Assembly: GCA_021811315.1 (NCBI GenBank)
Contig: JAJZPF010000006.1
Span: 1 to 64,000, forward strand
Direction: 5' to 3'
Origin: a bacterium
Lineage (GTDB): Bacteria; Elusimicrobiota; Elusimicrobia; Elusimicrobiales; UBA9959
Length of the DNA: 64,000 nt
A program made the translations under genes and the position numbers. Shown piece by piece: positions 1 to 64,000 of the stretch. The notes under the pieces are model-generated. The model was not told the origin of the DNA. It worked only from the letters and a program-made list of their open reading frames with translations, and ran no database searches. The number at the start of each line of letters is the position of its first letter. The first letter of the stretch is position 1.

Positions 1-116
1 CCGGCTTCCTTCAGATTCCGCCTCGCGGCGGACACCCTTGCCTTTGGCTAACGGTAGGTTCTATCAACCCCCGTAGGGGACTTTCACCCCCAAGCGTGCG
101 CGCATGCCGCGCGCAC
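1..116 (-). mobile_element. 5' end of a group II intron, cut by the window edge
   Basis: Read on the minus strand from 116 downward, the segment begins with GTGCGCGCGG and goes on with features typical of group II intron 5' ends: a short GC-rich first hairpin, a GGGGTGAAAGTCCCC hairpin, a TTAGCC...GGCAAGGGTGTCC block and GGAATCTGAAGGAAGC. The intron boundary lies right after the terminator U-tract at 117-126, the insertion habit of class C (group IIC) introns. Only about 116 nt of the ribozyme is inside the window; the reverse transcriptase ORF and domains V/VI would lie beyond the left edge. Recognition is from memory of intron consensus sequences, not a database search. Confidence 0.7.
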
Positions 117-120
117 TATA

Positions 121-157
121 AAAAAAGAGCCTGGACTTGAGTCCAGGCTCTTTTTTT
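121..157. terminator. Bidirectional Rho-independent terminator
   Basis: A perfect 10-bp stem (GAGCCTGGAC at 127-136, GTCCAGGCTC at 141-150) with loop TTGA is flanked by six A on the left and seven T on the right, so it can stop transcription in both directions. On the minus strand it follows the stop of the SDR gene at 178 and immediately precedes the group II intron boundary. Confidence 0.9.
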
Positions 158-177
158 ACTCCGGGGCCCTGTAGTTT

Positions 178-1662
178 TCAACAGTTCAAAGCCTGTACCG
201 CCGCCAGAGCGCGGCTCTTTATCTCGAGGGCCAGGCCCCGGAAGATCACCACGTGGACCGGGTAAAGGGAATACCAGTAAAGATTGCCGAACAGCCCCCG
301 CGGCTCGAAATAAGCGGTAAGGCGGAGCGTGCAGGAGCCGCAGCCCGGCCGGGAGCCGGGCGGGAAAATCGCCGACGGAACCGCCTCGAACTGGAGCCAG
401 CCCTTGCCGGGCAGCCGCATCTCGGCGCGGAGCAGCATCATCCGCCCTTCTATCACCCGCTCTACCCGCCAGAAATCCAGGATCTCCCCCTGCCGTATGA
501 CGTCAGGGTGGCGGCGGCCGAGGCGCATCCCTATCCCGCCGACGAGGCGGTCCTGCAGCGCTTTCAGCTCCCACAGCCACTTCCAGTAGAACCAGCCGCG
601 CCCGCCGCCGATGCCGGTGAAGACCTTGAACACGGCCTCCGCGGGGGCCGCCACTTCCAGCACATGCGCGTGGCGGATAAGGCCTTCCCTGTCCTCGAAA
701 GTATAAGGCTTGGCGTAGGAGGGCGTATAAGCCGCCGTCCAGGAGGTTTCCACGGCGTTCTCGCTCAGGCGCACCAGGGCGCGCTTCACCGCCGTGGCAT
801 AGTCCATCGGCTTGATCTCGGGAAAAAGTTCCGCGGCCGCGGAGGTGCTGCAGGTAACGTCGCAGCTGAGGCTCTCGAGGAGCGGCCGCGCGAGCCTCCT
901 CGGCACGGGGGTTATCAGGCCGACTATCGTGCCGCCGAAACCCACGCTCCCGTGGCGCAGGTTGAGGAACCGGCGCTTCAGGCCCCTTATATCCGCGTAA
1001 ATGCGCAGCAGGTCCTCATAACTATGGACTGTCGACCCGCCTATCTCTATTATCCGCCCTGCGGTCGCCGGCTTCTCCAGGCAGTCGACAAGGTAAGATT
1101 GGGCGTCCCTCACCGACAGCGGCTGACAGCGGGACTGCAGCAGGCTGCTGGTGAGGATGACCGGCATGCGCTCCACCAGGTAGCGTATCATCTCGAATGA
1201 GACGCTGCCCGAGCCGACTATTATGGCGGCCCTGAACTCCGTGACGGGCGGTCCGAAGGTGCGCAGAACTTCCCCCACGCGGTGGCGCGAGAGAAGGTGC
1301 CTGGAGAGCTGCGCGCCCTCCTTGCCGAGCCCTCCCAGATAGACCACCCTGCCGCAGCCGGCCGCGGAAGCGGCTTTGGCAAAATTAGAAGCTGAAGCTT
1401 CCTCCATCTTTTCAAAGCCCGGCACGTCGGCCATGGAGTGCACCAGGTAATAGGCGGCGTCGGCCCCGGCCAGCGCCGCCCCCAGCCCCTCGTTCTTATA
1501 AACGTCGCCCTTATAAATCTCTACGCTTCCGGCCCAGGGCAGCCCCGACAGGTGGTCGGGATTCCGCGTCAGGCAGCGCACCTTGTAGCCCTTGGCCAGC
1601 AGCCGGCCTACAAGCCGCCCGCCGATATAGCCGTCAGGCCCGGTGACTAGAATGGTTTTCAT
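178..1662 (-). CDS. SDR-family NAD(P)-binding protein with C-terminal DUF2867 domain
   Basis: The 494-residue product begins with a Rossmann dinucleotide-binding strand-turn (ILVTGPDGYIGG, about residues 4-15) typical of atypical SDRs of the YbjT/NmrA type. The remaining Rossmann part runs to about residue 240. The last 170 residues (from about 325, HVLEVAAPAEAVFKVFTG) resemble the DUF2867/START-like domain often fused behind such SDRs. Substrate is unknown; relatives are annotated as nucleoside-diphosphate-sugar epimerases or quinone-binding oxidoreductases. It is the last gene before the terminator at 121-157, separated from hemA-hemC by the structured repeat at 1692-1810. No Shine-Dalgarno is evident before the ATG. 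Domain assignment is fairly secure, function is not. Confidence 0.8.
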   Translation of the reverse strand: MKTILVTGPDGYIGGRLVGRLLAKGYKVRCLTRNPDHLSGLPWAGSVEIYKGDVYKNEGLGAALAGADAAYYLVHSMADVPGFEKMEEASASNFAKAASAAGCGRVVYLGGLGKEGAQLSRHLLSRHRVGEVLRTFGPPVTEFRAAIIVGSGSVSFEMIRYLVERMPVILTSSLLQSRCQPLSVRDAQSYLVDCLEKPATAGRIIEIGGSTVHSYEDLLRIYADIRGLKRRFLNLRHGSVGFGGTIVGLITPVPRRLARPLLESLSCDVTCSTSAAAELFPEIKPMDYATAVKRALVRLSENAVETSWTAAYTPSYAKPYTFEDREGLIRHAHVLEVAAPAEAVFKVFTGIGGGRGWFYWKWLWELKALQDRLVGGIGMRLGRRHPDVIRQGEILDFWRVERVIEGRMMLLRAEMRLPGKGWLQFEAVPSAIFPPGSRPGCGSCTLRLTAYFEPRGLFGNLYWYSLYPVHVVIFRGLALEIKSRALAAVQALNC

Positions 1663-1691
1663 GAAATTTTAATGGAACCCCGTTTACGATT

Positions 1692-1810
1692 GCCTGGGGG
1701 GCCGGATTAGCAAAACCTTCCGGAGGCTGAGGCTTGCGTAAGCGCCGAAGCCGGAGGAGGAGTGAGGCCACGGTGTGGCCGAACGCGTTTTGCGTTCCGG
1801 CCACCCGGGC
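1692..1810 (+). repeat. Structured intergenic repeat, copy A
   Basis: This gap between two minus-strand genes folds as a branched element. A 15-bp outer stem with one mismatch joins 1692-1706 to 1796-1810. A GCAAAAC/GTTTTGC helix joins 1710-1716 to 1787-1793. Inside are hairpins GCTT-GCGT-AAGC (1732-1743) and GGCCAC-GGT-GTGGCC (1766-1780). A second copy with the same helices lies at 48733-48870. It is on the strand opposite to its flanking genes here but on the same strand in the other copy. Strand given is the one on which the two copies align. Confidence 0.7.
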
Positions 1811-1824
1811 AACCGCCCCTATCG

Positions 1825-3759
1825 CTAAACGAGCTGCTTAATCTTCGCGACCAGGTCCGTTATCGATTCGCTCAATTTGGCGCAATCTATATATGTATCT
1901 AAACTCAGGCGTTTTTTCCCGTCGGGAGAGGACCAGAACACCCTGAACAGCAGGCCCTCGTCGGTGATCTCGGCATGGGCGCCGAGCGGGGTGGCGCAGC
2001 CGCCGCCCATCTCGGCCAGGAACAGGCGCTCGGCTTCCGCGCAGATGCGCGTGCGCGCGTGGTCCAGCCTGCGCGCCAGCCGCATCACCGGCTGGTCGGA
2101 GGCGACGGCCTCGACGACTATCACGCCCTGCCCGGGAGCGGGCACCACTTCGTCGGCGGTGAAGACCTGGCTTATCCGCTTTTCCAGGCCCAGGCGCTTG
2201 AAAGCGGCGCAGGCCACCACGATAGCGTCGCAGTCCCCGCGGTCCAGCTTCGCCAGCCTGGTATCCATATTCCCCCGCAGCGGGGCGAAGACGGCGTCCG
2301 GCCGCAGCTTCGCTATCTGGTAGCGCCGCCTGAGCGAGCCGGTGGCTATCCTGGGGTTGGGCGGGAGGTCCGCCAATTTTGCGCCGCCGCGGGTAACCAG
2401 CGCGTCGCGCGGGTCCTCGCGCTTCAAAAAGGAAGCTACCATCAGGCCTTCGGCGAGCTCACCCGGGAGGTCTTTGAGGGAATGCATCGCCAGCCTGCTG
2501 CCGCCGTCGATCAGGTCGCGCTCTATCTCTTTCACGAAAAGCCCTTTGCCGTCCTTGGCGATGAGCTTTTCCACGGAATCGTCCAGGAAGATATCACCGC
2601 TGGTCTTGATGATCTTCTGGTCTATCGCCACGCCTTCTTTCCTGACCAGGCCGCAGATAATATCTGTCTGCACTAGAGCCAGCCGGGAGCCGCGCGTGCC
2701 TATGACCAGGGGCACTTTGAAATCGGCGGGGTCGACCGAGGAGTCGTGATTGAATTTGTCCCACATCTCGGCGCCTTTGGTTTCTATTATCCCGCGCGCC
2801 TTATTTATCTCGTCGGAGAGCTGCGCCAGGTTCTCGGCGACTATCCGCTCCAGGTCGTCGATATTGTAAAGGTAGACGTTGGAAAGCTGGCCGGCTTCGG
2901 GCTGGATATTGCGCGGGACGGAAATATCTACGAGGAAAACCGGGTTCCCGTGCCGCAGGCTCATTACCTTGCTCATCATGTCTTTTGTGAGCACCGGTTC
3001 CTTGGCGGAGGTGGAAACAAGGACCACGTCGGCGCCCGTAAGCGCTTCATCGAGCTTCTCCCAGGGGAGGCACTGCGCGGAGAACTTTGCGGCCAGCTCC
3101 TGCCCGTTGGCGAGGGTGCGGTTGATAACGGTAATTGCGGCCTTCTTTTCCGAGAAAGCCAGCGCGGCGGCTTCGGCCATCTCGCCGGCGCCCAGCAGAA
3201 GAACTTTGGCCTTGTCCAGGTCGCCGAAGATCCTGCCGGCGTACTGCACGGCGACAAAAGCTACCGAGCGGCCGCCCTGGCTGATCTTGGTATTGGCGCG
3301 CACATGCTTGCCCACGCCGATCGCGCGCTGAAAAAGCATATTGGTCAGGCGGCCGGTGACACCGGCGGTTTTAGCGCCGTAGTAGGAATCCTTGAGCTGG
3401 CCGAGGATCTCGTTCTCCCCCACCACCATCGAGTCCAGCCCGCAGGCCACGTTCAAAAGATGGTCCAGCGCCTCTTTGCCGGTCTTGCTGTACAGATGGC
3501 CGCCTCCCTGCTTATTCGCATCGTACTGCGACGGGTCGCTCAGGAAACCTATCAGGGAGGCCTCGCAATCCTTCTTTTTCCCGACGGCGTAAAGGTCCAC
3601 GCGGTTGCAGGTGGAGACCCACACCAGCTCCTCCGCGGCAAGGCCTCCGGAAAGCATGGCTTTGAGCAGCAGGCGCTTGCGCTCCGGGCTTATGCTGAAA
3701 GCCTCGCGCGTTTCCACCGAGCAGGTTTTATGAGAGAGGCCGACGAGGACTAGTTCCAT
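1825..3759 (-). CDS. hemA-hemC: Fused glutamyl-tRNA reductase / hydroxymethylbilane synthase (HemA-HemC)
   Basis: This 644-residue protein joins two heme-pathway enzymes. Residues 1 to about 345 are glutamyl-tRNA reductase: catalytic STCNR with Cys51, the MVVGENEILGQLK block near residue 115 and an NADPH Rossmann domain with LLGAGEMA. It makes glutamate-1-semialdehyde from Glu-tRNA. From about residue 350 (VIGTRGSRLALVQT) to the end is porphobilinogen deaminase, with HSLKDLP and the dipyrromethane-attachment motif GGGCATPLGAHA (Cys588). Both halves are close to normal family length and carry their key residues, so both should be active. HemL, the enzyme between the two steps, is encoded at 38.5-39.8 kb. 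It lies 17 bases behind the HemX-like gene, and the ResB-CcsA-HemX-HemA order resembles heme/cytochrome assembly operons in other bacteria. No strong Shine-Dalgarno precedes the start. Confidence 0.93.
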   Translation of the reverse strand: MELVLVGLSHKTCSVETREAFSISPERKRLLLKAMLSGGLAAEELVWVSTCNRVDLYAVGKKKDCEASLIGFLSDPSQYDANKQGGGHLYSKTGKEALDHLLNVACGLDSMVVGENEILGQLKDSYYGAKTAGVTGRLTNMLFQRAIGVGKHVRANTKISQGGRSVAFVAVQYAGRIFGDLDKAKVLLLGAGEMAEAAALAFSEKKAAITVINRTLANGQELAAKFSAQCLPWEKLDEALTGADVVLVSTSAKEPVLTKDMMSKVMSLRHGNPVFLVDISVPRNIQPEAGQLSNVYLYNIDDLERIVAENLAQLSDEINKARGIIETKGAEMWDKFNHDSSVDPADFKVPLVIGTRGSRLALVQTDIICGLVRKEGVAIDQKIIKTSGDIFLDDSVEKLIAKDGKGLFVKEIERDLIDGGSRLAMHSLKDLPGELAEGLMVASFLKREDPRDALVTRGGAKLADLPPNPRIATGSLRRRYQIAKLRPDAVFAPLRGNMDTRLAKLDRGDCDAIVVACAAFKRLGLEKRISQVFTADEVVPAPGQGVIVVEAVASDQPVMRLARRLDHARTRICAEAERLFLAEMGGGCATPLGAHAEITDEGLLFRVFWSSPDGKKRLSLDTYIDCAKLSESITDLVAKIKQLV

Positions 3760-3776
3760 TTTTTATAAGAGTAAGC

Positions 3777-4640
3777 TCAGAAAAATTTATGATAGGCGAT
3801 CAAACGGCTCGAGAGCATCATGGTGGCCGCGATCAGGACGAAGCCCGCGACATTGGCCCAGGCGGCCTTGGTCCCGCGCCAGTCGCCGTATTTCCTCAGG
3901 ACCAGGTAAAGGCCGTAAACGAGCAGGGTGGCGATGGCCCCGAGCTCTTTCACGTCGGAGCCCGGCAGGCGGCCGTACTTAGTATAGAGCTGGAAGCTGG
4001 CGAGGAGGAAGCCGCCGACGAAAAGAGGGAAACCCACTTCCACGAGGCGCCAGATAAGCTTGTCCATATCGCCTATGGACGGGAGCGCGAAAGCCGCCTC
4101 GTGCGGCTTCCTAGCCCTGAGCTCCATGTCGGAAAGCAGCAGGGAGGAACTCGCGCCGAAAGCATTTATGAACAGGCCGTAGGAAACAATGAACAGGAAA
4201 TTATGCAGCGCGGACAGGCCGCTCCTCGCCTGGAGGGTAAAAGCGTCGAGGCCTGGCGCCGCGGAAAAAAGCGGAACGGCCAGCAGGAGCAGGCTCCAGG
4301 GCAGCACGAAAACGAAAGTGACGCCCGTGCCCCTGCGCATTTCGAGCGCCAGCAGGAGCGCGTTCACGCAGAAGCCGAGCGCCAGCACCATCCCGCGCGG
4401 GGTGTTAAGCGGGGTGAGATACCTGTTCTCGGGTACATACCAGAAGAAAAGAGTAAGAGCGATGAAAGCGGCCGCCTGGAAAAGCACGGCGCCGCCCAGG
4501 AGGATAAGCGAGGCCTTGAAGACCTTCTCTTTCCGGTTAAAGACGAAATAAACCCCGTGGGCCATCGCGAGAAGGGTGAAAGCGAAAGCAAGCCTTACGC
4601 ACCAGGCCGACGCCGCCGCAAAGTCAGGAAAAATATCCAT
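3777..4640 (-). CDS. hemX: HemX-like membrane protein (CcsA/cytochrome c assembly family)
   Basis: The 287-residue product has about eight hydrophobic helices and general similarity to the CcmC/CcsA assembly family, but lacks the WGxxWxWDP tryptophan-rich heme motif seen in its upstream neighbour. That pattern, and the place directly before hemA, match the HemX proteins known from Bacillus and others, where HemX lowers the amount of glutamyl-tRNA reductase. By analogy it could tune HemA-HemC level or act as a heme-handling partner of the CcsA/ResB pair. It sits 16 bases after the ccsA stop and 17 before the hemA-hemC start, so the four genes are probably one transcript. An uncharacterised third maturation subunit is the alternative. 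Confidence 0.7.
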   Translation of the reverse strand: MDIFPDFAAASAWCVRLAFAFTLLAMAHGVYFVFNRKEKVFKASLILLGGAVLFQAAAFIALTLFFWYVPENRYLTPLNTPRGMVLALGFCVNALLLALEMRRGTGVTFVFVLPWSLLLLAVPLFSAAPGLDAFTLQARSGLSALHNFLFIVSYGLFINAFGASSSLLLSDMELRARKPHEAAFALPSIGDMDKLIWRLVEVGFPLFVGGFLLASFQLYTKYGRLPGSDVKELGAIATLLVYGLYLVLRKYGDWRGTKAAWANVAGFVLIAATMMLSSRLIAYHKFF

Positions 4641-4656
4641 GGTTGCTCGCAGTTCC

Positions 4657-5451
4657 TCAGCTCCTGCCGTAACTGTGCAGGCCGGACATCAGATAGTTTA
4701 CCCCGAAGTAAGTGAACATGACCAGCAGGAAGCCCCACAGCATGAGGCTCGCGAACTTTTTATCCTTCCAGCCTTTGGTCCTTCTAAGGTGTATCGCCAC
4801 CGCGTAATAGAGCCAGGTGATAAGGGACCAGGTTTCCTTAGGGTCCCAGGACCAGTAGGAGCCCCAGGCCGAGTTCGCCCAGACCGCCCCGGTGATTATC
4901 CCCATGGTAAGCAGCCAGAATCCCACCAGGCAGGCCCTGTAGACCAGCGATTCAAGGCTTTTCTTCTTGTCCGCATGCTCGGCTTTGCCCATGAAGGAAA
5001 AAACCGCGGCTCCGAGGAAAGAGAGAAGCAGCGCGCCGTAGCCGGTCATGACGGTGCTCACGTGGATAAGCAGCCAGTTGGACTGCAGCGCCGGGACCAG
5101 CGGCGAAATGCTCGATTCCAGGAAGGAAGCCCCCCCCATGCTCAGCAGGGCCACCACGGCCGTCCAGGGCGCCAGCCATTCCAGCTCGCGGCCGGAAAAA
5201 TGCTTGAACAGGAGGTAAGCGCCGACGAAAGCCCAGATGAGGAAGATCAGGGATTCGTATTGGTTGGAAAGAGGGGCCCTTCCCGCCAGGTACCAGCGCG
5301 CGCCGATATGGTAGGTAGTGGAAAGCCAGGCGGCCAGGAGCGCGAGGACGGAGTACTTGAATTTCCAGGGCTTGTTCAAAAGAAAGCCGAGCAGGGTAGC
5401 CGCCATGGCGGCGCCGTAAAAGACAAAAGCAGCTTTAAGCGATATTTCCAT
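4657..5451 (-). CDS. ccsA: System II cytochrome c maturation protein CcsA-type (heme exporter/ligase half)
   Basis: The 264-residue polytopic protein carries the family's tryptophan-rich heme-presenting motif WGSYWSWDPKETWS at about residues 196-209, followed by two further helices and conserved histidines (for example in AIHLRR and LHSYG). CcsA (also called CcsB or ResC depending on the lineage) moves heme across the inner membrane and, with ResB/Ccs1, ligates it to CxxCH apocytochromes outside. Its ATG overlaps the resB stop by one base (TAATG), which indicates translational coupling. It is one of two such systems in the window; the other is at 9.7-11.6 kb. Confidence 0.92.
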   Translation of the reverse strand: MEISLKAAFVFYGAAMAATLLGFLLNKPWKFKYSVLALLAAWLSTTYHIGARWYLAGRAPLSNQYESLIFLIWAFVGAYLLFKHFSGRELEWLAPWTAVVALLSMGGASFLESSISPLVPALQSNWLLIHVSTVMTGYGALLLSFLGAAVFSFMGKAEHADKKKSLESLVYRACLVGFWLLTMGIITGAVWANSAWGSYWSWDPKETWSLITWLYYAVAIHLRRTKGWKDKKFASLMLWGFLLVMFTYFGVNYLMSGLHSYGRS

Positions 5452-6506
5452 TATTTCATCTCCTTCCAGAACGCCATAGAGAGGCCGATCATCAGCGCGG
5501 CGAAGCCGGCGTAGATGAAGAAAACGCTTGGGTCCTTGGAAACCTGTATGCTCGAATAATTAGGATTTTTAGGGTCGTAGCCGGACTGGTAGAACCGGTA
5601 GCCCTTGTAGGCGGCCGGGGAATTGACGTTGATAAGTTTCTCCAGTTTTTCAACGCCATTCTCGAGGAAGGCGATGCGGCTCTCGAACTGCTTTACCCTG
5701 CCGGGGTTATACTCGTAAACATACCGCAGCCCGTCGGCGGTCTGCACGCCGTGGAAGTCGGGGTGGTTGGCGAAGAGGTAGCTGGCCTTCGCGGCCTTCG
5801 GGGCTTTTGCCCCGGCCGGCTTTATAGCGAGGGCCGGGTTTTCCCTGGCTTCATTGACGGTCATCGGGCCTTCATTGCCGATGGAGAAATTAGGATAAAA
5901 GTTCAGGACGGACAGGTCCGCGCCGGTGGAAGCGAAATGCGCGTCCTTGCCCGGGACCACTTCAACGGACTCTACCAGGTCTTCGCCTTCATGCCCCGGG
6001 TCTTCGCACTTTTTAAGCACGTGGATGATGTGCTTCTCCTGGTCCCAGTAATGTATCTGGAAGCTTTTAAGCGTGACCTCGAAAGGCAAGGCCTCGGAAA
6101 CCCCGGAGTCGCCGTCGAACTCGCTCCTGACCTGCCCGGTCTCGAGCGCCATGATGCCGCGCACCGCGAAAAGGCCGTGCACCGCGCCGCCGAAGAACAT
6201 CAGCGTAACGCCCACGTGGCTCAGGAAAACGCCGGGGCGCAGCTTAAGGACTTTCCACTGCTTTACCGTGCAGGCGACCATGTTAAGGGCGCCGCCGGCC
6301 ATCAGGGCCATGAACCAGAAGCTGGAGAACACGTTATTGAAACGCAGCGCGACTACCAGGTTCCCGCCGAGGCGGCCGAACATCTGCTGGTAAGCCTCCA
6401 GAGCTTCGCCCTGGGGTATCACCCCGCCGAGCAGGAAAGCGATCAGCATCAGCGCTGATAGAGTGAAAAAGAACTTTATAGAGGCGAGTTTGTTTATGAG
6501 TTTCAT
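5451..6506 (-). CDS. resB: System II cytochrome c maturation protein ResB-type
   Basis: The 351-residue protein has three hydrophobic helices in the N-terminal third (first at about residues 8-28), a large hydrophilic domain with the LNFYPNFS block, and a last helix near the C-terminus (FFIYAGFAALMIGLSMAF), the layout of ResB/Ccs1. It receives heme from CcsA and holds apocytochrome during ligation outside the inner membrane. I start it at 6506 rather than at an upstream ATG because AAGGA lies just before this codon and the hydrophobic segment begins directly after it. An extended -10 promoter at 6588-6596 fits an mRNA for resB-ccsA-hemX-hemAC. Confidence 0.9.
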   Translation of the reverse strand: MKLINKLASIKFFFTLSALMLIAFLLGGVIPQGEALEAYQQMFGRLGGNLVVALRFNNVFSSFWFMALMAGGALNMVACTVKQWKVLKLRPGVFLSHVGVTLMFFGGAVHGLFAVRGIMALETGQVRSEFDGDSGVSEALPFEVTLKSFQIHYWDQEKHIIHVLKKCEDPGHEGEDLVESVEVVPGKDAHFASTGADLSVLNFYPNFSIGNEGPMTVNEARENPALAIKPAGAKAPKAAKASYLFANHPDFHGVQTADGLRYVYEYNPGRVKQFESRIAFLENGVEKLEKLINVNSPAAYKGYRFYQSGYDPKNPNYSSIQVSKDPSVFFIYAGFAALMIGLSMAFWKEMK

Positions 6507-6587
6507 CGCAGGGTCCTTAGTAAGAAAGCCGCTGGTGCAGACGCTGGAACCGGTAGGCAAGGGTATGCAGAGTCCCTATTATTGTAA

Positions 6588-6596
6588 ATTATAACA
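6588..6596 (-). promoter_or_regulatory. Extended -10 promoter for resB-ccsA-hemX-hemAC
   Basis: On the minus strand the sequence TGTTATAAT (6596 to 6588) is a perfect extended -10 element. No good -35 is present at 17 bp, as is common with extended -10 promoters. The predicted leader to the resB ATG is about 75 nt. The same TGT-TATAmT form recurs at 26346-26354. Confidence 0.55.
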
Positions 6597-6613
6597 AAAC
6601 AAGAGCCTTAAAA

Positions 6614-8290
6614 TCACAAGTACCTTGAAAGCGAGAGGCTCCAGTTCGCGAAACCGTTGACGTAATAACTGTCCTGTTTCTGGAACTTAAGATTGAGAAG
6701 GGTTTTGCCTACCGTGTAACTGCCGTTAAGGATCACATTGCTCCCCCGCGCCCCGCGCGTCATTTCTCCGGAAAAGTCGAAACCCTCGCCCGGAGAATAA
6801 TTCGCCGAGAGGCTAAGCATCTTGCCGCGGCTCAAGCCGTTCACCTCGTCCCGGCTCCAGATCAGGCTATAGGCCCCCGTAAGTTTAAGAGTCTCAAGCG
6901 GCGAAGACTGGACCTGCGCCGTAAGGCTGCGGTTAAGAGTGACGGCCCCGTCGGCTAAATTCCGACTGCGTGTGAAAACATAATTGCCTGACAGGTCCGT
7001 GGCCGGCGCCGGGTGCAGGCCAAGCCCTCCGCCCGCCGAATACTGCCTGTTGCCGCCGGGAACGTTGCGGAGCGGGCGCGCGCCCCAGGTGGCCGCCTCG
7101 CCGTAGATATCGTAAAGGGGACGGGGAGTGAGGGTAAGGCGCTGCCGCAGCCCGTCGGAAAGGGTGGCGCCGCCCAGTGGGTCGTAGGCCCAGGAGCCGT
7201 CCGCGCTCATCCGGAGCGCCGCCTTGCCGGAACGCGTGCGCCACTCCCCGGTAGCCGAATCGGAAACGCTTTGCCGCTCCTCGAAACCGCTTTTGCGCAG
7301 ATAGGAAAGCTGGTTATCCACGCGGCCGCGGCGCAGCATGGCGAAGGAGGTCAGCGTGAGCGAGTTCTGCGAGGAATCCGCGCGCCTGACGCTGCTCCTG
7401 GAGTATTCGCCGCTATATCCCAGAAAGGATTCCAGATACCTGGTCCTGAAACGCCGGGTGGCCATATAGGCGCTGGCCGTTTTGGAATTTTGCTTTACGG
7501 CCCCGGCGGACGATTCGGTCCCTTCGCCCTGGTAAGAAGCGCGCAGAGAGGCCCTTTCAAGACGGCCTTTCATATCCGTAAAATTCAGTTCCGCGTCGGC
7601 ACGGGTAGATTCCGTACGCGTGTTGGACAATTGAGACAGCTTGTCCTCGGTGCGGCTCCGTTCCCGGCGGTACTGCAGGCGCAGCGGCCCCCTGGCATAA
7701 GCGCCCTGCTCGGTACGTATATAAGTATCCTGCAGCACGGAGGAATCCGGGGAAGGGTCCCTGCGCTGCAGACGGGAGTTCGACACGCTGAAACTGGGCA
7801 GCCTGGGCAGCGCCAGTCCCCAGGTGAGCCCCTGGTTGGTATCCACAAGATTACGGGCTGCCGGCGGCGACCCCCAGACCTGCTCCGTCCTGACCCTGGA
7901 GAGGCTGGGCGCCAGGGTTACATAACGCCTGAGACCCGGGGGAAGCAGCATCCCATGGAAGGAGTAGCCCAGTATTTTCTGGTTCGCGTCGGAGGTGGTT
8001 ACGGTCTGGGAAAGGCTCTTTCCCTGAATGAAGTTCAGAGAGGCCCCGCCTTCCCCTACCATGGGACTGCCCAGCGGCCCCTCCATGGAATAGGCATAAG
8101 ACTGCGAGAACCCCGACGTCTCGCGGGTCCCCTCGGTGGTCTTCACTTTAAAATTGTCGTAGTTCCAATTTAGCAGGCCGGAGCGCATATACTGCGCGCG
8201 CGCGGAAGCGCAAAAAAAAATAATAAGTAAGGAACAAAGGCCGCAGAACAGAGGAGATATCTTCCGAGTTTCCCCACCCCCATCTTTCAT
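6614..8290 (-). CDS. Predicted outer-membrane beta-barrel protein of unknown family
   Basis: The 558-residue product starts with a charged tail and a hydrophobic signal segment ending in ASARA (about residue 32). After that it is dominated by alternating polar/hydrophobic stretches of 8-12 residues separated by short turns rich in S, G, D and R, the pattern of a large outer-membrane barrel. The C-terminus reads LSLSRYL, close to the aromatic-ended last strand of such proteins. No family motif is recognised and it carries no CxxCH site. It is the last gene of a seven-gene overlapping operon (ATGA overlap with the radical SAM gene) that also encodes an 11-heme cytochrome, so it may be the porin of a second electron conduit; this is inference. 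A secretion or glycan-related barrel is equally possible. Confidence 0.7.
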   Translation of the reverse strand: MKDGGGETRKISPLFCGLCSLLIIFFCASARAQYMRSGLLNWNYDNFKVKTTEGTRETSGFSQSYAYSMEGPLGSPMVGEGGASLNFIQGKSLSQTVTTSDANQKILGYSFHGMLLPPGLRRYVTLAPSLSRVRTEQVWGSPPAARNLVDTNQGLTWGLALPRLPSFSVSNSRLQRRDPSPDSSVLQDTYIRTEQGAYARGPLRLQYRRERSRTEDKLSQLSNTRTESTRADAELNFTDMKGRLERASLRASYQGEGTESSAGAVKQNSKTASAYMATRRFRTRYLESFLGYSGEYSRSSVRRADSSQNSLTLTSFAMLRRGRVDNQLSYLRKSGFEERQSVSDSATGEWRTRSGKAALRMSADGSWAYDPLGGATLSDGLRQRLTLTPRPLYDIYGEAATWGARPLRNVPGGNRQYSAGGGLGLHPAPATDLSGNYVFTRSRNLADGAVTLNRSLTAQVQSSPLETLKLTGAYSLIWSRDEVNGLSRGKMLSLSANYSPGEGFDFSGEMTRGARGSNVILNGSYTVGKTLLNLKFQKQDSYYVNGFANWSLSLSRYL

Positions 8291-9750
8291 TCTTCAGCCT
8301 TGAGCAGCGCCTTGCGCACGGATTCGGGCATGCCCTTGCCGTCGCCAAGGCCTTTCATCTGGTCTTTAAGATAGGAGTGGCTGGCCAGCAGCCGGGTCAC
8401 CGCCATCATATATTTCCGCTTTTCGCCCGACATTTTATCGAGGCCCTGCAGGCGCTTCATGTAAAATTCGCGGAAAGCCCCGGTCAGTTCTTTTTCCACC
8501 TCGGCGCGGGTCATGGCGAGCGGCTTTACCACTGCCTTCACCAGGTTATAGTCCGCATAATCACGCGTCTCGATATATGGTTCCACATCTTTGTACAGGT
8601 CCGAATAAGGCCAGGGCGCTATTGCCATGAAAAAAGCCATGTCGGGATTATAGTCGAGCGCCGCTTTCACCGTGTTGCGGATAGATTCGGGGGTCTCGTC
8701 GGGCATGCCGAGGACGAAGGCCGTCTCGCTGATGATCCCCGCCTCGTTGATCAGGCGTATGGCCTCGCGGGAAGTCTCCACCTTCTGGTCTTTCTTGAAG
8801 AGGTCGAGGGTTTTCTGCGACTGGGACTCCACGCCGATATAGATATGCACGATACCGGCGCGGCGCATATCGGCCATCCACGCCTTGTCGCGCACGATAT
8901 CGTCGGCGCGGGTCTCCAGCATCAGTTCCACGCCGGGCTTGCGCGTTATGAGCAGGTCCAGGATGCGGCGCCAGCGGTCCCGGTCCACCGTCGGGGTTTC
9001 GTCGGAGAGCATGGCGATGGAAACGCCGAAGTCGCGGTTAAGGCGCTCGAGCTCGTTCACGAAAGACTCGGGGGAGCGGGCGCGCCAATGCTTGCCCCAG
9101 AACTTCTGCTGGCTGCAGAAAGAGCAGGCCTGCTCGCAGCCGCGCGAAGAAGAAAGAATGGCCGATATGGAGCCCGGGCGGGGCCGGAAAGTATAAGTCT
9201 TCCAGTCGAGCAACTCCCAGGCGGCGGGCAGGAGGTCAAGAACCGGCGCGTCGGGACGCAGGGGCCCGGCCGCCGCGGCCCCTTCGCTGTCGCGCCCGGC
9301 GACACCGGGAACATCCAGCGCTGTTTTGCCGGCGATAAGCCGGTCGAGAAGTTCGGGCCCGGTGGTCTCTCCCTCGCCGCGGACAACGAAATCCACCGGG
9401 GAGCCTGGCGCTTCAAGGATCTCCTTCCACATGAAAGTCGGGTGGACGCCGCCCAGGAAAGTTCCAATGCGGGAACTGACGCGCTTGGCCGAGGCCAGCA
9501 CCAGGATGGCGTCATTGACCGTAGCCGTAATGGCGGTGCAGCCCACAAAATCCGGGCGCGAGGCGCGTATTTTTTCTTCTATGTCAGCGTGCGTAGTGAA
9601 CAGCGACATAGCGTCGTAAATTTCCACTTCGTAGCCGGCTTTCACCAGGCCGCCGGCGGCGCAGACCAGGGAAAGCGGAACCCAGGTCCCGGCGGATTCC
9701 ACTACGCCGCAATGGTAGGGCGGGGTTAGAAGCAGGACTTTTGCTTTCAT
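8287..9750 (-). CDS. B12-binding-domain radical SAM enzyme
   Basis: The 487-residue protein has an N-terminal cobalamin-binding Rossmann-like domain (residues 1 to about 140, with GGVHPTFM and VDFVVRGEGE blocks normal for this class). A radical SAM domain with CEQACSFC (Cys205, Cys209, Cys212) follows, plus a C-terminal helical region. Members of this superfamily methylate unreactive carbons or rearrange rings (BchE-type cyclases, P- and C-methylases, hopanoid enzymes). The substrate cannot be read from sequence. Its ATG overlaps the stop of the second ccsA, and its stop overlaps the barrel start. That places it inside a cytochrome-biogenesis operon, so a modified heme, cytochrome peptide or lipid/glycan is the likely target. 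Confidence 0.9.
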   Translation of the reverse strand: MKAKVLLLTPPYHCGVVESAGTWVPLSLVCAAGGLVKAGYEVEIYDAMSLFTTHADIEEKIRASRPDFVGCTAITATVNDAILVLASAKRVSSRIGTFLGGVHPTFMWKEILEAPGSPVDFVVRGEGETTGPELLDRLIAGKTALDVPGVAGRDSEGAAAAGPLRPDAPVLDLLPAAWELLDWKTYTFRPRPGSISAILSSSRGCEQACSFCSQQKFWGKHWRARSPESFVNELERLNRDFGVSIAMLSDETPTVDRDRWRRILDLLITRKPGVELMLETRADDIVRDKAWMADMRRAGIVHIYIGVESQSQKTLDLFKKDQKVETSREAIRLINEAGIISETAFVLGMPDETPESIRNTVKAALDYNPDMAFFMAIAPWPYSDLYKDVEPYIETRDYADYNLVKAVVKPLAMTRAEVEKELTGAFREFYMKRLQGLDKMSGEKRKYMMAVTRLLASHSYLKDQMKGLGDGKGMPESVRKALLKAEE

Positions 9751-10583
9751 TTAAAATACTCCGTATGAAGCGAGCCGGTCACGAAAGGCACGGCGAAGAG
9801 AGTGAAAAGCGAGACGGCAAAACAGGCGGTCGTCAGCCAGGCCGCGCCGCGGCCGCGCAGACCGTGAAAGCGGCGCGCGTGCAGGGAAACGCCGAAAAGC
9901 AGCCAGGTAATTAAAGACCAGGTCTCCACCGGGTCCCAGGCCCAGTAGCGGCCCCAGGACTGGTCGGCCCAGATCGCGCCCGCGGCGATCATAATGCTCC
10001 AGAAGATAAAGCCGAAGCTGGTAAAGCGGTGGGCGTTCGCGTCCATAACCTCAAGAGACGGCAGGCGGGCGGACAGGCTCCAGCCGGGGCGGCTCTCTTT
10101 GACCAGGTAGAGCGCGGCGGCCCCGAAAGCTATGGTGAGCGAGCCCGCCGCTATTTTAGCGAACAGGATATGAAAGACCAGCCAGACGCCGCGCAAAGAT
10201 GGCGGCAGATAGCTGACGGAAGGATCGGTAAGAAGCCCGGCCGCCATAAGCAGGAAAGAGAGCGGCAGCACTAGCAGTCCGACAGGTTTCAGCCCGCCGC
10301 GCAAGCGGGAAATTACAAGGTAAAGAGCGACGGCCGCCAGAGCGTCGGAAGAAAGCACTTCGTAGCGGGTCATATAGGGGCCGTGCCCGACGACCCACCA
10401 GCGCAGAGCCAGCGCCGCTAAGTGAGGTACCAGGCCGAAGGCGGCCAGGCGTTCTCCGCGGAGCTGCCCTTTAGCGCTGCCGAAACAGGCCCCGGCGGCA
10501 AAGAACCAGGTGGCAAGGATATAAAAGAGCACAGCCGCCCAATGAAGTACGGCCTGCAGGGGAAGCCAGGCCTCAGCCGCCAT
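9747..10583 (-). CDS. ccsA: Second CcsA-type cytochrome c maturation protein
   Basis: The 278-residue polytopic protein carries WGRYWAWDPVETWS at about residues 210-223, the heme-presenting motif of CcsA, with flanking histidines (HARRFHG, SLHTEYF). It is clearly a paralogue of the protein at 4657-5451. I chose the ATG at 10583 because ACGGAGG lies six bases upstream; the longer reading frame adds an unlikely arginine-rich tail. It overlaps the preceding resB copy by 11 bases and the radical SAM gene by four. A second, operon-embedded maturation pair suggests that the 11-heme cytochrome encoded just upstream may need a dedicated ligase. Confidence 0.9.
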   Translation of the reverse strand: MAAEAWLPLQAVLHWAAVLFYILATWFFAAGACFGSAKGQLRGERLAAFGLVPHLAALALRWWVVGHGPYMTRYEVLSSDALAAVALYLVISRLRGGLKPVGLLVLPLSFLLMAAGLLTDPSVSYLPPSLRGVWLVFHILFAKIAAGSLTIAFGAAALYLVKESRPGWSLSARLPSLEVMDANAHRFTSFGFIFWSIMIAAGAIWADQSWGRYWAWDPVETWSLITWLLFGVSLHARRFHGLRGRGAAWLTTACFAVSLFTLFAVPFVTGSLHTEYFK

Positions 10584-11631
10584 AGTCGGCCTCCGTGGAG
10601 AAAGCGGCGCCGCGCGGCCGCGCGTAGATAAGCGCGGCCCCGAGAACACAGAGAAAAAATCCCAGATAGGCGGTCCAGGCGGCGCGCCCGCGTGAAAGAG
10701 AGATGCCGCTCCAGTACCGGAGGTCGGCCAGGCGCAGTTCGCCGCCGCCGAAACGCACGCTTTTCCCGGCCGGCAGCGGACCCTTATATACCACGGCCCC
10801 GCGCTCGCTCACCGCAGCTTCCACTGCCGGGTCCTTAAGAAAAAAACTCCCTCCGCCAAGGTCCGGCTTCAGGCTTAACTTCACCTGGTAGGCCGTAGTA
10901 GGAAAATCCGACCCGCCCACGGCCGGCCGGCCCTGCCTCTGCGGCCGGTCAAGCAGGAAATGGGTAAAGACTTCTTCACCGGCCGGGCGCTTAAGGCCCA
11001 CCGTTACGCTGTAGCCGTAATGCGGCGACTGGAAAACCGAAACACCGGACAGGGTCAGCGGCGAGTTGAGAGCAAGCCGCTCCTCCCTGGCCCCGTCGCC
11101 ATCCTCCACCAGGAGCAGGCTGGCAAAATCGCGCGGAGAGCCGTTCTCCCAGTAGTCGTGCGCCAGGCTGTTAAGGGTCAGGCGGAAAGGCGCGTTGAAA
11201 GACCCGGCCAGGCGGCCTTTTTCCACCAACAGTAATTCAGACTCGCCGCCGGAGAAGATTTCCCCCTCCATAAGCTGGAGGAAACCTCGCACTTCAAAAG
11301 CGTAGGCCCACAGCCCCGCAGAGATGATTAGTAAAAGGCCGGTATGAAGAGTAAGCGCTCCACAGCGCTGAAGGATAAGGGAAGAGGAATGCCGGTTTAG
11401 GTACAGTGAGCGAAGACTCCTCACCTGGAGACAAAGCGAGTAAACAAGGACAAGGGCAGCCGCCACAGCGGCAATCAGGAATACCGGAGAACCAAAAAAC
11501 GCGGAAGACTCCCCGTTCGCCCGGCCACCCAGGAAACCCGCGATACACAATACGGTAAAAGCCGCCATCAGTGACAGGACTGTACGCGGCGAGGCCGTGG
11601 CGCGCTTTAGCGCCGCTAATAGACGCCTCAC
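10573..11631 (-). CDS. resB: Second ResB-type cytochrome c maturation protein
   Basis: The 352-residue protein has N-terminal helices (about residues 17-36, 48-68, 92-112), a long extracytoplasmic domain and a final helix near residue 320, as in ResB/Ccs1. It is much diverged from the copy at 5451-6506; for example it has the periplasmic segment GVSVFQSPHYGYSVTVGL instead of the LNFYPNFS block. Its start overlaps the stop of the 11-heme cytochrome gene (ATGA), and its stop lies inside the next ccsA. It is probably the apocytochrome chaperone of the second System II ligase. Confidence 0.82.
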   Translation of the reverse strand: MRRLLAALKRATASPRTVLSLMAAFTVLCIAGFLGGRANGESSAFFGSPVFLIAAVAAALVLVYSLCLQVRSLRSLYLNRHSSSLILQRCGALTLHTGLLLIISAGLWAYAFEVRGFLQLMEGEIFSGGESELLLVEKGRLAGSFNAPFRLTLNSLAHDYWENGSPRDFASLLLVEDGDGAREERLALNSPLTLSGVSVFQSPHYGYSVTVGLKRPAGEEVFTHFLLDRPQRQGRPAVGGSDFPTTAYQVKLSLKPDLGGGSFFLKDPAVEAAVSERGAVVYKGPLPAGKSVRFGGGELRLADLRYWSGISLSRGRAAWTAYLGFFLCVLGAALIYARPRGAAFSTEADYGG

Positions 11632-13553
11632 GGGTCCATCCCACTGTTCATGTTATGGGTGGTGCAGCCCGAGGCCGTGCTGTAGCAGTTAGACTTGGAA
11701 TACCCGGTGGGAGTGGTTGCTTTCTTGAAGCCTGACAGAATTAACTTGTCACGGGCCCCCGCGCCGTTGTAATTATACGGCGCCGGATCGGAAGCATAAC
11801 CGATCAGGCGCGAACGCCGGCTGCCGTGCGGGACGACGACGTGGCAGGATACACAGGGGACGGTCAGCCCCTGGTTCTTCTGGTTGTGCTCCTTATGAAC
11901 GTTGTTCATAAAACTGGTTCCCGAATACATCGGGTGGCAGTTGAGGCAGAAGAGGCCCGCCGAGGTATTGGCGCCGCTGTTGCTACCGCCGGGGAAGTCA
12001 TCAAGCGTGTAAAGGGCGCCGCCCGACTTGGCGGGCCAGTATTTATTGGTCCCTTTCTTCATGCGCGCTATACTGGAGCCGTGCGGGCCCTTGGGCTCTC
12101 CCGCGGTATCCTCGCCGTGGCAGTCGGAGCAGTACATGGTCTGTGTACCGCGGCCTGCGGACCAGGGCGCCGACAGTTGCGCGGCAGCCAGGAGTTTGGG
12201 CGTTGTGCTTGCGGTCTGGCTGTTAAGATTGCGCAGCACCGGATGGGCGGAGCGGTTATTAGGGTTCATCTCCGTGGTCTGGTCCGTTATGCCCGCCGGG
12301 GGCGTAGTACCGAAAGCGTAAGAGGAGTGGCACTTGAGGCAAAGCTGGTACTCCTTATAGCCTGTGGTATTCGTGAACACCTGACGCGCATACGAAGCGG
12401 CCGGTATCCAGGCGGTAGTCCCGTAAGCAGGCTCTACGCCCCACTGCCCCAGCAGCACATTGGAGATCAGGTTGGTCGGAGCCGTGTGCGTCCCTGTTTT
12501 GGCCTGGTGCGGGTTATGGCAATCCTGGCACTCGGCGTGGCGGTTATTGGCCGGAGAGTAAGTAAAGTTAGTCCCGTTCTGTTCAGGATCCTTGTGTTTA
12601 GCGGAAACGGTTCCGGTAGGATGCTTATAAGTCTTGGCGAAAAGAGCCTGAATATTTTTTGCGCCCGTCAGCGGCGGGTTGCCGTGGCAGGTGTAGCAGG
12701 TAGCTTCCTCGGCCCCGGTCAACAGGTAGGCCTGGGTCGCGGAAGCCCCGTGGCTGCGGTGGCAGTTGCGGCAGGACCATTCTCCGACCGTGGTGGCCGT
12801 ATGACCGGCCGGAGTATAGGAAACGGCGGAAACCTGGTGAGCGCTGCCGGTGAAACCGCTTTTCACGTGGCAGGTGGTGCAGAGCGCGGCGCCCGTATTG
12901 GATTTTACAAGGAACTTTGTGAACTGGTCGTCATGCGGATCATGGCAGGAGGTGCACTCCACGCGGTTGGTAGCGCCGTATACCTTGACCTTGTCTCCGG
13001 CGGCGGGAAGCTGTATCTCCGGGTTAGTTCCGGGGGCGGTGGGAGGGCCCGCGCCGGGTTTGACGTCATAAAGCACCGGGTGGTCGTTGGAAAGATCCAG
13101 CCCCAAATTGGCCCCGGCGGAAAGCGAACCCGTTACCGCTATTGTGGCGGGAGAATTTCCCAGGTTGTAAACGCCGCCCAGAGCCGTCACCCCGTCGTGA
13201 CAGGAGAGGCATAATTTAGTGCGGGTGCCGGCCATTGCGCTCATCGCCGGTGCGGTCATTCCAAGGTAGTTGTTAATATAGTTGGAAGAATAGAAAGTAA
13301 AAGTCTGCACTGTCTGTGTCTTATTCCAGAGCGGGATATTCTCCCCCGTCTTGTGCGGGGTATGGCAGAAGACGCAGACCTGGTTCTCGGCGGAGGATTT
13401 GGGCCCCGTGGTGGCGCTGCCTACGGAGAGGTTGTGTTTTGAATTTATGATAGAGGCTGCGCGCGCCGGGTCCTGCAGCCAGAGCACGAACCCCGCGGCC
13501 GCCAGCAGGCAGGCGGGCTTTAAAACTTTTTTAATGCCATCGTGAAAGGTCAT
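11628..13553 (-). CDS. 11-heme c-type cytochrome, secreted
   Basis: The 641-residue protein has an N-terminal signal (hydrophobic residues about 12-32, ending near QDPARAAS) and 11 CxxCH motifs: CVFCH, CLSCH, CTSCH, CTTCH, CRNCH, CYTCH, CQDCH, CLKCH, CSDCH, CLNCH and CVSCH. Its first 200 mature residues repeat the plan of the tetraheme proteins at 16.6 and 17.5 kb: a KHNLS start, CxxCHTPHK, CLSCHDG, a DHPV segment, CTSCHDPH and a CxTCH end. The remaining seven hemes form a C-terminal extension without a membrane anchor. It should act in the periplasm or at the cell surface as an electron carrier. It overlaps the NHL gene upstream and resB downstream by four bases each. Confidence 0.93.
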   Translation of the reverse strand: MTFHDGIKKVLKPACLLAAAGFVLWLQDPARAASIINSKHNLSVGSATTGPKSSAENQVCVFCHTPHKTGENIPLWNKTQTVQTFTFYSSNYINNYLGMTAPAMSAMAGTRTKLCLSCHDGVTALGGVYNLGNSPATIAVTGSLSAGANLGLDLSNDHPVLYDVKPGAGPPTAPGTNPEIQLPAAGDKVKVYGATNRVECTSCHDPHDDQFTKFLVKSNTGAALCTTCHVKSGFTGSAHQVSAVSYTPAGHTATTVGEWSCRNCHRSHGASATQAYLLTGAEEATCYTCHGNPPLTGAKNIQALFAKTYKHPTGTVSAKHKDPEQNGTNFTYSPANNRHAECQDCHNPHQAKTGTHTAPTNLISNVLLGQWGVEPAYGTTAWIPAASYARQVFTNTTGYKEYQLCLKCHSSYAFGTTPPAGITDQTTEMNPNNRSAHPVLRNLNSQTASTTPKLLAAAQLSAPWSAGRGTQTMYCSDCHGEDTAGEPKGPHGSSIARMKKGTNKYWPAKSGGALYTLDDFPGGSNSGANTSAGLFCLNCHPMYSGTSFMNNVHKEHNQKNQGLTVPCVSCHVVVPHGSRRSRLIGYASDPAPYNYNGAGARDKLILSGFKKATTPTGYSKSNCYSTASGCTTHNMNSGMDP

Positions 13554-14596
13554 GGCTGTTTCTCCTTTAGGTACTGGAACACCTGCACGCGGGCGTTAAA
13601 AGTGTCTGCCACCAGCACGCGGTCTTTTTCATCTACGAAGACGCCGCCCGGCAGAGAGAACTCTCCGGGACGCGAGCCCTCACGGCCTACAAAAAGAAGC
13701 AGCCGGCCCGTCTGGTCGAAGATCTGTACAGCCTCCAGCGCCCCGTCTATGGAGTAGACATTCCCGTCTGAATCAAGCGCCACCCCCCTGGGCCGCGCCA
13801 TACGGCCCGGCCTGTCCCCGTTCTCGCCGAAAGCGGACAGAGGCTTGCCTTCCGGGGTCAATATCTGTATGCGGAAATTGCCGGAGTCGCAGACAAAAAG
13901 CCGCTTGGCCGCGGCGTCGAACCACATATAGGTAGGAAAATTAAATTCCCCCGCCTTCAGCCCGCGGCGGCCGAAGGAATAAAGAAACACCCCGTCGAGG
14001 CCATAGACCGCCACCCTGTGCTCGCGGGAGTCGGAAACGAAGAGCCTGCCGTCCCCGAGAGCGAGGGAAGCCGGCTGGCCCATCCCCTCCGGGTCCCCGC
14101 GCAGTTCCCAGAGATACCGGCCCTCGGCGTCCAGCGCGAAAACCTTACCCAGGGCGGAATCTGCCACAAAGATCTTACCATCCGGGGCGACCGTAACCGC
14201 GACCGGGCTGACGAATTTCGGCTTGCGGCCCTTAGGCAGCCATTCCGCCTTTTTTTTGACCTCATCGTAGCGCAGCACCCCGTGCGCGCCGGGATCGGCC
14301 ACATAGATCATCCCGCCGCCGGCGAAGATACCGGTCGGAGCCATAAGGCGCCGCGGGCTGGAATTAACCCCGGTGATCCCGAGAAGGAATTTCCAAACTT
14401 TCCCTATCCCGTGCCCTGCGGCGTTTCCAGGCATGCCGGAGTGGGCCTCCAGAAAGCGCAGGCGCGCCGGGGCGGGCGGCTCTGGCCATTCAAGAACGGC
14501 AGCGTCCGCAGCGGCCACTGTTAAAGGCGCGGGCCGGAGAAGAAAAAACGAAAAAATGGAAACAGAGATAAGCAGCGTGAGCGCTATCTTTTTCAT
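13550..14596 (-). CDS. Secreted NHL-repeat beta-propeller protein
   Basis: The 348-residue product has a signal peptide (about residues 1-28) and about six NHL blades, seen as repeated GxFxxPxGVAxDxxGxxYVxDxxNxRVQxF-like units such as the last one near residue 315. It is a close structural relative of the protein at 24336-25370, with matching ends (NARVQVFQYLKEK versus NRRVQIFQYLKKK). NHL propellers bind proteins or sugars and are often encoded beside secreted multiheme cytochromes. Here it overlaps both the ligase gene upstream and the 11-heme gene downstream by ATGA. A scaffold or chaperone role for extracellular cytochrome is inferred, not shown. Confidence 0.88.
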   Translation of the reverse strand: MKKIALTLLISVSIFSFFLLRPAPLTVAAADAAVLEWPEPPAPARLRFLEAHSGMPGNAAGHGIGKVWKFLLGITGVNSSPRRLMAPTGIFAGGGMIYVADPGAHGVLRYDEVKKKAEWLPKGRKPKFVSPVAVTVAPDGKIFVADSALGKVFALDAEGRYLWELRGDPEGMGQPASLALGDGRLFVSDSREHRVAVYGLDGVFLYSFGRRGLKAGEFNFPTYMWFDAAAKRLFVCDSGNFRIQILTPEGKPLSAFGENGDRPGRMARPRGVALDSDGNVYSIDGALEAVQIFDQTGRLLLFVGREGSRPGEFSLPGGVFVDEKDRVLVADTFNARVQVFQYLKEKQP

Positions 14597-16449
14597 TTCG
14601 CCCCCAGGCTGCGTAAAATTCTGGAGACTTCTTCATCGTCGGGATAAGCGCGCGCCAGCGGGACAAGCAGGCTCAAAGCTTCAGCTTTACGGCCGGCCCC
14701 GGCGGCGATCAGGCCCAGTTCCCGCTCCACGGCCGGGTTTCCGGGCATAGCTTCCAGAGAGTGGCGCAGCCAGCCCTCGGCTTCCGTATCCTGCCCCTGG
14801 CGACGGCTGATAAAGCCAAGAGTGGCAAAGGCCTCCGGGAATACGGGTTTAAGCTGGATAGCGGCGGCACACCAGCGCCTGGCGGAGACAAGATCGTCCT
14901 GTTCGAGGTAGGCAAGAGCCAGGTCGTAAGGGATATTCGGGTCCGAGCTCCGGCGCAGGGCCTCCGTCAGAGGCGCCACGGCCTCTCCCGGCCGTCCCTG
15001 CATCAAAAGCACATTCCCTTTAAAAAAGTGCGCTCTAGCGTGCATAGGCGCGGCGGCCGTAGCTTTCTCAAGGGCGGCTTCGGCCCTGGCCGGTTCATTG
15101 GACTGCACCGCGGCCAGCGCCCGGCCTACGAGGATATCGGATGCCTGAAGCCGCGCGACCGGGATGGCCGCGGCCAGGAGCAGGGCCGCCAGGGACCAGC
15201 GCAGGAAAGAGGCCTGGGGCGTCAGGTTCGGAACAGAGATCTGGCCGGATTCCGCCGCCGGGGCGGCGTTCAGCGCCAGGGCGAGCAGGAAAGCGCTGGC
15301 CGGAAGCTGCAGCGTAAGCCCCAGAAAGCCGTCGACAAGGAGGGCCAGCGCCGAGAGCGCCCAGGCGTCGCGCAGGAGAAACTCGCCCGGCGGCGAATTG
15401 CTGCGTGACTTCAGCCAGCCTTTAACAGACAGCACTATCAAAACAAAAAAAGCAGCCAGGCCTGACAAACCTGTATCGGCGGCGAGCTGCAGATAGGCAT
15501 TATGCGCGGAATGAGTGTAGGTCCAATACCTGCCCAGCGCAGCAGCGCCGGGCTTGCTCAATTCTACGGCCTGGAACTCAAGATACCTGTAATGATAACC
15601 ACCCGGCCCCTGGCCCAGCAGCGGCCGGTCTTTGACCATCTCGAGCGCGGCCTTCCACATAAGTTTCCTGCCGCTGAAAGCTTTGGTGTCGGTGCGCAGG
15701 GCGGAAGCGGCTCTCTCACGGACGAATATAAAGGTCCTGGAGCCAAAAGCCAGGTTGGAAACAAGAAAAAGCGCGCAAAAAACCGCCATCGTATTCAGCG
15801 CCGCGCGGCCTGAACCGGCGGTCTTTCTCCAGGCAAGCGCGAAAGCAGGCAGCCAGACGAGGGCGGCGGCAAGCCAGGCCGCGCGGCTGCCGGAAGACAG
15901 CAGGGCCGCGAAACAAAGAGCGCCGGCGGCGGCCCAGGCCCAGGCGCGCCAGCCTTTGGAGCGCGAAGACAAAGCGCAGAGCAGCGGCCCGCAGCCGGTA
16001 AGATAAGACGCCAGGAAATCGGGATTGCCTATAGTGGAAGGAGCGCCGGGGCCCTGCCAGAGCGCCCACGCGGAAACCGCGACCGCAGCCAGGGAGGCGG
16101 CCTGCGCCGCCGTTTCCGCGCCGTCAGGGCGCAGGATAAGGCTGGCGCCCAGGCCGGCCAAAGCAAAGCCGGCGAGCAAAGCGCAGGCCTCAAATCCGGC
16201 CGCGCGCCAGGGGCTGGCCGCATAAGAAAAGATCACAATAGCTAAGATGCCGGCCCAGGCCCAGGAACGAGCCCCCCAGCGCTGCCCGCCATCCGGCAGG
16301 GAAATACGGAGGGCAAGAGCGGCTAAAGCGCCTATGGTCAGAAGAACTGTTTTAGGAAGGAGAAACGCCTCAAAAGAGGCAGGCAGGAACCACACTGGAA
16401 GAACCAGCGCAAGGATCCAGAGTACAATTACTGCAGGTTGCTTTTTCAC
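14593..16449 (-). CDS. O-antigen ligase-family (Wzy/WaaL/PglL-like) membrane protein with TPR tail
   Basis: The 618-residue protein has about ten hydrophobic helices up to residue 420. A loop near residues 280-330 (GQGPGGYHYRYLEF, YTHSAHNAYLQLAADTG) contains the H-N motif of the Wzy_C/O-antigen ligase family. From about 435 to the end it carries tetratricopeptide repeats (AHFFKGNVLLMQGRPGEA and later units). The family joins lipid-linked glycans to lipid A or, in the PglL branch, to serine/threonine of secreted proteins. It opens the seven-gene operon and uses a GTG start with no Shine-Dalgarno; promoter spacing suggests a nearly leaderless mRNA. Co-transcription with secreted cytochromes makes protein O-glycosylation plausible, but a surface-polysaccharide role cannot be excluded. 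Confidence 0.83.
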   Translation of the reverse strand: MKKQPAVIVLWILALVLPVWFLPASFEAFLLPKTVLLTIGALAALALRISLPDGGQRWGARSWAWAGILAIVIFSYAASPWRAAGFEACALLAGFALAGLGASLILRPDGAETAAQAASLAAVAVSAWALWQGPGAPSTIGNPDFLASYLTGCGPLLCALSSRSKGWRAWAWAAAGALCFAALLSSGSRAAWLAAALVWLPAFALAWRKTAGSGRAALNTMAVFCALFLVSNLAFGSRTFIFVRERAASALRTDTKAFSGRKLMWKAALEMVKDRPLLGQGPGGYHYRYLEFQAVELSKPGAAALGRYWTYTHSAHNAYLQLAADTGLSGLAAFFVLIVLSVKGWLKSRSNSPPGEFLLRDAWALSALALLVDGFLGLTLQLPASAFLLALALNAAPAAESGQISVPNLTPQASFLRWSLAALLLAAAIPVARLQASDILVGRALAAVQSNEPARAEAALEKATAAAPMHARAHFFKGNVLLMQGRPGEAVAPLTEALRRSSDPNIPYDLALAYLEQDDLVSARRWCAAAIQLKPVFPEAFATLGFISRRQGQDTEAEGWLRHSLEAMPGNPAVERELGLIAAGAGRKAEALSLLVPLARAYPDDEEVSRILRSLGAK

Positions 16450-16458
16450 TGTATATAT

Positions 16459-16487
16459 TTTATAAATTATAAAGAACTTTGCGACAA
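16459..16487 (-). promoter_or_regulatory. Promoter of the ligase-NHL-cytochrome operon, probably leaderless
   Basis: On the minus strand a -35 TTGTCG (16487-16482), a 17-bp spacer and a -10 TATAAA (16464-16459) lie directly before the GTG start at 16449. The predicted start of transcription is within about three bases of the start codon, and no Shine-Dalgarno is present. Confidence 0.5.
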
Positions 16488-16544
16488 ATATTATGTGCGG
16501 AATTTAAAGCGATGTTTTTTACAACTTCCCGTACTGTCTGATGT

Positions 16545-16574
16545 AAAAAAGCCCCCGAGGGATACCCCGGGGGC
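16545..16574 (-). terminator. Rho-independent terminator of the first tetraheme gene
   Basis: A GC-rich stem (GCCCCCGAGG at 16551-16560 with CCCCGGGGGC at 16565-16574, one mismatch, loop GATA) is followed on the minus strand by six T. It lies 22 bases after the stop of the tetraheme gene at 16596. Confidence 0.88.
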
Positions 16575-16595
16575 TTTCTTTATTGATCCATCAAC

Positions 16596-17240
16596 TTATT
16601 TATTGTGGCAGGTGATGCAGAGGGCGCTGTTGGTATTCGCCTTCACGAGCATCTTGGTGCCGGTGACCTTATTATGGGCATTGTGGCAGGAAGTGCACTG
16701 CACTTTGCTGGAACCGTCGAGCTTCACGGCGGCGTCAGCGGTGATGTCATTGTACTCGGAAGCCTGGTTCGCGCGCACCGTCGCGTAGTTGACCGCGATG
16801 GGGTGGCTGCCGCGCAGCCCGTTGCTCGGGTTAGCGCCGCCGGCCGCCGCGCCGTTGTTCCACATTATATTACCGGTGCCCACGTAAGTGGTGCCCGCGA
16901 CCGCCACCGTGCCGTCATGGCAGGACAGGCAGAGCGCCGATTTGCTGCCGGCCAGGCTGGCCGGGGAGGCGTCGTAAGCCGCGCCGTTGGGACCGGTGTA
17001 GCCGGCATTGGTATTGTACAGATTGTAGCTGTAGCTGCTCAGGGCATGCGCCCAGAGGGGCGTATTCATGAGGGGTTTATGGGGAACGTGACAGGCTTTA
17101 CAGGATTCAGTGACGCCCGCTATCGGCGTGCCGCCGGTAGCCGAGAAGTCGTGCTTGGAACCGGCGAAACCGGCAAGCGCCTGACCGACCGCGAAAACAC
17201 CGATGAGACCCGCGACCGCCGCTATATTGATCTTCTTCAT
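16596..17240 (-). CDS. Tetraheme c-type cytochrome, copy 1 (OmcE-like plan)
   Basis: The 214-residue protein has a signal peptide ending near QALA (residue 22) and four CxxCH motifs (CKACH, CLSCH, CTSCH, CITCH). The mature N-terminus GFAGSKHDFS, the CHVPHKP and CLSCHDGT blocks and the terminal CITCHNK place it among small doubled-CxxCH tetraheme cytochromes; extracellular filament-forming OmcE is a member of this broad group as I remember it. Extra histidines (KHDF, PHKP, WAHA, GSHP, NAHN) are enough for bis-His ligation of all four hemes. It differs from the copy at 17491-18135 at nine residues, over half in the signal and adjacent region. AAGGAG precedes the ATG, and the gene has its own terminator, so it is monocistronic. 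Confidence 0.93.
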   Translation of the reverse strand: MKKINIAAVAGLIGVFAVGQALAGFAGSKHDFSATGGTPIAGVTESCKACHVPHKPLMNTPLWAHALSSYSYNLYNTNAGYTGPNGAAYDASPASLAGSKSALCLSCHDGTVAVAGTTYVGTGNIMWNNGAAAGGANPSNGLRGSHPIAVNYATVRANQASEYNDITADAAVKLDGSSKVQCTSCHNAHNKVTGTKMLVKANTNSALCITCHNK

Positions 17241-17441
17241 TTTTATCTCCTTAATATTTTTACTTAGCCTTACCGATCCGCTGCGCTGCCGATGTCTTTT
17301 CTATACTCATATTCTAACACCTGCCGCGCCGCCGCATAAGGGTCCTTGGGCCTATAAATAAAAAAAATAATGGCCTATAATCGAATACAAGACGCTAATT
17401 GACTTTTATCACCGGCCGGAATTTTAACGACGAGCGGATGC

Positions 17442-17468
17442 AAAAAAAACCCCCGGGATCTCCGGGGG
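17442..17468 (-). terminator. Rho-independent terminator of the second tetraheme gene
   Basis: A stem CCCCCGG (17450-17456) with CCGGGGG (17462-17468) and a five-base loop is followed on the minus strand by eight T. It lies just after the stop at 17491 and separates the duplicate genes into independent transcripts. Confidence 0.88.
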
Positions 17469-17490
17469 CTTTCTTTGTTAGCCTGCTTGC

Positions 17491-18135
17491 TTATTTATTA
17501 TGACAGGTGATGCAGAGGGCGCTGTTGGTATTCGCCTTCACAAGCATCTTCGTGCCGGTCACCTTGTTATGGGCGTTGTGGCAGGTGGTGCACTGCAGTT
17601 TGCTGGAGCCGTCGAGCTTCACGGCGGCGTCCGCGGTGATATCATTGTACTCGGAAGCCTGGTTCGTGCGCACCGTAGCGTAGTTGACCGCTATGGGGTG
17701 GCTGCCGCGCAGGCCGTTGCTCGGGTTCGCTCCGCCGGCCGCCGCGCCGTTGTTCCACATTATGTTGCCGGTGCCCACGTAAGTGGTGCCCGCGACCGCC
17801 ACCGTGCCGTCATGGCAGGACAGGCAGAGCGCCGATTTGCTGCCGGCCAGGCTGGCCGGGGAGGCGTCGTAAGCCGCGCCGTTGGGGCCGGTGTAGCCGG
17901 CATTGGTATTGTACAGGTTGTAGCTGTAGCTGCTCAGGGCATGCGCCCACAGTGGCGTATTCATGAGGGGTTTATGGGGAACATGACAAGCTTTACAGGA
18001 TTCAGTGACGCCCGCTATCGGCGTACCGCCCGAGGCCGTGAAGTCATGCTTGGAACCGGCGAAACCGGCCAGCGCCTGACCGACAGCGAGCGTACCGATG
18101 ATGCCCGCGACTAACGCTATATTAATTTTCTTCAT
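17491..18135 (-). CDS. Tetraheme c-type cytochrome, copy 2 (OmcE-like plan)
   Basis: This is a 214-residue near-duplicate of the gene at 16596-17240, with the same length, the same four heme motifs (third one CTTCH instead of CTSCH) and about 96% protein identity by my count of nine differences. AAGGAG lies at good spacing before the ATG, and a separate terminator follows. The upstream region is unlike that of copy 1 and carries two copies of a 14-bp palindrome (18201-18214, 18304-18317), so the two genes are probably expressed under different conditions. It should be exported by Sec and matured by one of the System II ligases. Confidence 0.93.
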   Translation of the reverse strand: MKKINIALVAGIIGTLAVGQALAGFAGSKHDFTASGGTPIAGVTESCKACHVPHKPLMNTPLWAHALSSYSYNLYNTNAGYTGPNGAAYDASPASLAGSKSALCLSCHDGTVAVAGTTYVGTGNIMWNNGAAAGGANPSNGLRGSHPIAVNYATVRTNQASEYNDITADAAVKLDGSSKLQCTTCHNAHNKVTGTKMLVKANTNSALCITCHNK

Positions 18136-18200
18136 TAATTATAATCTCCTTGATTTATGTTCTGGCTGTTTCCGTACCGCCAAAGTTGTATTCCTCACCT

Positions 18201-18214
18201 TTGAGGGAACTCAA
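18201..18214. promoter_or_regulatory. Palindromic operator-like site upstream of tetraheme copy 2
   Basis: TTGAGGGAACTCAA is a TTGAG-N4-CTCAA palindrome with the half-site layout of Crp/Fnr-family boxes. A variant with one base changed lies 103 bp away at 18304-18317. On the minus strand its TTGAGT half could overlap a -35 element, with TACAAC about 18 bp downstream as a weak -10. Confidence 0.45.
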
Positions 18215-18303
18215 CGAGCACCCAAACTTCCATACATAGATGGTATTAAATACCGGTGGAAGGCAGAACAATCGCAAGACAAGGCCGAAATTGATTTACA
18301 GCA

Positions 18304-18317
18304 TTGACTTCCCTCAA
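18304..18317. promoter_or_regulatory. Second copy of the operator-like palindrome
   Basis: Read on the minus strand this is TTGAGGGAAGTCAA, identical to the site at 18201-18214 except for one base in the right half. It lies between the stop of the triheme gene (18399) and tetraheme copy 2. Confidence 0.4.
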
Positions 18318-18398
18318 TATAAAAGCGCCGCGCGGCCGCGCGCGCCCGTCGGGCGGAAAGCAGCGGGAGGCAGCATTGTCCTTGATCAAGTACGGGGA

Positions 18399-18896
18399 TT
18401 ACAGCTTATGACAGGTAAGACAGAGAGAGGTCTGGGAGCCGGAGACTTTAAAATTACCGGCGCTGTCCCTGTCGTGGCAGGAAAGACAGGTAACTTTATT
18501 GTCGGAAAGGCGGATCCCGGGATTCATCGCCGGGTCATTGTAATCGTCCGGGTGGTCCCGCATGACACGCGCGTAGTCGATGCCGACGGGATGGCTCGCC
18601 GAGCCCTCGCCGTGCGAGGGGCCGTCGTAGCCGGCGTTCCCGGCATATGAACTGTCTACCGGGGCTATAGTTCCGTCGTGGCAGGAAAGGCAGGAGAACA
18701 CGCCCTGGGACATGGGAGAACTTGCCGCGTAAAAATCCGAATCCCCGGGAGTCGCTGCGGCGCGGCTGCAAGGGCGCCTCTCCCGGACCGAGTCCCGGAG
18801 ATTAGCCGGAAACCTGGTCTTTTTGCCGCTATAGAAGACAAACAGAAAGATAGGCAGCAAAAGAAGTGTCAGTCTTAGCAGGTTCTTCAGTTTCAT
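18399..18896 (-). CDS. Triheme cytochrome derived from the tetraheme family
   Basis: The 165-residue product aligns with the last three hemes of the tetraheme proteins: CLSCHDGT, a GSASHPVGIDYARVMRDHPDDYNDP segment matching the GSHPIAVNYATVRANQASEYND segment, CLSCH and terminal CLTCHKL. The first heme motif is missing; in its place is PCSRAAATPGD. The N-terminus has a strongly hydrophobic stretch (LLRLTLLLLPIFLFVF) without a clear cleavage site, so it may stay anchored. I start at 18896 because the longer frame begins inside a consensus promoter (18931-18959). Either it is a specialised anchored member or a decaying duplicate; the three remaining motifs are intact. Confidence 0.8.
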   Translation of the reverse strand: MKLKNLLRLTLLLLPIFLFVFYSGKKTRFPANLRDSVRERRPCSRAAATPGDSDFYAASSPMSQGVFSCLSCHDGTIAPVDSSYAGNAGYDGPSHGEGSASHPVGIDYARVMRDHPDDYNDPAMNPGIRLSDNKVTCLSCHDRDSAGNFKVSGSQTSLCLTCHKL

Positions 18897-18930
18897 ACGC
18901 GGGTTCCGAAAGTATATATTTCTACGGAAT

Positions 18931-18959
18931 GTTATAACAGACGCTTTCAGGTTTGTCAA
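18931..18959 (-). promoter_or_regulatory. Strong sigma-70 promoter of the triheme cytochrome gene
   Basis: On the minus strand a perfect -35 TTGACA (18959-18954), a 17-bp spacer and -10 TATAAC (18936-18931) with a TGT extension are present. The predicted leader to the ATG at 18896 is about 28 nt. This is the closest match to consensus I found in the window. Confidence 0.75.
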
Positions 18960-18960
18960 T

Positions 18961-18995
18961 GGCCGAAGCCCGGCCGAAGCCCGTGGCCGAAGCCC
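18961..18995. repeat. Three direct copies of an 11-bp unit
   Basis: GGCCGAAGCCC occurs at 18961-18971, 18972-18982 and 18985-18995, in the gap between the triheme and the monoheme cytochrome genes. The rest of the 18960-19115 gap shows no gene and no clear terminator. Confidence 0.8.
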
Positions 18996-19115
18996 GTCCC
19001 CGCTATTCGTACCTGCGTCTCCTTGATTCTTTACACTTCAGGTCAACTGCCGGTTTTTGCGGGACACGGCATGTCTCTGCGTCTCTTTGTCCGGCGCCCG
19101 GCATGGTTTTTTAGT

Positions 19116-19505
19116 TTACTGTTGTATCGCGTCGATAAACTCATACAGTTCTTTATCCGTTCCGGAGAAAGGCGGCATGGCCGGGGAGGGAGGGTTTAGC
19201 AGTTTTTTCTTCACCCAGTCTCTGTTATGCCGCTTTAATTTCGCGTCAAGCGCGGGTCCGAACGTGCCGCCTTCGCCTTTATAGCGATGGCAGGCGAGAC
19301 AGCCGTATTTTTGAAGCGCCGATTTCGCATCCGGTTTTCCGGTTTCAACTTTCGCGGGTTCCGCCGCTTCAGGGGCCGGAATACGGGAATATGCGGGAGT
19401 CGCGGCCGCGGACAATTTGAGCTCTCCTATCGCACCGCCCCCGGCGTATGTCGCTCCGGAAAGGACCGCAGTTAAAATTACGGTTAAAAATATTCTTTTC
19501 GTCAT
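19116..19505 (-). CDS. Small class I monoheme cytochrome c
   Basis: The 129-residue protein has a signal peptide (about residues 1-21, ending ATYAGG), a linker, and one heme motif CLACH at residues 69-73. A GGTFGPALDA segment and a Met-containing MPPF follow; the methionine is the probable sixth ligand. The 61-residue heme domain closely matches the C-terminal domain of the CydA-like protein at 39850-41166. It should be a soluble periplasmic electron carrier. GGAGG lies eleven bases before the ATG. A link to the CydA-like oxidase as electron donor is suggested only by this domain similarity. Confidence 0.9.
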   Translation of the reverse strand: MTKRIFLTVILTAVLSGATYAGGGAIGELKLSAAATPAYSRIPAPEAAEPAKVETGKPDAKSALQKYGCLACHRYKGEGGTFGPALDAKLKRHNRDWVKKKLLNPPSPAMPPFSGTDKELYEFIDAIQQ

Positions 19506-19563
19506 AGTTTACTAGGCCTCCAATATCCGCATGGCTTACGATATAACTTTAGAAACTTCCCAC

Positions 19564-20331
19564 TTACCGGCAGAGCCAGTCTTTGTTGTTTTCGAAGTCA
19601 TCTATCCAGGACCGCATTTCACGGAAAGGTCTGGCATACGTGCTTTTATAACCGTATTTCTTAAACCCGGCTTCAACTGTTTTCCAGGTGTTTTCCTTAA
19701 GCCGGAGGTCTTTCTGTTTTTCAGGATCGCACATACTGTTCCTTATCGTTAAAGCGGCCGCCAGAATCCCGGTCCTTTCCCTGCCGAAGTGGCAATGAAT
19801 GTAAATCTTCCTGCCGGCTTTAAGTTCGCTCACCGAAAACCCGAAAGTCTTTTTAAGGGCTTTCATATCAAAATACCAATCAACCAGCGGAACGATTATC
19901 ACTGGATCATAAGAACAATTTAAACCATATTTTTCACAAAGCCTGGCATCGTTTTTAAGAGGCCACTGCAGGTTGACGAGGGTGTTTATCCCCATATCTT
20001 TAAGGAACTTGAAATGCTCATCTGTAGTGATCCTTGCGCCTCTATATACGCCTTCCACAACCAGGCCGAAATTGGGTATCGGGCTGTTGAAATCAGGAGC
20101 TTTACCGTCATTGGTTGCCGGATAATACGGGCCCTCGCCTCCCTTTTCAATATACGCCGGTTCCCCCGGGTTGGGGATATCGGACAGGCTTTCTCCGGAT
20201 ATAAACTCCTGATTGGCGAAAGCCAGCCGGCTGTCCGCCGCCAGGCTTTCAAGATCGGAAGCGGATGCCGTTGAAACAAAAAAAAGCATGGCAAGCGCGC
20301 TGACTGTTTCTGATACTGTAACTCTCCTCAT
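19564..20331 (-). CDS. Secreted cysteine-dependent (dual-specificity-type) phosphatase, copy 1
   Basis: The 255-residue protein has a signal peptide (VSALAMLFFVSTASAS) and the CX5R phosphatase loop HCHFGRERTG with nucleophile Cys180 and Arg186. Layout and the RTG ending fit dual-specificity phosphatases and PTP-like phytases, which are often secreted. GGAGGAAAT precedes the chosen ATG at 20331; the frame is open for 12 more codons upstream but without support. It shares its overall plan and the C-terminal sequence (DDFENNKDWLCR) with the gene at 20420-21232, so the two arose by tandem duplication and then diverged. The natural substrate, whether phosphoprotein, inositol phosphate or other, cannot be told. 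Confidence 0.87.
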   Translation of the reverse strand: MRRVTVSETVSALAMLFFVSTASASDLESLAADSRLAFANQEFISGESLSDIPNPGEPAYIEKGGEGPYYPATNDGKAPDFNSPIPNFGLVVEGVYRGARITTDEHFKFLKDMGINTLVNLQWPLKNDARLCEKYGLNCSYDPVIIVPLVDWYFDMKALKKTFGFSVSELKAGRKIYIHCHFGRERTGILAAALTIRNSMCDPEKQKDLRLKENTWKTVEAGFKKYGYKSTYARPFREMRSWIDDFENNKDWLCR

Positions 20332-20419
20332 ATTTCCTCCGAATCGTCCCGTTGTTTGGTAACCCATGCGCTGACTTCTCTATGCCGCGCATTTTTTAAA
20401 CCCAGGTCCTTTTGTCCGG

Positions 20420-21232
20420 TCACTTACAGAGCCAATCCTTATTCCCCTCAAAATTATCAGCCCAGCCGGTTATTTCCGCATGCCATTTTGGATAGTTGCG
20501 GAGCCAGAAATGATGCGTCTTAAGCGACTCCTCTATGGTGTCGCGCAGCCGGGTTTTGTCGAAATCTCCGCCGCAGGCCTGCTCCCTTATGATCAAAGCC
20601 GCCGCGAGGGCCCCGGTCCGGTCTTTGCCTTTCATGCAGTGGATATAAACCTTTTTGCCGGCTTTTCTTTCATCAAGGACAAAGCGGAAAGCTTCCTGAA
20701 AAGCCGGGCTTTTGGTCAGACTGATGAAATCGAAAGGAAGTATCCCTGATTCCAGACACTTCAGGCCGTACTTGGCGCAGAGAGCCGGGTCGCCGCGGTG
20801 CAGACTTTGAAGGTTTACAACGGCGCTGACGCCTATATCGCGCAAAAACGCGTATGAGGCCTCATTATCCAGCGAGCCGCCCCTGAAAACGACGCCATCC
20901 CGGATGTTTCTGCGGGCATCGATACCTTGCGTGAGGACAACGCCGAAGTTGCCCAGAGGTATGCTCAAAGGTTCGGCGGCGGGTGTGTCCACTTTTGGGA
21001 CATCCATGATTATGGCAGAAACAGGAAACTCTTTTCCCTCAAAACCCGCTGAGGTAAAATAGGAATATGGGTTTGATAGCTGGTTTTCCTGGGCTTTAAT
21101 TTCCGTTACTGAAAGACCGGAACGCGTTCTGCCGTCGAACGAGATGTCAGCGGCTTTTGCACCCGCGTGGGAGAAAAGCGAAAGGATTACCGCCGCCGCG
21201 CCGATCTTGGATATATTTTTCAGGTTCGCCAT
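20420..21232 (-). CDS. Secreted cysteine-dependent (dual-specificity-type) phosphatase, copy 2
   Basis: The 270-residue protein has a signal peptide (AAAVILSLFSHAGAKA) and the loop HCMKGKDRTG with nucleophile Cys199 and Arg205, closer to the HCxxGKDRTG form seen in PTP-like phytases and tyrosine phosphatases. The C-terminus DNFEGNKDWLCK matches its neighbour. There is no Shine-Dalgarno; a -10 TATACT ends exactly six bases before the ATG, so the mRNA is predicted to begin at the start codon. Located among cytochrome genes, it may act on surface phosphate compounds, but nothing in the sequence links it to electron transfer. Confidence 0.87.
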   Translation of the reverse strand: MANLKNISKIGAAAVILSLFSHAGAKAADISFDGRTRSGLSVTEIKAQENQLSNPYSYFTSAGFEGKEFPVSAIIMDVPKVDTPAAEPLSIPLGNFGVVLTQGIDARRNIRDGVVFRGGSLDNEASYAFLRDIGVSAVVNLQSLHRGDPALCAKYGLKCLESGILPFDFISLTKSPAFQEAFRFVLDERKAGKKVYIHCMKGKDRTGALAAALIIREQACGGDFDKTRLRDTIEESLKTHHFWLRNYPKWHAEITGWADNFEGNKDWLCK

Positions 21233-21543
21233 ACCAATAGTATACGGCCCGGAACGGTTTTTATTAAGTGGCCTAGTGCCTATATCGGACTTGTTTTTAT
21301 ACCCAGGTGCACATGGGCCTATATAGGTCCTGGCAGTAGGCCTAATGACATCCTGAAACTGGGTCTTTAGCCACCTTAAATTTGTTTACAGCGCACACAG
21401 GGTAGACTATAGGTGACGCAGCTGGTGCAGCTGCGTTTAAGAGCGGGCCCCGGTTTGTTTGCCGGGGACCTGTGCGGGCGGGTGGAACTTGTGCTTTCGC
21501 GCAGGACTCCGGGCCCGTTGTCAGCGACAGGTGGCCTTTGGGC
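21233..21543. other. 311-bp gap: regulatory motifs and two hairpins, no gene
   Basis: Besides the promoter at 21239-21267, this gap holds the near-palindrome GGGCCTATATAGGTCC (21315-21330) and a related TATAGGCAC on the minus strand (21284-21276). It also has a perfect 9-bp hairpin (ACGCAGCTG-GTG-CAGCTGCGT, 21416-21436) and a 6-bp hairpin (CCCCGG at 21448-21453 with CCGGGG at 21462-21467). No U-tract follows either hairpin on the minus strand, so a terminator for the 5-heme gene is not clear. Confidence 0.5.
21239..21267 (-). promoter_or_regulatory. Promoter of phosphatase copy 2 with leaderless spacing
   Basis: On the minus strand TTAATA (21267-21262), a 17-bp spacer and TATACT (21244-21239) are followed by six bases and the ATG. 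Seven bases from the -10 end is the A of the start codon, the TANNNT-N6-ATG layout of leaderless genes. Confidence 0.5.
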
Positions 21544-22125
21544 CTATGCCGACGGAGCTTTGTCCTGGAAATGCGGGGAATGGCAGGCCGCGCAGGGCCT
21601 GGAGGGATAAGCGGCGGCGCCTTTTTTGGCGTGAAAATCCGCATGGCACTGCGCGCAAAGCTTTTCAAGCGGGTAAACCGTAAGCAACTTGGGGTTCGGC
21701 GATTCATGCGGGGCGTGGCAGGCCAGGCACACTCCCGCCTGGAACGGACCATGCACCCATTTGCCTTTATTTTCAAGGGCTTCAGGATTCAGCACGCCGT
21801 GGCACTGGAAACAAAGTTTATCCACGCGGTAGCGCAATTGAGCGTACGAATTATCTTCTGGGCCCGGGGCCAATCCGTATTCGCCGCGGGCGGACAGTTC
21901 CGCCACTTCCCCGGAAAAAGAAGATTCGGAGATCCCGCGCGCCGGCGCCCCCGCCATATCATGGCAGGCTTCGCACCGGTGCTCACCGTAAGGCTGGTGC
22001 ACGGAGGGCCGCGGGGCCGTAGCCAGGCAGCCGGCCAGGAACAATATTACGCTACCTGCGGAATACGCCTTCAAGCGCCAGGCGGTATTCGGCGAGAGCC
22101 AGGTCCTTGCGCCCGGTCTTTTCAT
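21544..22125 (-). CDS. Pentaheme cytochrome lipoprotein
   Basis: The 193-residue product has five CxxCH motifs (CEACH, CFQCH, CLACH, CAQCH, CAACH) after a lipobox FLAGC (Cys33), so it should be lipid-anchored. The start overlaps the preceding TPR gene by 74 bases. I chose the ATG at 22125 because GGAG lies at correct distance upstream; an alternative TTG at 22074 would give a shorter and more typical lipoprotein signal (KAYSAGSVILFLAGC). Repeated CxxCHxPH units and GPFxxGVCLACHAPHES show the family of periplasmic/outer-membrane multihemes. It is the last gene of the operon that begins with the 11-heme protein at 26329. Confidence 0.85.
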   Translation of the reverse strand: MKRPGARTWLSPNTAWRLKAYSAGSVILFLAGCLATAPRPSVHQPYGEHRCEACHDMAGAPARGISESSFSGEVAELSARGEYGLAPGPEDNSYAQLRYRVDKLCFQCHGVLNPEALENKGKWVHGPFQAGVCLACHAPHESPNPKLLTVYPLEKLCAQCHADFHAKKGAAAYPSRPCAACHSPHFQDKAPSA

Positions 22126-23017
22126 AAAGATCTCCAAGGTAATAATGGGCTTTCCCGGGATAAGGATTCGAAAGCAGCGTTTTCTTAAGCAGCTCCTCGG
22201 CCGGTTCATAGCGGCCGAGCAGGGTGAGGGTCCTTCCAAGGAGCAGCATGGCCGGGCGTGAGGCAGGGCTTTCTTTAAGACAATCTTCCACCCGGACCCG
22301 GGCTTCTTCAAGCCTGTTCAGCTCAAACAGGGCCTGCCCGGATAATAATTTTAATTCAAAGCCGGGAGATTTTTTCAGTCCCTCTTCCAGCAGCGGGAGC
22401 GCTTCCTCGGGCCTGCCGTCCTCAAGCAGTTTGCGGGCGAAGTTAAGCTCAGGATCTTCCGAGCCCTCGGCTTTGCCGTAGCGGGGCGGGGCTTTGGGCG
22501 CTTCCTTAATACCCAGCACTTTTGAAAGAGCATCCTCTATCTCCGAATCTACCCCATCCTGGTAGCTGGCAAAATAAGCCGCCAGGCGGTGTTCTTTGTT
22601 CAGGATAAAAGTAGTGGGAAGGATGAACAGGCCGTAGGAGCCGTAAACTTCCCTCTTATCGTCAAGCAGCATGGGAAAAGGGATTTCCGGATTTTTGTAA
22701 GATCCGGCCTCTTCCTCGTCCTTGCCGGCTATGGCCAGGAATTCAACGCCTTTCGCGGCGAACCTGGAATGTTCCTTCGCGAGCACCGAGAGCATTTTCT
22801 CGGAATAAGGCTGGCCTCGGCGCCAGTAACAGATCACTACCGGTTTCCCCTTATATTTATCGAGCGTTACGGCATTCCCTTTCATATCGGAAAGCGAAAA
22901 AGGGAAGCCGGCCGCGCCTATCTCCAGGTTCCGGAGCGGATTTGCCTCGGCGCAAAACGCGGTCATGCAGGAGAATGAAACGAAAGAGAGAATGAAAAGC
23001 AGCCGGCGGGGGATCAT
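22052..23017 (-). CDS. TlpA/peroxiredoxin-fold protein without active cysteines, fused to TPR repeats
   Basis: The 321-residue protein has a signal peptide (about residues 1-23). A thioredoxin-like domain (residues about 35-160) contains FSLSDMKGNAVTLDKYKGKPVVICYW, a standard TlpA start. Where TlpA has WCxxC, this protein has RRGQPYS (residues 66-72), so no redox-active pair exists. From about 190 to 315 it has tetratricopeptide repeats (ARKLLEDGRPEEALPLLEEGL and others). It overlaps the 14-heme gene upstream (ATGA) and the 5-heme lipoprotein downstream. A role in binding apocytochromes during assembly, rather than thiol reduction, is my inference. Confidence 0.85.
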   Translation of the reverse strand: MIPRRLLFILSFVSFSCMTAFCAEANPLRNLEIGAAGFPFSLSDMKGNAVTLDKYKGKPVVICYWRRGQPYSEKMLSVLAKEHSRFAAKGVEFLAIAGKDEEEAGSYKNPEIPFPMLLDDKREVYGSYGLFILPTTFILNKEHRLAAYFASYQDGVDSEIEDALSKVLGIKEAPKAPPRYGKAEGSEDPELNFARKLLEDGRPEEALPLLEEGLKKSPGFELKLLSGQALFELNRLEEARVRVEDCLKESPASRPAMLLLGRTLTLLGRYEPAEELLKKTLLSNPYPGKAHYYLGDLYEKTGRKDLALAEYRLALEGVFRR

Positions 23018-24327
23018 TGGGCCCCCACCGCTTTGACGCGATCATAAGCCCTGGGGTTATGGCAGCCCACCGCGCAGGACCCGCCGGTAGCGGTCTTCTT
23101 GAAAGTTATAGGCAGCATCCAGGTTCCGAACGGGACCTGCGTCCGGATATGCTTCTGCTGGCTGGCGGCATGCACCGCGTGGCAGGCCTTGCAGCTCCTG
23201 CCTTTCTCGGAATGGACATGCGAGTAATGCAGATTCACGTCGCCGTTGCGGAAGTTGGTCAGGGTCGTCGTTTTGGCCTCGCGCGCGATGTTCTTCTCGT
23301 GGCAGTTGAAGCACAGGGCATAAAGCCCATCCTGATAAGGGTTATAGAACCCTTCAGGGAAGAAGGTCTTCAGTATCTCCGGGTCGTTAGATCCGTGCGG
23401 GTCGTGGCAGGCCTGGCACTGGCCGAGGGCGACCGGCCCGTGCAGGAAGGGGCTCTTCAGCTCGGCGGCCTTCTCCTTGTGGCAGGAGGTGCAGAGTTTC
23501 GCGAGCGGCTCCTTAATAAGGCTCGGCTGCTCCGAGGCGTGGGGCACATGGCAGCCGGTACAGCCGGCCGCCGCCACCGCCGGATGCGGCCGCTTCACCG
23601 CTTTAAGCTTTTTAGCGATGTCATCATGGCAGTTCAGGCAAAGCTCTTTTTTTGAATCCGCCTGAAGCAGCAGCGGCTTGGGCGCGCTGTGCGGGTTGTG
23701 GCAGGTGGTGCAGCCGGTCTGCACCGGGCCGTGCATATACTTGCCGGCCAGGACGGAACGCAGTTTCTGGTGGCAGGACAGGCACAGCTCGGGCTGGCTG
23801 TCTTTAAGAAGCTTGTCGGTATCCGAGCCGTGCGGATCGTGGCAGAGGGCGCAGGAGATCTTGGCGGGTTTATGCTGAACGACCCCTTTCATCTTGTTCT
23901 CGTGACAGGAGGAACAGAGGGAGCCCATATTTTTCCCCCTCAGGAAAAATCTCTGCCCGGAGCCGTGCGGGTCGTGGCAGACCGTACAGGTCCTGGCCGC
24001 CTGGTGCTTAAACTTACTGGACCGGACTTTTCCGCGCAGCCCTTCATGGCAGGCCAGGCAGAGTTCCGGCTGGGCGCCGGCGAAAGAGAACACATGGCGC
24101 TTGGCGGGGTCGGCGGCGGGCTTCTCGTCCACATGGCAGACGGCGCACATATTGACCCCGACGGGGCCGTGCGTGAACTTATAGGCTCCCACCGCTTTGT
24201 GGCAGGTCATGCAGTCGGCCGGCGCGGTGCTTAATTCCACTGCTGCGGGCGCGGCCGGAACAGCCGCGGAAACCGGCATTACCGCCGGCAAAAGCAGAGC
24301 GAATAAAATATTGCCGTAGAAAGTCAC
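23014..24327 (-). CDS. 14-heme c-type cytochrome, secreted (possible 15th site)
   Basis: The 437-residue protein has a signal peptide (about residues 1-22) and 14 CxxCH motifs, many within a repeated CxxCHDPHGS plus CxSCH pattern of about 55 residues, so it probably grew by repeat of a diheme unit. A CX3CH variant (CAVGCH) near the C-terminus may bind another heme. It uses a GTG start behind a G-rich Shine-Dalgarno. It follows the NHL gene by eight bases and overlaps the TlpA-like gene. No anchor is visible; it should be a long periplasmic or extracellular electron wire. Confidence 0.93.
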   Translation of the reverse strand: MTFYGNILFALLLPAVMPVSAAVPAAPAAVELSTAPADCMTCHKAVGAYKFTHGPVGVNMCAVCHVDEKPAADPAKRHVFSFAGAQPELCLACHEGLRGKVRSSKFKHQAARTCTVCHDPHGSGQRFFLRGKNMGSLCSSCHENKMKGVVQHKPAKISCALCHDPHGSDTDKLLKDSQPELCLSCHQKLRSVLAGKYMHGPVQTGCTTCHNPHSAPKPLLLQADSKKELCLNCHDDIAKKLKAVKRPHPAVAAAGCTGCHVPHASEQPSLIKEPLAKLCTSCHKEKAAELKSPFLHGPVALGQCQACHDPHGSNDPEILKTFFPEGFYNPYQDGLYALCFNCHEKNIAREAKTTTLTNFRNGDVNLHYSHVHSEKGRSCKACHAVHAASQQKHIRTQVPFGTWMLPITFKKTATGGSCAVGCHNPRAYDRVKAVGAQ

Positions 24328-24335
24328 ATTCCCCC

Positions 24336-25370
24336 CTATTTCTTCTTAAGGTACTGAAAGATCTGAACGCGGCGGTTGTACGAATCTGAAACATAGACCC
24401 GGTCCGAAGGGTCTATAAAGATGCCGGCGGGCAGCTGGAAAGAAGCCGGGCCCGCGCCGTTGCCCCCGAAAAACAGCAACAGTTTACCTTCACGGTTGAA
24501 GATCTGCACCATATTAAAAAGCGCGTCCACCACATAGATATTGCCTTCCGAATCCGAAGCGACGCCGCGGGGACGGGCCATATAACCGGCCATATTCCCG
24601 CATTCGCCAAAATTGAACAGCGGCTTTCCCTCCGGGGAAAAGGCCTGCACGCGGCAGAGGATGCTGTCTGAAACCAGCACTGTGCCGTCCGGCTCCACCC
24701 AGAGATTGGCCGGCACCGACAGTTCGCCGGGGCCGGCGCCGTTCTTGCCGAATTCCATTAGAAAAGAGCCGGTGTCAGAGGAGAGTGCGACAATGCGGGA
24801 ATTTCCAGTGTCCGCGACCAGAACTTCGCCGCCGTGGCCAATGGAAATACCGGTAGGCTTCTTGATCTCCCCTCCCGCGGTTCCCAGTGAGCCGGTCTGC
24901 CAGAGTATTTTACCGTCAGGAGAATAGGCTTTCACAAGATTTACAGAGGAATCCGTGACGAAAACGCGGCTTGACTGGTCCACCGCGACGGAGATCGGAC
25001 TGGTCAGCCTTTCCTGCGCGCCGGCGCCGATGCGCCCCACCACTTTTTTATCCAGGTCGAGTATGACCACCGAGGCGCCCTCTGTATCGGCCACGAAGAT
25101 CCGCCCGCCCTGCACCCAGAGACCGTAAGGCCGCATGAGCGCCAGCCCCTCCTGCTCGGCGCCGGTGACTGTTTTCCAGATCTTCCCCCACGCGGTGCCG
25201 CTCTTGCCAGCAAGGTCGTTCTTGCCGGCAATGGCGCGGATAAAGCGGAGGCGGGGCTCGTCGGGAGCGGGCGGGAATACGATGTCAGGCGGCGCGGCCG
25301 CGAAAAGCGGCTGCGCGGCAAAGAACAGGACCATAAAGAAACAGGATGATATTTTCATTGTTGGTGACAC
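24336..25370 (-). CDS. Secreted NHL-repeat beta-propeller protein, second copy
   Basis: The 344-residue protein has a signal peptide (about residues 1-24) and about six NHL blades with recurring RGVASDSEGNIYVVD and NRRVQIFQYL units. It is a paralogue of the protein at 13550-14596, with the same N-terminal plan (PPAPDEPRLRFIRAIAG... GKIWKTVTG versus PEPPAPARLRFLEAHSG... GKVWKFLLG). Its start overlaps the stop of the 11-heme gene by 16 bases. Presence of one NHL protein in each of the two multiheme operons argues for a shared role in cytochrome secretion, scaffolding or surface attachment. Confidence 0.88.
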   Translation of the reverse strand: MSPTMKISSCFFMVLFFAAQPLFAAAPPDIVFPPAPDEPRLRFIRAIAGKNDLAGKSGTAWGKIWKTVTGAEQEGLALMRPYGLWVQGGRIFVADTEGASVVILDLDKKVVGRIGAGAQERLTSPISVAVDQSSRVFVTDSSVNLVKAYSPDGKILWQTGSLGTAGGEIKKPTGISIGHGGEVLVADTGNSRIVALSSDTGSFLMEFGKNGAGPGELSVPANLWVEPDGTVLVSDSILCRVQAFSPEGKPLFNFGECGNMAGYMARPRGVASDSEGNIYVVDALFNMVQIFNREGKLLLFFGGNGAGPASFQLPAGIFIDPSDRVYVSDSYNRRVQIFQYLKKK

Positions 25371-26329
25371 CCCTCACACATCGTCATCGGGTCTTCCCTG
25401 GTCAGTTTAGCAAGGAGGCCCGAATGCGGCAAATGGCAGGAAACACAGTCAAAAGGCTGATCCTTGCGCCGCGGGTCCTTAACGCCCTTCCTGGAGGTAG
25501 GATGCCCCGCGACAGGATGGTTGTTCTTTAAAGCGGCGTCATGGCAGGCCAGGCAGAGCTCCTGAGGCGGCTTCTTGAGCTGGCCGGGCAGGCGCATCAC
25601 GTGCGGGTCATGGCAGGCCATGCATTCCCCGCCGGCGAAGGGCGGGTGGACCACGGGTTTTTCGGAGAGCTTCTTGAAATCAGAATGACAGACGAAGCAG
25701 GTTTTCTCCGGGGTTTCCTTAAGGGCCGACTTCCCGTCCTTTCCCGCGGCTTCGTGGCACATATCGCAGGAGCGGGACTGAAAAGGAACATGCTGCTTCA
25801 CTTCCGTGATCAGTTTAGGGTTGGCGGAGGCGTGCGGCGAATGGCAGGCGACGCATTCGGTTTCGATCACGGTGATGCCGTTATGGGATTTTTTCACAGC
25901 CTCGTCGCCGAGAGTATGGCAGGTGGAACAAAGCTGGTTCACGGGAGCGCTTAACAGCGCGCGGTTCACGGAGCCGTGCGGCTGGTGGCAGGTCGAGCAT
26001 TCCATCTCCTTGTAGGGAGCGTGCACCGAAGCCTTGGCAAGGTCGCCCGCGCGCTCCTTGTGACAGGAGAGGCAAAGCTCCCTGCCCGGCAGGACCATCT
26101 TCGCCGGGTCTTTCGGGGAAGCGTGGCACTTCGAGCAGGCTTCCTCGGCCACCGGCGCATGCGCTCCCGGCGCCGCTTTAAGCTTCAGCGTCTCGGCGGC
26201 ATGGGATTCCGCGAAGGGGTCCTTTTTGACCTCTTCTTTTTTCTTGTCGAACAAACCGGCCTGGAGAACAGCGGCTGAAAAAATCAGCGCGAACAAAGCC
26301 GACGCCGCCGGAATTATAATTTTGCTCAT
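25355..26329 (-). CDS. 11-heme c-type cytochrome, secreted
   Basis: The 324-residue protein has a signal peptide (residues about 1-22, IIIPAASALFALIFSAAVLQA) and 11 CxxCH motifs, alternating CxxCHxPHx and CxxCH units typical of doubled-CxxCH proteins. I start it at 26329, where GGAGGAG lies three bases upstream and a promoter with extended -10 sits at 26346-26375; the longer frame is unsupported. It opens an operon with NHL, 14-heme, TlpA-like/TPR and 5-heme lipoprotein genes. The heme density of one per 29 residues suggests a closely packed periplasmic or surface electron carrier. Confidence 0.93.
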   Translation of the reverse strand: MSKIIIPAASALFALIFSAAVLQAGLFDKKKEEVKKDPFAESHAAETLKLKAAPGAHAPVAEEACSKCHASPKDPAKMVLPGRELCLSCHKERAGDLAKASVHAPYKEMECSTCHQPHGSVNRALLSAPVNQLCSTCHTLGDEAVKKSHNGITVIETECVACHSPHASANPKLITEVKQHVPFQSRSCDMCHEAAGKDGKSALKETPEKTCFVCHSDFKKLSEKPVVHPPFAGGECMACHDPHVMRLPGQLKKPPQELCLACHDAALKNNHPVAGHPTSRKGVKDPRRKDQPFDCVSCHLPHSGLLAKLTREDPMTMCEGCHQQ

Positions 26330-26345
26330 ACTCCTCCAGACACAC

Positions 26346-26375
26346 AGTATAACAAAACAGCGGCTTAGCCGGCAA
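26346..26375 (-). promoter_or_regulatory. Promoter of the second NHL/multiheme operon
   Basis: On the minus strand TTGCCG (26375-26370), an 18-bp spacer and TATACT (26351-26346) preceded by TGT form an extended -10 promoter. The leader would be about 10 nt and begins near the GGAGGAG ribosome binding site. The -35 overlaps the U-tract of the upstream terminator. Confidence 0.6.
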
Positions 26376-26406
26376 AAAAGAAAGGGACAGGCTTCAGCCC
26401 TGTCCC
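26371..26406 (-). terminator. Rho-independent terminator after the NapC-type gene
   Basis: The stem GGGACAGG (26384-26391) with CCTGTCCC (26399-26406) is followed on the minus strand by TTTCTTTTTT. It lies 20 bases behind the stop at 26427 and separates that gene from the operon starting at 26329. Confidence 0.85.
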
Positions 26407-26426
26407 CTTCTCCGCGGACACCCATT

Positions 26427-28166
26427 TTATTTATGGCACTCTTTGCAGGTTTCGGCGTAATTTTTCCGGAGCGGCACGCTCTTGTGGCCGCCGATGTCGT
26501 GGCATTTCACGCAGCCCATCATCTCGGTATGGTTCTTATGCGGCATCATCTTGCCGGCGATAGCCGCGATAGGGTTGGAGGCCGGGACTTTTACCGTTTC
26601 CGGCGGGACTTTAACCCCCACCTCCTGGTGGCACTGCGTGGCGCAGTAGGAACCGGAGATCAGCGGTTCCGCGGAAATGTCCGCGAGCTCCACCGCGAGG
26701 GCGCGGCCGGCTTCGCCCAGCGCGCGGTCGGCTTCGCGCATGATCATGGAAGTCAGGTAGATGTTGTGCTCTCCGTGGGCGGCGCCCAGGAACTGCTCCA
26801 GCCTCTCGGCGTGGGCCAGCGCCAGGCGCGCTTTCTTAAGTTCGGCCGCGGGGCGCGAGGACTTGGCCAGCTCGCTTTTCCCCGCCTCTATCTTGGCGGC
26901 CAGCTGCTTCAGGGCGGTCCCGACGTCGCCTTTGACATGGGCCCAGGTCCCCTTGAATTTCTCGCCGTGGCATTTCGAGCAGGCCTGCTCGGAGGCCTTC
27001 TGCGTATGGCCGCTGAACCCGCCGTTCTCGGTCTTGTCCTGGTAATGGCAGCCGATGCAGTTGACGCCCGCTTTGAACATCGGGCTGGGCAGCTCCGGCA
27101 GGGAAGCGCCCTTTATCTCTTCGGGCAGTCTCCCGGAGTAGAGCTCGAGCTGGGTAGAATGCTTGTCCTGGTGGCAATAGGAACAGTCGAAGCTTACGCC
27201 GACAGGATGGCTGCCGGGCATTCCTTTTACGCCGGAGCCGGAGGTGGAATCCTCCTGGGCCATTTTAAGCGGGGAGCTGTGCTTTATCTCCTGGTGGCAG
27301 TGGAAGCAGGCCACGTGGTGCTTGGTCACGTGGTTCTCGTGGATGAACGGTATATCCCCGTAGCGGTCCAGCTTTTCGGGCTGGTTATGGCAGGTGAAGC
27401 ACCTGTCCTTTAAAGCGGCCCCTTCGCCGCTTACTACGCCGAGGTGGCAGTTAAGACAGGTAACGCCCTGCTTGGTCACATAGTCCTTATGGTTATAGGA
27501 CATATTGCCGACCTTGAAATCTTTTACCGGCAGGTTATGGCAGGACAGGCAGCCGCCCAGCGGCTTAAGTTCCTTGCCGGAACCCATTCCCTTGAAATGG
27601 CAGGTATAGCAGGTGTCATAAGTGACTTCCATATGCTTGCCGACCATGATCTGCGAATGGCAGGAGGTGCAGCGCAGCTGCCTGCCGCGGCGCTTCTCGG
27701 TCAGATGCGGCCTGTGGTCGAAGCGCACGCCTTTGTCGCCGACCTTGACCCAGCCCTCGAGCAGCCTGGTGGCATGGCAGCCGTTTGCGAGACAAGCGGC
27801 GTCCTCAACCTCGGCGTAAGGCTTGGAGGAATAGGTGCGGGTGACGTACTTCACCACCTGCGACAGGGCCTGGAACTTGTGCCAGAGATGCGTCTTGACC
27901 GTGGACGGCGGGTAATGGCATTTCACGCAGGCGACCTTATTGTGCTTGGAGCCGTTCCAGGCGTCGTAATAAGGCTTCATGATATGGCAGGAATTGCAGA
28001 AATTAGGCGACTCGGAATAGTGCATGAGCGACAGCAGCGTTACCAGCGCGCCGACCGCGATAACGGTGACGGCGACCTTGAACCGGGGGGCGAGGTTTAA
28101 ATGCCAGCCTTTATCCTTGGTAATATCGATGCCGAGAAAATGTAAAAAACCGGAAAGCTTTTCCAT
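26427..28166 (-). CDS. NapC/NirT-anchored large multiheme cytochrome (menaquinol dehydrogenase candidate)
   Basis: The 579-residue protein begins with one membrane helix (about residues 30-48, FKVAVTVIAVGALVTLLSL) and the NapC/NirT signature FCNSCHIMKPYYDAWNGSKHNKVACVKCHYP, known from quinol-oxidising cytochromes. It has 13 CxxCH motifs plus a CX4CH (CLANGCH) and a CX3CH (CATQCH) variant. Residues about 400-500 form a heme-free helical stretch ending AAHGEHNIYLTSMIMREAD, similar to the helix pair with a His-Asn motif in NrfA/HAO-type cytochromes. It should take electrons from menaquinol and pass them to periplasmic multihemes. It is monocistronic, with a terminator on each side. Confidence 0.87.
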   Translation of the reverse strand: MEKLSGFLHFLGIDITKDKGWHLNLAPRFKVAVTVIAVGALVTLLSLMHYSESPNFCNSCHIMKPYYDAWNGSKHNKVACVKCHYPPSTVKTHLWHKFQALSQVVKYVTRTYSSKPYAEVEDAACLANGCHATRLLEGWVKVGDKGVRFDHRPHLTEKRRGRQLRCTSCHSQIMVGKHMEVTYDTCYTCHFKGMGSGKELKPLGGCLSCHNLPVKDFKVGNMSYNHKDYVTKQGVTCLNCHLGVVSGEGAALKDRCFTCHNQPEKLDRYGDIPFIHENHVTKHHVACFHCHQEIKHSSPLKMAQEDSTSGSGVKGMPGSHPVGVSFDCSYCHQDKHSTQLELYSGRLPEEIKGASLPELPSPMFKAGVNCIGCHYQDKTENGGFSGHTQKASEQACSKCHGEKFKGTWAHVKGDVGTALKQLAAKIEAGKSELAKSSRPAAELKKARLALAHAERLEQFLGAAHGEHNIYLTSMIMREADRALGEAGRALAVELADISAEPLISGSYCATQCHQEVGVKVPPETVKVPASNPIAAIAGKMMPHKNHTEMMGCVKCHDIGGHKSVPLRKNYAETCKECHK

Positions 28167-28324
28167 TGTTGAACCGTTCCTTGTATTAAGCCGGCTTTGC
28201 CCGCCGCTTTAGCAGATTGAGAACTTATGCGCGGGCGCCGTATATGGGTTACCTTGTATATTCTATGTTTTTGCCCCCCTTTCCCGCAAATTCACGGCGG
28301 AAAACACAAAAATCAACCGGCGCG

Positions 28325-28338
28325 TTGACTTAAGCCAA
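28325..28338. promoter_or_regulatory. Near-palindromic site upstream of the NapC-type gene
   Basis: TTGACTTAAGCCAA is palindromic except for one pair and has TTG/CAA ends at Crp/Fnr spacing. It lies about 160 bp before the start codon at 28166, next to the terminator of the preceding operon. The promoter itself is not clear. Confidence 0.3.
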
Positions 28339-28340
28339 TA

Positions 28341-28373
28341 AAACCAAGACCCCCGCGGCTTTGCGGAGGTCTT
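28341..28373 (-). terminator. Rho-independent terminator of the mtrA-mtrB-cbcL-like operon
   Basis: AAGACCCCCGC (28346-28356) pairs with GCGGAGGTCTT (28363-28373) with one mismatch, and the minus-strand side continues GGTTTTATT. It lies 28 bases beyond the stop at 28401. Confidence 0.78.
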
Positions 28374-28400
28374 GTCCTGCCGGGGCTTCGGCCCTTTCAG

Positions 28401-30269
28401 TTACTCTTTCTCTTCGGCCTCTTCTTTCGCCTCCGCGACGCGCGGCAGAGCGACTTTCCCGGTCAGCCAGGCCCAGTTCATGGGATAGACCGCGGGATCG
28501 AAGACCGTCCAGTAGGAATGCCAGACCAGGATCGCCAGGCAGGCGAGGATGGCTTCCATGAAATGTATAAGCAAGGCCAGGTCGATCACCCACTTGGGCA
28601 GGACCTGCAGCGACCAGTCCCTGAACCATACTACGCAGCCGGTGACCACCATCACGAAGCTTCCCCAGATCAGCGCCCAGTACTCTACTTTTTCCATGTA
28701 GCTGAAATGCCTGAATTTCGGGGGCTGGCCCTTGTGGAAGATATTGAATTTCTGCAGCTGGAAGAAATCCCTGACATCGTTCAGCCCTGGCAGCAGCTCC
28801 ATAAAGCACTTGCGGCCCTCCCGGAACGCCGCCAGCCAGAGAGCGTGGTAAACGGCCAGGAGAATGAACATCCCGCCGAAGACCCTGTGCAGTATGGTTC
28901 GCAGTGCCCCCCCGCTGGTCCCGGCGAAGAACACGGTATTGAAAAGGGAATCAGGATACCTGTGGCCGAAGCCCGTATAAGCGAGCCCGATGAAAGAGAG
29001 CGCAAGCAGGATATGCTGCACACGTTCGTTCACGGACATCCTCTCTTCGGGCGGGTGCGAATGCCAGCCGCTGACCGCTTTCCTGTACAGGTCGGCCAAA
29101 TTGTGAAGCATCATCCCGCCCAGGGTCAGGACGATAAGCAGGACATACGTATGCTTTACCATGTCCAGCAGCCACTCGTAGCTGCCGGCGGTCTGCGCGA
29201 CGGTCAGGTCCGAGTGGATCTTCCCCTTCGACACAAGTTCCCCGGCCTTCTTGTGGCAGGAGCCGCAGGTTTTCTGCAAATTAGCCGGGTTGACCGAGGA
29301 ATTGGGATCGGAGGGCGCGAGCACGTCGTGATATTTATGGCAGGACGCGCAGTTGGCCACCGTCAGGCTGCCCGCCCGGAAGGCCACGCCGTGGTAGCTG
29401 TCCATGTAACTCTTTACGGGGTTGATAGGCAGGCCGAACTGGGCCATGATCTTCTCGGAAGAGTGGCAGCTGCTGCAGGTCTTCACCACCGAACCGGAGA
29501 AGACGCTGGAGCCGGACTCGCCGTGCGCCTGGATGGTATGCTCGCCGTGGCAGGAAGTGCAGACCGGCGCCTCTTTATGGCCGCGCGCGACCTGCTTGCC
29601 GTGCACCGAGCTGGAATAGAGGGCGAACTGCTTGGTGTGGCAGCGGCCGCAGGTCTGGGGGACCCTGGCCCTGTTGATGCGGCTGGCCGAATTGGCCGGG
29701 AAATTAATATCGTGGTCGCCGTGGCAGTCGATGCAGATGGCCACTTTCGCATTTTTATCCTTCATGAAGGCCCTGCCGTGCACGGTCTTGTCGTAGGTGT
29801 TCTTCGGCTCGAAGAGGAACTTGCCGGCTGCGAAAAGGTCCTTGTGGCAGGTGTCGCAGGTATTGGGAATATTGGAGCGGTGCAGCGGGGAAGCCGGGTC
29901 CGTCGGCCTGCGCACATTGTGCGGGCTGCCGTGGCAGGAGAGGCAGATGGCCGGGCCGGACCTGGTCTTCGCGATAGCCTTGCCGTGGTCCGAGCCCATC
30001 AGCCGGTCGGCCACGTCGGTGTGGCAGCCGCCGCAGAAAACGGGCGGGGTCTTTTTTTCCGGGTGCGGATAGCCGTCTTTGTCCATGTGGCAGGAATTGC
30101 AGGCCAGGTCATGGTGCGTGGAAGCGGCCATGTTGGCGGGGTCCACGAAAGGCGCCCCGGAGCCTTTTTCCCCGTGGCACATCAGGCAGGGGTTGTCTTC
30201 GGCCGCGCGCGCCGCGGCGCCGCCGCACAGGAGGAAAGCGATGGAGAGGTAAAGAATATTTTTTTTCAT
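28401..30269 (-). CDS. CbcL-like fusion of 11-heme cytochrome c and diheme cytochrome b
   Basis: The 622-residue protein has a signal peptide (to about residue 22), 11 CxxCH motifs in residues 27 to about 345, then a membrane domain of about five helices. Histidines in the helices (MLHNLADLY, ILHRVFGG, AVYHALWL, LLIHFMEA) fit a HydC/FdnI-like cytochrome b. Geobacter CbcL has this architecture and moves electrons from menaquinol to periplasmic cytochromes during growth at low redox potential. Only four bases separate it from its paralogue upstream. It is the last gene before the terminator at 28341-28373. The name CbcL is used for architecture; orthology is not shown. Confidence 0.87.
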   Translation of the reverse strand: MKKNILYLSIAFLLCGGAAARAAEDNPCLMCHGEKGSGAPFVDPANMAASTHHDLACNSCHMDKDGYPHPEKKTPPVFCGGCHTDVADRLMGSDHGKAIAKTRSGPAICLSCHGSPHNVRRPTDPASPLHRSNIPNTCDTCHKDLFAAGKFLFEPKNTYDKTVHGRAFMKDKNAKVAICIDCHGDHDINFPANSASRINRARVPQTCGRCHTKQFALYSSSVHGKQVARGHKEAPVCTSCHGEHTIQAHGESGSSVFSGSVVKTCSSCHSSEKIMAQFGLPINPVKSYMDSYHGVAFRAGSLTVANCASCHKYHDVLAPSDPNSSVNPANLQKTCGSCHKKAGELVSKGKIHSDLTVAQTAGSYEWLLDMVKHTYVLLIVLTLGGMMLHNLADLYRKAVSGWHSHPPEERMSVNERVQHILLALSFIGLAYTGFGHRYPDSLFNTVFFAGTSGGALRTILHRVFGGMFILLAVYHALWLAAFREGRKCFMELLPGLNDVRDFFQLQKFNIFHKGQPPKFRHFSYMEKVEYWALIWGSFVMVVTGCVVWFRDWSLQVLPKWVIDLALLIHFMEAILACLAILVWHSYWTVFDPAVYPMNWAWLTGKVALPRVAEAKEEAEEKE

Positions 30270-30273
30270 GTCG

Positions 30274-32313
30274 TTAGAAGAGCGGGGCGAAGACGGCCAC
30301 TATTATCAGCAGCACGGTCACCACGCCGATGGTCAGCGCGGTAAAGCCTATTATCCTGGCGAAATTCCAGAGCCACTCGGGCGTCGGCTCGGTCTTGAGC
30401 GACTCCAGCTCGCCGGAAGCCAGCAGCCTTTCGTATTCCTCGGGCCGTTCCTCTTTCATTTCCTCCAGCGAGATCCTGCCGGTGAATATGACGTCGTCCA
30501 TGGGGAATTTCCCCGGCCTGAGGTGGGTGTGGAAGAAGTGGATAGTGAAGATGAACCCGGAAGCCAGCAGGGCCTCGTCGCTATGCACCACGGTGGCCAC
30601 GTTAAAGACCCAGCCCGGCAGCACGGCGGCGAAGAACTCGGGGAACCACAGCACCAGGCCGGAGGTCCCGATTATGCTGATACCCCAGAAGACGGCCCAG
30701 TAGTCGAACTTCTCCCAGTAGGTCCACCGGTCGAAGCGCGGGCGCGGGCCCTTGCCCAGGAACCATTTTATCTGGCCGATGAAGTCCTGCAGGTCCTTCA
30801 GCCGCGGGATCATTGAATCCGGGCCGAAGACGCGGAACTCCCGGTGCGAGACTATATAGCGCGCCGCGTAGGAAAGATGCAGGCCGAAGTACGTGAAAGT
30901 AAGAATAGCGAAGAACCGGTGAAGGAAGCCCATGGCCTCGAAGCCGCCGAAGAGATGGGCGAGTAACGTGGCCCACCAGGTATGGGAGAACTTCATCGGC
31001 ATGCCCGTAAGCACAAGGCCCAGGAAACTGGTGATGATTATACCGTGCAGGATGCGGTGATAGAGCTTGAAGCGGAAATAATACTGGCCGGACTTGGCGG
31101 CCTCTTCCTCTGCTTCATGCCGTTTTTTCTTTATATCCCCCACCAGGCGCGCGAGCCACATCAGCGTGTGCACGCCGAAGAAGGCGAAAGTTCCTATCAG
31201 CAGCGCGGACATAAGCAGGATGGTCCAGAACATGACCCTGAACTGCACCTGCTTGCCGCTGGTCGAATGGGCGATATACTTTATGAAATTCTCATTGGCC
31301 TTCGGATGGCACTTCCGGCAAGTGTCTATTTTATTGGCCGGGGAAAGGGTGGAGCGGGGGTCGCTTACCTTCTGTATATTATGGGCGCTGTGGCAGTCCG
31401 AGCAGCGGGCCACCTTGGTATAGCCCAGGCGGGTGATCTTCCCGTGGTAGGTGTCGCGGTAGGTGGCCAGGTATTCGCCGTGGCAGTCGCCGCACTCTTT
31501 GACCACCTGCAGCTGGTAGCCCTGAGCGTCCGTGCGGACTATCCGGTGGGCGCTGTGGCAGGTAGTGCAGACGGGCGCGAGGGCGCTGCCCTCGGCGAGC
31601 TTTTTGCCGTGGATGCTCTCCTTGAAAACGGCGGCTATGCCGGCATGGCACTTGCCGCAGGTTTCCACGACGTGGTTGCGGCCTATGGTGGAGTTGGGAT
31701 CCGAATGCTTCTGGATATTATGGTCGCTGCCGTGGCAGTTGGTGCAGACCGCGGTGACCAGCAGGCCGCTGCGCACCAGCGCCCGGCCGTGGATGGTGCC
31801 GTAATATTCCTTGAGCACGTCCTGCGGGAAATTATATTTCTGCGCGAGCACCGGGTCCGCATGGCAGCGGGCGCAGGTCTCCGGCAGGCGGAAAGGGTAG
31901 ATCGATGATTCAGGATTAGATTTGCTGACGATCTTATGGCCCGGGGCGTGGCAATCCTGGCAGGTAGCCGCCTCGGATTCGCCGCCGGCCCTGGCCTTCC
32001 CGTGTATGCTGTGGTCGTATTTGGAGGCGACCTTGGCGTGGCAGTCGCGGCAGTTGATCTTAGCGGGCTTGACCTGGTGAGGGCCGGGCGTGGCGTCCGT
32101 ATGACAGGCGACGCATTTTTCCCCGGCATGGCGGGAAGCGGCGAGATCTGAAGCTTTTACGGCGGGCGCGTTCTCGAAGCCGGCCTTTTTGCGGCCATGG
32201 CAATCCATGCAGGCCTGGTTATCAGCTGCCAGGACAGGAGCGGCAAATAACAGGGCCGGCGCGCAGCAAAGCGCCGCCAGAACAGCTATTTTATAAGGTA
32301 GGATTTTCTTCAT
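30274..32313 (-). CDS. CbcL-like fusion of 11-heme cytochrome c and cytochrome b, second copy
   Basis: The 679-residue protein has a signal peptide (IAVLAALCCAPALLFAAPVLA), 11 CxxCH motifs to about residue 335, and a cytochrome b domain with histidine-bearing helices (LYHRILHGIIITS, FLHRFFAILTF, VHSDEALLAS, TIHFFHTHLRP). It also has an extra C-terminal helix (ALTIGVVTVLLIIVAVFA) absent from its neighbour. The start at 32313 is chosen because the signal peptide follows directly; no strong Shine-Dalgarno is seen. Two CbcL-like enzymes in tandem beside mtrAB suggest menaquinol oxidation at different redox potentials or for different partners. Confidence 0.87.
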   Translation of the reverse strand: MKKILPYKIAVLAALCCAPALLFAAPVLAADNQACMDCHGRKKAGFENAPAVKASDLAASRHAGEKCVACHTDATPGPHQVKPAKINCRDCHAKVASKYDHSIHGKARAGGESEAATCQDCHAPGHKIVSKSNPESSIYPFRLPETCARCHADPVLAQKYNFPQDVLKEYYGTIHGRALVRSGLLVTAVCTNCHGSDHNIQKHSDPNSTIGRNHVVETCGKCHAGIAAVFKESIHGKKLAEGSALAPVCTTCHSAHRIVRTDAQGYQLQVVKECGDCHGEYLATYRDTYHGKITRLGYTKVARCSDCHSAHNIQKVSDPRSTLSPANKIDTCRKCHPKANENFIKYIAHSTSGKQVQFRVMFWTILLMSALLIGTFAFFGVHTLMWLARLVGDIKKKRHEAEEEAAKSGQYYFRFKLYHRILHGIIITSFLGLVLTGMPMKFSHTWWATLLAHLFGGFEAMGFLHRFFAILTFTYFGLHLSYAARYIVSHREFRVFGPDSMIPRLKDLQDFIGQIKWFLGKGPRPRFDRWTYWEKFDYWAVFWGISIIGTSGLVLWFPEFFAAVLPGWVFNVATVVHSDEALLASGFIFTIHFFHTHLRPGKFPMDDVIFTGRISLEEMKEERPEEYERLLASGELESLKTEPTPEWLWNFARIIGFTALTIGVVTVLLIIVAVFAPLF

Positions 32314-32349
32314 CGGTAAAGCGCCGTCCATTTCCAACACCAATGGAAA

Positions 32350-32382
32350 GGGCGGTCGGCTTAAAGAACTGGCCAACCGCCC
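32350..32382 (-). other. Intercistronic hairpin between mtrB and the cbcL-like gene
   Basis: GGGCGGT (32350-32356) pairs with ACCGCCC (32376-32382), with an inner GGC/GCC extension. On the minus strand only TTTCC follows, so it is more likely an attenuator or mRNA-stability hairpin than a full terminator. Confidence 0.45.
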
Positions 32383-32398
32383 GATATCCACAGCTTCT

Positions 32399-34312
32399 TT
32401 AGAACTTAGCGGAAGCCGTCAGGTTTATAACATTAGCCCAGCCGGAATTAGCCGAGGTAACTTTGTCTATCCACTGGTCGCGGCGATAGCCCACACTGGC
32501 CGTAAGGTCCCTGGACCCGCCGCGCATATATTTCAGCGTGACGCCGCCGCTGGCTATGCGAATATCGCTGGGGGCGAGGTTATTAACCACCAACGGAGCA
32601 TCTTTAAGCGCGGTGAGGTTTACCGGAATGCCGCCGCGGGACATGGTATAAGAACCGCGCCCGGTCAGGCTGAAGCCCTTGGCGAGCTTCACCATAGCGT
32701 GGTAGCCGTAAACATTGTTTTCGTAGTAGTAAAGCATCCCGGGAACGCGCAGAAGGTTAACAACCCATTTACCGTTATAAGTCGTATTATCCGCGCCGAT
32801 ATAACCGGTACCGCGGTAAGAGGATTGATCATAAGAATAATCAACACCTGTCGAAACCTCGGAGGAACCCGACCATTCAAGCCCGGCACGGTAGCTGTTC
32901 TGGTACATCGTGGTGTCCGTATGGTCTGATTTTTTGTTCTCTTCAGCCACATATTCGGCCGACGTCATAAGGGTCAGCTTTAAGGGCAGAGGCACAACCA
33001 GGGAAGCCGATATCTGATCGCTGTCGGTTGGCATGCTTTCAAAAACGGCATGGTTAGCCAGCAGTTTAGTATACCCCACGCTCAGGTCGGAGTCATAGGG
33101 AAGAGCTGCGTCAAGACCGGCGGTCAATATGTGCCTGGTATCCTGCACCGCAACAGCGTTGGTCTGGGCAATATGGGCGGTGCCGTCAGACCACGGCTGG
33201 GTGCTCGCCGCGAATTCCTCTACGGGCGCGTTCCTGCGGTAATTATTCTCGTATTTATAGCCGGCATTAAAGCTCAGTTTATCGGAGTAATTATACCGCC
33301 CTTTCAGGTCTGCGGCAAGGTTTGAACGATTTATCTCCGCCTCCGGACCTCCGGATGCTCCCCAAGCCTTGCCAAAACCGTCCACAAAGGACTGATTCTC
33401 GTAAACTCCCGCAACGCGAGCGTAAGCCTTGGCGGTGATATAAGTTTTCTTGTTGGGCTTATAGGCGGCGCCTACGATTGCCGAGTGAGCGCTGCCGGTA
33501 TATTGGTTATGGCTGTTGGTCCTATTGCGCGCGGAAAGCGCTAAGGTCACAGGCACTTTAGCGCCGGCGGCGTTGCGGTACCGAAGGTCTTGAAGATTCA
33601 TCTTCTGCCTGGGAGCCGTGGGCATGTCTTTGTAAGCCGTAGCCCAGTTCTGCACAGAAGCATCCTCAAAGAGCCGCTGCGTATAGTCCACGGAAATGGC
33701 GCCTTCGCCGAGGCCGGAGTTAACGCCCAGGGACAAGTCAGTGGTCTGACGGTCTACGCTTCCGCGGTTAATCTTATTGTTGTAGCGGATGGCCTTATCA
33801 CCGGATTCATTTTCCTGCCAAAAACCGGCCGTTACTTTCCGGTCGGAATTACCGGGCAGGGAGAAGTTCGCGTTGATCTCGCTTTCAACCCGTTTAAAGA
33901 GCGCCGGTTTATCTCCCTCATTGAGCGTATTGGCCGCGCTATAGACCTTGGGAGTATTAACGCCGCTGACAGTAATTATATTCGGCACGAAGCCAAGCCT
34001 GTGCGTGAGGATAGAGAACTTTCCCTTCACCGATACATAGGAGCCGAGGTTCAGGTCGAAATAACCGTCCTCGTCGCCGCTGTTCAGGCCGTTTAGGACT
34101 ATGTCCAGGTATTTGCTATTACCCACAGTGTTAAACTGTAGGTCAACCTCGCCGCCGTCGTACTGCCTGCCGTCGTATTCCTGCACAAGGCCCCTGTTGC
34201 CTGAGTAGTCCAGGTCGAGAAGCCGCACAGTGGGTTGCAGCGAATAGCTGGCCGTCTGTGCGTAAACGGGCATCGCTGCCGCTAAGAATAGAACTGCTGT
34301 TAGAAAATGCAT
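32399..34312 (-). CDS. mtrB: MtrB/PioB-type outer-membrane porin of an electron conduit
   Basis: The 637-residue protein has a signal peptide (LTAVLFLAAAMPVYAQ) and then a long run of amphipathic beta-strands. The start YSLQPTVRLLDLDYSGNRGLVQEYDGR and the C-terminal strand ending in phenylalanine (NLTASAKF) fit the MtrB/PioB/DmsF barrel family. In such conduits the barrel surrounds the decaheme protein and carries electrons through the outer membrane. The next upstream gene is the decaheme partner, 46 bases away. AGGAGG precedes the ATG. The short CxxC found near the N-terminus of Shewanella MtrB is absent. Confidence 0.87.
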   Translation of the reverse strand: MHFLTAVLFLAAAMPVYAQTASYSLQPTVRLLDLDYSGNRGLVQEYDGRQYDGGEVDLQFNTVGNSKYLDIVLNGLNSGDEDGYFDLNLGSYVSVKGKFSILTHRLGFVPNIITVSGVNTPKVYSAANTLNEGDKPALFKRVESEINANFSLPGNSDRKVTAGFWQENESGDKAIRYNNKINRGSVDRQTTDLSLGVNSGLGEGAISVDYTQRLFEDASVQNWATAYKDMPTAPRQKMNLQDLRYRNAAGAKVPVTLALSARNRTNSHNQYTGSAHSAIVGAAYKPNKKTYITAKAYARVAGVYENQSFVDGFGKAWGASGGPEAEINRSNLAADLKGRYNYSDKLSFNAGYKYENNYRRNAPVEEFAASTQPWSDGTAHIAQTNAVAVQDTRHILTAGLDAALPYDSDLSVGYTKLLANHAVFESMPTDSDQISASLVVPLPLKLTLMTSAEYVAEENKKSDHTDTTMYQNSYRAGLEWSGSSEVSTGVDYSYDQSSYRGTGYIGADNTTYNGKWVVNLLRVPGMLYYYENNVYGYHAMVKLAKGFSLTGRGSYTMSRGGIPVNLTALKDAPLVVNNLAPSDIRIASGGVTLKYMRGGSRDLTASVGYRRDQWIDKVTSANSGWANVINLTASAKF

Positions 34313-34358
34313 TTTATACCTCCTGAAAGTATCCGCTTGTTATCGGAAGTCCGGCTGA

Positions 34359-35243
34359 TTAGTTCTTAAACGTACTCTTGTAATCTGAACCGTGTATTTC
34401 GCTGTGACAGTCGGTGCAGCGGGCGCGGTCAATTATTTTTGTCGAACTTTCGGCATTGGCGTTGTTGGTGGTCTCTGTATGAGGCCACTTGTGACAGCGC
34501 AGACACAGGTAAGGCTCGGGTTGCTTAAGCAGGGACGCGTTAGCGGAGCCGTGGGGTTTATGACAAGTGGTGCAGCCTTCGGTCACGGGCGCATGCTCGT
34601 GGGCAAAAGGCCCGGCCTTCTCGGCATGGCACTTGAAGCAGGTCTCATTAACGCTCTCGCCTTTAAGGTTGCCCATAGGGCCGCCGTGCGGGTTATGGCA
34701 GCTTACGCAACCCATCTTATCCTCGTCAACGGGGTGGTGGGAAGGAAGCTTGCCTTCGGCTTTCTGCTTGCTGTGGCACTGGTAGCAGGTTTCGTTGGCG
34801 CTCTTCTTCAGGTTCTTGGGTCCCTGGCCGTTGTGCACACTGTGGCACTTGGTGCAGGTAAGACCGTTCTGCGCGTGGGTGCTGGTGTTCCAAAGCATGG
34901 TCGCTTTTTCCTGATGACAGGTAAAACACACTTTTGCGGTTTCTTTAGAATCCGTCTTAGTGGGATTCTTTATGGTGGCGAAGCCCGCATTGGTCTTGTC
35001 ACCGGCGGCGGCCGCGTGAAGCGAACCGGCGCCGTGGCAGGACTCGCAGGTCTTGTCCGCGGCAACTTTCTTGGTTACGGAGATTTTCTTCCCGTGGTTC
35101 GAGCTGTTGAAGCTCGCGGCCTGCTCCGAGTGGCAGGCTATACAGGTGTCAGACCCGACCAGGGTCGCGGTCTCCGCCGAAGCCGTCTTGAAAGGAACGA
35201 CGAGGGCGAGGGCCGCTATCCAGCTTAATTTTTTAAGTTTCAT
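34359..35243 (-). CDS. mtrA: MtrA/DmsE/PioA-type decaheme cytochrome
   Basis: The 294-residue protein has a signal peptide (LSWIAALALVVPFKTASA) and exactly ten CxxCH motifs: CIACH, CESCH, CFTCH, CTKCH, CYQCH, CVSCH, CFKCH, CTTCH, CLRCH, CTDCH. Length, motif number and the pairing with an MtrB-type barrel identify the periplasmic/transmembrane wire of a porin-cytochrome conduit. GGAGG lies four bases before the ATG. The upstream region carries two Fnr-like boxes and a -10 element at class II spacing, pointing to anaerobic induction. No MtrC-type lipoprotein is adjacent. Confidence 0.92.
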   Translation of the reverse strand: MKLKKLSWIAALALVVPFKTASAETATLVGSDTCIACHSEQAASFNSSNHGKKISVTKKVAADKTCESCHGAGSLHAAAAGDKTNAGFATIKNPTKTDSKETAKVCFTCHQEKATMLWNTSTHAQNGLTCTKCHSVHNGQGPKNLKKSANETCYQCHSKQKAEGKLPSHHPVDEDKMGCVSCHNPHGGPMGNLKGESVNETCFKCHAEKAGPFAHEHAPVTEGCTTCHKPHGSANASLLKQPEPYLCLRCHKWPHTETTNNANAESSTKIIDRARCTDCHSEIHGSDYKSTFKN

Positions 35244-35379
35244 TTAACCTCCGTAATTTCCAAACTCAGCTCCGGCGTGATTCACTGCGCTGAAATCTTT
35301 CACTAACCTCGGCTGAAGCTATTTTTCACCGCTTTAAACCGACATTACTAGATAAGAGTACAAAAAAAACATGCGAATC

Positions 35380-35442
35380 AGTATACAACCAAAGACAACA
35401 ACATTATTGATTTATAGCAACCGTTGCGTTGATATTATGCAA
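35380..35442 (-). promoter_or_regulatory. Fnr-type class II promoter of mtrA with tandem boxes
   Basis: On the minus strand TTGCATAATATCAA (35442-35429) and TTGCTATAAATCAA (35420-35407) each match TTGAT-N4-ATCAA, with mismatches only in the distal half. Their centres are 22 bp apart. A -10 TATACT lies at 35385-35380, 21 bp beyond the proximal box; with transcription starting about seven bases further, the boxes are centred near -41 and -63. The segment to the ATG holds no ORF. Confidence 0.65.
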
Positions 35443-35479
35443 TAGCCTTATTTTTTTGAGATAGTATTTATGCCGATAC

Positions 35480-36193
35480 TTAACGACGGGAAACCTGCTC
35501 CAGCCGGGGTTTGTCCTTGACCGCTACGTCCCGCCCGGTGACGGTTATCCAGCCTTTCTTGCGGAACTCGGCGAGCAAGCGGCAGAGAACTTCGGGAGAA
35601 GTTCCCAGGATCTTCGCAAGGTCCCCCCTGCTCTCGGGGAACTGGATATTATTGGAGCCCTTGGCGACGGTCTTTTCGAAGATGTACTTCGCCAGGCGGC
35701 CCCTGACCGTCTTGAAGCCGAAGTCGAGCAGCTGCTCCTCGGCGTGGCCCAGTTCCTGGGCAAGGCGCCTCACGATGGAGCGGCAGACCTGCGGGATCTC
35801 GAGGAAAAGCTTCTCGAAATAGGCCCCGTCGATAAAGCAGATCCGGCAGTCTTCCAGCGCCTCGCCGGTGCCGAGATAGGCTTCGCCGGCCAGGAAAGCG
35901 CGGTCCCCGAGGAGATTGGGAGCCTCTACGACGCGCGGGATGCTGGAGTGGAGCCCGGCGTCGGTCCTGATTATCTTGACCCGGCCGCTGCAGAGGAAAT
36001 ACACGCCGAAGGGCTTATTGCCTTCGTAAAAAATAATATTTCCTTTGTGATAATCATTGGTGATGCGTTTCTTACAGAAGCCTTCCCATACCGAGTCCGG
36101 CACGCCGGCGAAAACGGGCATTTTCAGCATCGGGCACTTGCACTTCGCCGAGTCAAAAGTCTCGCATTTGCATTTCGGGGTCATGATTTTCAT
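35480..36193 (-). CDS. Crp/Fnr-family transcription regulator with N-terminal cysteine cluster
   Basis: The 237-residue protein has a cyclic-nucleotide-type beta-roll (about residues 27-125), a dimer helix and a C-terminal winged helix-turn-helix. Four cysteines stand at the N-terminus as CxC-x7-CxC (8, 10, 18, 20), and further cysteines lie at 116 and 119 in the beta-roll, near where Fnr has its fourth cluster ligand. This suggests an iron-sulfur oxygen or redox sensor. In the recognition helix the Fnr ExxSR motif reads EVLCR (Glu201, Cys204, Arg205). AGGAG precedes the ATG. It follows ahbC by 25 bases and ends 38 bases before the boxes upstream of mtrA, its likely target. Confidence 0.9.
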   Translation of the reverse strand: MKIMTPKCKCETFDSAKCKCPMLKMPVFAGVPDSVWEGFCKKRITNDYHKGNIIFYEGNKPFGVYFLCSGRVKIIRTDAGLHSSIPRVVEAPNLLGDRAFLAGEAYLGTGEALEDCRICFIDGAYFEKLFLEIPQVCRSIVRRLAQELGHAEEQLLDFGFKTVRGRLAKYIFEKTVAKGSNNIQFPESRGDLAKILGTSPEVLCRLLAEFRKKGWITVTGRDVAVKDKPRLEQVSRR

Positions 36194-36218
36194 AAGAATT
36201 CTCCTGTTGTGCGTTAAA

Positions 36219-37388
36219 CTACGGCTTCGCAGAAATTTCCTCGTCGGTAAGGTAGCAGGCCGGATCGGCCTCCCACATATCGCCGGTGGCCCGCAGGGCG
36301 CGCACGCGGAAACCGCCGCCGCAGACGTCTTTCCAGGCGCAGGTCCCGCAGCGGCCCTTCAATAAAGGAAGGCGGTTCCTGAGGCCGGCCAGCACGGGGT
36401 GCTTCCCCTCCCCCCAGACTTTGCTGAAAGGCGTCTGGCGGATATTGGCTATGGTCAGGTCCTGCCAGAACTGGTCCGGGTGTATATTCCCCTTCCAGTC
36501 TATATTGGAAAGAGTGACGCCGGAGCCGTTGGCCCCGCCGCCGTTCCACTTCAGGATCTCGAGCACGGCCGCGGCGCGCTTCGGGTCTTTCTTAAGCAGC
36601 TTGAGGTAAAGATAGACGGCGTCGCAGGGATTGTCCACGGTAAGGATCTCGGTGGGCTTGGGCTTTTTCGCCAGGATCTCCGCGCGGCGGATGATGGTGT
36701 CCATCGCCTTGCGGGACTCGGCATGGGTAAGATCGTCGCCGCTTATCTCCCCGCCGCGGCCGGAATAGACCAGGTGGTAGAAGCAGGCCCTGGGGATCTC
36801 TTCTTTTTCGATAAAGTTGAAGATCTCGTCCAGGTTCTCGGTATTGTGTTTCGTAAGGGTGAAGCGCAGACCGGTCTTCTGGCCGACCTCTTTAAGGTTG
36901 CGCAGGCCTTTAAGCGCGCCTTCGAAAGCCCCGTCCACGCCGCGGAACTTGTCGTTTATCGGGCCGATCCCGTCGAAAGAGATCCCGACATAGGTGATGC
37001 CCAGAGATTTTATCTTCCTGGCCATATCCATATTTATCAGGGTACCGTTAGTGGAGATAGTTACCCTTATGCCTTTAGAAGTGGCGTAAGTCGCGAGCTC
37101 GAAGAAATCCGGGCGGGTAAGCGGTTCGCCGCCGGAGAACAGCAGGGCGGAAACGCCCATCTGACCCACGTCGTCTATCATCACTTTGGCTTCGGCGGTG
37201 GTAAGCTCGTCGGTGTCCAGTTCGCCGGTGGAATTCGCGTAGCAGTGCACGCATTTCAGATTGCAGCGCTTGGTGCTGCTCCAGACCACGATGGGCCTGC
37301 GCGCGCCCGCGCCTTCTTTACTGCCGCCGTAGCGCAATTTAACGGAGGGGGTATCGATGCTGCACCACATTTTTGTTATATCGAGCAT
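36219..37388 (-). CDS. ahbC: AhbC: radical SAM Fe-coproporphyrin III synthase (siroheme-dependent heme pathway)
   Basis: The 389-residue protein starts with LRYGG...RRPIVVWSSTKRCNLKCVHC, the NirJ/AhbC signature, with radical SAM cysteines at 42, 46 and 49. A C-terminal auxiliary-cluster region follows (CGTCAWKDVCGG...DPAC). AhbC removes the two acetate side chains of 12,18-didecarboxysiroheme to give Fe-coproporphyrin III. It lies between ahbD and the Fnr-type regulator in the heme operon, with an AGGAAA ribosome binding site. NirJ, which acts in heme d1 synthesis, is the alternative, but the presence of AhbA, AhbB and AhbD favours heme b formation. Confidence 0.9.
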   Translation of the reverse strand: MLDITKMWCSIDTPSVKLRYGGSKEGAGARRPIVVWSSTKRCNLKCVHCYANSTGELDTDELTTAEAKVMIDDVGQMGVSALLFSGGEPLTRPDFFELATYATSKGIRVTISTNGTLINMDMARKIKSLGITYVGISFDGIGPINDKFRGVDGAFEGALKGLRNLKEVGQKTGLRFTLTKHNTENLDEIFNFIEKEEIPRACFYHLVYSGRGGEISGDDLTHAESRKAMDTIIRRAEILAKKPKPTEILTVDNPCDAVYLYLKLLKKDPKRAAAVLEILKWNGGGANGSGVTLSNIDWKGNIHPDQFWQDLTIANIRQTPFSKVWGEGKHPVLAGLRNRLPLLKGRCGTCAWKDVCGGGFRVRALRATGDMWEADPACYLTDEEISAKP

Positions 37389-37424
37389 ATATTTATTTTC
37401 CTATTTGTAAAACGCTGTAGTCTT

Positions 37425-38522
37425 TTATTTTTTGGCCTTCGCCTTCGGCTCATAGAGGCAGTACGGCTCCTGGCCCATATAGTCGCCGGTGGTTCCGAAA
37501 GCCCTCGCCCGGCAGCCGGCGCAGATGACCCTGTATTCGCAGACTCCGCATTTCCCTTTTAGCGCGTCCGGGTCGCTGATAGTCTTGAAGACCTCCGAGT
37601 TTTCCCAGACGTCCCAGAAATCCTGCTTGCGCAGGTCCCCGGCCGGAACCGGCAGGTAACCGCAGGGAAAAACTTCGCCCTTATGGGAAATGAAAGCGAT
37701 GGCGCTCCCGGCCAGGCAGCCGCGCATCTGCGCCGTCCGGCCCGCGAACTCGGGGCTGGAAGCCGCGACCTTCTGGCGGACTATCCGGGTCTGATGGGGC
37801 GCGCAGGTAGCCCTTATCTCCATGCCCCCGGGGGCGGGATGACCGTGGCCATGAGCGGGATGGCCGGCGGCGCCCTGCTGTACCATCAGCCAGTTGAGGA
37901 ATTCTTCGTAATTTTCCGCGCCGAGGCGCATCGCGTCGGGCAGCTCGGCCCCGCAGCCCACCGGGACCAGGAGGAAGAAATGGAGCGCGTCCACGCCGAG
38001 CTCCCGGGCCAGCGCCACTACCTCGTCGCGCTCGGCGACGTTCTTGGTGCTTACCGAGCAGTTGATCTGGGTGGAGATCCCGGCCGCCCTGAAAAGCTTG
38101 AGCGCGTTGACGGCTTTATCGAAAGAGCCTTTCTGGCCGCGGAAATCGTCGTGCGTGGCGGCCTTGGAACCGTCTATGCTTACCGAGATCCTGTGCGGAC
38201 CGTAGGAAGCAAGCATCTTGGTCATCGCTTCGTCCACGAGCGCGCCGTTGGTGGCGATGGCGAAAGGTATGCCTTTTTCTTTGGCGAAAGCGAGCAGCTC
38301 GGGCAGGTCCTTGCGCATCAGCGGCTCGCCGCCGGAGAAAACCACCATCGGCGGGCGGCCTTCGCCCTTAAGTGAACCCAGGATGGCCTTGAATTCGGCG
38401 GTAGGGAGCTCATAGAGTTCGTCCCCCCTCTCCGGAACATTGGTCCTGCGGCAATGCACGCATTGCAGATTGCACCTGGAAGTGGTCTCCCAGAATACCA
38501 GCCTTGGCGGATTTCTTTTCAT
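37425..38522 (-). CDS. ahbD: AhbD: radical SAM heme synthase (siroheme-dependent pathway)
   Basis: The 365-residue protein begins PPRLVFWETTSRCNLQCVHCR (shown in part), the AhbD form of the radical SAM motif, and ends with a cysteine-rich auxiliary-cluster segment (CGVCEYRVICAGC). AhbD converts the two propionates of Fe-coproporphyrin III into vinyl groups, the last step to heme b without oxygen. I start at 38522 because AAAGGA stands seven bases before that ATG; an ATG six bases upstream lies too close to it. A histidine-rich loop (HPAHGHGHP, about residue 225) is unusual. The gene sits 16 bases after hemL and 36 before ahbC. Confidence 0.9.
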   Translation of the reverse strand: MKRNPPRLVFWETTSRCNLQCVHCRRTNVPERGDELYELPTAEFKAILGSLKGEGRPPMVVFSGGEPLMRKDLPELLAFAKEKGIPFAIATNGALVDEAMTKMLASYGPHRISVSIDGSKAATHDDFRGQKGSFDKAVNALKLFRAAGISTQINCSVSTKNVAERDEVVALARELGVDALHFFLLVPVGCGAELPDAMRLGAENYEEFLNWLMVQQGAAGHPAHGHGHPAPGGMEIRATCAPHQTRIVRQKVAASSPEFAGRTAQMRGCLAGSAIAFISHKGEVFPCGYLPVPAGDLRKQDFWDVWENSEVFKTISDPDALKGKCGVCEYRVICAGCRARAFGTTGDYMGQEPYCLYEPKAKAKK

Positions 38523-38544
38523 AGTCATGTCCTTTAGAAGCAGA

Positions 38545-39828
38545 TCAGGCCAGAGCCTGTTCCGCGGCTTTCAGCGTAGCTTTAATATCCGCGGCGGTGT
38601 GCGCCGTGGAAATAAAGCAGGTTTCGAACTGGCTGGGCGGCAGGTAAACTCCCCTTTCCGCCATAGCCCAGAAAAACTTCGCGTAAAGCTTCGTGTCGCA
38701 GGCGGCGGCGCCGGTCCAGTCTTTCAGCGGGCCTTTGCTGAAGAAGAGGGTGAACAGCGAGCCCACCCGGTTAAGAGTGACCGGCAGGTTCCCTTTCCTT
38801 ATAATAAGGCGCAGGCCTTCTTCCATAGCCTGGCCGGAGGCCTCCAGTTTTTTATAAACTCCGGGCCTGGAAAGCTTTTTGATAGCGGCGCAGCCGGCGG
38901 CCATCGCCAGCGGGTTGCCTGAAAGCGTGCCCGCCTGGTATACCTTGCCGGCCGGGGAAAGGTTCTTCATTATTTTCCCGCTGCCGCCGTAGGCGCCCAC
39001 CGGGAGGCCGCCGCCTATTATTTTGCCCAAAGTGGTAAGGTCGGGCTTTATGCCGTACAGGCCCTGAGCCCCGCCGAAGTTTACGCGGAAGCCGGTGATG
39101 ACTTCGTCGAAGATAAGAAGGGAGCCGGTCGCGGTGCAGGTCTTCCGCAGCGCCGCCAGGAAGCCGGGCTCGGGAAGCACCAGGCCCATATTGGCGGCTA
39201 CAGGTTCGACTATAACGCAGGCCACTTCTTTACCGCTGCGCTTCATATAAGCCCGGAAACCTTCGATATCGTTATATTCGAGCGAGACGGTATTGCGCGC
39301 GAAAGCGGCGGGAACGCCGGGGCTGGAGGGCGCGCCGAAAGTGGCGGCGCCTGAACCCGCTTTCACAAGAAGGGAATCGGCGTGGCCGTGGTAGCAGCCG
39401 GTAAACTTGACTATCTTTTCCCTGCCGGTATAACCGCGGGCTAACCTGATAGCGCTCATCACGGCTTCGGTGCCGGAAGATACGAACCGCAGTTTTTCTA
39501 TAGAGGGCAGCGCTTTCTTTATCATCTCGGCCAGCACGGCCTCGGCCTCGGTAGGCGCCCCGTAGGAGGTTCCTTTGGTAACGGCGGCGGAAAGCGCGGA
39601 CTGGATGTCCTTATCGGCGTGCCCGAGGATCATGACGCCCCAGGAAGTGACATAGTCCACGTAAGAGTTCCCGTCCACATCATTGAGGCGGGAACCTTTA
39701 GCGGACTTAATGAAAAGCGGCGTGCCGCCCACGGCGTTAAAAGCCCTGACGGGGCTGTTCACCCCGCCGGCCAGGTGCTTAAGGGAATAATTCCAGAGTT
39801 TCTTGGATTTAGCGGTTTTAAGTTTCAT
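38545..39828 (-). CDS. hemL: Glutamate-1-semialdehyde 2,1-aminomutase (HemL)
   Basis: The 427-residue enzyme shows all family marks: NSPVRAFNAVGG near the N-terminus, SSGTEAVMSAIRLARG for cofactor phosphate binding, and LIFDEVITGFR with the lysine-bearing TLGKIIGGGLPVGAYGG for PLP. It converts the HemA product into 5-aminolevulinate. Length is standard. An AGGA site precedes the ATG. It lies between the CydA-like gene and ahbD. Its partner HemA is far away at 1.8-3.8 kb as a fusion with HemC, so the pathway is split between two operons. Confidence 0.95.
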   Translation of the reverse strand: MKLKTAKSKKLWNYSLKHLAGGVNSPVRAFNAVGGTPLFIKSAKGSRLNDVDGNSYVDYVTSWGVMILGHADKDIQSALSAAVTKGTSYGAPTEAEAVLAEMIKKALPSIEKLRFVSSGTEAVMSAIRLARGYTGREKIVKFTGCYHGHADSLLVKAGSGAATFGAPSSPGVPAAFARNTVSLEYNDIEGFRAYMKRSGKEVACVIVEPVAANMGLVLPEPGFLAALRKTCTATGSLLIFDEVITGFRVNFGGAQGLYGIKPDLTTLGKIIGGGLPVGAYGGSGKIMKNLSPAGKVYQAGTLSGNPLAMAAGCAAIKKLSRPGVYKKLEASGQAMEEGLRLIIRKGNLPVTLNRVGSLFTLFFSKGPLKDWTGAAACDTKLYAKFFWAMAERGVYLPPSQFETCFISTAHTAADIKATLKAAEQALA

Positions 39829-39849
39829 GTTTTTCCTGTAAGAAGTTTT

Positions 39850-41166
39850 TTACTCCGGCTTCAGCCGGTTCACGAACTCGTCCAGCTCGGCGTCGGTCCC
39901 GTCGAATGGCGGCATGGTCTCGGCCGGTTTTCTCAGTATTCTTTTCAGGTCGGCCTTCGTGTGGTGAGGCAGATGCGCGTCCAGCGCGGGCCCGAAAGTC
40001 CCGCCATCGCCGTAATAGCTGTGGCAGGCGAGGCACCCATGCGCTTCCAGCGCCTCTTCCGTGATATGCCTGGCCGCCGCCGGGGTTAAGGCGGCCGGCT
40101 TGGCGGCCGGTTTAGCCGGCGCGGTCTTTGCGGGCGCGGCTGCCGGCGCCGGAGGCGTCTCAACCGCGGGTTTAGGCGCGGCGACCAAAGCCCCGGTCAT
40201 ATACATGCTCCCGTAGATCACGAAGGGCTTCCTGGCCCGCTCGCGGGTGTAAGCGCCGAAAGAAAAAGCGGTAAGCGCGGCGATCCCGCCGGCCAGCAGT
40301 ACCTTCCTCTTTTTCTTATGAGAAAGCAGATAGACCGCGGAGCAGGAGACAGCCACGGTTGCAAGGCTGACCATAGTCCAGAAAAACTTGACTATCACGC
40401 CTTTTACTATGGTGTCAAAGATCAGGACATTTACGGCTTTCAGGGTGAACAGGTAGGAGAGACCGCTTAGCGGCTGCAGCAGGATGCCGACGGCGAAGAT
40501 CGTTCCGCAATAATCAAGCATCCAGGAATAGTAAGCGGCGTCGTCGGCGGCGGCCTTGCGCTGTTTGAAGAAAGCGTAAATATAGCCGAACATCGCGGAG
40601 TTGATGAAGCAAGGGAGGAGCACGTGGGTGCTGGACGCTATAAAGCTGGGGTTAAAAACCGCGTTCAAAAGGCGCGGGTCCTGGAAATAAGTGCCCGGGG
40701 TCAGCATAAAGGACCAGGCGGCGTTTATGACCAGGGTCGCGGCTACGGCGGCGAAAGCGGCGACCGCGCCGATGAAGATATGCCCGGCTTTATTCGAGGT
40801 GCTCTCCCAGGTATTGCCGTAGGCGGCGGTGGCGGCCATCATCAGCATGAAGAGGGCGGCCTCCAGGATGAGCGGCCAGAAGAAAATATTGTACAGCCGG
40901 GTGGCGAACTCCGGGAAAAGGCCTATCAGCAGGACCACGAAAGTGACGCCCAGGACGCCGTTCATCTTCATCATGTCGGAGAGGAACTTGATGTAGCCCT
41001 TCGCGAAGCGGTCGTGGAAGGCGCTGTTCTTACTATAGCCGATCCACTCGCTGGCGAAAGCCAGGCAGGTCCCGCCTACCGCTACGAAAGCGAAAAAAAC
41101 GTGGACAACGATAACGAGGGCCATTACAAGCGAATTGCCGAGGAAAGGGAAGTTTATATGCGGCAT
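39850..41166 (-). CDS. CydA-like cytochrome bd-family subunit with C-terminal cytochrome c domain
   Basis: The 438-residue protein has about nine membrane helices up to residue 325. Conserved features of the CydA fold are His22 in the first helix, LILEA with Glu102, and His181 in STHVLLP. After an Ala/Pro-rich linker (about 335-365) comes a class I cytochrome c domain with CLACH at 378-382 and MPPF, almost the same as the stand-alone cytochrome at 19116-19505. The long Q-loop of quinol-oxidising bd enzymes is not evident, so this belongs with c-heme-linked bd relatives that may accept electrons from cytochrome c. No CydB gene is adjacent. Its place in the heme operon suggests oxygen scavenging or signalling. 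AGAGG precedes the ATG. Confidence 0.82.
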   Translation of the reverse strand: MPHINFPFLGNSLVMALVIVVHVFFAFVAVGGTCLAFASEWIGYSKNSAFHDRFAKGYIKFLSDMMKMNGVLGVTFVVLLIGLFPEFATRLYNIFFWPLILEAALFMLMMAATAAYGNTWESTSNKAGHIFIGAVAAFAAVAATLVINAAWSFMLTPGTYFQDPRLLNAVFNPSFIASSTHVLLPCFINSAMFGYIYAFFKQRKAAADDAAYYSWMLDYCGTIFAVGILLQPLSGLSYLFTLKAVNVLIFDTIVKGVIVKFFWTMVSLATVAVSCSAVYLLSHKKKRKVLLAGGIAALTAFSFGAYTRERARKPFVIYGSMYMTGALVAAPKPAVETPPAPAAAPAKTAPAKPAAKPAALTPAAARHITEEALEAHGCLACHSYYGDGGTFGPALDAHLPHHTKADLKRILRKPAETMPPFDGTDAELDEFVNRLKPE

Positions 41167-41186
41167 CTTAACCTCTTTTCAGCTTC

Positions 41187-41645
41187 CTAAAAATACACCA
41201 TGCTGGTTTTCTTGAATTCCCTGAGGCTTTCAAGGACCAGGTATTCTTTCATCCCCGTTTTTTTAACGAGGCCGTCCACCACTTTCAGAACTTCCGCGCG
41301 GCTGCGGCCGTGGACCATTGTGTAAAGGTTATAGGACCAGCCCGGGCGGATAAGGCGCTCGTAGCAGTGGCTGATGGCCGGCGAAGCGGCGGCTGTTTTC
41401 CCGAATGAAACGGCGCGGCCGGCCGGGATTTTCCAGGCGACCATGGCATTATAGGAATAGCCGGCTTTATGATGCCTTACGATAGCCCGCATGCAGCGCA
41501 GGGCGCCGCTGCTCTTAAGCTCGCCGACCGCGGCGAGTAATTTTTCTTCCGTCAGGCCGAGCCCGGCGGCGATCTTCCTGAAAGGAGCGGGCTCGAGCGG
41601 GATATCCCCCTGGAGGGCGCGGACGATAGCCGGGTTTATTTTCAT
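41187..41645 (-). CDS. ahbB: AhbB-type siroheme decarboxylase subunit (Lrp/AsnC-like)
   Basis: The 152-residue protein has an N-terminal winged-helix part (about residues 5-60) and a ferredoxin-like effector part with RAIVRHHKAGYSYNAMVAW and a His-containing SHCYERLIRPGWSYNLYTMVHG segment, typical of the NirDLGH/Ahb decarboxylases. With AhbA it removes two acetate carboxyls from siroheme to give didecarboxysiroheme. I take the ATG at 41645, which overlaps the ahbA stop as ATGA. Assignment of A and B between the two paralogues is by order and motif only. Confidence 0.87.
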   Translation of the reverse strand: MKINPAIVRALQGDIPLEPAPFRKIAAGLGLTEEKLLAAVGELKSSGALRCMRAIVRHHKAGYSYNAMVAWKIPAGRAVSFGKTAAASPAISHCYERLIRPGWSYNLYTMVHGRSRAEVLKVVDGLVKKTGMKEYLVLESLREFKKTSMVYF

Positions 41646-42094
41646 AGCGGGAACATCGTCTTTATCTTGAACATTTTCTTCACCGGGAAGGAATAGCACT
41701 TCTCCACCCCGGGCAGGCGCCTGAACGAGGCTATTTTTTTATCTACGCCCGCCATCGTGCCGCGCACGCCGACCGTGAACCAGAGGTTCATCTCGCCCTC
41801 TCTTTCATAGCAGTGCGTGACGCCGGGGAATTTGGAGATCTCTTCCGCTACCGCGGCCAAACGCGCGGGCTTTACGCGCGCGCCGGCGAGCGTGGAGGAA
41901 AAGCCGAGCTTGCGGGTCTCGAAGCTGCCGCCTATCCTGCGCACCACGCCTTTTTTCTTATAGGCTTTCAGGACCTTCAGGACCTCGGTCTCGGAAACGC
42001 CGATTTTCGCGCCAAGGTCGGCGAAAGGCCGGCTGCTGACGGGAATATCCGCCTGCGCCGCGTCCAGGACCAATTTATCTATTCTTTTAACCAT
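41642..42094 (-). CDS. ahbA: AhbA-type siroheme decarboxylase subunit (Lrp/AsnC-like)
   Basis: The 150-residue protein has the same two-domain plan as its neighbour: winged helix with VLKAYKKKGVVRRIGGSFETRKLGFSS (shown in part) and THCYEREGEMNLWFTVGVRG containing the active-site-region histidine. It forms the heterodimeric siroheme decarboxylase with AhbB. Its start overlaps the hemB stop by 16 bases, and its stop overlaps the ahbB start, so subunits should be made in equal amount. A plain Lrp regulator is unlikely given the paired paralogue and the heme genes on both sides. Confidence 0.87.
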   Translation of the reverse strand: MVKRIDKLVLDAAQADIPVSSRPFADLGAKIGVSETEVLKVLKAYKKKGVVRRIGGSFETRKLGFSSTLAGARVKPARLAAVAEEISKFPGVTHCYEREGEMNLWFTVGVRGTMAGVDKKIASFRRLPGVEKCYSFPVKKMFKIKTMFPL

Positions 42095-43068
42095 TTTGCC
42101 GCTTCCTTGGCGTGGTAAGTGATTATCATGTCGGCGCCTGCCCTCTTAATGGAGGTAAGTATCTCGAGGACCATCGCTTTCTCGTTTATGAGCCCTTTCT
42201 GCGCCGCGACCTTCACCATCGAATACTCGCCGCTCACATTGTAAGCGGCCGTGGGGAACTGGAATTTTTCTTTTATCGCGCGCAGGATGTCCAGGTAGGC
42301 GAGCGCTGGCTTCACCATGACGATGTCCGCGCCCTGCATCACGTCCAGCTCCACCTCGCGCAAAGCTTCCAGGTAGTTCGCCGGGTCCATCTGGTAGGTC
42401 TTCCTGTCCCCGAACTGCGGGGCGGATTGGGCCGCTTCGCGGAAAGGGCCGTAGAAAGCGGAAGAATACTTCGCGGCGTAGGAAAGTATGCCTACGTCCT
42501 GGAAGCCTTTGCCATCGAGGGCTTTCCTTATCGCCCCCACGCGGTTGTCCATCATGTCGGAGGGCGCGACCAGGTCGGCGCCGGCTTCCGCGTGCACCAG
42601 CGCCTCTTTCACCAGGAGCTCGAGCGTGCAGTCATTGTCCACCAGCATTTCTCCGCCGCGGCTTTTTTTGACCACGCCGCAATGCCCGTGGCTGGTATAT
42701 TCGCAAAGACAGACGTCGGTCATTACCGCCATATCGGTAACCGACTTTTTTATCAGCCTGACGGCTTCGGGCACGGGGCCCTTTGGGTCATAGGCTTCTT
42801 TCCCGAGCGGGTCTTTTTTAGAAGGCAGCCCGAAAAGAATAAGAGAGTTTATGCCGAGGTCGCGGCATTTCCCGGCTTCGACGGCCGCTTCGTCCACGGA
42901 CAGGTGGAAGCAGCCGGGCATGGAGGAAATTTCTTTCTTGTATTTTTTCCCCGGCACTACGAACAGCGGGTAGACGAAATTATCCGTGACTACGCGGGTT
43001 TCCCTGAACATGTCGCGGGCCCATTTCAGGTTCCTGAGTCTGCGAGGCCTGGCTGAATCGGAAATCAT
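42079..43068 (-). CDS. hemB: Delta-aminolevulinic acid dehydratase (HemB)
   Basis: The 329-residue enzyme contains the zinc-binding form of the metal site (DVCLCEYTSHGHC), the Schiff-base lysine region MVKPALAYLD and the second lysine in SYAAKYSSAFYGPFR. It condenses two 5-aminolevulinate molecules to porphobilinogen. The zinc-cysteine type is clear because all three cysteines are present. AAGGAG precedes the ATG. The gene lies between cobA-hemD (31 bases) and ahbA (overlap). Confidence 0.96.
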   Translation of the reverse strand: MISDSARPRRLRNLKWARDMFRETRVVTDNFVYPLFVVPGKKYKKEISSMPGCFHLSVDEAAVEAGKCRDLGINSLILFGLPSKKDPLGKEAYDPKGPVPEAVRLIKKSVTDMAVMTDVCLCEYTSHGHCGVVKKSRGGEMLVDNDCTLELLVKEALVHAEAGADLVAPSDMMDNRVGAIRKALDGKGFQDVGILSYAAKYSSAFYGPFREAAQSAPQFGDRKTYQMDPANYLEALREVELDVMQGADIVMVKPALAYLDILRAIKEKFQFPTAAYNVSGEYSMVKVAAQKGLINEKAMVLEILTSIKRAGADMIITYHAKEAAKWLKE

Positions 43069-43099
43069 GCGGTCTTCTCCTTGAAGTACGCTGGCGGCT

Positions 43100-44614
43100 T
43101 TAGCGGTTTTTCTTGAAATATCCCTGCGCCGCTTCCACGAGGCCGGGGATAGTATAGTCCTTCGCTTCGAAATCGGGTTTAAAACCTTCGGACTTCATGG
43201 TGCCGGAGGTGATGGGACCTATGCTGCCCATGGCCACGCCTTTAAGCAGTTTCTTGTCGGCGCCCTTGAAGCTTTCAAGGAAGCCGGTAACGGTGGAGGA
43301 ACTGGTGAAAGTTATAAGGCTTACGGTCCCTTCCTCAAGATGGCGGCGAAGCTCGGGGAGGTTTCCCCTGTCAGGCAGCGTATTGTAGGTCGGGATCTCG
43401 GTGACAAGCGCGCCGGCTTTTTTAAGCCCGGCATTGAGCATGTCCCTGGCCATGGCGGCCCTTGGCAGAAGTATTTTCTGCCCTTTCACTTTGCCCAGCG
43501 CTTTCAGTATAGACTCGGAGATGTATTTCTCCGGGACGAGGTCCGCCTCTACGCCCCTGGCCCGCAGCGCTTCCGACGTGGCGGGGCCGATGGCCACGAC
43601 TTTCGCGCCGCCGAAGCGGCGCGCGTCCAGGCCGAGCTTTTTCATCCGGCTGAAGAAGACTTCGACGCCGTTCGTGCTGGTGAAGATCACCCAGTTATAG
43701 CCGCCGAGGCCCTTTATCTCTTTGTCCAGGGCCGAGAAAGATCTGAGCGGCTCTATTTTGATCGAAGGGAAAATTATCACTTCGGCCCCGAGGTCGGAAA
43801 GTTTCTGCGCCAGGGCGCTGGCCTGCTCCCTCGAGCGGGTGACTACTATCTTCTTGCCGAAAAGCGGCCTTTTCTCGAACCAGGCCAGCTGCTCGCGCAG
43901 CCCTGCCACGCCGCCCACGATAGTGACCGCCGGGGCCTTGATATTAGCCTTGCGGGCGAGTTCGGCTATATTGGAGAGCTTGCCTGAAAGCGATCTCTGG
44001 CGCGGCGTAGTTCCATTGGAAACTATAGCGGCCGGAGTGGAGCCTTTCAGGCCCGCGGCCATCAGTTTCGCTGAAATGACATTAAGGCTTGAAACGCCCA
44101 TCAGGAACACCAGGGTTCCGCCGCCGGAAGCAAGGCTCTCCCACGGGAGCTTAAGCTCGCCGTCCTTCTGCATATGCCCGGTGAGAAAAGTCACCATGGG
44201 CGCGAAAGAGCGGTCCGTAACGGGGATGCCCGCGTAAGCCGGAGCGGCGACGGCCGAGCTGACCCCGGGAACTATTTCGAAAGGTATTTTGGCGGCCGCG
44301 AGGTCGCGGGCTTCTTCTCCGCCGCGCCCGAAGATGAAAGGGTCGCCGCCTTTAAGGCGCACCACGGTTCCGCCTTTCTTCCCGAGGCGGACCAGGAGGG
44401 CGTTTATATCTTCCTGCTCCATGGCGTGTACCGCGCCGCGCTTGCCTACATAAATTTTTTTGGATCTAGCCGGAGCCAGGTTCACGAAGTCCGGATTGGA
44501 CAGGGCGTCATAAACGACATAATCCGCCTTGCGCAGGCAGTCGGCGCCTTTTATCGTCAGCAGGCCGGGATCGCCGGGACCGCCGCCCACCAGGTATACT
44601 TTGCCTTTATTCAT
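43100..44614 (-). CDS. cobA-hemD: Fused uroporphyrinogen-III methyltransferase / uroporphyrinogen-III synthase (CobA-HemD)
   Basis: The 504-residue protein starts with VYLVGGGPGDPGLLTIKG and VVRLKGGDPFIFGRGGEE, the SAM-binding signatures of SUMT (CobA, residues 1 to about 245). It continues from about 252 (KKIVVTRSREQASALAQKL) as HemD. Together they close hydroxymethylbilane to uroporphyrinogen III and methylate it at C2 and C7 to precorrin-2, diverting all flux to siroheme. This fusion is known in several anaerobic groups. Its start overlaps the stop of the Met8-like gene (ATGA). Confidence 0.94.
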   Translation of the reverse strand: MNKGKVYLVGGGPGDPGLLTIKGADCLRKADYVVYDALSNPDFVNLAPARSKKIYVGKRGAVHAMEQEDINALLVRLGKKGGTVVRLKGGDPFIFGRGGEEARDLAAAKIPFEIVPGVSSAVAAPAYAGIPVTDRSFAPMVTFLTGHMQKDGELKLPWESLASGGGTLVFLMGVSSLNVISAKLMAAGLKGSTPAAIVSNGTTPRQRSLSGKLSNIAELARKANIKAPAVTIVGGVAGLREQLAWFEKRPLFGKKIVVTRSREQASALAQKLSDLGAEVIIFPSIKIEPLRSFSALDKEIKGLGGYNWVIFTSTNGVEVFFSRMKKLGLDARRFGGAKVVAIGPATSEALRARGVEADLVPEKYISESILKALGKVKGQKILLPRAAMARDMLNAGLKKAGALVTEIPTYNTLPDRGNLPELRRHLEEGTVSLITFTSSSTVTGFLESFKGADKKLLKGVAMGSIGPITSGTMKSEGFKPDFEAKDYTIPGLVEAAQGYFKKNR

Positions 44615-45165
44615 ATTTGCCTCAGAAGCCTGAAGTAGGCCCGCTTGGCCGCCAGTTTGCCCGGGGCCGTTTTTTCCGCCAGCATCTTCACGCGCAGTTT
44701 CCGTAAAGCTTCGACTTTCTTCGCGAAAGCGCCGCCGTAGGTCTTCTGCAGCCGGACGCGGATCTTTTTCGCCAGGGCCGGGCTTGCGCCGCCCGTAGAG
44801 ACCGCTATGGTCAGGGGCCCGTTCCTGAGGACCGCCGGAACTATAAAATTGCAGAGGGCCGGCCTGTCCACCACGTTCACCAGCGCGCCGCTCTTAACAG
44901 CCGCCTCGCCCACCAGGGCGTTCACTTCTTCGGAATCCGTGGAGCAGACCACTATCGCCGCGCCTTTCAGGTCCGAAAGCCTGAATTTCCGCCTGAAAAA
45001 CTTTATCTTCCCTTTTTCGCCCAGCTTGGCGAAACCCGGGTGTAAAAGGGGAGCCACGACCTTAACTTGCGTGGCGCCGGACTTAAGAAGCGTTTCCGTT
45101 TTGCGGAACGCCACCTCGCCGCCGCCCACCACGAGGCATGGCTTCCCCTCTATGTCCAGGAACAC
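44611..45165 (-). CDS. Precorrin-2 dehydrogenase (Met8/SirC/CysG N-terminal type), start uncertain
   Basis: The protein contains PCLVVGGGEVAFRKTETLLKSGA (shown in part, NAD-binding), VVCSTDSEEVNALVGEAA and VNVVDRPALCNFIVPAVLRNGPLTIAVSTGGASPALAKKIR, all diagnostic for the enzyme that oxidises precorrin-2 to sirohydrochlorin. No suitable ATG exists: the open frame runs back into the preceding cytochrome gene, where it is only a shadow. I give the GTG at 45165 as nearest normal start, but homologues begin a few residues earlier (around FLYPVFLD), so a CTG at 45174 or an ATA at 45186 overlapping the cytochrome TAA are possible. Whether it also inserts iron, as Met8 does, cannot be decided; no separate sirohydrochlorin ferrochelatase is in the window. 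Confidence 0.85.
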   Translation of the reverse strand: MFLDIEGKPCLVVGGGEVAFRKTETLLKSGATQVKVVAPLLHPGFAKLGEKGKIKFFRRKFRLSDLKGAAIVVCSTDSEEVNALVGEAAVKSGALVNVVDRPALCNFIVPAVLRNGPLTIAVSTGGASPALAKKIRVRLQKTYGGAFAKKVEALRKLRVKMLAEKTAPGKLAAKRAYFRLLRQI

Positions 45166-45182
45166 CGGGTACAGAAAGGCTT

Positions 45183-45638
45183 TTATTTCGCCGCCTCTTT
45201 CTTCTCTTCGGTCTTCGCCCTGTTCACGTCGACGTGGGGGCTGTGGCAGTCGCGGCAGTCGCGGCCTTTGCCGTTGATGGTCTTTTTCTTGTCGGCCATG
45301 GGGGCTTTCATGTGAAGGCTGCCGGCGCCGTGGCAGGCTTCGCACTGCACGTTCGCCAGGTTCGGGGTCTTTTCCATGGAGACGAAGCCGCTGGCTTCGC
45401 CGTAGCCGGTGACGTGGCACTTCACGCATTCGGGATTCTTCTGTTCCTCGGCGGTAAGGGATTCTATCGCCTTGAAATGCTTCATCTTGGTCCAGGTCGC
45501 ATGCTGCTTAGAATGGCACATCTTGCACTTATCCGCGCCGAGATACGTAGCCGTAGCGGGAGCGGCGGCGTCCTGAGCCATAACCAGCCCGGCTACGCCC
45601 ATGAACACCATACAACCCAGCAGTGATATCATTTTCAT
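45183..45638 (-). CDS. Tetraheme cytochrome of the c554-like family, first gene of the heme operon
   Basis: The 151-residue protein has a signal peptide (ISLLGCMVFMGVAGLVMAQ) and four CxxCH motifs (CKMCH, CVKCH, CEACH, CRDCH). The spacing and the segments YLGADKCKMCHSKQHATW, CVKCHVTGYGEASGF and VQCEACHGAGSLH are those of cytochrome c554-type domains. The start at 45638 is supported by AGGAGG eight bases upstream. A consensus-like promoter stands at 45694-45721. It is a periplasmic electron carrier; being first in the heme operon, its level is tied to heme supply. Lysine-rich C-terminus (KTEEKKEAAK). Confidence 0.92.
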   Translation of the reverse strand: MKMISLLGCMVFMGVAGLVMAQDAAAPATATYLGADKCKMCHSKQHATWTKMKHFKAIESLTAEEQKNPECVKCHVTGYGEASGFVSMEKTPNLANVQCEACHGAGSLHMKAPMADKKKTINGKGRDCRDCHSPHVDVNRAKTEEKKEAAK

Positions 45639-45693
45639 TAAGTATTCCTCCTGATAGTATTGTAATCCGGAAAACAACTTTAATACATATTTT

Positions 45694-45721
45694 ATTATAC
45701 AACTTTTTTATTATCCGCCAA
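45694..45721 (-). promoter_or_regulatory. Promoter of the heme biosynthesis operon
   Basis: On the minus strand TTGGCG (45721-45716), a 16-bp spacer and a perfect TATAAT (45699-45694) lie upstream of the tetraheme gene start at 45638, giving a leader of about 50 nt. The region is AT-rich compared with its surroundings. Confidence 0.65.
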
Positions 45722-45741
45722 AAGTTGATTAAAGTTAGCGC

Positions 45742-45747
45742 TATAAT
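45742..45747 (+). promoter_or_regulatory. Possible -10 of the acyl-CoA oxidation operon
   Basis: TATAAT lies 45 bp before the ATG at 45793, which has GGGAGG as ribosome binding site. No consensus -35 stands at the proper distance; the -35 area overlaps that of the divergent heme promoter, so both could be controlled together. Confidence 0.45.
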
Positions 45748-45792
45748 GTAACATTTATCTACCGCAGACATAGCATTGGGAGGAATTCAACA

Positions 45793-46938
45793 ATGGATTT
45801 TACGTTCAATGAAGAGCAGAAGATGGTCATTGACGGGGCCCGCCGCTTCGCCAGGGAAAAGCTGGCGCCTTTCGCCGCCGAACTGGACGAGAAAGCGGAG
45901 GTCAACATAAAAGCTTTGAAGGAACTCGGCAGGCTGGGCTATCTGGGCATGACGCTGCCCGAGGAATTTGACGGTTCCAACGCCGGAGTGATCGCTTACG
46001 CCGCCTCCATGATCGAGTTCAGCAAGGCGGACGCGGGAACCTCCGTCGCCGTCTCGGTGCAGAACTCCCTGGTCAACGACGCCATCCTCACTTTCGGCAC
46101 GGACGAGCAGAAAAAGAAATTCCTGCCCAAGCTGGCCTCCGGCGAGTGGATCGGCTGCTTCACCCTGACCGAGGCCAACTCCGGCAGCGATCCAGGTTCC
46201 CTGAGGACTTCGGCCACCAGGGACGGCGACCATTTCGTCATCTCGGGGACCAAGAATTTCACCACCAACGGCGGCATCGCCGACGTGATGATAGTTTTCG
46301 CCCAGACCTGCAAGGAAAAGGGCGCCAAAGGCATTTCCGCTTTCCTGCTTACGAAGGACGTCCCCGGTTTCAAGGTAGGCAAGCACGAGAACAAGATGGG
46401 GATAAGGTCGTCGAGCACCACCGAGATGGTCTACGATAACTGCCGCGTCCCTTCCTCTTCCCTGCTGGGAGAAGAGAACAAGGGCCTGAAAATAGCCCTC
46501 ACCACCCTCGACGGCGGGCGCATCGGCATAGCCGCGCAGGCCGTGGGCATCGCCGAAGCGGCGCTGGAGGAAGCCGTCCGCTATTCCAAGGAGCGCGTCC
46601 AGTTCGGGCGGCCCATCTCGGAGCTGGAAGGCGTCCAGTTCATGATCGCCGACATGGCCACCGAAGTGGAAGTGGCCAAGACCATGCTTTACCGCGTGGC
46701 CTGGATGAAAGAATCCCACTCCGGGAAATACACCAAGGAAGCGGCCATGATAAAGCTTTACGCCTCCGAAATGGCCCACCGCGTCTGCCACAAGGCGCTG
46801 CAGGTCCACGGCGGCTACGGCTTCATGAAGGAATATAAAATAGAGCGCCTCTACAGGGACCAGCGGATCACCGAGATCTACGAAGGCACTTCCGAAATAC
46901 AGAAGTGCGTCATAGCGCGCAGCGTCTTAGGAGAATAA
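45793..46938 (+). CDS. Acyl-CoA dehydrogenase (short-chain/butyryl-CoA type)
   Basis: The 381-residue flavoprotein has the usual family blocks: CFTLTEANSGSDPGSL for FAD/substrate binding, GIRSSSTTEMVYDNCRVP, RVQFGRPISE, QVHGGYGF, and the C-terminal EIYEGTSEIQK in which the Glu after Tyr is the catalytic base of short/medium-chain enzymes. It oxidises an acyl-CoA to the enoyl-CoA and hands electrons to EtfAB, encoded directly downstream (one base apart). GGGAGG precedes the ATG. Chain-length preference is not determinable; the neighbours suggest C4-C5 acids. Confidence 0.95.
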   Translation: MDFTFNEEQKMVIDGARRFAREKLAPFAAELDEKAEVNIKALKELGRLGYLGMTLPEEFDGSNAGVIAYAASMIEFSKADAGTSVAVSVQNSLVNDAILTFGTDEQKKKFLPKLASGEWIGCFTLTEANSGSDPGSLRTSATRDGDHFVISGTKNFTTNGGIADVMIVFAQTCKEKGAKGISAFLLTKDVPGFKVGKHENKMGIRSSSTTEMVYDNCRVPSSSLLGEENKGLKIALTTLDGGRIGIAAQAVGIAEAALEEAVRYSKERVQFGRPISELEGVQFMIADMATEVEVAKTMLYRVAWMKESHSGKYTKEAAMIKLYASEMAHRVCHKALQVHGGYGFMKEYKIERLYRDQRITEIYEGTSEIQKCVIARSVLGE

Positions 46939-46939
46939 C

Positions 46940-47713
46940 ATGAACGTAGCTGTAATTTTGCAGCAGGTCCCCGACACCGAGGCGGTCGTAAAGCCGAACC
47001 CCGCCGTTCCGGGCGGCATCGTCGAAGAAGGCGTGAAGTTCATCCTTAACCCTTACGACGAGTTCGCCGTGGAGGAAGCCCTGAAGATCACCGAAAAAGA
47101 CGGCGGAGAAGTGGTCGGGGTCTGCATAGGCCCGGACCGCGCCGAGAACGCTATCCGCATGGCGATGGCCATGGGCATGGAGCGCGCCATCCTGATCTCC
47201 GAACCGGCCGCCTTGGAAGCTGATATCGTTACGCAGGGCGCTATCCTCGCCGCCGCTTTAAAAACCCTCTCCCCCCGCCTGATCCTCAGCGGCCGCGAGA
47301 TGATAGACAATCAGAACGACGCCGCCGCCGCGGTGGTGGCCCGCAAGCTTGGCCTGCCCCACGTGCTGGCCGCGAGCAAGATCGAGGTGACCGGGGACAA
47401 AGCCGTGGTCGTCCGCGACATCGAAGGCGGCTCGCTCGAGATAGAAACCTCCCTCCCCGCCGCGATCTCCTGCCAGAAAGGGCTCAACGAGCCCCGCTAC
47501 CCCACTCTTATCGCCATCAAACGCGCCAAGAACAAAGAAATAAAGAAGATGACGCTGGCGGAGCTCGGCCTTACGGCCGCCGCGCCCAAAAGCCGCGTCA
47601 CCGCGCTGCGCCTGCCCCAGGCCAGGGCCGCCGGCGTCAAGATAACCGGGACCCCCGAAGAAGTCACGGGCAAATGCCTGGCCTGGCTTTCAGGCACGGC
47701 GAAAGTAATTTAA
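46940..47713 (+). CDS. etfB: Electron transfer flavoprotein, beta subunit
   Basis: The 257-residue protein has the EtfB start VAVILQQVPDTEAVVKPNP, the NPYDEFAVEEALKI signature and the SGREMIDNQNDAAAAVVARKLG AMP/FAD-binding region (shown in part). Together with EtfA it takes electrons from the acyl-CoA dehydrogenase. It is neither fused nor extended. One base separates it from the dehydrogenase stop and 19 from etfA, where AAGGAG serves as ribosome binding site. Whether it is a simple or bifurcating Etf is not clear; the membrane oxidoreductase at 52.4 kb argues for the simple route to menaquinone. Confidence 0.95.
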   Translation: MNVAVILQQVPDTEAVVKPNPAVPGGIVEEGVKFILNPYDEFAVEEALKITEKDGGEVVGVCIGPDRAENAIRMAMAMGMERAILISEPAALEADIVTQGAILAAALKTLSPRLILSGREMIDNQNDAAAAVVARKLGLPHVLAASKIEVTGDKAVVVRDIEGGSLEIETSLPAAISCQKGLNEPRYPTLIAIKRAKNKEIKKMTLAELGLTAAAPKSRVTALRLPQARAAGVKITGTPEEVTGKCLAWLSGTAKVI

Positions 47714-47732
47714 ACCTTTTAAGGAGCGAACT

Positions 47733-48698
47733 ATGGCTGGTGTCCTCGTCTGGATAGAAACTTCGGAAGGCAAGATCAGGAAGGTGACGCGCGAAGCCGC
47801 GAGCGCCGGCGCGAAGCTGGCCGCGGCGCAGAACGCCCCGCTCTGCGCCGTGCTTTTCAACGGCAAAGACCTGCTCCCCGAGCTGGGGAATATGGGCTTT
47901 TCGAAGGTCTACACCGCCGACGGGGCCGCTTTCGAGAAATATTCCGGCGAAGCCTACGCCGACGCGCTCGCCGCGGCCGGAGAACAGTGCGGCGCCGACG
48001 TTTTCCTCACCGGCGCGACGGCCCTGGGCCGGGACCTCTCGGCCTGCCTCGCCGCGAAGCTGGACGCCGCGCTGGCCATAGACGTGACCGAAATAAAATA
48101 CGACGCTAAACCTCTCAGCGTGGTCCGCCCGGTCTATTCCGGCAAGCTCCTGGCCGACGTCGAACTGACCGCCGGCAAGAAAGTCATCTCCCTGCGCCCC
48201 AATGTCTTCCCCGTAACGGAGAAGCCCGCCGCCGCGCCTGAAATTATCCCCCTTTCCACGGAAACCGCGGCCATCCGCGCCCAAGTCCTCAAGGCTATCA
48301 AAGCCGCCGAAGGCGTGATGGACGTAGCGGAAGCCACGATAATAGTCTCCGGCGGCCGCGGCACCGGCGGGGCGGCCGGCTTCAAGGTCATAGAGGACCT
48401 GGCCAGGACCCTGGGCGGCGCCGTCGGCGCTTCCCGCGTGGCCGTCGACGAAGGCTGGATAGAATATTCCCACCAGGTCGGCCAGACCGGCAAAGTCGTC
48501 TCGCCCGTCCTTTATATCGCCTGCGGCATCTCCGGCTCCACCCAGCATTTCGCCGGCATGGGCACCTCCAAGTTCATCATCGCCGTAAACACCGACCCCG
48601 ACGCCCCCATAATGGAAAAAGCCGATTTCGCGATAGTAGGGGACCTCTTCAAGGTAGTGCCCGTACTTAAAGAGGAACTCTTAAAAGTAGTTAAGTAG
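47733..48698 (+). CDS. etfA: Electron transfer flavoprotein, alpha subunit
   Basis: The 321-residue protein ends with the EtfA FAD domain: GGRGTGGAAGFKVIEDLA, GASRVAVDEGWIEYSHQVGQTGKVVSP (shown in part), YIACGISGSTQHFAGM and INTDPDAPI-like INVNTDPDAPIMEKADFAIVGD (reads AVNTDPDAPIMEKADF here). It binds the electron-donating FAD and docks to acyl-CoA dehydrogenase and to the membrane oxidoreductase. No N-terminal ferredoxin extension is present. It is followed by the structured repeat copy B rather than directly by the next gene. Confidence 0.95.
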   Translation: MAGVLVWIETSEGKIRKVTREAASAGAKLAAAQNAPLCAVLFNGKDLLPELGNMGFSKVYTADGAAFEKYSGEAYADALAAAGEQCGADVFLTGATALGRDLSACLAAKLDAALAIDVTEIKYDAKPLSVVRPVYSGKLLADVELTAGKKVISLRPNVFPVTEKPAAAPEIIPLSTETAAIRAQVLKAIKAAEGVMDVAEATIIVSGGRGTGGAAGFKVIEDLARTLGGAVGASRVAVDEGWIEYSHQVGQTGKVVSPVLYIACGISGSTQHFAGMGTSKFIIAVNTDPDAPIMEKADFAIVGDLFKVVPVLKEELLKVVK

Positions 48699-48732
48699 TC
48701 TTGCTCTTTTCTCAAGTCCCCTGTTAGCGCGC

Positions 48733-48870
48733 CTTCCGGACGGCGCAGGGACCGGGTAAGCAAAACCGTCGTTGAGCCCGACGCTTGCATAAGCGCGGAG
48801 GGCGAATACCGAGTGAGGGCACGGTGTGCCCGAACGTGTTTTGCGTTCCGGTCCCCGCGACGCCCGGAAG
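48733..48870 (+). repeat. Structured intergenic repeat, copy B
   Basis: Same plan as 1692-1810. Outer helices join CTTCCGG (48733-48739) with CCGGAAG (48864-48870) and GGGACCGG (48748-48755) with CCGGTCCC (48848-48855). GCAAAAC (48760-48766) pairs with GTTTTGC (48838-48844). Inner hairpins are GCTT-GCAT-AAGC (48783-48794) and GGGCAC-GGT-GTGCCC (48817-48831). The last hairpin differs from copy A by a C-G to G-C swap that keeps pairing. It fills the 222-bp gap between etfA and the crotonase gene; no ORF or promoter is visible there. Confidence 0.72.
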
Positions 48871-48920
48871 CCGAACTCAGGCAACCCATTCTAACTCGTA
48901 CTTATCCAGGAGGCCCCCTG

Positions 48921-49706
48921 ATGGATTATCAGATCTTGAAGACCGCGGAAGCCGACGGCATACTTACCGTCACCCTCAGCAGACCCAAAGCCCTCAACGC
49001 CCTCAACTCCCTTTTCTTCAAAGAAATGGACGACCTTATCGCCTCCGTGGCCCGCAGGCCGGAGCTGAAAGCTTTGGTCATCACCGGCGAAGGGAAAGCT
49101 TTCGTGGCCGGCGCCGACATAGCCGAGATGGTCGGGATGAATTCCGCCGAAGGCTCGGCTTTCTCCAAGGCCGGGCAGGCCACCTTCAACAGCTTTGAAA
49201 ACCTCGGCATCCCCGTGATCGCCGCCGTGAACGGCTTCGCGCTGGGCGGCGGCTGCGAGCTGGCGATGGCCTGCGATATCAGGATAGCCAGCTCCGCCGC
49301 CAAATTCGGCCAGCCCGAGGTGAACCTCGGCCTCGTGCCCGGCTACGCCGGAACCCAAAGGCTCCCCCGCCAGGCCGGGCTGGGCAACGCGCTTTATATG
49401 CTGCTCACCGGCGACCTTATCTCCGCCGAAGAAGCGCTGCGCATGGGGCTGGTGCAGAAAGTCGTGGAGCCCGACCAGCTTATGCCGGAAGTCATGAAAC
49501 TCGCCCAGAAAATAGCGTCGAAAGGCCCCAAGGCCGTCCGCAAAGCGAAGAAGCTCGCGCGCGCCGGCCTGCTGAACGGTTTCGAAAAGGGCTGCGCCCT
49601 GGAAGCCGAAGAATTCGGAACCCTTTTCGGCAATGAGGGAACCGAGGGGATGAAAGCTTTCCTTGAAAAACGCAAACCGAACTGGACCATGGAGAAAGCG
49701 ATATGA
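48921..49706 (+). CDS. Enoyl-CoA hydratase (crotonase family)
   Basis: The 261-residue enzyme has the crotonase signature AVNGFALGGGCELAMACDIRIA (shown in part), with the first oxyanion-hole region KAFVAGADIAEM and catalytic glutamates at expected places (the PEVNLGLVPGYAGTQRLPR block). It hydrates enoyl-CoA to 3-hydroxyacyl-CoA, or a related C4 substrate. The ATG at 48921 has AGGAGG eight bases upstream; the longer reading frame runs into the structured repeat and is rejected. It overlaps the next gene by four bases. Confidence 0.94.
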   Translation: MDYQILKTAEADGILTVTLSRPKALNALNSLFFKEMDDLIASVARRPELKALVITGEGKAFVAGADIAEMVGMNSAEGSAFSKAGQATFNSFENLGIPVIAAVNGFALGGGCELAMACDIRIASSAAKFGQPEVNLGLVPGYAGTQRLPRQAGLGNALYMLLTGDLISAEEALRMGLVQKVVEPDQLMPEVMKLAQKIASKGPKAVRKAKKLARAGLLNGFEKGCALEAEEFGTLFGNEGTEGMKAFLEKRKPNWTMEKAI

Positions 49707-51073
49707 ACTACGCTGAAAGACTTGAGAACGTTACCGTGCTGGGAGCCTCCGGCAAAATGGGCAGCGGGATTTTGCTCCTGACCGCCATGGAAATGGCCGA
49801 CCTCAGCCTGAAGCCGGAGAACAAGGACAGGCAGTTCGTGCTCAACGCCGTAGACGTCTCCAACAAGGCCCTGGACGGACTGATGAAGTACCTGAAGGTC
49901 CAGGTCCAGAAGGCCGCGGAAAAGAAAATAGTGCAGCTGCGCAAAGTCTATGAAGAATGCTGCGACCTCGTAGACAACAAAGAAATAGTGGACCGCTACG
50001 TCTCCGACGTCTGCGCCATCGTCCGCCCCACGGTCGTGCTTGAATCGGCTTACGCTTCCGGCCTGGTCTTCGAAGCCGTGATAGAGAACCCGGCCCTGAA
50101 GATAAAGCTTCTTTCCCAGATAAACAAGAACAGCGCCCTAAATAAGGATAGCGCGAATGCGCCCTGGTTCTTCACCAATACCTCCTCCATCCCGGTGCAC
50201 GAACTCGACGAGAAAGCCGCCCTGGGCGGCCGCCTGCTCGGAGTTCATTTTTACAATCCCCCCGCTATCCAGAAACTGGTGGAGCTCATCCGGGCCGCCT
50301 CGACCAAGGACGAGCTCGTGGAGTTCGCGCTGGCCTATGCCAAGAACCTGAAGAAGATCGTAGTTCCTTCGAACGATTACGCGGGCTTCATCGGCAACGG
50401 CCATTTCATGCGCGACGCGCTGCACGGCATCTCGGAGGCGGAACGCCTTTCAAAAGAAATGCCTTTCGCGGAAGCCGTCTACACGGTGAACAGGGCCGCC
50501 CAGGATTTCCTGATCCGCCCCATGGGCATCTTCCAACTTATAGATTATGTCGGGCTCGACGTCTGCCAGTATATCATGAGCGTGATGGCCGAGCGCTTCC
50601 CCGGCGAGACCATCCACAGCCCGCTGCTGGACAAGCTGATAGCCGCCGGAGTTAAGGGCGGCCAGTTCTCCGACGGCTCGCAGAAAGACGGCTTCTTCAA
50701 ATACGAGAAGAACCGCCCCGCCGCTATCTATGATCCAGAAACGAAGCAGTATGTTCCGGTCGCTTCTTTCCAGGCCGCCTGCGACGCGAAGATGGGCCCG
50801 CTCCCCCAGCCGGCCCTCAGCTGGAAGTCGGCGGTAAAACATCCGAAGAAAGAAGCCGCGCTTGAAGACTTCTTCGCCAAGCTGGCCGCGATGAGCTCCC
50901 CGGGGGCCGTCCTGGCGATGCGCTACGGCGAGCGCTCCCGCGAGATCGGCCTGAAACTTGTTTCGGACAAAGTGGCCCAGAAAGAGGAAGACGTGAACAC
51001 GGTGCTCCTTTCCGGCTTCTATCACGTCTATGGCCCGATCAACAATTACTTTAAAAGAGAGATGGTAAAATGA
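49703..51073 (+). CDS. 3-hydroxyacyl-CoA dehydrogenase family protein, atypical
   Basis: The 456-residue protein begins with an NAD-binding turn VTVLGASGKMGSGI (about residues 10-23), a variant of the usual GxGxMG. It shows the family's SNTSS-like FFTNTSSIPVHEL, GVHFYNPP and VVPSNDYAGFIGNGHFMRDAL blocks. It is longer than the common 280-residue HBD and carries a second C-terminal helical domain. It should oxidise a 3-hydroxyacyl-CoA between the crotonase before it and the thiolase after it; starts and stops overlap on both sides. Specificity for a branched or unusual acyl chain is possible because a second, FadN-type enzyme exists at 60.2 kb. Confidence 0.85.
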   Translation: MNYAERLENVTVLGASGKMGSGILLLTAMEMADLSLKPENKDRQFVLNAVDVSNKALDGLMKYLKVQVQKAAEKKIVQLRKVYEECCDLVDNKEIVDRYVSDVCAIVRPTVVLESAYASGLVFEAVIENPALKIKLLSQINKNSALNKDSANAPWFFTNTSSIPVHELDEKAALGGRLLGVHFYNPPAIQKLVELIRAASTKDELVEFALAYAKNLKKIVVPSNDYAGFIGNGHFMRDALHGISEAERLSKEMPFAEAVYTVNRAAQDFLIRPMGIFQLIDYVGLDVCQYIMSVMAERFPGETIHSPLLDKLIAAGVKGGQFSDGSQKDGFFKYEKNRPAAIYDPETKQYVPVASFQAACDAKMGPLPQPALSWKSAVKHPKKEAALEDFFAKLAAMSSPGAVLAMRYGERSREIGLKLVSDKVAQKEEDVNTVLLSGFYHVYGPINNYFKREMVK

Positions 51074-52323
51074 AAAAACTTAGAAGACGGATATTCATGG
51101 CGGCCGGCTACAACACCATATCTTTGGGCAGCGGGCGGAAAGAATTCAACCCCAAAAAACCCCGGCCCGGTTTAGAGGAATACATCAAAGAAGCCGGGCA
51201 GGCCACTCTTAAGATGGTGGGCGGCGCCGTCAACGTGGATGAGGGCGTCATCGGGAATTTCATGGCCTCGAAGTTCAATAACCAGGGCAATCTGGCCGGC
51301 CTGATCCCGTTCATCGACGAAGGTCTGAAATGGAAGCCCAGCTGCCGCGTCGAAGGCGCCTGCTGCTCCGGCGGCCTGGCGCTGGTCACCGCTATCAAAT
51401 CAGTGCTGGCCGAAACGGCGGAAACCGTACTGGCCCTGGGCGTGGAAGTCCAGAACACGGTCAAGGCGGTCTATGGAGCCGACATACTTGCCGGGGCCGG
51501 CTGGTATAAAGAGCGCAAGACCGGGCACGCTTATTTCTTCCCCGGCAAATTCAGCGACAGGGCGGGCGAATATTTCAAGAGATACGGCCTGGAGAAGACC
51601 CGCAAGGCAATGGCGCGCTGGTACAGGAACGCCGTAGAGAACGCCAGATTGGTGCCCACCGCGCAGGAACATCAGAACAAGCAGGAGGACCTGGAAGCGG
51701 CGGCGATGTGCAAGCCCAACCCAAAGTCTTTCGTCGAGAACCTCACTATCTACGACTGCTCCAAAGTCTCGGACGGCGCGGCCTCCATAGCCGTGCTCTC
51801 GGAAGAAGGCCTGAAGAAGGCCGGCATAGCTAAAAAAGACGCGGTCGAAATAGTCGGTTTCGGCCAGGTGGAAGCGGACCTGACGGCGGCTCCCGCTGAC
51901 CTGGCGCGGCTCGACACCACGGCCGAGGCCGTAAGAAGGGCCCTGGAATCGGCCGGGATAACCGCCGCCGACCTCGGCACCGTCGAGTGCCATGACTGCT
52001 TCACCATCACCGGCATCCTCTCGGTAGAGGCAATAGGCCTGGCCAAGCAGGGCGAGGGCGCGGACTTCGTAAGCGCCGGCAACACCTCGAGGAACGGGAA
52101 GATACCTTTTAACACCACCGGCGGCCTTGTAGGCTGGGGCCACCCGACGGGAGCTACCGGCGTGCGCCAGGCTGTGACCATCTGGGAGCAGCTTACCGGC
52201 AAGGCCGGCGCCTGGCAGATCGAGGTTCCCGAAAACCGCCCCTACGCTTTATCGATAAGCATGGGCGGAAACGACAGGACCGTAGTGGCTATAGTCTACC
52301 GCCGCCCCGCCGACGCGAAGTAA
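51070..52323 (+). CDS. Thiolase family protein (SCP2-type)
   Basis: The 417-residue protein has the acylatable cysteine in ACCSGGLAL (about Cys99), TVECHDCF near residue 305 and GHPTGATGVRQA with the active-site histidine. The C-terminal CxG cysteine of classical thiolases is replaced by SMGGNDRTV, as in SCP2/SCPx-type thiolases, where a different cysteine serves. It should cleave a 3-ketoacyl-CoA. The ATG overlaps the stop of the dehydrogenase gene. It is distinct from the FadA-type thiolase at 62.8 kb. Confidence 0.87.
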   Translation: MKKLRRRIFMAAGYNTISLGSGRKEFNPKKPRPGLEEYIKEAGQATLKMVGGAVNVDEGVIGNFMASKFNNQGNLAGLIPFIDEGLKWKPSCRVEGACCSGGLALVTAIKSVLAETAETVLALGVEVQNTVKAVYGADILAGAGWYKERKTGHAYFFPGKFSDRAGEYFKRYGLEKTRKAMARWYRNAVENARLVPTAQEHQNKQEDLEAAAMCKPNPKSFVENLTIYDCSKVSDGAASIAVLSEEGLKKAGIAKKDAVEIVGFGQVEADLTAAPADLARLDTTAEAVRRALESAGITAADLGTVECHDCFTITGILSVEAIGLAKQGEGADFVSAGNTSRNGKIPFNTTGGLVGWGHPTGATGVRQAVTIWEQLTGKAGAWQIEVPENRPYALSISMGGNDRTVVAIVYRRPADAK

Positions 52324-52352
52324 GGGGCGGAGGCCGGCGCGCGGGGAGCAGG

Positions 52353-52376
52353 GGAAGAGTTCAGGGGAGCTCTTCC
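52353..52376 (+). other. Intercistronic hairpin before the Etf:menaquinone oxidoreductase gene
   Basis: GGAAGAG (52353-52359) pairs with CTCTTCC (52370-52376). No U-tract follows, so it is not a clear terminator. The following ATG at 52395 has no Shine-Dalgarno, so the hairpin may influence its translation. Confidence 0.4.
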
Positions 52377-52394
52377 ACGGTTCCTTATAAATTT

Positions 52395-54323
52395 ATGAAC
52401 TGGAATATAATCCACGGTTATGTGATCGGGGCCGCGATACCTGCGGCCTTGTTCTTCTTCTTCCGGGCGGTTTACATGCGGTACCGCCTCCTGCAGGCCT
52501 GCGCCCCGGTGCCCGACCCCGTTGCCGAGCATGGAACCCGCCTGAAAGAAGTCCTTACTTTCTTCCTGGAGCAGAAAAAACTTTTCCAGGACCTCAAGCC
52601 CGGCATAATGCACGCTTTTATTTTCTGGGGCTTCTGTATCCTGTCGCTCCGCACTATCACCATGTTCGGCATGGCTTTCTACGGCTTCGATTTTCACCTG
52701 CCCGGATTCGGCCCGGATACGTTCGCCGGTGAAGGTTTCGCGGTACTTAAGGACTATACCGTAGTCATAGTGACCGTGATGGTCCTTTACGCCATGGTCC
52801 GGCGATATATCCTTAAAGTCCCCCGCCTGCTTAACACGCCCTCCGCTTTATTCGTGCTCCTGATGATACTCGGCCTTATGGTTACCGATATGATCTTCGA
52901 AGCGGGGCTCCGCGGCGCCTCTTCGCCTCTTGCCGGCCACACGGCCTTCCTGCTCCACTGCCTCGGCATTCTGGCTTTCCTGGTCTATATCCCGACGGGC
53001 AAGCACATGCACATCCTCACTTCTGTTTTCAACGTCTATCTCAGGCCGCTGCACCGCAGCGGGCGGCTGACGAAGCTGCCGCTCGAGGACGAGTCGGTGG
53101 AAACCTACGGAACCCCCAATATAGAGAATTTGACCTGGAAAGAGGCGCTGGACCTCTACACCTGCACCGAATGCGGGCGCTGCACCGAGGCCTGCCCCGC
53201 CGCGAGCACGAACAAAAAGCTTTCTCCCCGCGACGTGATAAACAAACAGAAGCACTTCCTGGTCGACGACGAGGCCGCCCGGCTGCTTTCAGGCGACAAG
53301 ACGAAAGAGCCGTCCAAAGACATGGTTCCGGACGTGGTAGAAGCCCAGGAAGCCTGGGACTGCACCACCTGCCAGGCCTGCGAGCAGGCCTGCCCGCTGA
53401 ACATTTCGCACGTGCAGCGCCTTAATTCGATGCGCCGCAGCGAAGTCCTGATGAAGGGCAAGTTCCCCGCCGAACTGAAGCGCGTTTTCAAAGGGATGCA
53501 GACCAACGGCAACCCCTGGGGCATGGGCGCCGAAAAGCGGATGGACTGGGCGAAAGGGCTGGAGATCCCCCTCCTCGAGAACAAACCCGGCGCGGAATAC
53601 CTGCTTTATCTCGGCTGCAATTCAGCTTTCGACGACCGCGCGCAGAAAGTGAGCCGCAGCCTGGCCGCTCTTCTCAAGGAGCAGGGCGTTTCTTTCGCCG
53701 TGCTGGGCGAGAGCGAGACCTGCTGCGGCGAGACCGCCCGCCGGCTGGGCGAAGAAGCCGTCGGCCAGGCGCTCATCGAAGCCAACGTCGAGCTTTTCAA
53801 AGAGCTGAAAGTTAAAAAGATCATCACGCCCTGCCCGCACTGCTACAACACTTTCAAGAACGAATACCCGGATTTCGGCGGCAACTACGAAGTTCTGCAC
53901 CATTCCGAACTCATCGCGAAGCTGATGGAAAGCGGCAAGCTGAAGCCCGCGGATAATCCGCAGGGCCGCGCCGTCATCCACGACTCCTGCTACCTCGGTC
54001 GCGTAAACTCCGTCTACCAGCCCAGCCGCGACATCCTGGCAGGCGTTCCCGGCCTTGAAGTCTCCGAGCATGAAAGGTCAAAAACCAAAGGCTTCTGCTG
54101 CGGCGCCGGCGGCGGCCGTTTCTGGCTCGAAGAAGGCGAACCCAGAATAAACCACGCCCGGGTGAAACAATTGCTTGAAACGAAGCCCTCCATAATAGCC
54201 ACTTCCTGCCCTTACTGCATGAAGATGCTCTCTGACGGGATCAAAGACCTCGGCGCCACAGGCGTGGAAGTCCGCGACCTCTCGGAAATAGTAAGCGGGC
54301 CCGCCGCGGCGGTGCCTAAATGA
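52395..54323 (+). CDS. Membrane-bound EtfAB:menaquinone oxidoreductase (EMO/EtfD-type)
   Basis: The 642-residue protein has about five to six N-terminal membrane helices (residues 5 to about 215) with a histidine-rich face (HAFIFWGF, HTAFLLHCLG, GKHMHILTS) for b-type heme. Two [4Fe-4S] motifs follow (CTECGRCTEACP and CTTCQACEQACP), then two HdrD-like CCG domains (CCGETARR and CCGAGGGR). This is the architecture of the Etf:menaquinone oxidoreductases that link beta-oxidation to the quinone pool in syntrophic and anaerobic bacteria. It moves electrons from EtfAB to menaquinone in the inner membrane. Its stop overlaps the start of the next gene. Confidence 0.92.
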   Translation: MNWNIIHGYVIGAAIPAALFFFFRAVYMRYRLLQACAPVPDPVAEHGTRLKEVLTFFLEQKKLFQDLKPGIMHAFIFWGFCILSLRTITMFGMAFYGFDFHLPGFGPDTFAGEGFAVLKDYTVVIVTVMVLYAMVRRYILKVPRLLNTPSALFVLLMILGLMVTDMIFEAGLRGASSPLAGHTAFLLHCLGILAFLVYIPTGKHMHILTSVFNVYLRPLHRSGRLTKLPLEDESVETYGTPNIENLTWKEALDLYTCTECGRCTEACPAASTNKKLSPRDVINKQKHFLVDDEAARLLSGDKTKEPSKDMVPDVVEAQEAWDCTTCQACEQACPLNISHVQRLNSMRRSEVLMKGKFPAELKRVFKGMQTNGNPWGMGAEKRMDWAKGLEIPLLENKPGAEYLLYLGCNSAFDDRAQKVSRSLAALLKEQGVSFAVLGESETCCGETARRLGEEAVGQALIEANVELFKELKVKKIITPCPHCYNTFKNEYPDFGGNYEVLHHSELIAKLMESGKLKPADNPQGRAVIHDSCYLGRVNSVYQPSRDILAGVPGLEVSEHERSKTKGFCCGAGGGRFWLEEGEPRINHARVKQLLETKPSIIATSCPYCMKMLSDGIKDLGATGVEVRDLSEIVSGPAAAVPK

Positions 54324-55276
54324 ACAGGGTAACAGAACTCTTCGGCATTAAATATCCCATAATACAGGGCGGGATGGTCTGGTGCAGCGGCTGGGAGCTG
54401 GCCTCGGCCGTCAGCAATGCCGGCGGGCTGGGCCTTATCGGGGCCGGGTCAATGTCGCCGGAGATGCTGCGCGCCCATATCCTCAAATGCAAAGAGGCCA
54501 CCGACAAACCTTTCGGGGTCAATGTACCGCTCCTGTTCTCCCACCTTCAGGAGACCATGAAGGTCATTGTCGACGAGGACGTTAAAATAGTTTTCACTTC
54601 CGGCGGGAAGCCGGACCTGTGGACTTCCTTTTTGAAAGATAAAGGCATAAAAGTAGCGCACGTAGTGCCGGGGGCGAAATACGCCGCGAAGTGCGAAGCG
54701 GCCGGCGTAGACGCGGTAGTGGCCGAGGGCTTCGAGGCCGGCGGGCACAATGGCCGCGAGGAAACTACCACCTTTTGCCTTATCCCCAAGGTGCGCGAAA
54801 CCATAAAGATCCCTTTGATAGCCGCCGGCGGCATAACCGGCGGCAGGGCCATGCTTGCGGCCATGGTTTTAGGCGCGGAAGGCGTCCAGATCGGGACCCG
54901 CTTCGTGGCCAGCTGGGAATGCTCGGCTAATGCCGGCTTCAAGCAGAAAGTAGTGGAATGCGAGGAAGGCGGGACCGTCCTCGCGCTGAAGAAACTCGCG
55001 CCGGTAAGGTTGCTGCGGAATAAATTTTGCGCCGAGGTCCTGGAGCTCGAGAGCCGCGGCGCGACCGCCGAAGAGCTGACGCAGCTTCTCGGGAAAGGCC
55101 GGGCGGGCAAGGGGATGTTCGAAGGCGATATTGAAAACGGCGAGCTCGAGATCGGCCAGGGCGCGTCCCTGTTGAAAGGGATCCTGCCCGCCGGAGAAAT
55201 AGTGGACAGCATCTGGAACGAGTTCCTCCAGGCGCGGAAAGAGATCAGCGAAGCAGGCGCACAGCTGGGCAGCTAG
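54320..55276 (+). CDS. FMN-dependent enoyl reductase II / nitronate monooxygenase-like protein (FabK/NMO)
   Basis: The 318-residue TIM-barrel flavoprotein begins YPIIQGGMVWCSGWELASAVSNAGGLGLIG (shown in part), and has EGFEAGGHNG with the catalytic histidine, and the phosphate-binding AAGGITGGRAMLAAMVLGAEGVQIGTRF (shown in part). FabK reduces enoyl-ACP, while NMO oxidises nitronates; the two cannot be separated with certainty from sequence alone. In this operon an enoyl-thioester reductase or 2,4-dienoyl-type function is more in context than nitronate oxidation. The ATG overlaps the stop of the preceding gene. Confidence 0.82.
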   Translation: MNRVTELFGIKYPIIQGGMVWCSGWELASAVSNAGGLGLIGAGSMSPEMLRAHILKCKEATDKPFGVNVPLLFSHLQETMKVIVDEDVKIVFTSGGKPDLWTSFLKDKGIKVAHVVPGAKYAAKCEAAGVDAVVAEGFEAGGHNGREETTTFCLIPKVRETIKIPLIAAGGITGGRAMLAAMVLGAEGVQIGTRFVASWECSANAGFKQKVVECEEGGTVLALKKLAPVRLLRNKFCAEVLELESRGATAEELTQLLGKGRAGKGMFEGDIENGELEIGQGASLLKGILPAGEIVDSIWNEFLQARKEISEAGAQLGS

Positions 55277-55336
55277 CCGACAAAACGGATTCCCGGCCTC
55301 CGGCGGTTCAGCCGCCCTGCTTCAGAAAATAAAACT

Positions 55337-58300
55337 ATGACCACCGATAAAATTTATAAACCTAAAAACCATATCAGGATAGCCACCGCCACCTCATTAT
55401 TCGACGGGCATGACGCTTCGATAAACGTGATGCGCCGGATCTTCCAGGCCAGCGGCGCCGAAGTTATACACCTCGGGCATAACAGGTCCGTAGCGGAGAT
55501 AGTGGCCTGCGCCATACAGGAAGACGTCCAGGCCGTGGCCATCACCTCCTACCAGGGCGGGCACCTCGAGTCCTTCAAATACATGTACGACCTGCTCAAG
55601 CAGCAGGGCTGCGGGCATATAAAAATTATCGCCGGCGGCGGCGGGGTTATCCTTCCCGAGGAAATAAAAGAACTGCACGCCTACGGCATAGCCCGGATCT
55701 ACTCGCCCGACGACGGCCGCAGGATGGGGCTGCAGGGGATGATCAACGACACCCTTAAGCTCGCCGATTTCCCCACCGGCAACGACGCCAAGCTCGGCGC
55801 GGAGAAGGTCAGCTCAAAGGATTTCAGGTCGGTGGCCGCGATGATCTCGGCGGCGGAAAATTACCCGGAGCGCTCGGGCGCGCTCCTGAAAAAGCTCGCT
55901 AAAAAAGCCGCGGGCAACAGGATCCCGGTCATAGGCTTCACCGGCACCGGCGGCGCGGGCAAATCCTCGTTGGTGGACGAAATCATCAGGCGCTACCTGT
56001 CCGATTTCCCGGACAAAAATATCGCTGTGCTTTCCGTAGACCCGTCGAAGCGCAAATCCGGCGGCGCGCTCCTGGGCGACAGGATAAGGATGAACGCGGT
56101 CAGCAGCCCGCGCGTCTATATGCGCTCCATGGCCACCAGGCAGTCCAATATGGCTCTGTCGAAGTACGTCAAAGACGCGCTCTGCGTCTGCAAAGCGGCC
56201 GGCTTCGACGCGATAATCCTCGAGAGCTCCGGCATCGGCCAGTCCGACACCGAGATCGTGGACCACAGCGACGTTTCCATCTACGTGATGACGCCCGAAT
56301 ACGGCGCCGCCACACAGCTTGAAAAGATAGACATGCTTGATTACGCCGACATGGTGGCTATCAATAAATTCGAGAAGAAAGGCGCGCTGGACGCTCTGCG
56401 CGACGTAAGGAAGCAGTACGCCCGCAGCCGCCGCTCCGAGCACGCTAAGCTGGAAGACCTGCCTGTCTTCGGAACTATCGCCTCGCAGTTCAACGACGAA
56501 GGCGTGGACAAGTTTTACGGCGCGCTCATAAGCAGGGTAGCGAAAAAGACCGGCGCGGCCTTTAAGAGCAGGCCGGTCGAGAGCGGCAAACAATACCAGA
56601 AGATCCAGATCATCCCCCCCAACAGGGTGCGGTATCTCTCCGAGATAGCCGAGACCATCCACGACTACAATAAGCGCGCGCTCGAGCAGGCCGATATCGC
56701 CCAGAAACTCTATTCTATCCGCGAAACTATAAAAACGCTCGGCGGGGATCCCGCCGACGCGCCGGTGATAAAGCGCCTCGAAAGCACCTACAAGGAAACC
56801 GAGCATAAACTCGAAGAGCATAATAAAAAAGTGCTCGAGCACTGGGATAAAAGGCTGGAGTGCTACAAAAGCGATTTCTTCACCTACAAGGTCAGGGATA
56901 AAGAAATTAAAGTGAAGACTCACGTTGAATCTCTCTCCCACCTCCAGATACCCAAAATTTCGATGCCCGGCTATAAGGCCTGGGGCGATATCCTTAAATG
57001 GAACCTGAAAGAAAATGTGCCCGGAGAATTCCCTTACGCCGCGGGCGTCTTCCCTTTCAAGCGCGAAGGCGAGGATCCCACCAGGATGTTCGCCGGCGAG
57101 GGTGGGCCTGAAAGGACGAATAAGCGCTTCCATTATGTTTCAAAAGGGCAGCCCGCAAAACGGCTTTCTACGGCTTTCGATTCCGTGACGCTCTACGGAG
57201 CCGATCCGGATATCCGCCCCGACATTTACGGCAAAATAGGCAATTCCGGCGTTTCCATCGCCTGCCTCGACGACGCGAAGAAGCTCTACTCCGGCTTCGA
57301 CCTGGCCGCCCCGATGACTTCCGTTTCGATGACGATAAACGGCCCGGCCCCTATCATGACGGCCTATTTCATGAACGCGGCCATCGACCAGCAATGCGAA
57401 CTTTATATCCGCGCTAACGGCCTGGAGAAAAAGACGCTTAAAACTATCGAACAGCTATACAAGGCGAAAGGGACGGTCCGCCCCTCTTACCACGGCAAAC
57501 TCCCCGAAGGGAATGACGGGCTGGGACTGCTGCTCCTGGGCGTCACCGGCGACCAGGTCCTGCCGCACGACGTTTACGAGAAGATCAAAGCCGAGACCAT
57601 GGCCAAGGTGCGCGGGACGGTGCAGTCCGATATCCTGAAGGAAGACCAGGCGCAGAACACCTGCATCTATTCCATAGATTTCTCCCTGAAGCTGATGGGC
57701 GACGTGCAGGCTTACTTCATCGACCACGGGATCAGGAATTTCTATTCGGTTTCCATCTCCGGCTACCATATCGCCGAGGCCGGCGCCAACGCTGTCTCCC
57801 AGCTTGCTTTCACCCTGGCCAACGGCTTCACTTACGTCGAGTATTACGCTTCGCGCGGGATGGACATAGACAAATTCGCCCCCAACCTTTCCTTCTTCTT
57901 CTCCAACGGGATGGACCCCGAGTTCTCGGTGATAGGCCGGGTCGCCAGGATCATCTGGGCGAAAGCGATGAAGCATAAGTACAAAGCCAATTCGCTTTCC
58001 CAGAAGCTGAAATACCATATCCAGACCTCGGGGCGCTCGCTGCACGCCCAGGAGATCGACTTCAACGATATCAGGACCACGCTGCAGGCCCTTTACGCCA
58101 TCTACGACAACTGCAATTCGCTGCACACCAACGCTTACGACGAGGCGATAACCACGCCCACCGAGGAATCCGTGCGCCGCGCTATGGCCATACAGCTGAT
58201 CATCAACCGCGAGCTGGGCCTCGCCTTCAACCAGAATCCTTCGCAGGGCTCCTTCATCATCGAGGAGCTCACCGACCTGGTGGAAGAAGCCGTCATGGCG

Positions 58301-58711
58301 GAATTCAACAGGCTGAGCGAGCGCGGCGGCGTGCTCGGCGCTATGGAGACCATGTACCAGCGGAGCAAGATCCAGGAAGAATCCCTCCACTACGAAACGC
58401 TTAAGCACGACGGCGCGATGCCGATAGTGGGCGTGAACACTTTCCTTTCCTCCAAGGGCTCCCCCACCGTGACGCCCGGGGAGGTTATCCGCTCCACCGA
58501 GCAGGAAAAGACCGGCCAGATCGCTTCGCTGAAGGCCCTGCATAAAACTTACGACAAGCAGGCCGCGGCTTCGCTGGCCGAGCTTAAGAAGAACGCCCTG
58601 GGCGGCGTGAATCTTTTCGAGAGCCTGATGGAAGCGGCCAAGTACTGCTCCCTCGGGCAGATCACCGGCGCTTTGTTCGAAATAGGCGGGCAATACAGGC
58701 GGAGCATGTGA
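55337..58711 (+). CDS. icmF: IcmF: fused isobutyryl-CoA mutase with MeaB-like G-protein chaperone
   Basis: The 1124-residue protein has three parts: a B12-binding domain (residues 1 to about 150) with DGHDASIN and the cobalt-ligating His25; a G3E GTPase domain with P-loop GTGGAGKS (about 203-210) and [16 protein letters not shown]; and a mutase TIM barrel (about 560-1124) with [13 protein letters not shown] and [16 protein letters not shown]. This order is that of IcmF, which interconverts isobutyryl-CoA and n-butyryl-CoA and in some cases pivalyl-CoA or isovaleryl-CoA. It lets branched acids enter the beta-oxidation enzymes encoded around it. A small hairpin (55302-55316) precedes the ATG, which has no good Shine-Dalgarno. 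Its stop overlaps the next gene (GTGA). Confidence 0.94.
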
Positions 58712-60198
58712 TAAAAGACGAAGACAAGATCCTCTACCTCCCCTGGGCCGAGCAGAAGCGGCTGCAGAACGAGAAGCTGCACCGCTTCATCACCAGGCAC
58801 CTCTACCCGTTCAGCCCTTATTACCGCAAGCTTTTCGACGATAACAAGATAAACCCCGACGATATCAGGACGGTCGAGGACCTCAGCCGCATCCCTTTCA
58901 CCTCCAAGCAGGACTTCCGCGACGCTATCCAGAAAGACCCGGCCAAGGGAACTCTGGCCTTCTGCCTCCAGCCGGACAAAGAAACTATAAGGAAATTCCT
59001 CCCGAAGAAGGAACTCGCGAAATTCATGCTTCGGCGCGCTCTGAAGGGCGAAGCCGGCTTCAAAGCCGCGCTTGAAAAAGAATACAAGCCGATCTTCCTC
59101 ACTTCCACCGCCGGGACAACGAGTACCCCGATGCCCTTCCTGTATTCCGATTACGACATACAGAACCTGAAGGTCTACGGCGGCAGGATGATAGCCACGA
59201 TCGGGATACAGAACGAACGCCTGGTGAACCTGTTCCCTTACGCCCCGCACCTGGCCTTCTGGCTGGCCGTCCTCGGCGGGCTCTCGGCCAATGTTTTCGT
59301 GCTCAGCACCGGCGGCGGCAAGACCATGGGGACGGAAGGGAATATCCGCACCATCCTGAAGATGAAACCCCAGTTCCTGCTGGGCGTGCCGAGCTACGTT
59401 TACCATGTGCTTAAAACGGCCAGGGCTGAAAAGCAGGATTTCAGTTTCCTGAACAGGATAATCCTGGGCGCGAGCCCCGTCCCCAACGGCTTTAAGAACA
59501 AAATAGCGTCTATCCTTAAAGAGATGGGCGCTACCGACGTGAAAGTGTTCGGGACCTACGGCTTCACCGAGGCCCGGGGCGCCTGGGCGGAATGCCCCAC
59601 CGAGATCAGCGTCTCGAGCGGCTACCATACCTCCCCTGACATGGAAGTTTTCGAAATAATCGACCCGGCCACAGGCGAAGTGAAAGGCGAAGGCGAGGAC
59701 GGCGAGCTGGTCTACACCGGGATAGACGCCCGCGGGACCTGCGTCCTGCGCTACCGCACCGGCGACCTGGTAAAAGGCGGGATAAGCTACGCCCCCTGCC
59801 CGCATTGCGGCAAGACCGTACCCAGGATCTCCAGCCACCTGACCCGCGCCTCGAATATCAAGAACGTACAGCTTTCCAAGATCAAGGGCTCGCTCGTGAA
59901 CCTTAACGACCTCGAGCGCTTCCTCGACGACAGGCATGAGATCAATGAGTGGCAGATAGAGATACGCAAAAAGAACGACGACCCTTTCGAAGTGGACGAG
60001 CTGATCCTTAATGTCTGCCTTGCGGAGAACGTGAATAAAGACACCTTCTCCCACCTTCTTAACGAAGAGGTCATCAGCAATGCCGAAGTTTCCTTTAACG
60101 CCATCCACTATGTTACGCACCAGGAGATCTCAGAGAAGATCGAAGTGGAATCCGCGGTAAAAGCGAAAAAAATAGTGGATAAACGGCCCTCGAATTAG
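58708..60198 (+). CDS. PaaK-like acyl/aryl-CoA ligase (AMP-forming)
   Basis: The 496-residue adenylate-forming enzyme uses a GTG start overlapping the icmF stop. It has the ATP-binding loop [13 protein letters not shown], the [18 protein letters not shown] adenine/aryl pocket region, YRTGDLV and the C-terminal hinge [13 protein letters not shown]. PaaK-type ligases activate phenylacetate and related acids, but diverged members act on other carboxylic acids. Unlike classical PaaK it has a long insert with [19 protein letters not shown] near residue 105. Its likely job is to activate the acid used by this operon. GTG start and overlap make strong coupling with icmF likely. Confidence 0.87.
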
Positions 60199-60224
60199 GT
60201 AGTTTGTTTTAAAAGGGGTTCATC

Positions 60225-62636
<2,412 letters not shown>

Positions 62637-62639
62637 CCT

Positions 62640-62762
62640 GAAAACTTCAGTAGAAGTTTTCCGCCCGCATAGCGGGCGCCCTACGGGAGGCATACACCTC
62701 TCCGGGCCTGGCGCGCATAGCGCTGGGCCCTCCGCCCGCTTCGCGGGCAATCCTGCAGGATT
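62640..62762 (+). repeat. Array of six consecutive hairpins between fadN and fadA
   Basis: Almost every base of this gap is paired. Stems are AAAACTTC/GAAGTTTT (62641-62660), CGCCCGC/GCGGGCG (62662-62678), CGGGAGG/CCTC-CCG (62684-62704), GGGCC-tg-GCGC/GCGC-tg-GGCCC (62704-62730), GCCCGC/GCGGGC (62734-62748) and the palindrome AATCCTGCAGGATT (62749-62762). No long U-tract follows any stem. The fadA ribosome binding site GAGG lies directly behind the last hairpin. Confidence 0.75.
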
Positions 62763-62771
62763 GAGGTTAAT

Positions 62772-63995
62772 ATGACGAATGAACAAAAAGAATTACTGAA
62801 GAACGTGGTTATCGTCGACGCAGGCGGGAGCGCCGGCGTCCGCACCGCTATCTCAAGAGCGAAAAAGGGCGGCTTCAAGACCGTCAGGTCCGACGACCTG
62901 GCCGCGCACGTGATAAAAGGCATCCTGGAAAGGACCAAGCTGGATCCCCTCAAGCTGAGCGAAGTGAGGCTGGGCTGCGCTTTCCCCGAAGGCGAGCAGG
63001 GCATGCAGCCGGCCAGGATGGCGGTCTTCGCCGCCGGCCTGCCGGTTAACGTCACAGCGCTGACCATCAACCGCTACTGTTCCTCCGGGCTCCAGTCTAT
63101 CGTCGACGAAATAGCTTATATCGCCTCAGGAATGAAAACTATTTCCATCGCCGGCGGCATGGAGAGCATGACGATGATACCGATGGGCGGGGTTAAGTTC
63201 GCCCCCAACCCGCGCCTGGTGGAAGAATGGCCGGAAACCTACATGTCGATGGGCCTTACCGCCGAGCTTTTGGCCGAACAGGACGGGAATACAAGGGAAG
63301 AGCAGGACGCTTTCGCCCTCGACTCCCACAAGAAAGCCGTAAAAGCTTTGGACACGGGCAAATGGAAGAACGAGATCCTGCCTTATCCCGTCAAAGAAAC
63401 GGGGCTGGGCGGGAAAGTTAAGGAATTTATCGTGGACACCGACGAATGCCCTCGACGCGACGCCAATATGGAAGACCTGGCCAAATTAAAACCCGTCTTC
63501 CAGGAAAAAGGAACCGTGACCGCCGGGAATTCCTCGCAGATGAGCGACGGCGCGGCCGTCGTGATGATAACGACGATGGAAGAGGCGAAGAAGAACGGAC
63601 TGAAGCCCGCCGCCAGGCTGGTAAGCTATGAAGTGGCCGGCGTCGCCCCTGAAATAATGGGCATCGGCCCCGTAGAAGCTATCCCCCGGGCGCTGGCCTC
63701 GGCCGGGTTAAAGATAGAAGACATGGATATCATAGAGATGAACGAGGCTTTCGCTTCGCAGTCCATCTCCGTCATCAAGCGGCTTAAGAAAGATAAAGGG
63801 ATAGTGATGCCCCTGGACAAGCTCAACGTGGACGGCGGCGCGCTCGCCCTCGGCCACCCGCTGGGCTGCACCGGCGCCTACCTCACGATCAAAGGCATCA
63901 ATGAATGCCGCCGCCGCAAAGGCAAATACGTAATGGTGACAATGTGCATAGGCGGAGGTATGGGCGCCGCCGGCATCTTCGAAGTGCTTTACTAG
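62772..63995 (+). CDS. fadA: Acetyl-CoA acyltransferase (FadA-type thiolase)
   Basis: The 407-residue enzyme has the nucleophile in NRYCSSGLQS (Cys103), GGMESMTMIPMG, NEAFASQ, the histidine in GHPLGCTGAYL and the C-terminal CIGGGMGAAG cysteine, so all catalytic residues are present. It performs thiolytic cleavage of 3-ketoacyl-CoA. The N-terminus (VDAGGSAGVRTAISRAKKGG) departs a little from the usual VDAVRTPIGKAKRGG, with a short insertion. GAGG stands before the ATG, just behind the hairpin array. The stop codon ends five bases before the window edge, so the gene is complete. Confidence 0.94.
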   Translation: MTNEQKELLKNVVIVDAGGSAGVRTAISRAKKGGFKTVRSDDLAAHVIKGILERTKLDPLKLSEVRLGCAFPEGEQGMQPARMAVFAAGLPVNVTALTINRYCSSGLQSIVDEIAYIASGMKTISIAGGMESMTMIPMGGVKFAPNPRLVEEWPETYMSMGLTAELLAEQDGNTREEQDAFALDSHKKAVKALDTGKWKNEILPYPVKETGLGGKVKEFIVDTDECPRRDANMEDLAKLKPVFQEKGTVTAGNSSQMSDGAAVVMITTMEEAKKNGLKPAARLVSYEVAGVAPEIMGIGPVEAIPRALASAGLKIEDMDIIEMNEAFASQSISVIKRLKKDKGIVMPLDKLNVDGGALALGHPLGCTGAYLTIKGINECRRRKGKYVMVTMCIGGGMGAAGIFEVLY

Positions 63996-64000
63996 GACCA

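What the first reader, a model, noticed from the sequence alone, without database searches (positions are those of the whole stretch)
6614..16449. Seven-gene, fully overlapping operon joining a glycan ligase, NHL propeller, 11-heme cytochrome, private ResB/CcsA, B12-radical SAM enzyme and an unknown barrel
Each neighbouring pair overlaps (4, 4, 4, 11, 4 and 4 bases), so all seven are translated as one unit. The set is coherent: a secreted multiheme protein, its own heme ligase, a possible glycosyl/oligosaccharyl transferase, a scaffold, a radical enzyme and an outer-membrane barrel. I know of no described system with this composition. A plausible reading is biogenesis and export of a modified extracellular cytochrome. 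The window's other ResB/CcsA pair makes the second copy look dedicated.
Basis: partly seen in the sequence, partly recalled or inferred. Interest (0 to 1): 0.82.

Follow-up and report, generated by a model that had tools for sequence, protein, structure and literature searches.

The report
Heme-tailoring cassette in a nanowire operon
A bacterial operon for an extracellular electron-conducting cytochrome carries a three-gene cassette, found in many unrelated phyla, that pairs a sister of the chlorophyll ring-closing enzyme BchE with its own heme exporter/attachment proteins, which suggests that some bacteria chemically alter the heme of these cytochromes before attaching it.

Summary
In detail: seven minus-strand genes at 6614-16449 overlap by 4, 4, 4, 11, 4 and 4 bases. 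The reading needs recutting into modules. (1) NHL propeller, 11-heme cytochrome and barrel are a conserved core; the cytochrome's first 230 residues are homologous to the Geobacter nanowire protein OmcE, and OmcE-like genes lie just upstream. (2) ResB-CcsA-radical SAM is an optional cassette: nine related Elusimicrobiota genomes lack it, with cytochrome followed directly by barrel, while four loci, the window included, carry it exactly there. (3) The ligase is rarer, although one distant genome has all seven genes in the same order. The radical SAM protein belongs to the sister lineage of BchE (joint support 99.7/99), keeps BchE-specific residues and occurs in about nine phyla. In seed genomes 24 of 28 copies lie within 12 kb of a CcsA gene, against 0 of 26 other B12-radical SAM genes. 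Cassette CcsAs form one clade across phyla, apart from housekeeping CcsAs. The genomes tested lack BchM, so chlorophyll is not the product. Best explanation: the enzyme modifies heme (or its porphyrin precursor), and the private ResB/CcsA exports it and attaches it to multiheme cytochromes. The association is shown; the chemistry is inferred.

The parts
14593..16449 (-). Wzy_C (O-antigen ligase-like) membrane protein with TPR tail; optional part, possibly glycosylates an exported protein
   Evidence: Pfam PF04932 6e-20 + TPRs; in 2 of 88 loci only: window and L034
13550..14596 (-). NHL beta-propeller, secreted; nanowire-operon core
   Evidence: PF01436 7e-23; precedes the 11-heme cytochrome in nearly all fetched Elusimicrobiota loci
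11628..13553 (-). 11-heme c-type cytochrome; residues 28-231 homologous to OmcE (PDB 7tfs)
   Evidence: 11 CXXCH; 7tfs E=6.5e-37, 9yuq 7e-29
10573..11631 (-). ResB of the cassette (System II cytochrome c synthase subunit)
   Evidence: PF05140 5e-20
9747..10583 (-). CcsA/CcsB of the cassette (heme exporter and heme ligase subunit); WWD motif WGRYWAWDPVETWSLITW present
   Evidence: PF01578 2e-34; TIGR03144 159.9 bits, cut-off 187.6; cassette CcsA clade
8287..9750 (-). B12-binding radical SAM enzyme, sister lineage of BchE; proposed heme/porphyrin-modifying enzyme
   Evidence: TIGR02026 365 bits, next family 138; invariant CxxxCxxC; BchE-shared residues; tree
6614..8290 (-). outer-membrane beta-barrel of about 28 strands; proposed OM conduit or export pore for the cytochrome
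   Evidence: AlphaFold2 model, Foldseek; homologs directly after the 11-heme cytochrome in cassette-less loci
16596..17240 (-). 4-heme OmcE-like cytochrome (candidate filament subunit), upstream neighbour
   Evidence: 7tfs 4e-12, 9yuq 7e-13
17491..18135 (-). second copy of the 4-heme OmcE-like cytochrome
   Evidence: 205 of 214 residues identical to the first
4657..6560 (-). second CcsA (4657-5451) and ResB (5451-6560), housekeeping type; not part of the cassette
   Evidence: this CcsA groups with non-cassette CcsAs

Best explanation
The operon is an OmcE-type extracellular cytochrome (nanowire) operon that has acquired a heme-tailoring cassette, ResB-CcsA-B12-radical SAM. The radical SAM enzyme, a sister of BchE, uses SAM and cobalamin in the cytoplasm to modify heme or its immediate porphyrin precursor, most likely at a propionate side chain (hydroxyl, keto, olefin or ring closure, as BchE does at C13). 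The private CcsA/ResB exports the modified heme and attaches it through CXXCH thioether bonds to the multiheme cytochrome made by the same operon. This would change the potential or packing of the hemes in the extracellular wire. Shown: gene content, co-inheritance of the cassette, the separate CcsA subfamily, kinship to BchE, absence of BchM. Inferred: that the substrate is a heme/porphyrin, the chemistry, and that the modified heme goes to this cytochrome.
For: (a) The enzyme is specifically BchE-like: TIGR02026 365 bits against 138 for the next family; other clade members 392-429 bits. It shares with true BchE, but not with the four comparison radical SAMs, residues such as YHxGxExAGxW at the N-terminus, W183, E342, W380-P381 and Y401-N402. 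BchE + clade has 99.7/99 support. (b) It is tied to the heme exporter/ligase: 24 of 28 clade genes within 12 kb of a CcsA gene against 0 of 26 other B12-radical SAMs in the same genomes (Fisher 1.5e-11); 63 of 88 loci have CcsA within 9 kb, 45 within 2 kb. (c) 46 cassette CcsAs from several phyla form one clade (support 0.95, one other sequence inside), apart from the other CcsAs of the same genomes; rSAM and CcsA distances correlate (Mantel r 0.50, 0 of 2000 permutations). (d) Presence/absence pattern: in cassette-less Elusimicrobiota loci the cytochrome is followed directly by the barrel; the window, L014, L015 and L081 have ResB-CcsA-radical SAM exactly between them; one genome, G018, has both forms on one contig. 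(e) BchM is above cut-off only in the 2 genomes carrying true BchE, in 0 of the other 30 searched: not chlorophyll synthesis. (f) In Nitrospirota CcsA (27 of 39) is a commoner partner than a cytochrome of 5 or more hemes (12 of 39), which favours heme over the cytochrome polypeptide as substrate. [quoted passage not shown]
Against: No biochemical data. Several clade genes have no CcsA within 9 kb although the contig is long enough (L155, L156, L172, L194, L196, L197, L198). The cassette has no obvious methyltransferase like BchM, so full BchE-type ring closure is unlikely and the actual product is unknown. Many genomes are incomplete MAGs. The clade itself, as against BchE nested inside it, is weakly supported (17/55). 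The cytochrome shows no feature that marks which heme would be altered. Whether Leptospirillum carries the cassette could not be tested here.
Confidence: 0.5

Rival explanations
1. The radical SAM protein modifies the apocytochrome polypeptide (for example C-methylation or cross-linking) before Sec export; ResB/CcsA is there simply because the cytochrome needs many hemes.
For: Most characterised B12-radical SAM enzymes are methylases, and several act on peptides; the cytochrome is co-encoded in many loci.
Against: The enzyme is nearest to BchE, a porphyrin enzyme. In Nitrospirota it is found beside CcsA far more often than beside a cytochrome of 5 or more hemes (27 against 12 of 39). Cytochromes beside it range from 4 to more than 50 hemes with little common sequence.
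Confidence: 0.15
2. The radical SAM protein is a heme chaperone (as HemW, a radical SAM-fold heme chaperone; from my own knowledge) that hands normal heme to the private CcsA; no new heme is made.
For: Explains the tie to CcsA and needs no new cofactor.
Against: The [4Fe-4S] cysteines, the SAM-binding region and the B12 domain are all conserved, as expected of a catalyst; HemW is a HemN relative, not a BchE relative.
Confidence: 0.12
3. The private ResB/CcsA is specialised for an unusual heme-binding motif or for high throughput, and the radical SAM gene serves an unrelated pathway (lipid, hopanoid, quinone).
For: Motif-specific CcsA copies are known (Wolinella CcsA homologs for CX2CK and CX15CH, from my own knowledge). 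The cytochrome has a conserved C-terminal Cys pair outside CXXCH (NCYSTASGCTTH).
Against: Co-inheritance of CcsA and radical SAM and cassette presence/absence as a block make an unrelated role unlikely. All 11 motifs are ordinary CXXCH.
Confidence: 0.13
4. Chance operon of unrelated genes.
For: The ligase is rarely present (2 of 88 loci) and the 11-heme cytochrome usually lacks the cassette in Elusimicrobiota (9 of 12 genomes).
Against: The same seven-gene order in the distant genome L034; cassette statistics.
Confidence: 0.04

Closest known systems
BchE (Mg-protoporphyrin IX monomethyl ester anaerobic oxidative cyclase)
   Same: B12-binding radical SAM architecture, shared signature residues, joint clade with 99.7/99 support; probably the same class of substrate and chemistry
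   Different: Below the BchE equivalog cut-off (365-429 against 481 bits); no BchM in these genomes; linked to CcsA/ResB and multiheme cytochromes instead of bacteriochlorophyll genes
System II cytochrome c biogenesis (ResB/CcsA = CcsBA)
   Same: Both subunits, WWD motif
   Different: A separate subfamily, additional to housekeeping copies in the window's genome (three ResB loci in that genome), and co-inherited with a radical SAM enzyme
OmcE cytochrome nanowire of Geobacter (PDB 7tfs)
   Same: N-terminal four-heme part of the 11-heme protein and two upstream tetraheme proteins are homologous
   Different: The 11-heme protein carries seven more hemes and sits with an NHL propeller and an OM barrel; filament formation untested
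Leptospirillum cytochrome 579
   Same: CXXCH cytochrome whose covalently held heme is of unknown, modified structure (PMC8126622)
   Different: Monoheme, unrelated protein; presence of the cassette in Leptospirillum not tested. A lead only.
Dedicated heme lyases (NrfEFG; Wolinella CcsA copies)
   Same: A private heme-attachment machine for one cytochrome
   Different: Known ones serve an unusual binding motif, not an altered heme, and have no radical SAM partner (own knowledge)

Membership tests
BchE (TIGR02026) | score above the NCBIfam equivalog cut-off (481 bits) | tested here: not met
   365 bits for the window protein; 392-429 for other members
BchE (TIGR02026) | B12-binding domain plus CxxxCxxC radical SAM domain | tested here: met
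   Pfam PF02310, PF04055; C205, C209, C212 invariant in 23 sequences
BchE (TIGR02026) | phylogenetic grouping with genuine BchE | tested here: met
   joint clade 99.7/99; the genuine BchEs form their own 100/100 branch
BchE (TIGR02026) | genome makes the substrate Mg-protoporphyrin monomethyl ester (BchM) | tested here: not met
   BchM above cut-off in 0 of 30 clade genomes searched, in 2 of 2 with genuine BchE
BchE (TIGR02026) | cyclase activity on a porphyrin | not testable with these tools
   needs biochemistry
System II cytochrome c synthase (CcsBA) | ResB domain and CcsA (WWD) domain, adjacent genes | tested here: met
   PF05140 and PF01578 over cut-off; WWD motif in the sequence
System II cytochrome c synthase (CcsBA) | score above TIGR03144 (CcsB equivalog) cut-off | tested here: not met
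   159.9 against 187.6 bits
System II cytochrome c synthase (CcsBA) | heme ligation activity | not testable with these tools
   needs biochemistry
OmcE-type cytochrome nanowire | sequence homology to OmcE tetraheme module | tested here: met
   7tfs 6.5e-37 over residues 28-231 of the 11-heme protein; 4e-12 for the upstream 214-aa protein
OmcE-type cytochrome nanowire | polymerises into filaments | not testable with these tools
   needs cryo-EM
Porin-cytochrome complex (Mtr/Pcc) | OM barrel of MtrB type beside multiheme cytochrome | tested here: inconclusive
   large barrel predicted; MtrB among many barrels found, TM 0.42
O-antigen ligase / O-oligosaccharyltransferase (Wzy_C) | Wzy_C domain | tested here: met
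   PF04932 6e-20; acceptor unknown

The most novel reading that the evidence does not exclude
A widespread, horizontally spread cassette makes a new covalently attached heme (a chemically altered heme c) for extracellular electron-transfer cytochromes by a BchE-like reaction, and BchE of bacteriochlorophyll synthesis shares its ancestry with this heme-tailoring enzyme.
Probability: 0.45. Interest if true: 0.92.

Novelty: new variant of a known kind. Interest (0 to 1): 0.76.

Why it matters
If true, cytochrome c maturation has a branch that installs a modified heme, and structures and redox models that assume plain heme c in all nanowires would need checking in organisms with the cassette. It offers a candidate gene set for odd cytochromes such as cytochrome 579, whose heme has no known structure. 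It also gives BchE, a key enzyme of bacteriochlorophyll synthesis, a relative that probably works on porphyrins in non-phototrophs, so its origin could be studied without assuming that phototrophy came first.

Tried and rejected
Seven genes as one conserved machine: rejected by nine cassette-less genomes. Chlorophyll-type synthesis: rejected by absence of BchM. A HemJ-like identity for the small membrane protein that often sits between CcsA and the radical SAM gene in other phyla (invariant His-Asp, Arg and Lys): only a weak CopD match (best 4e-4, in 7 of 16 members), no significant Foldseek match (best E 0.98), and no UPF0093/HemJ gene in the eight genomes searched for a comparison; left open. 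An unusual heme-binding motif in the 11-heme protein: only ordinary CXXCH motifs plus a C-terminal Cys pair. Literature searches for BchE-like enzymes with CcsA, ResB or multiheme cytochromes found no description.
Full report
OBSERVATION. The seven genes exist exactly as described: Wzy_C/TPR ligase, NHL propeller, 11-heme cytochrome, ResB, CcsA, B12-radical SAM and a last protein without any family match. Overlaps are 4, 4, 4, 11 (with the internal ATG of CcsA at 10583), 4 and 4 bases. The last protein is predicted as an outer-membrane barrel of about 28 strands (pLDDT 79; Foldseek neighbours LptD, MtrB, TonB receptors). The window lies in an incomplete Elusimicrobiota MAG of 2.67 Mb (63% complete; phylum inferred from kinship with the named Elusimicrobia contig in L015).

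SURROUNDINGS. Immediately upstream lie two nearly identical 4-heme proteins (205 of 214 residues) homologous to OmcE, the Geobacter nanowire subunit. A hairpin with T-run separates them from the ligase gene. Residues 28-231 of the 11-heme protein are themselves OmcE-like (7tfs, 6.5e-37). Further upstream are 14-heme and other multiheme cytochromes and one fused to a cytochrome b561 domain, so the whole region looks like an extracellular electron transfer locus. Downstream, 53 bases after the barrel, lie a second ResB/CcsA, a HemX-like gene and a hemA-hemC fusion.

MODULES. In a sample of 295 Elusimicrobiota genomes, 12 have a close relative of the 11-heme protein. Nine of these lack the radical SAM gene; where the downstream side could be read, the 11-heme cytochrome is followed directly by the barrel. 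The window, L014 (genome G018), L015 and L081 have ResB-CcsA-radical SAM exactly between the same two genes, and G018 carries both forms on one contig. So ResB-CcsA-radical SAM behaves as an inserted cassette. The ligase is present only in the window and in L034, a distant MAG that nevertheless shows the order ligase-NHL-MHC11-ResB-CcsA-(small membrane protein)-radical SAM-barrel, with 4-base overlaps at three of the junctions.

THE ENZYME. The radical SAM protein scores 365 bits with the BchE model and 138 with the next family; relatives score 392-429, all below the BchE cut-off of 481. A profile of the clade separates members (above about 510 bits) from other B12-radical SAMs of the same genomes (375 bits or less). 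The two weakest hits above the threshold in the Acidobacteriota survey (473-476 bits, G1111 and G1138) are genuine BchE: the one placed on the tree (L204, from G1111) falls inside BchE, and both genomes carry BchM. Residues shared with genuine BchE but not with four other radical SAM proteins include an N-terminal YHxGxExAGxW stretch and W380-P381. The joint clade with BchE has 99.7/99 support; whether BchE is sister to the clade or arises within it is unresolved (17/55).

DISTRIBUTION. Clade genes were found in 4 of 295 Elusimicrobiota, 11 of 345 genomes of the phylum of the Desulfarculales MAG, 55 of 346 of the phylum of the Nitrospirae MAG and 17 of 347 of the phylum of the Aminicenantes MAG (two of these last being genuine BchE), and in Planctomycetes, Actinomycetota, Myxococcota (Anaeromyxobacter), a Bacillota MAG and an ANME-2 MAG. 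MAG binning errors may affect single cases.

PARTNER. In the seed genomes, 24 of 28 clade genes are within 12 kb of a CcsA gene (16 within 2 kb); the four others lie on contigs shorter than 11 kb. Of 26 other B12-radical SAM genes in the same genomes none is (Fisher 1.5e-11). Over 88 loci, CcsA lies within 9 kb in 63, ResB in 54, a cytochrome with at least 5 hemes in 48, NHL in 28. In Nitrospirota CcsA is near in 27 of 39 but a large cytochrome in only 12 of 39. Forty-six cassette CcsAs form one clade (support 0.95, one non-cassette sequence inside), while the window's second CcsA and the one on contig C48 fall with housekeeping copies; rSAM and CcsA distances correlate (Mantel r 0.50, 0 of 2000 permutations). 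Relatedness of genomes inflates such numbers, but the spread over many phyla makes vertical descent an unlikely sole cause.

MECHANISM. BchE makes hydroxy- and keto-intermediates at the C13 propionate and then closes a ring, using SAM and cobalamin, with water-derived oxygen (PMC13142503). A BchE relative inherited with a private heme exporter/ligase, in genomes without BchM, is best explained by modification of heme or its precursor before export and ligation. The absence of a BchM-like methyltransferase in the cassette argues for oxidation of a propionate over full ring closure. Some clusters add one or two further B12-radical SAMs, and two Nitrospirota clusters a LuxE-like carboxylate-activating protein, compatible with more elaborate tailoring. 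The chemistry is an inference.

LEAD. Leptospirillum cytochrome 579 has a CXXCH motif and a heme whose reduced alkaline pyridine spectrum (567 nm) fits no known heme (PMC8126622). Whether Leptospirillum has this cassette could not be tested here.

VERDICT. Searches of the held literature found no description of it; subscription papers are mostly not held, so this is not proof of novelty.

Noticed in passing
window 16596-17240 and 17491-18135 (-): Two OmcE-like tetraheme cytochromes, 205 of 214 residues identical; hairpin/T-run after each. A third, more distant relative at 18399-18959 starts at TTG.
   Followed up: partly
window 1825-3759 (-): Fused HemA (glutamyl-tRNA reductase) and HemC (porphobilinogen deaminase) in one protein of 644 aa, beside a HemX-like gene and the housekeeping ResB/CcsA.
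   Followed up: no
window 28401-30269 (-): Multiheme cytochrome fused to a cytochrome b561-type membrane domain, likely an inner-membrane quinol-cytochrome electron entry (CbcL-like by architecture).
   Followed up: no
window 19564-21232 (-): Two adjacent dual-specificity/tyrosine phosphatase-like proteins inside the cytochrome region.
   Followed up: no
L171, L177, L184 (Nitrospirota), L079 (G063): Variant clusters with one or two further B12-radical SAM genes between CcsA and the BchE-like gene; L171 and L184 also carry a LuxE-like acyl-protein synthetase.
   Followed up: partly
L026:11630-19147, L028:3653-11692 (Anaeromyxobacter-type): Giant open frames with 55 and 51 CXXCH motifs beside the BchE-like gene.
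   Followed up: no
L018:2441-2878, L030:9628-9999, L184:8602-8976 and others: Small membrane protein with invariant His-Asp, Arg and Lys, weakly CopD-like, often between CcsA and the radical SAM gene; absent from the window.
   Followed up: partly
L155, L156: Two clade radical SAM genes about 2 kb apart without CcsA within 9 kb.
   Followed up: no
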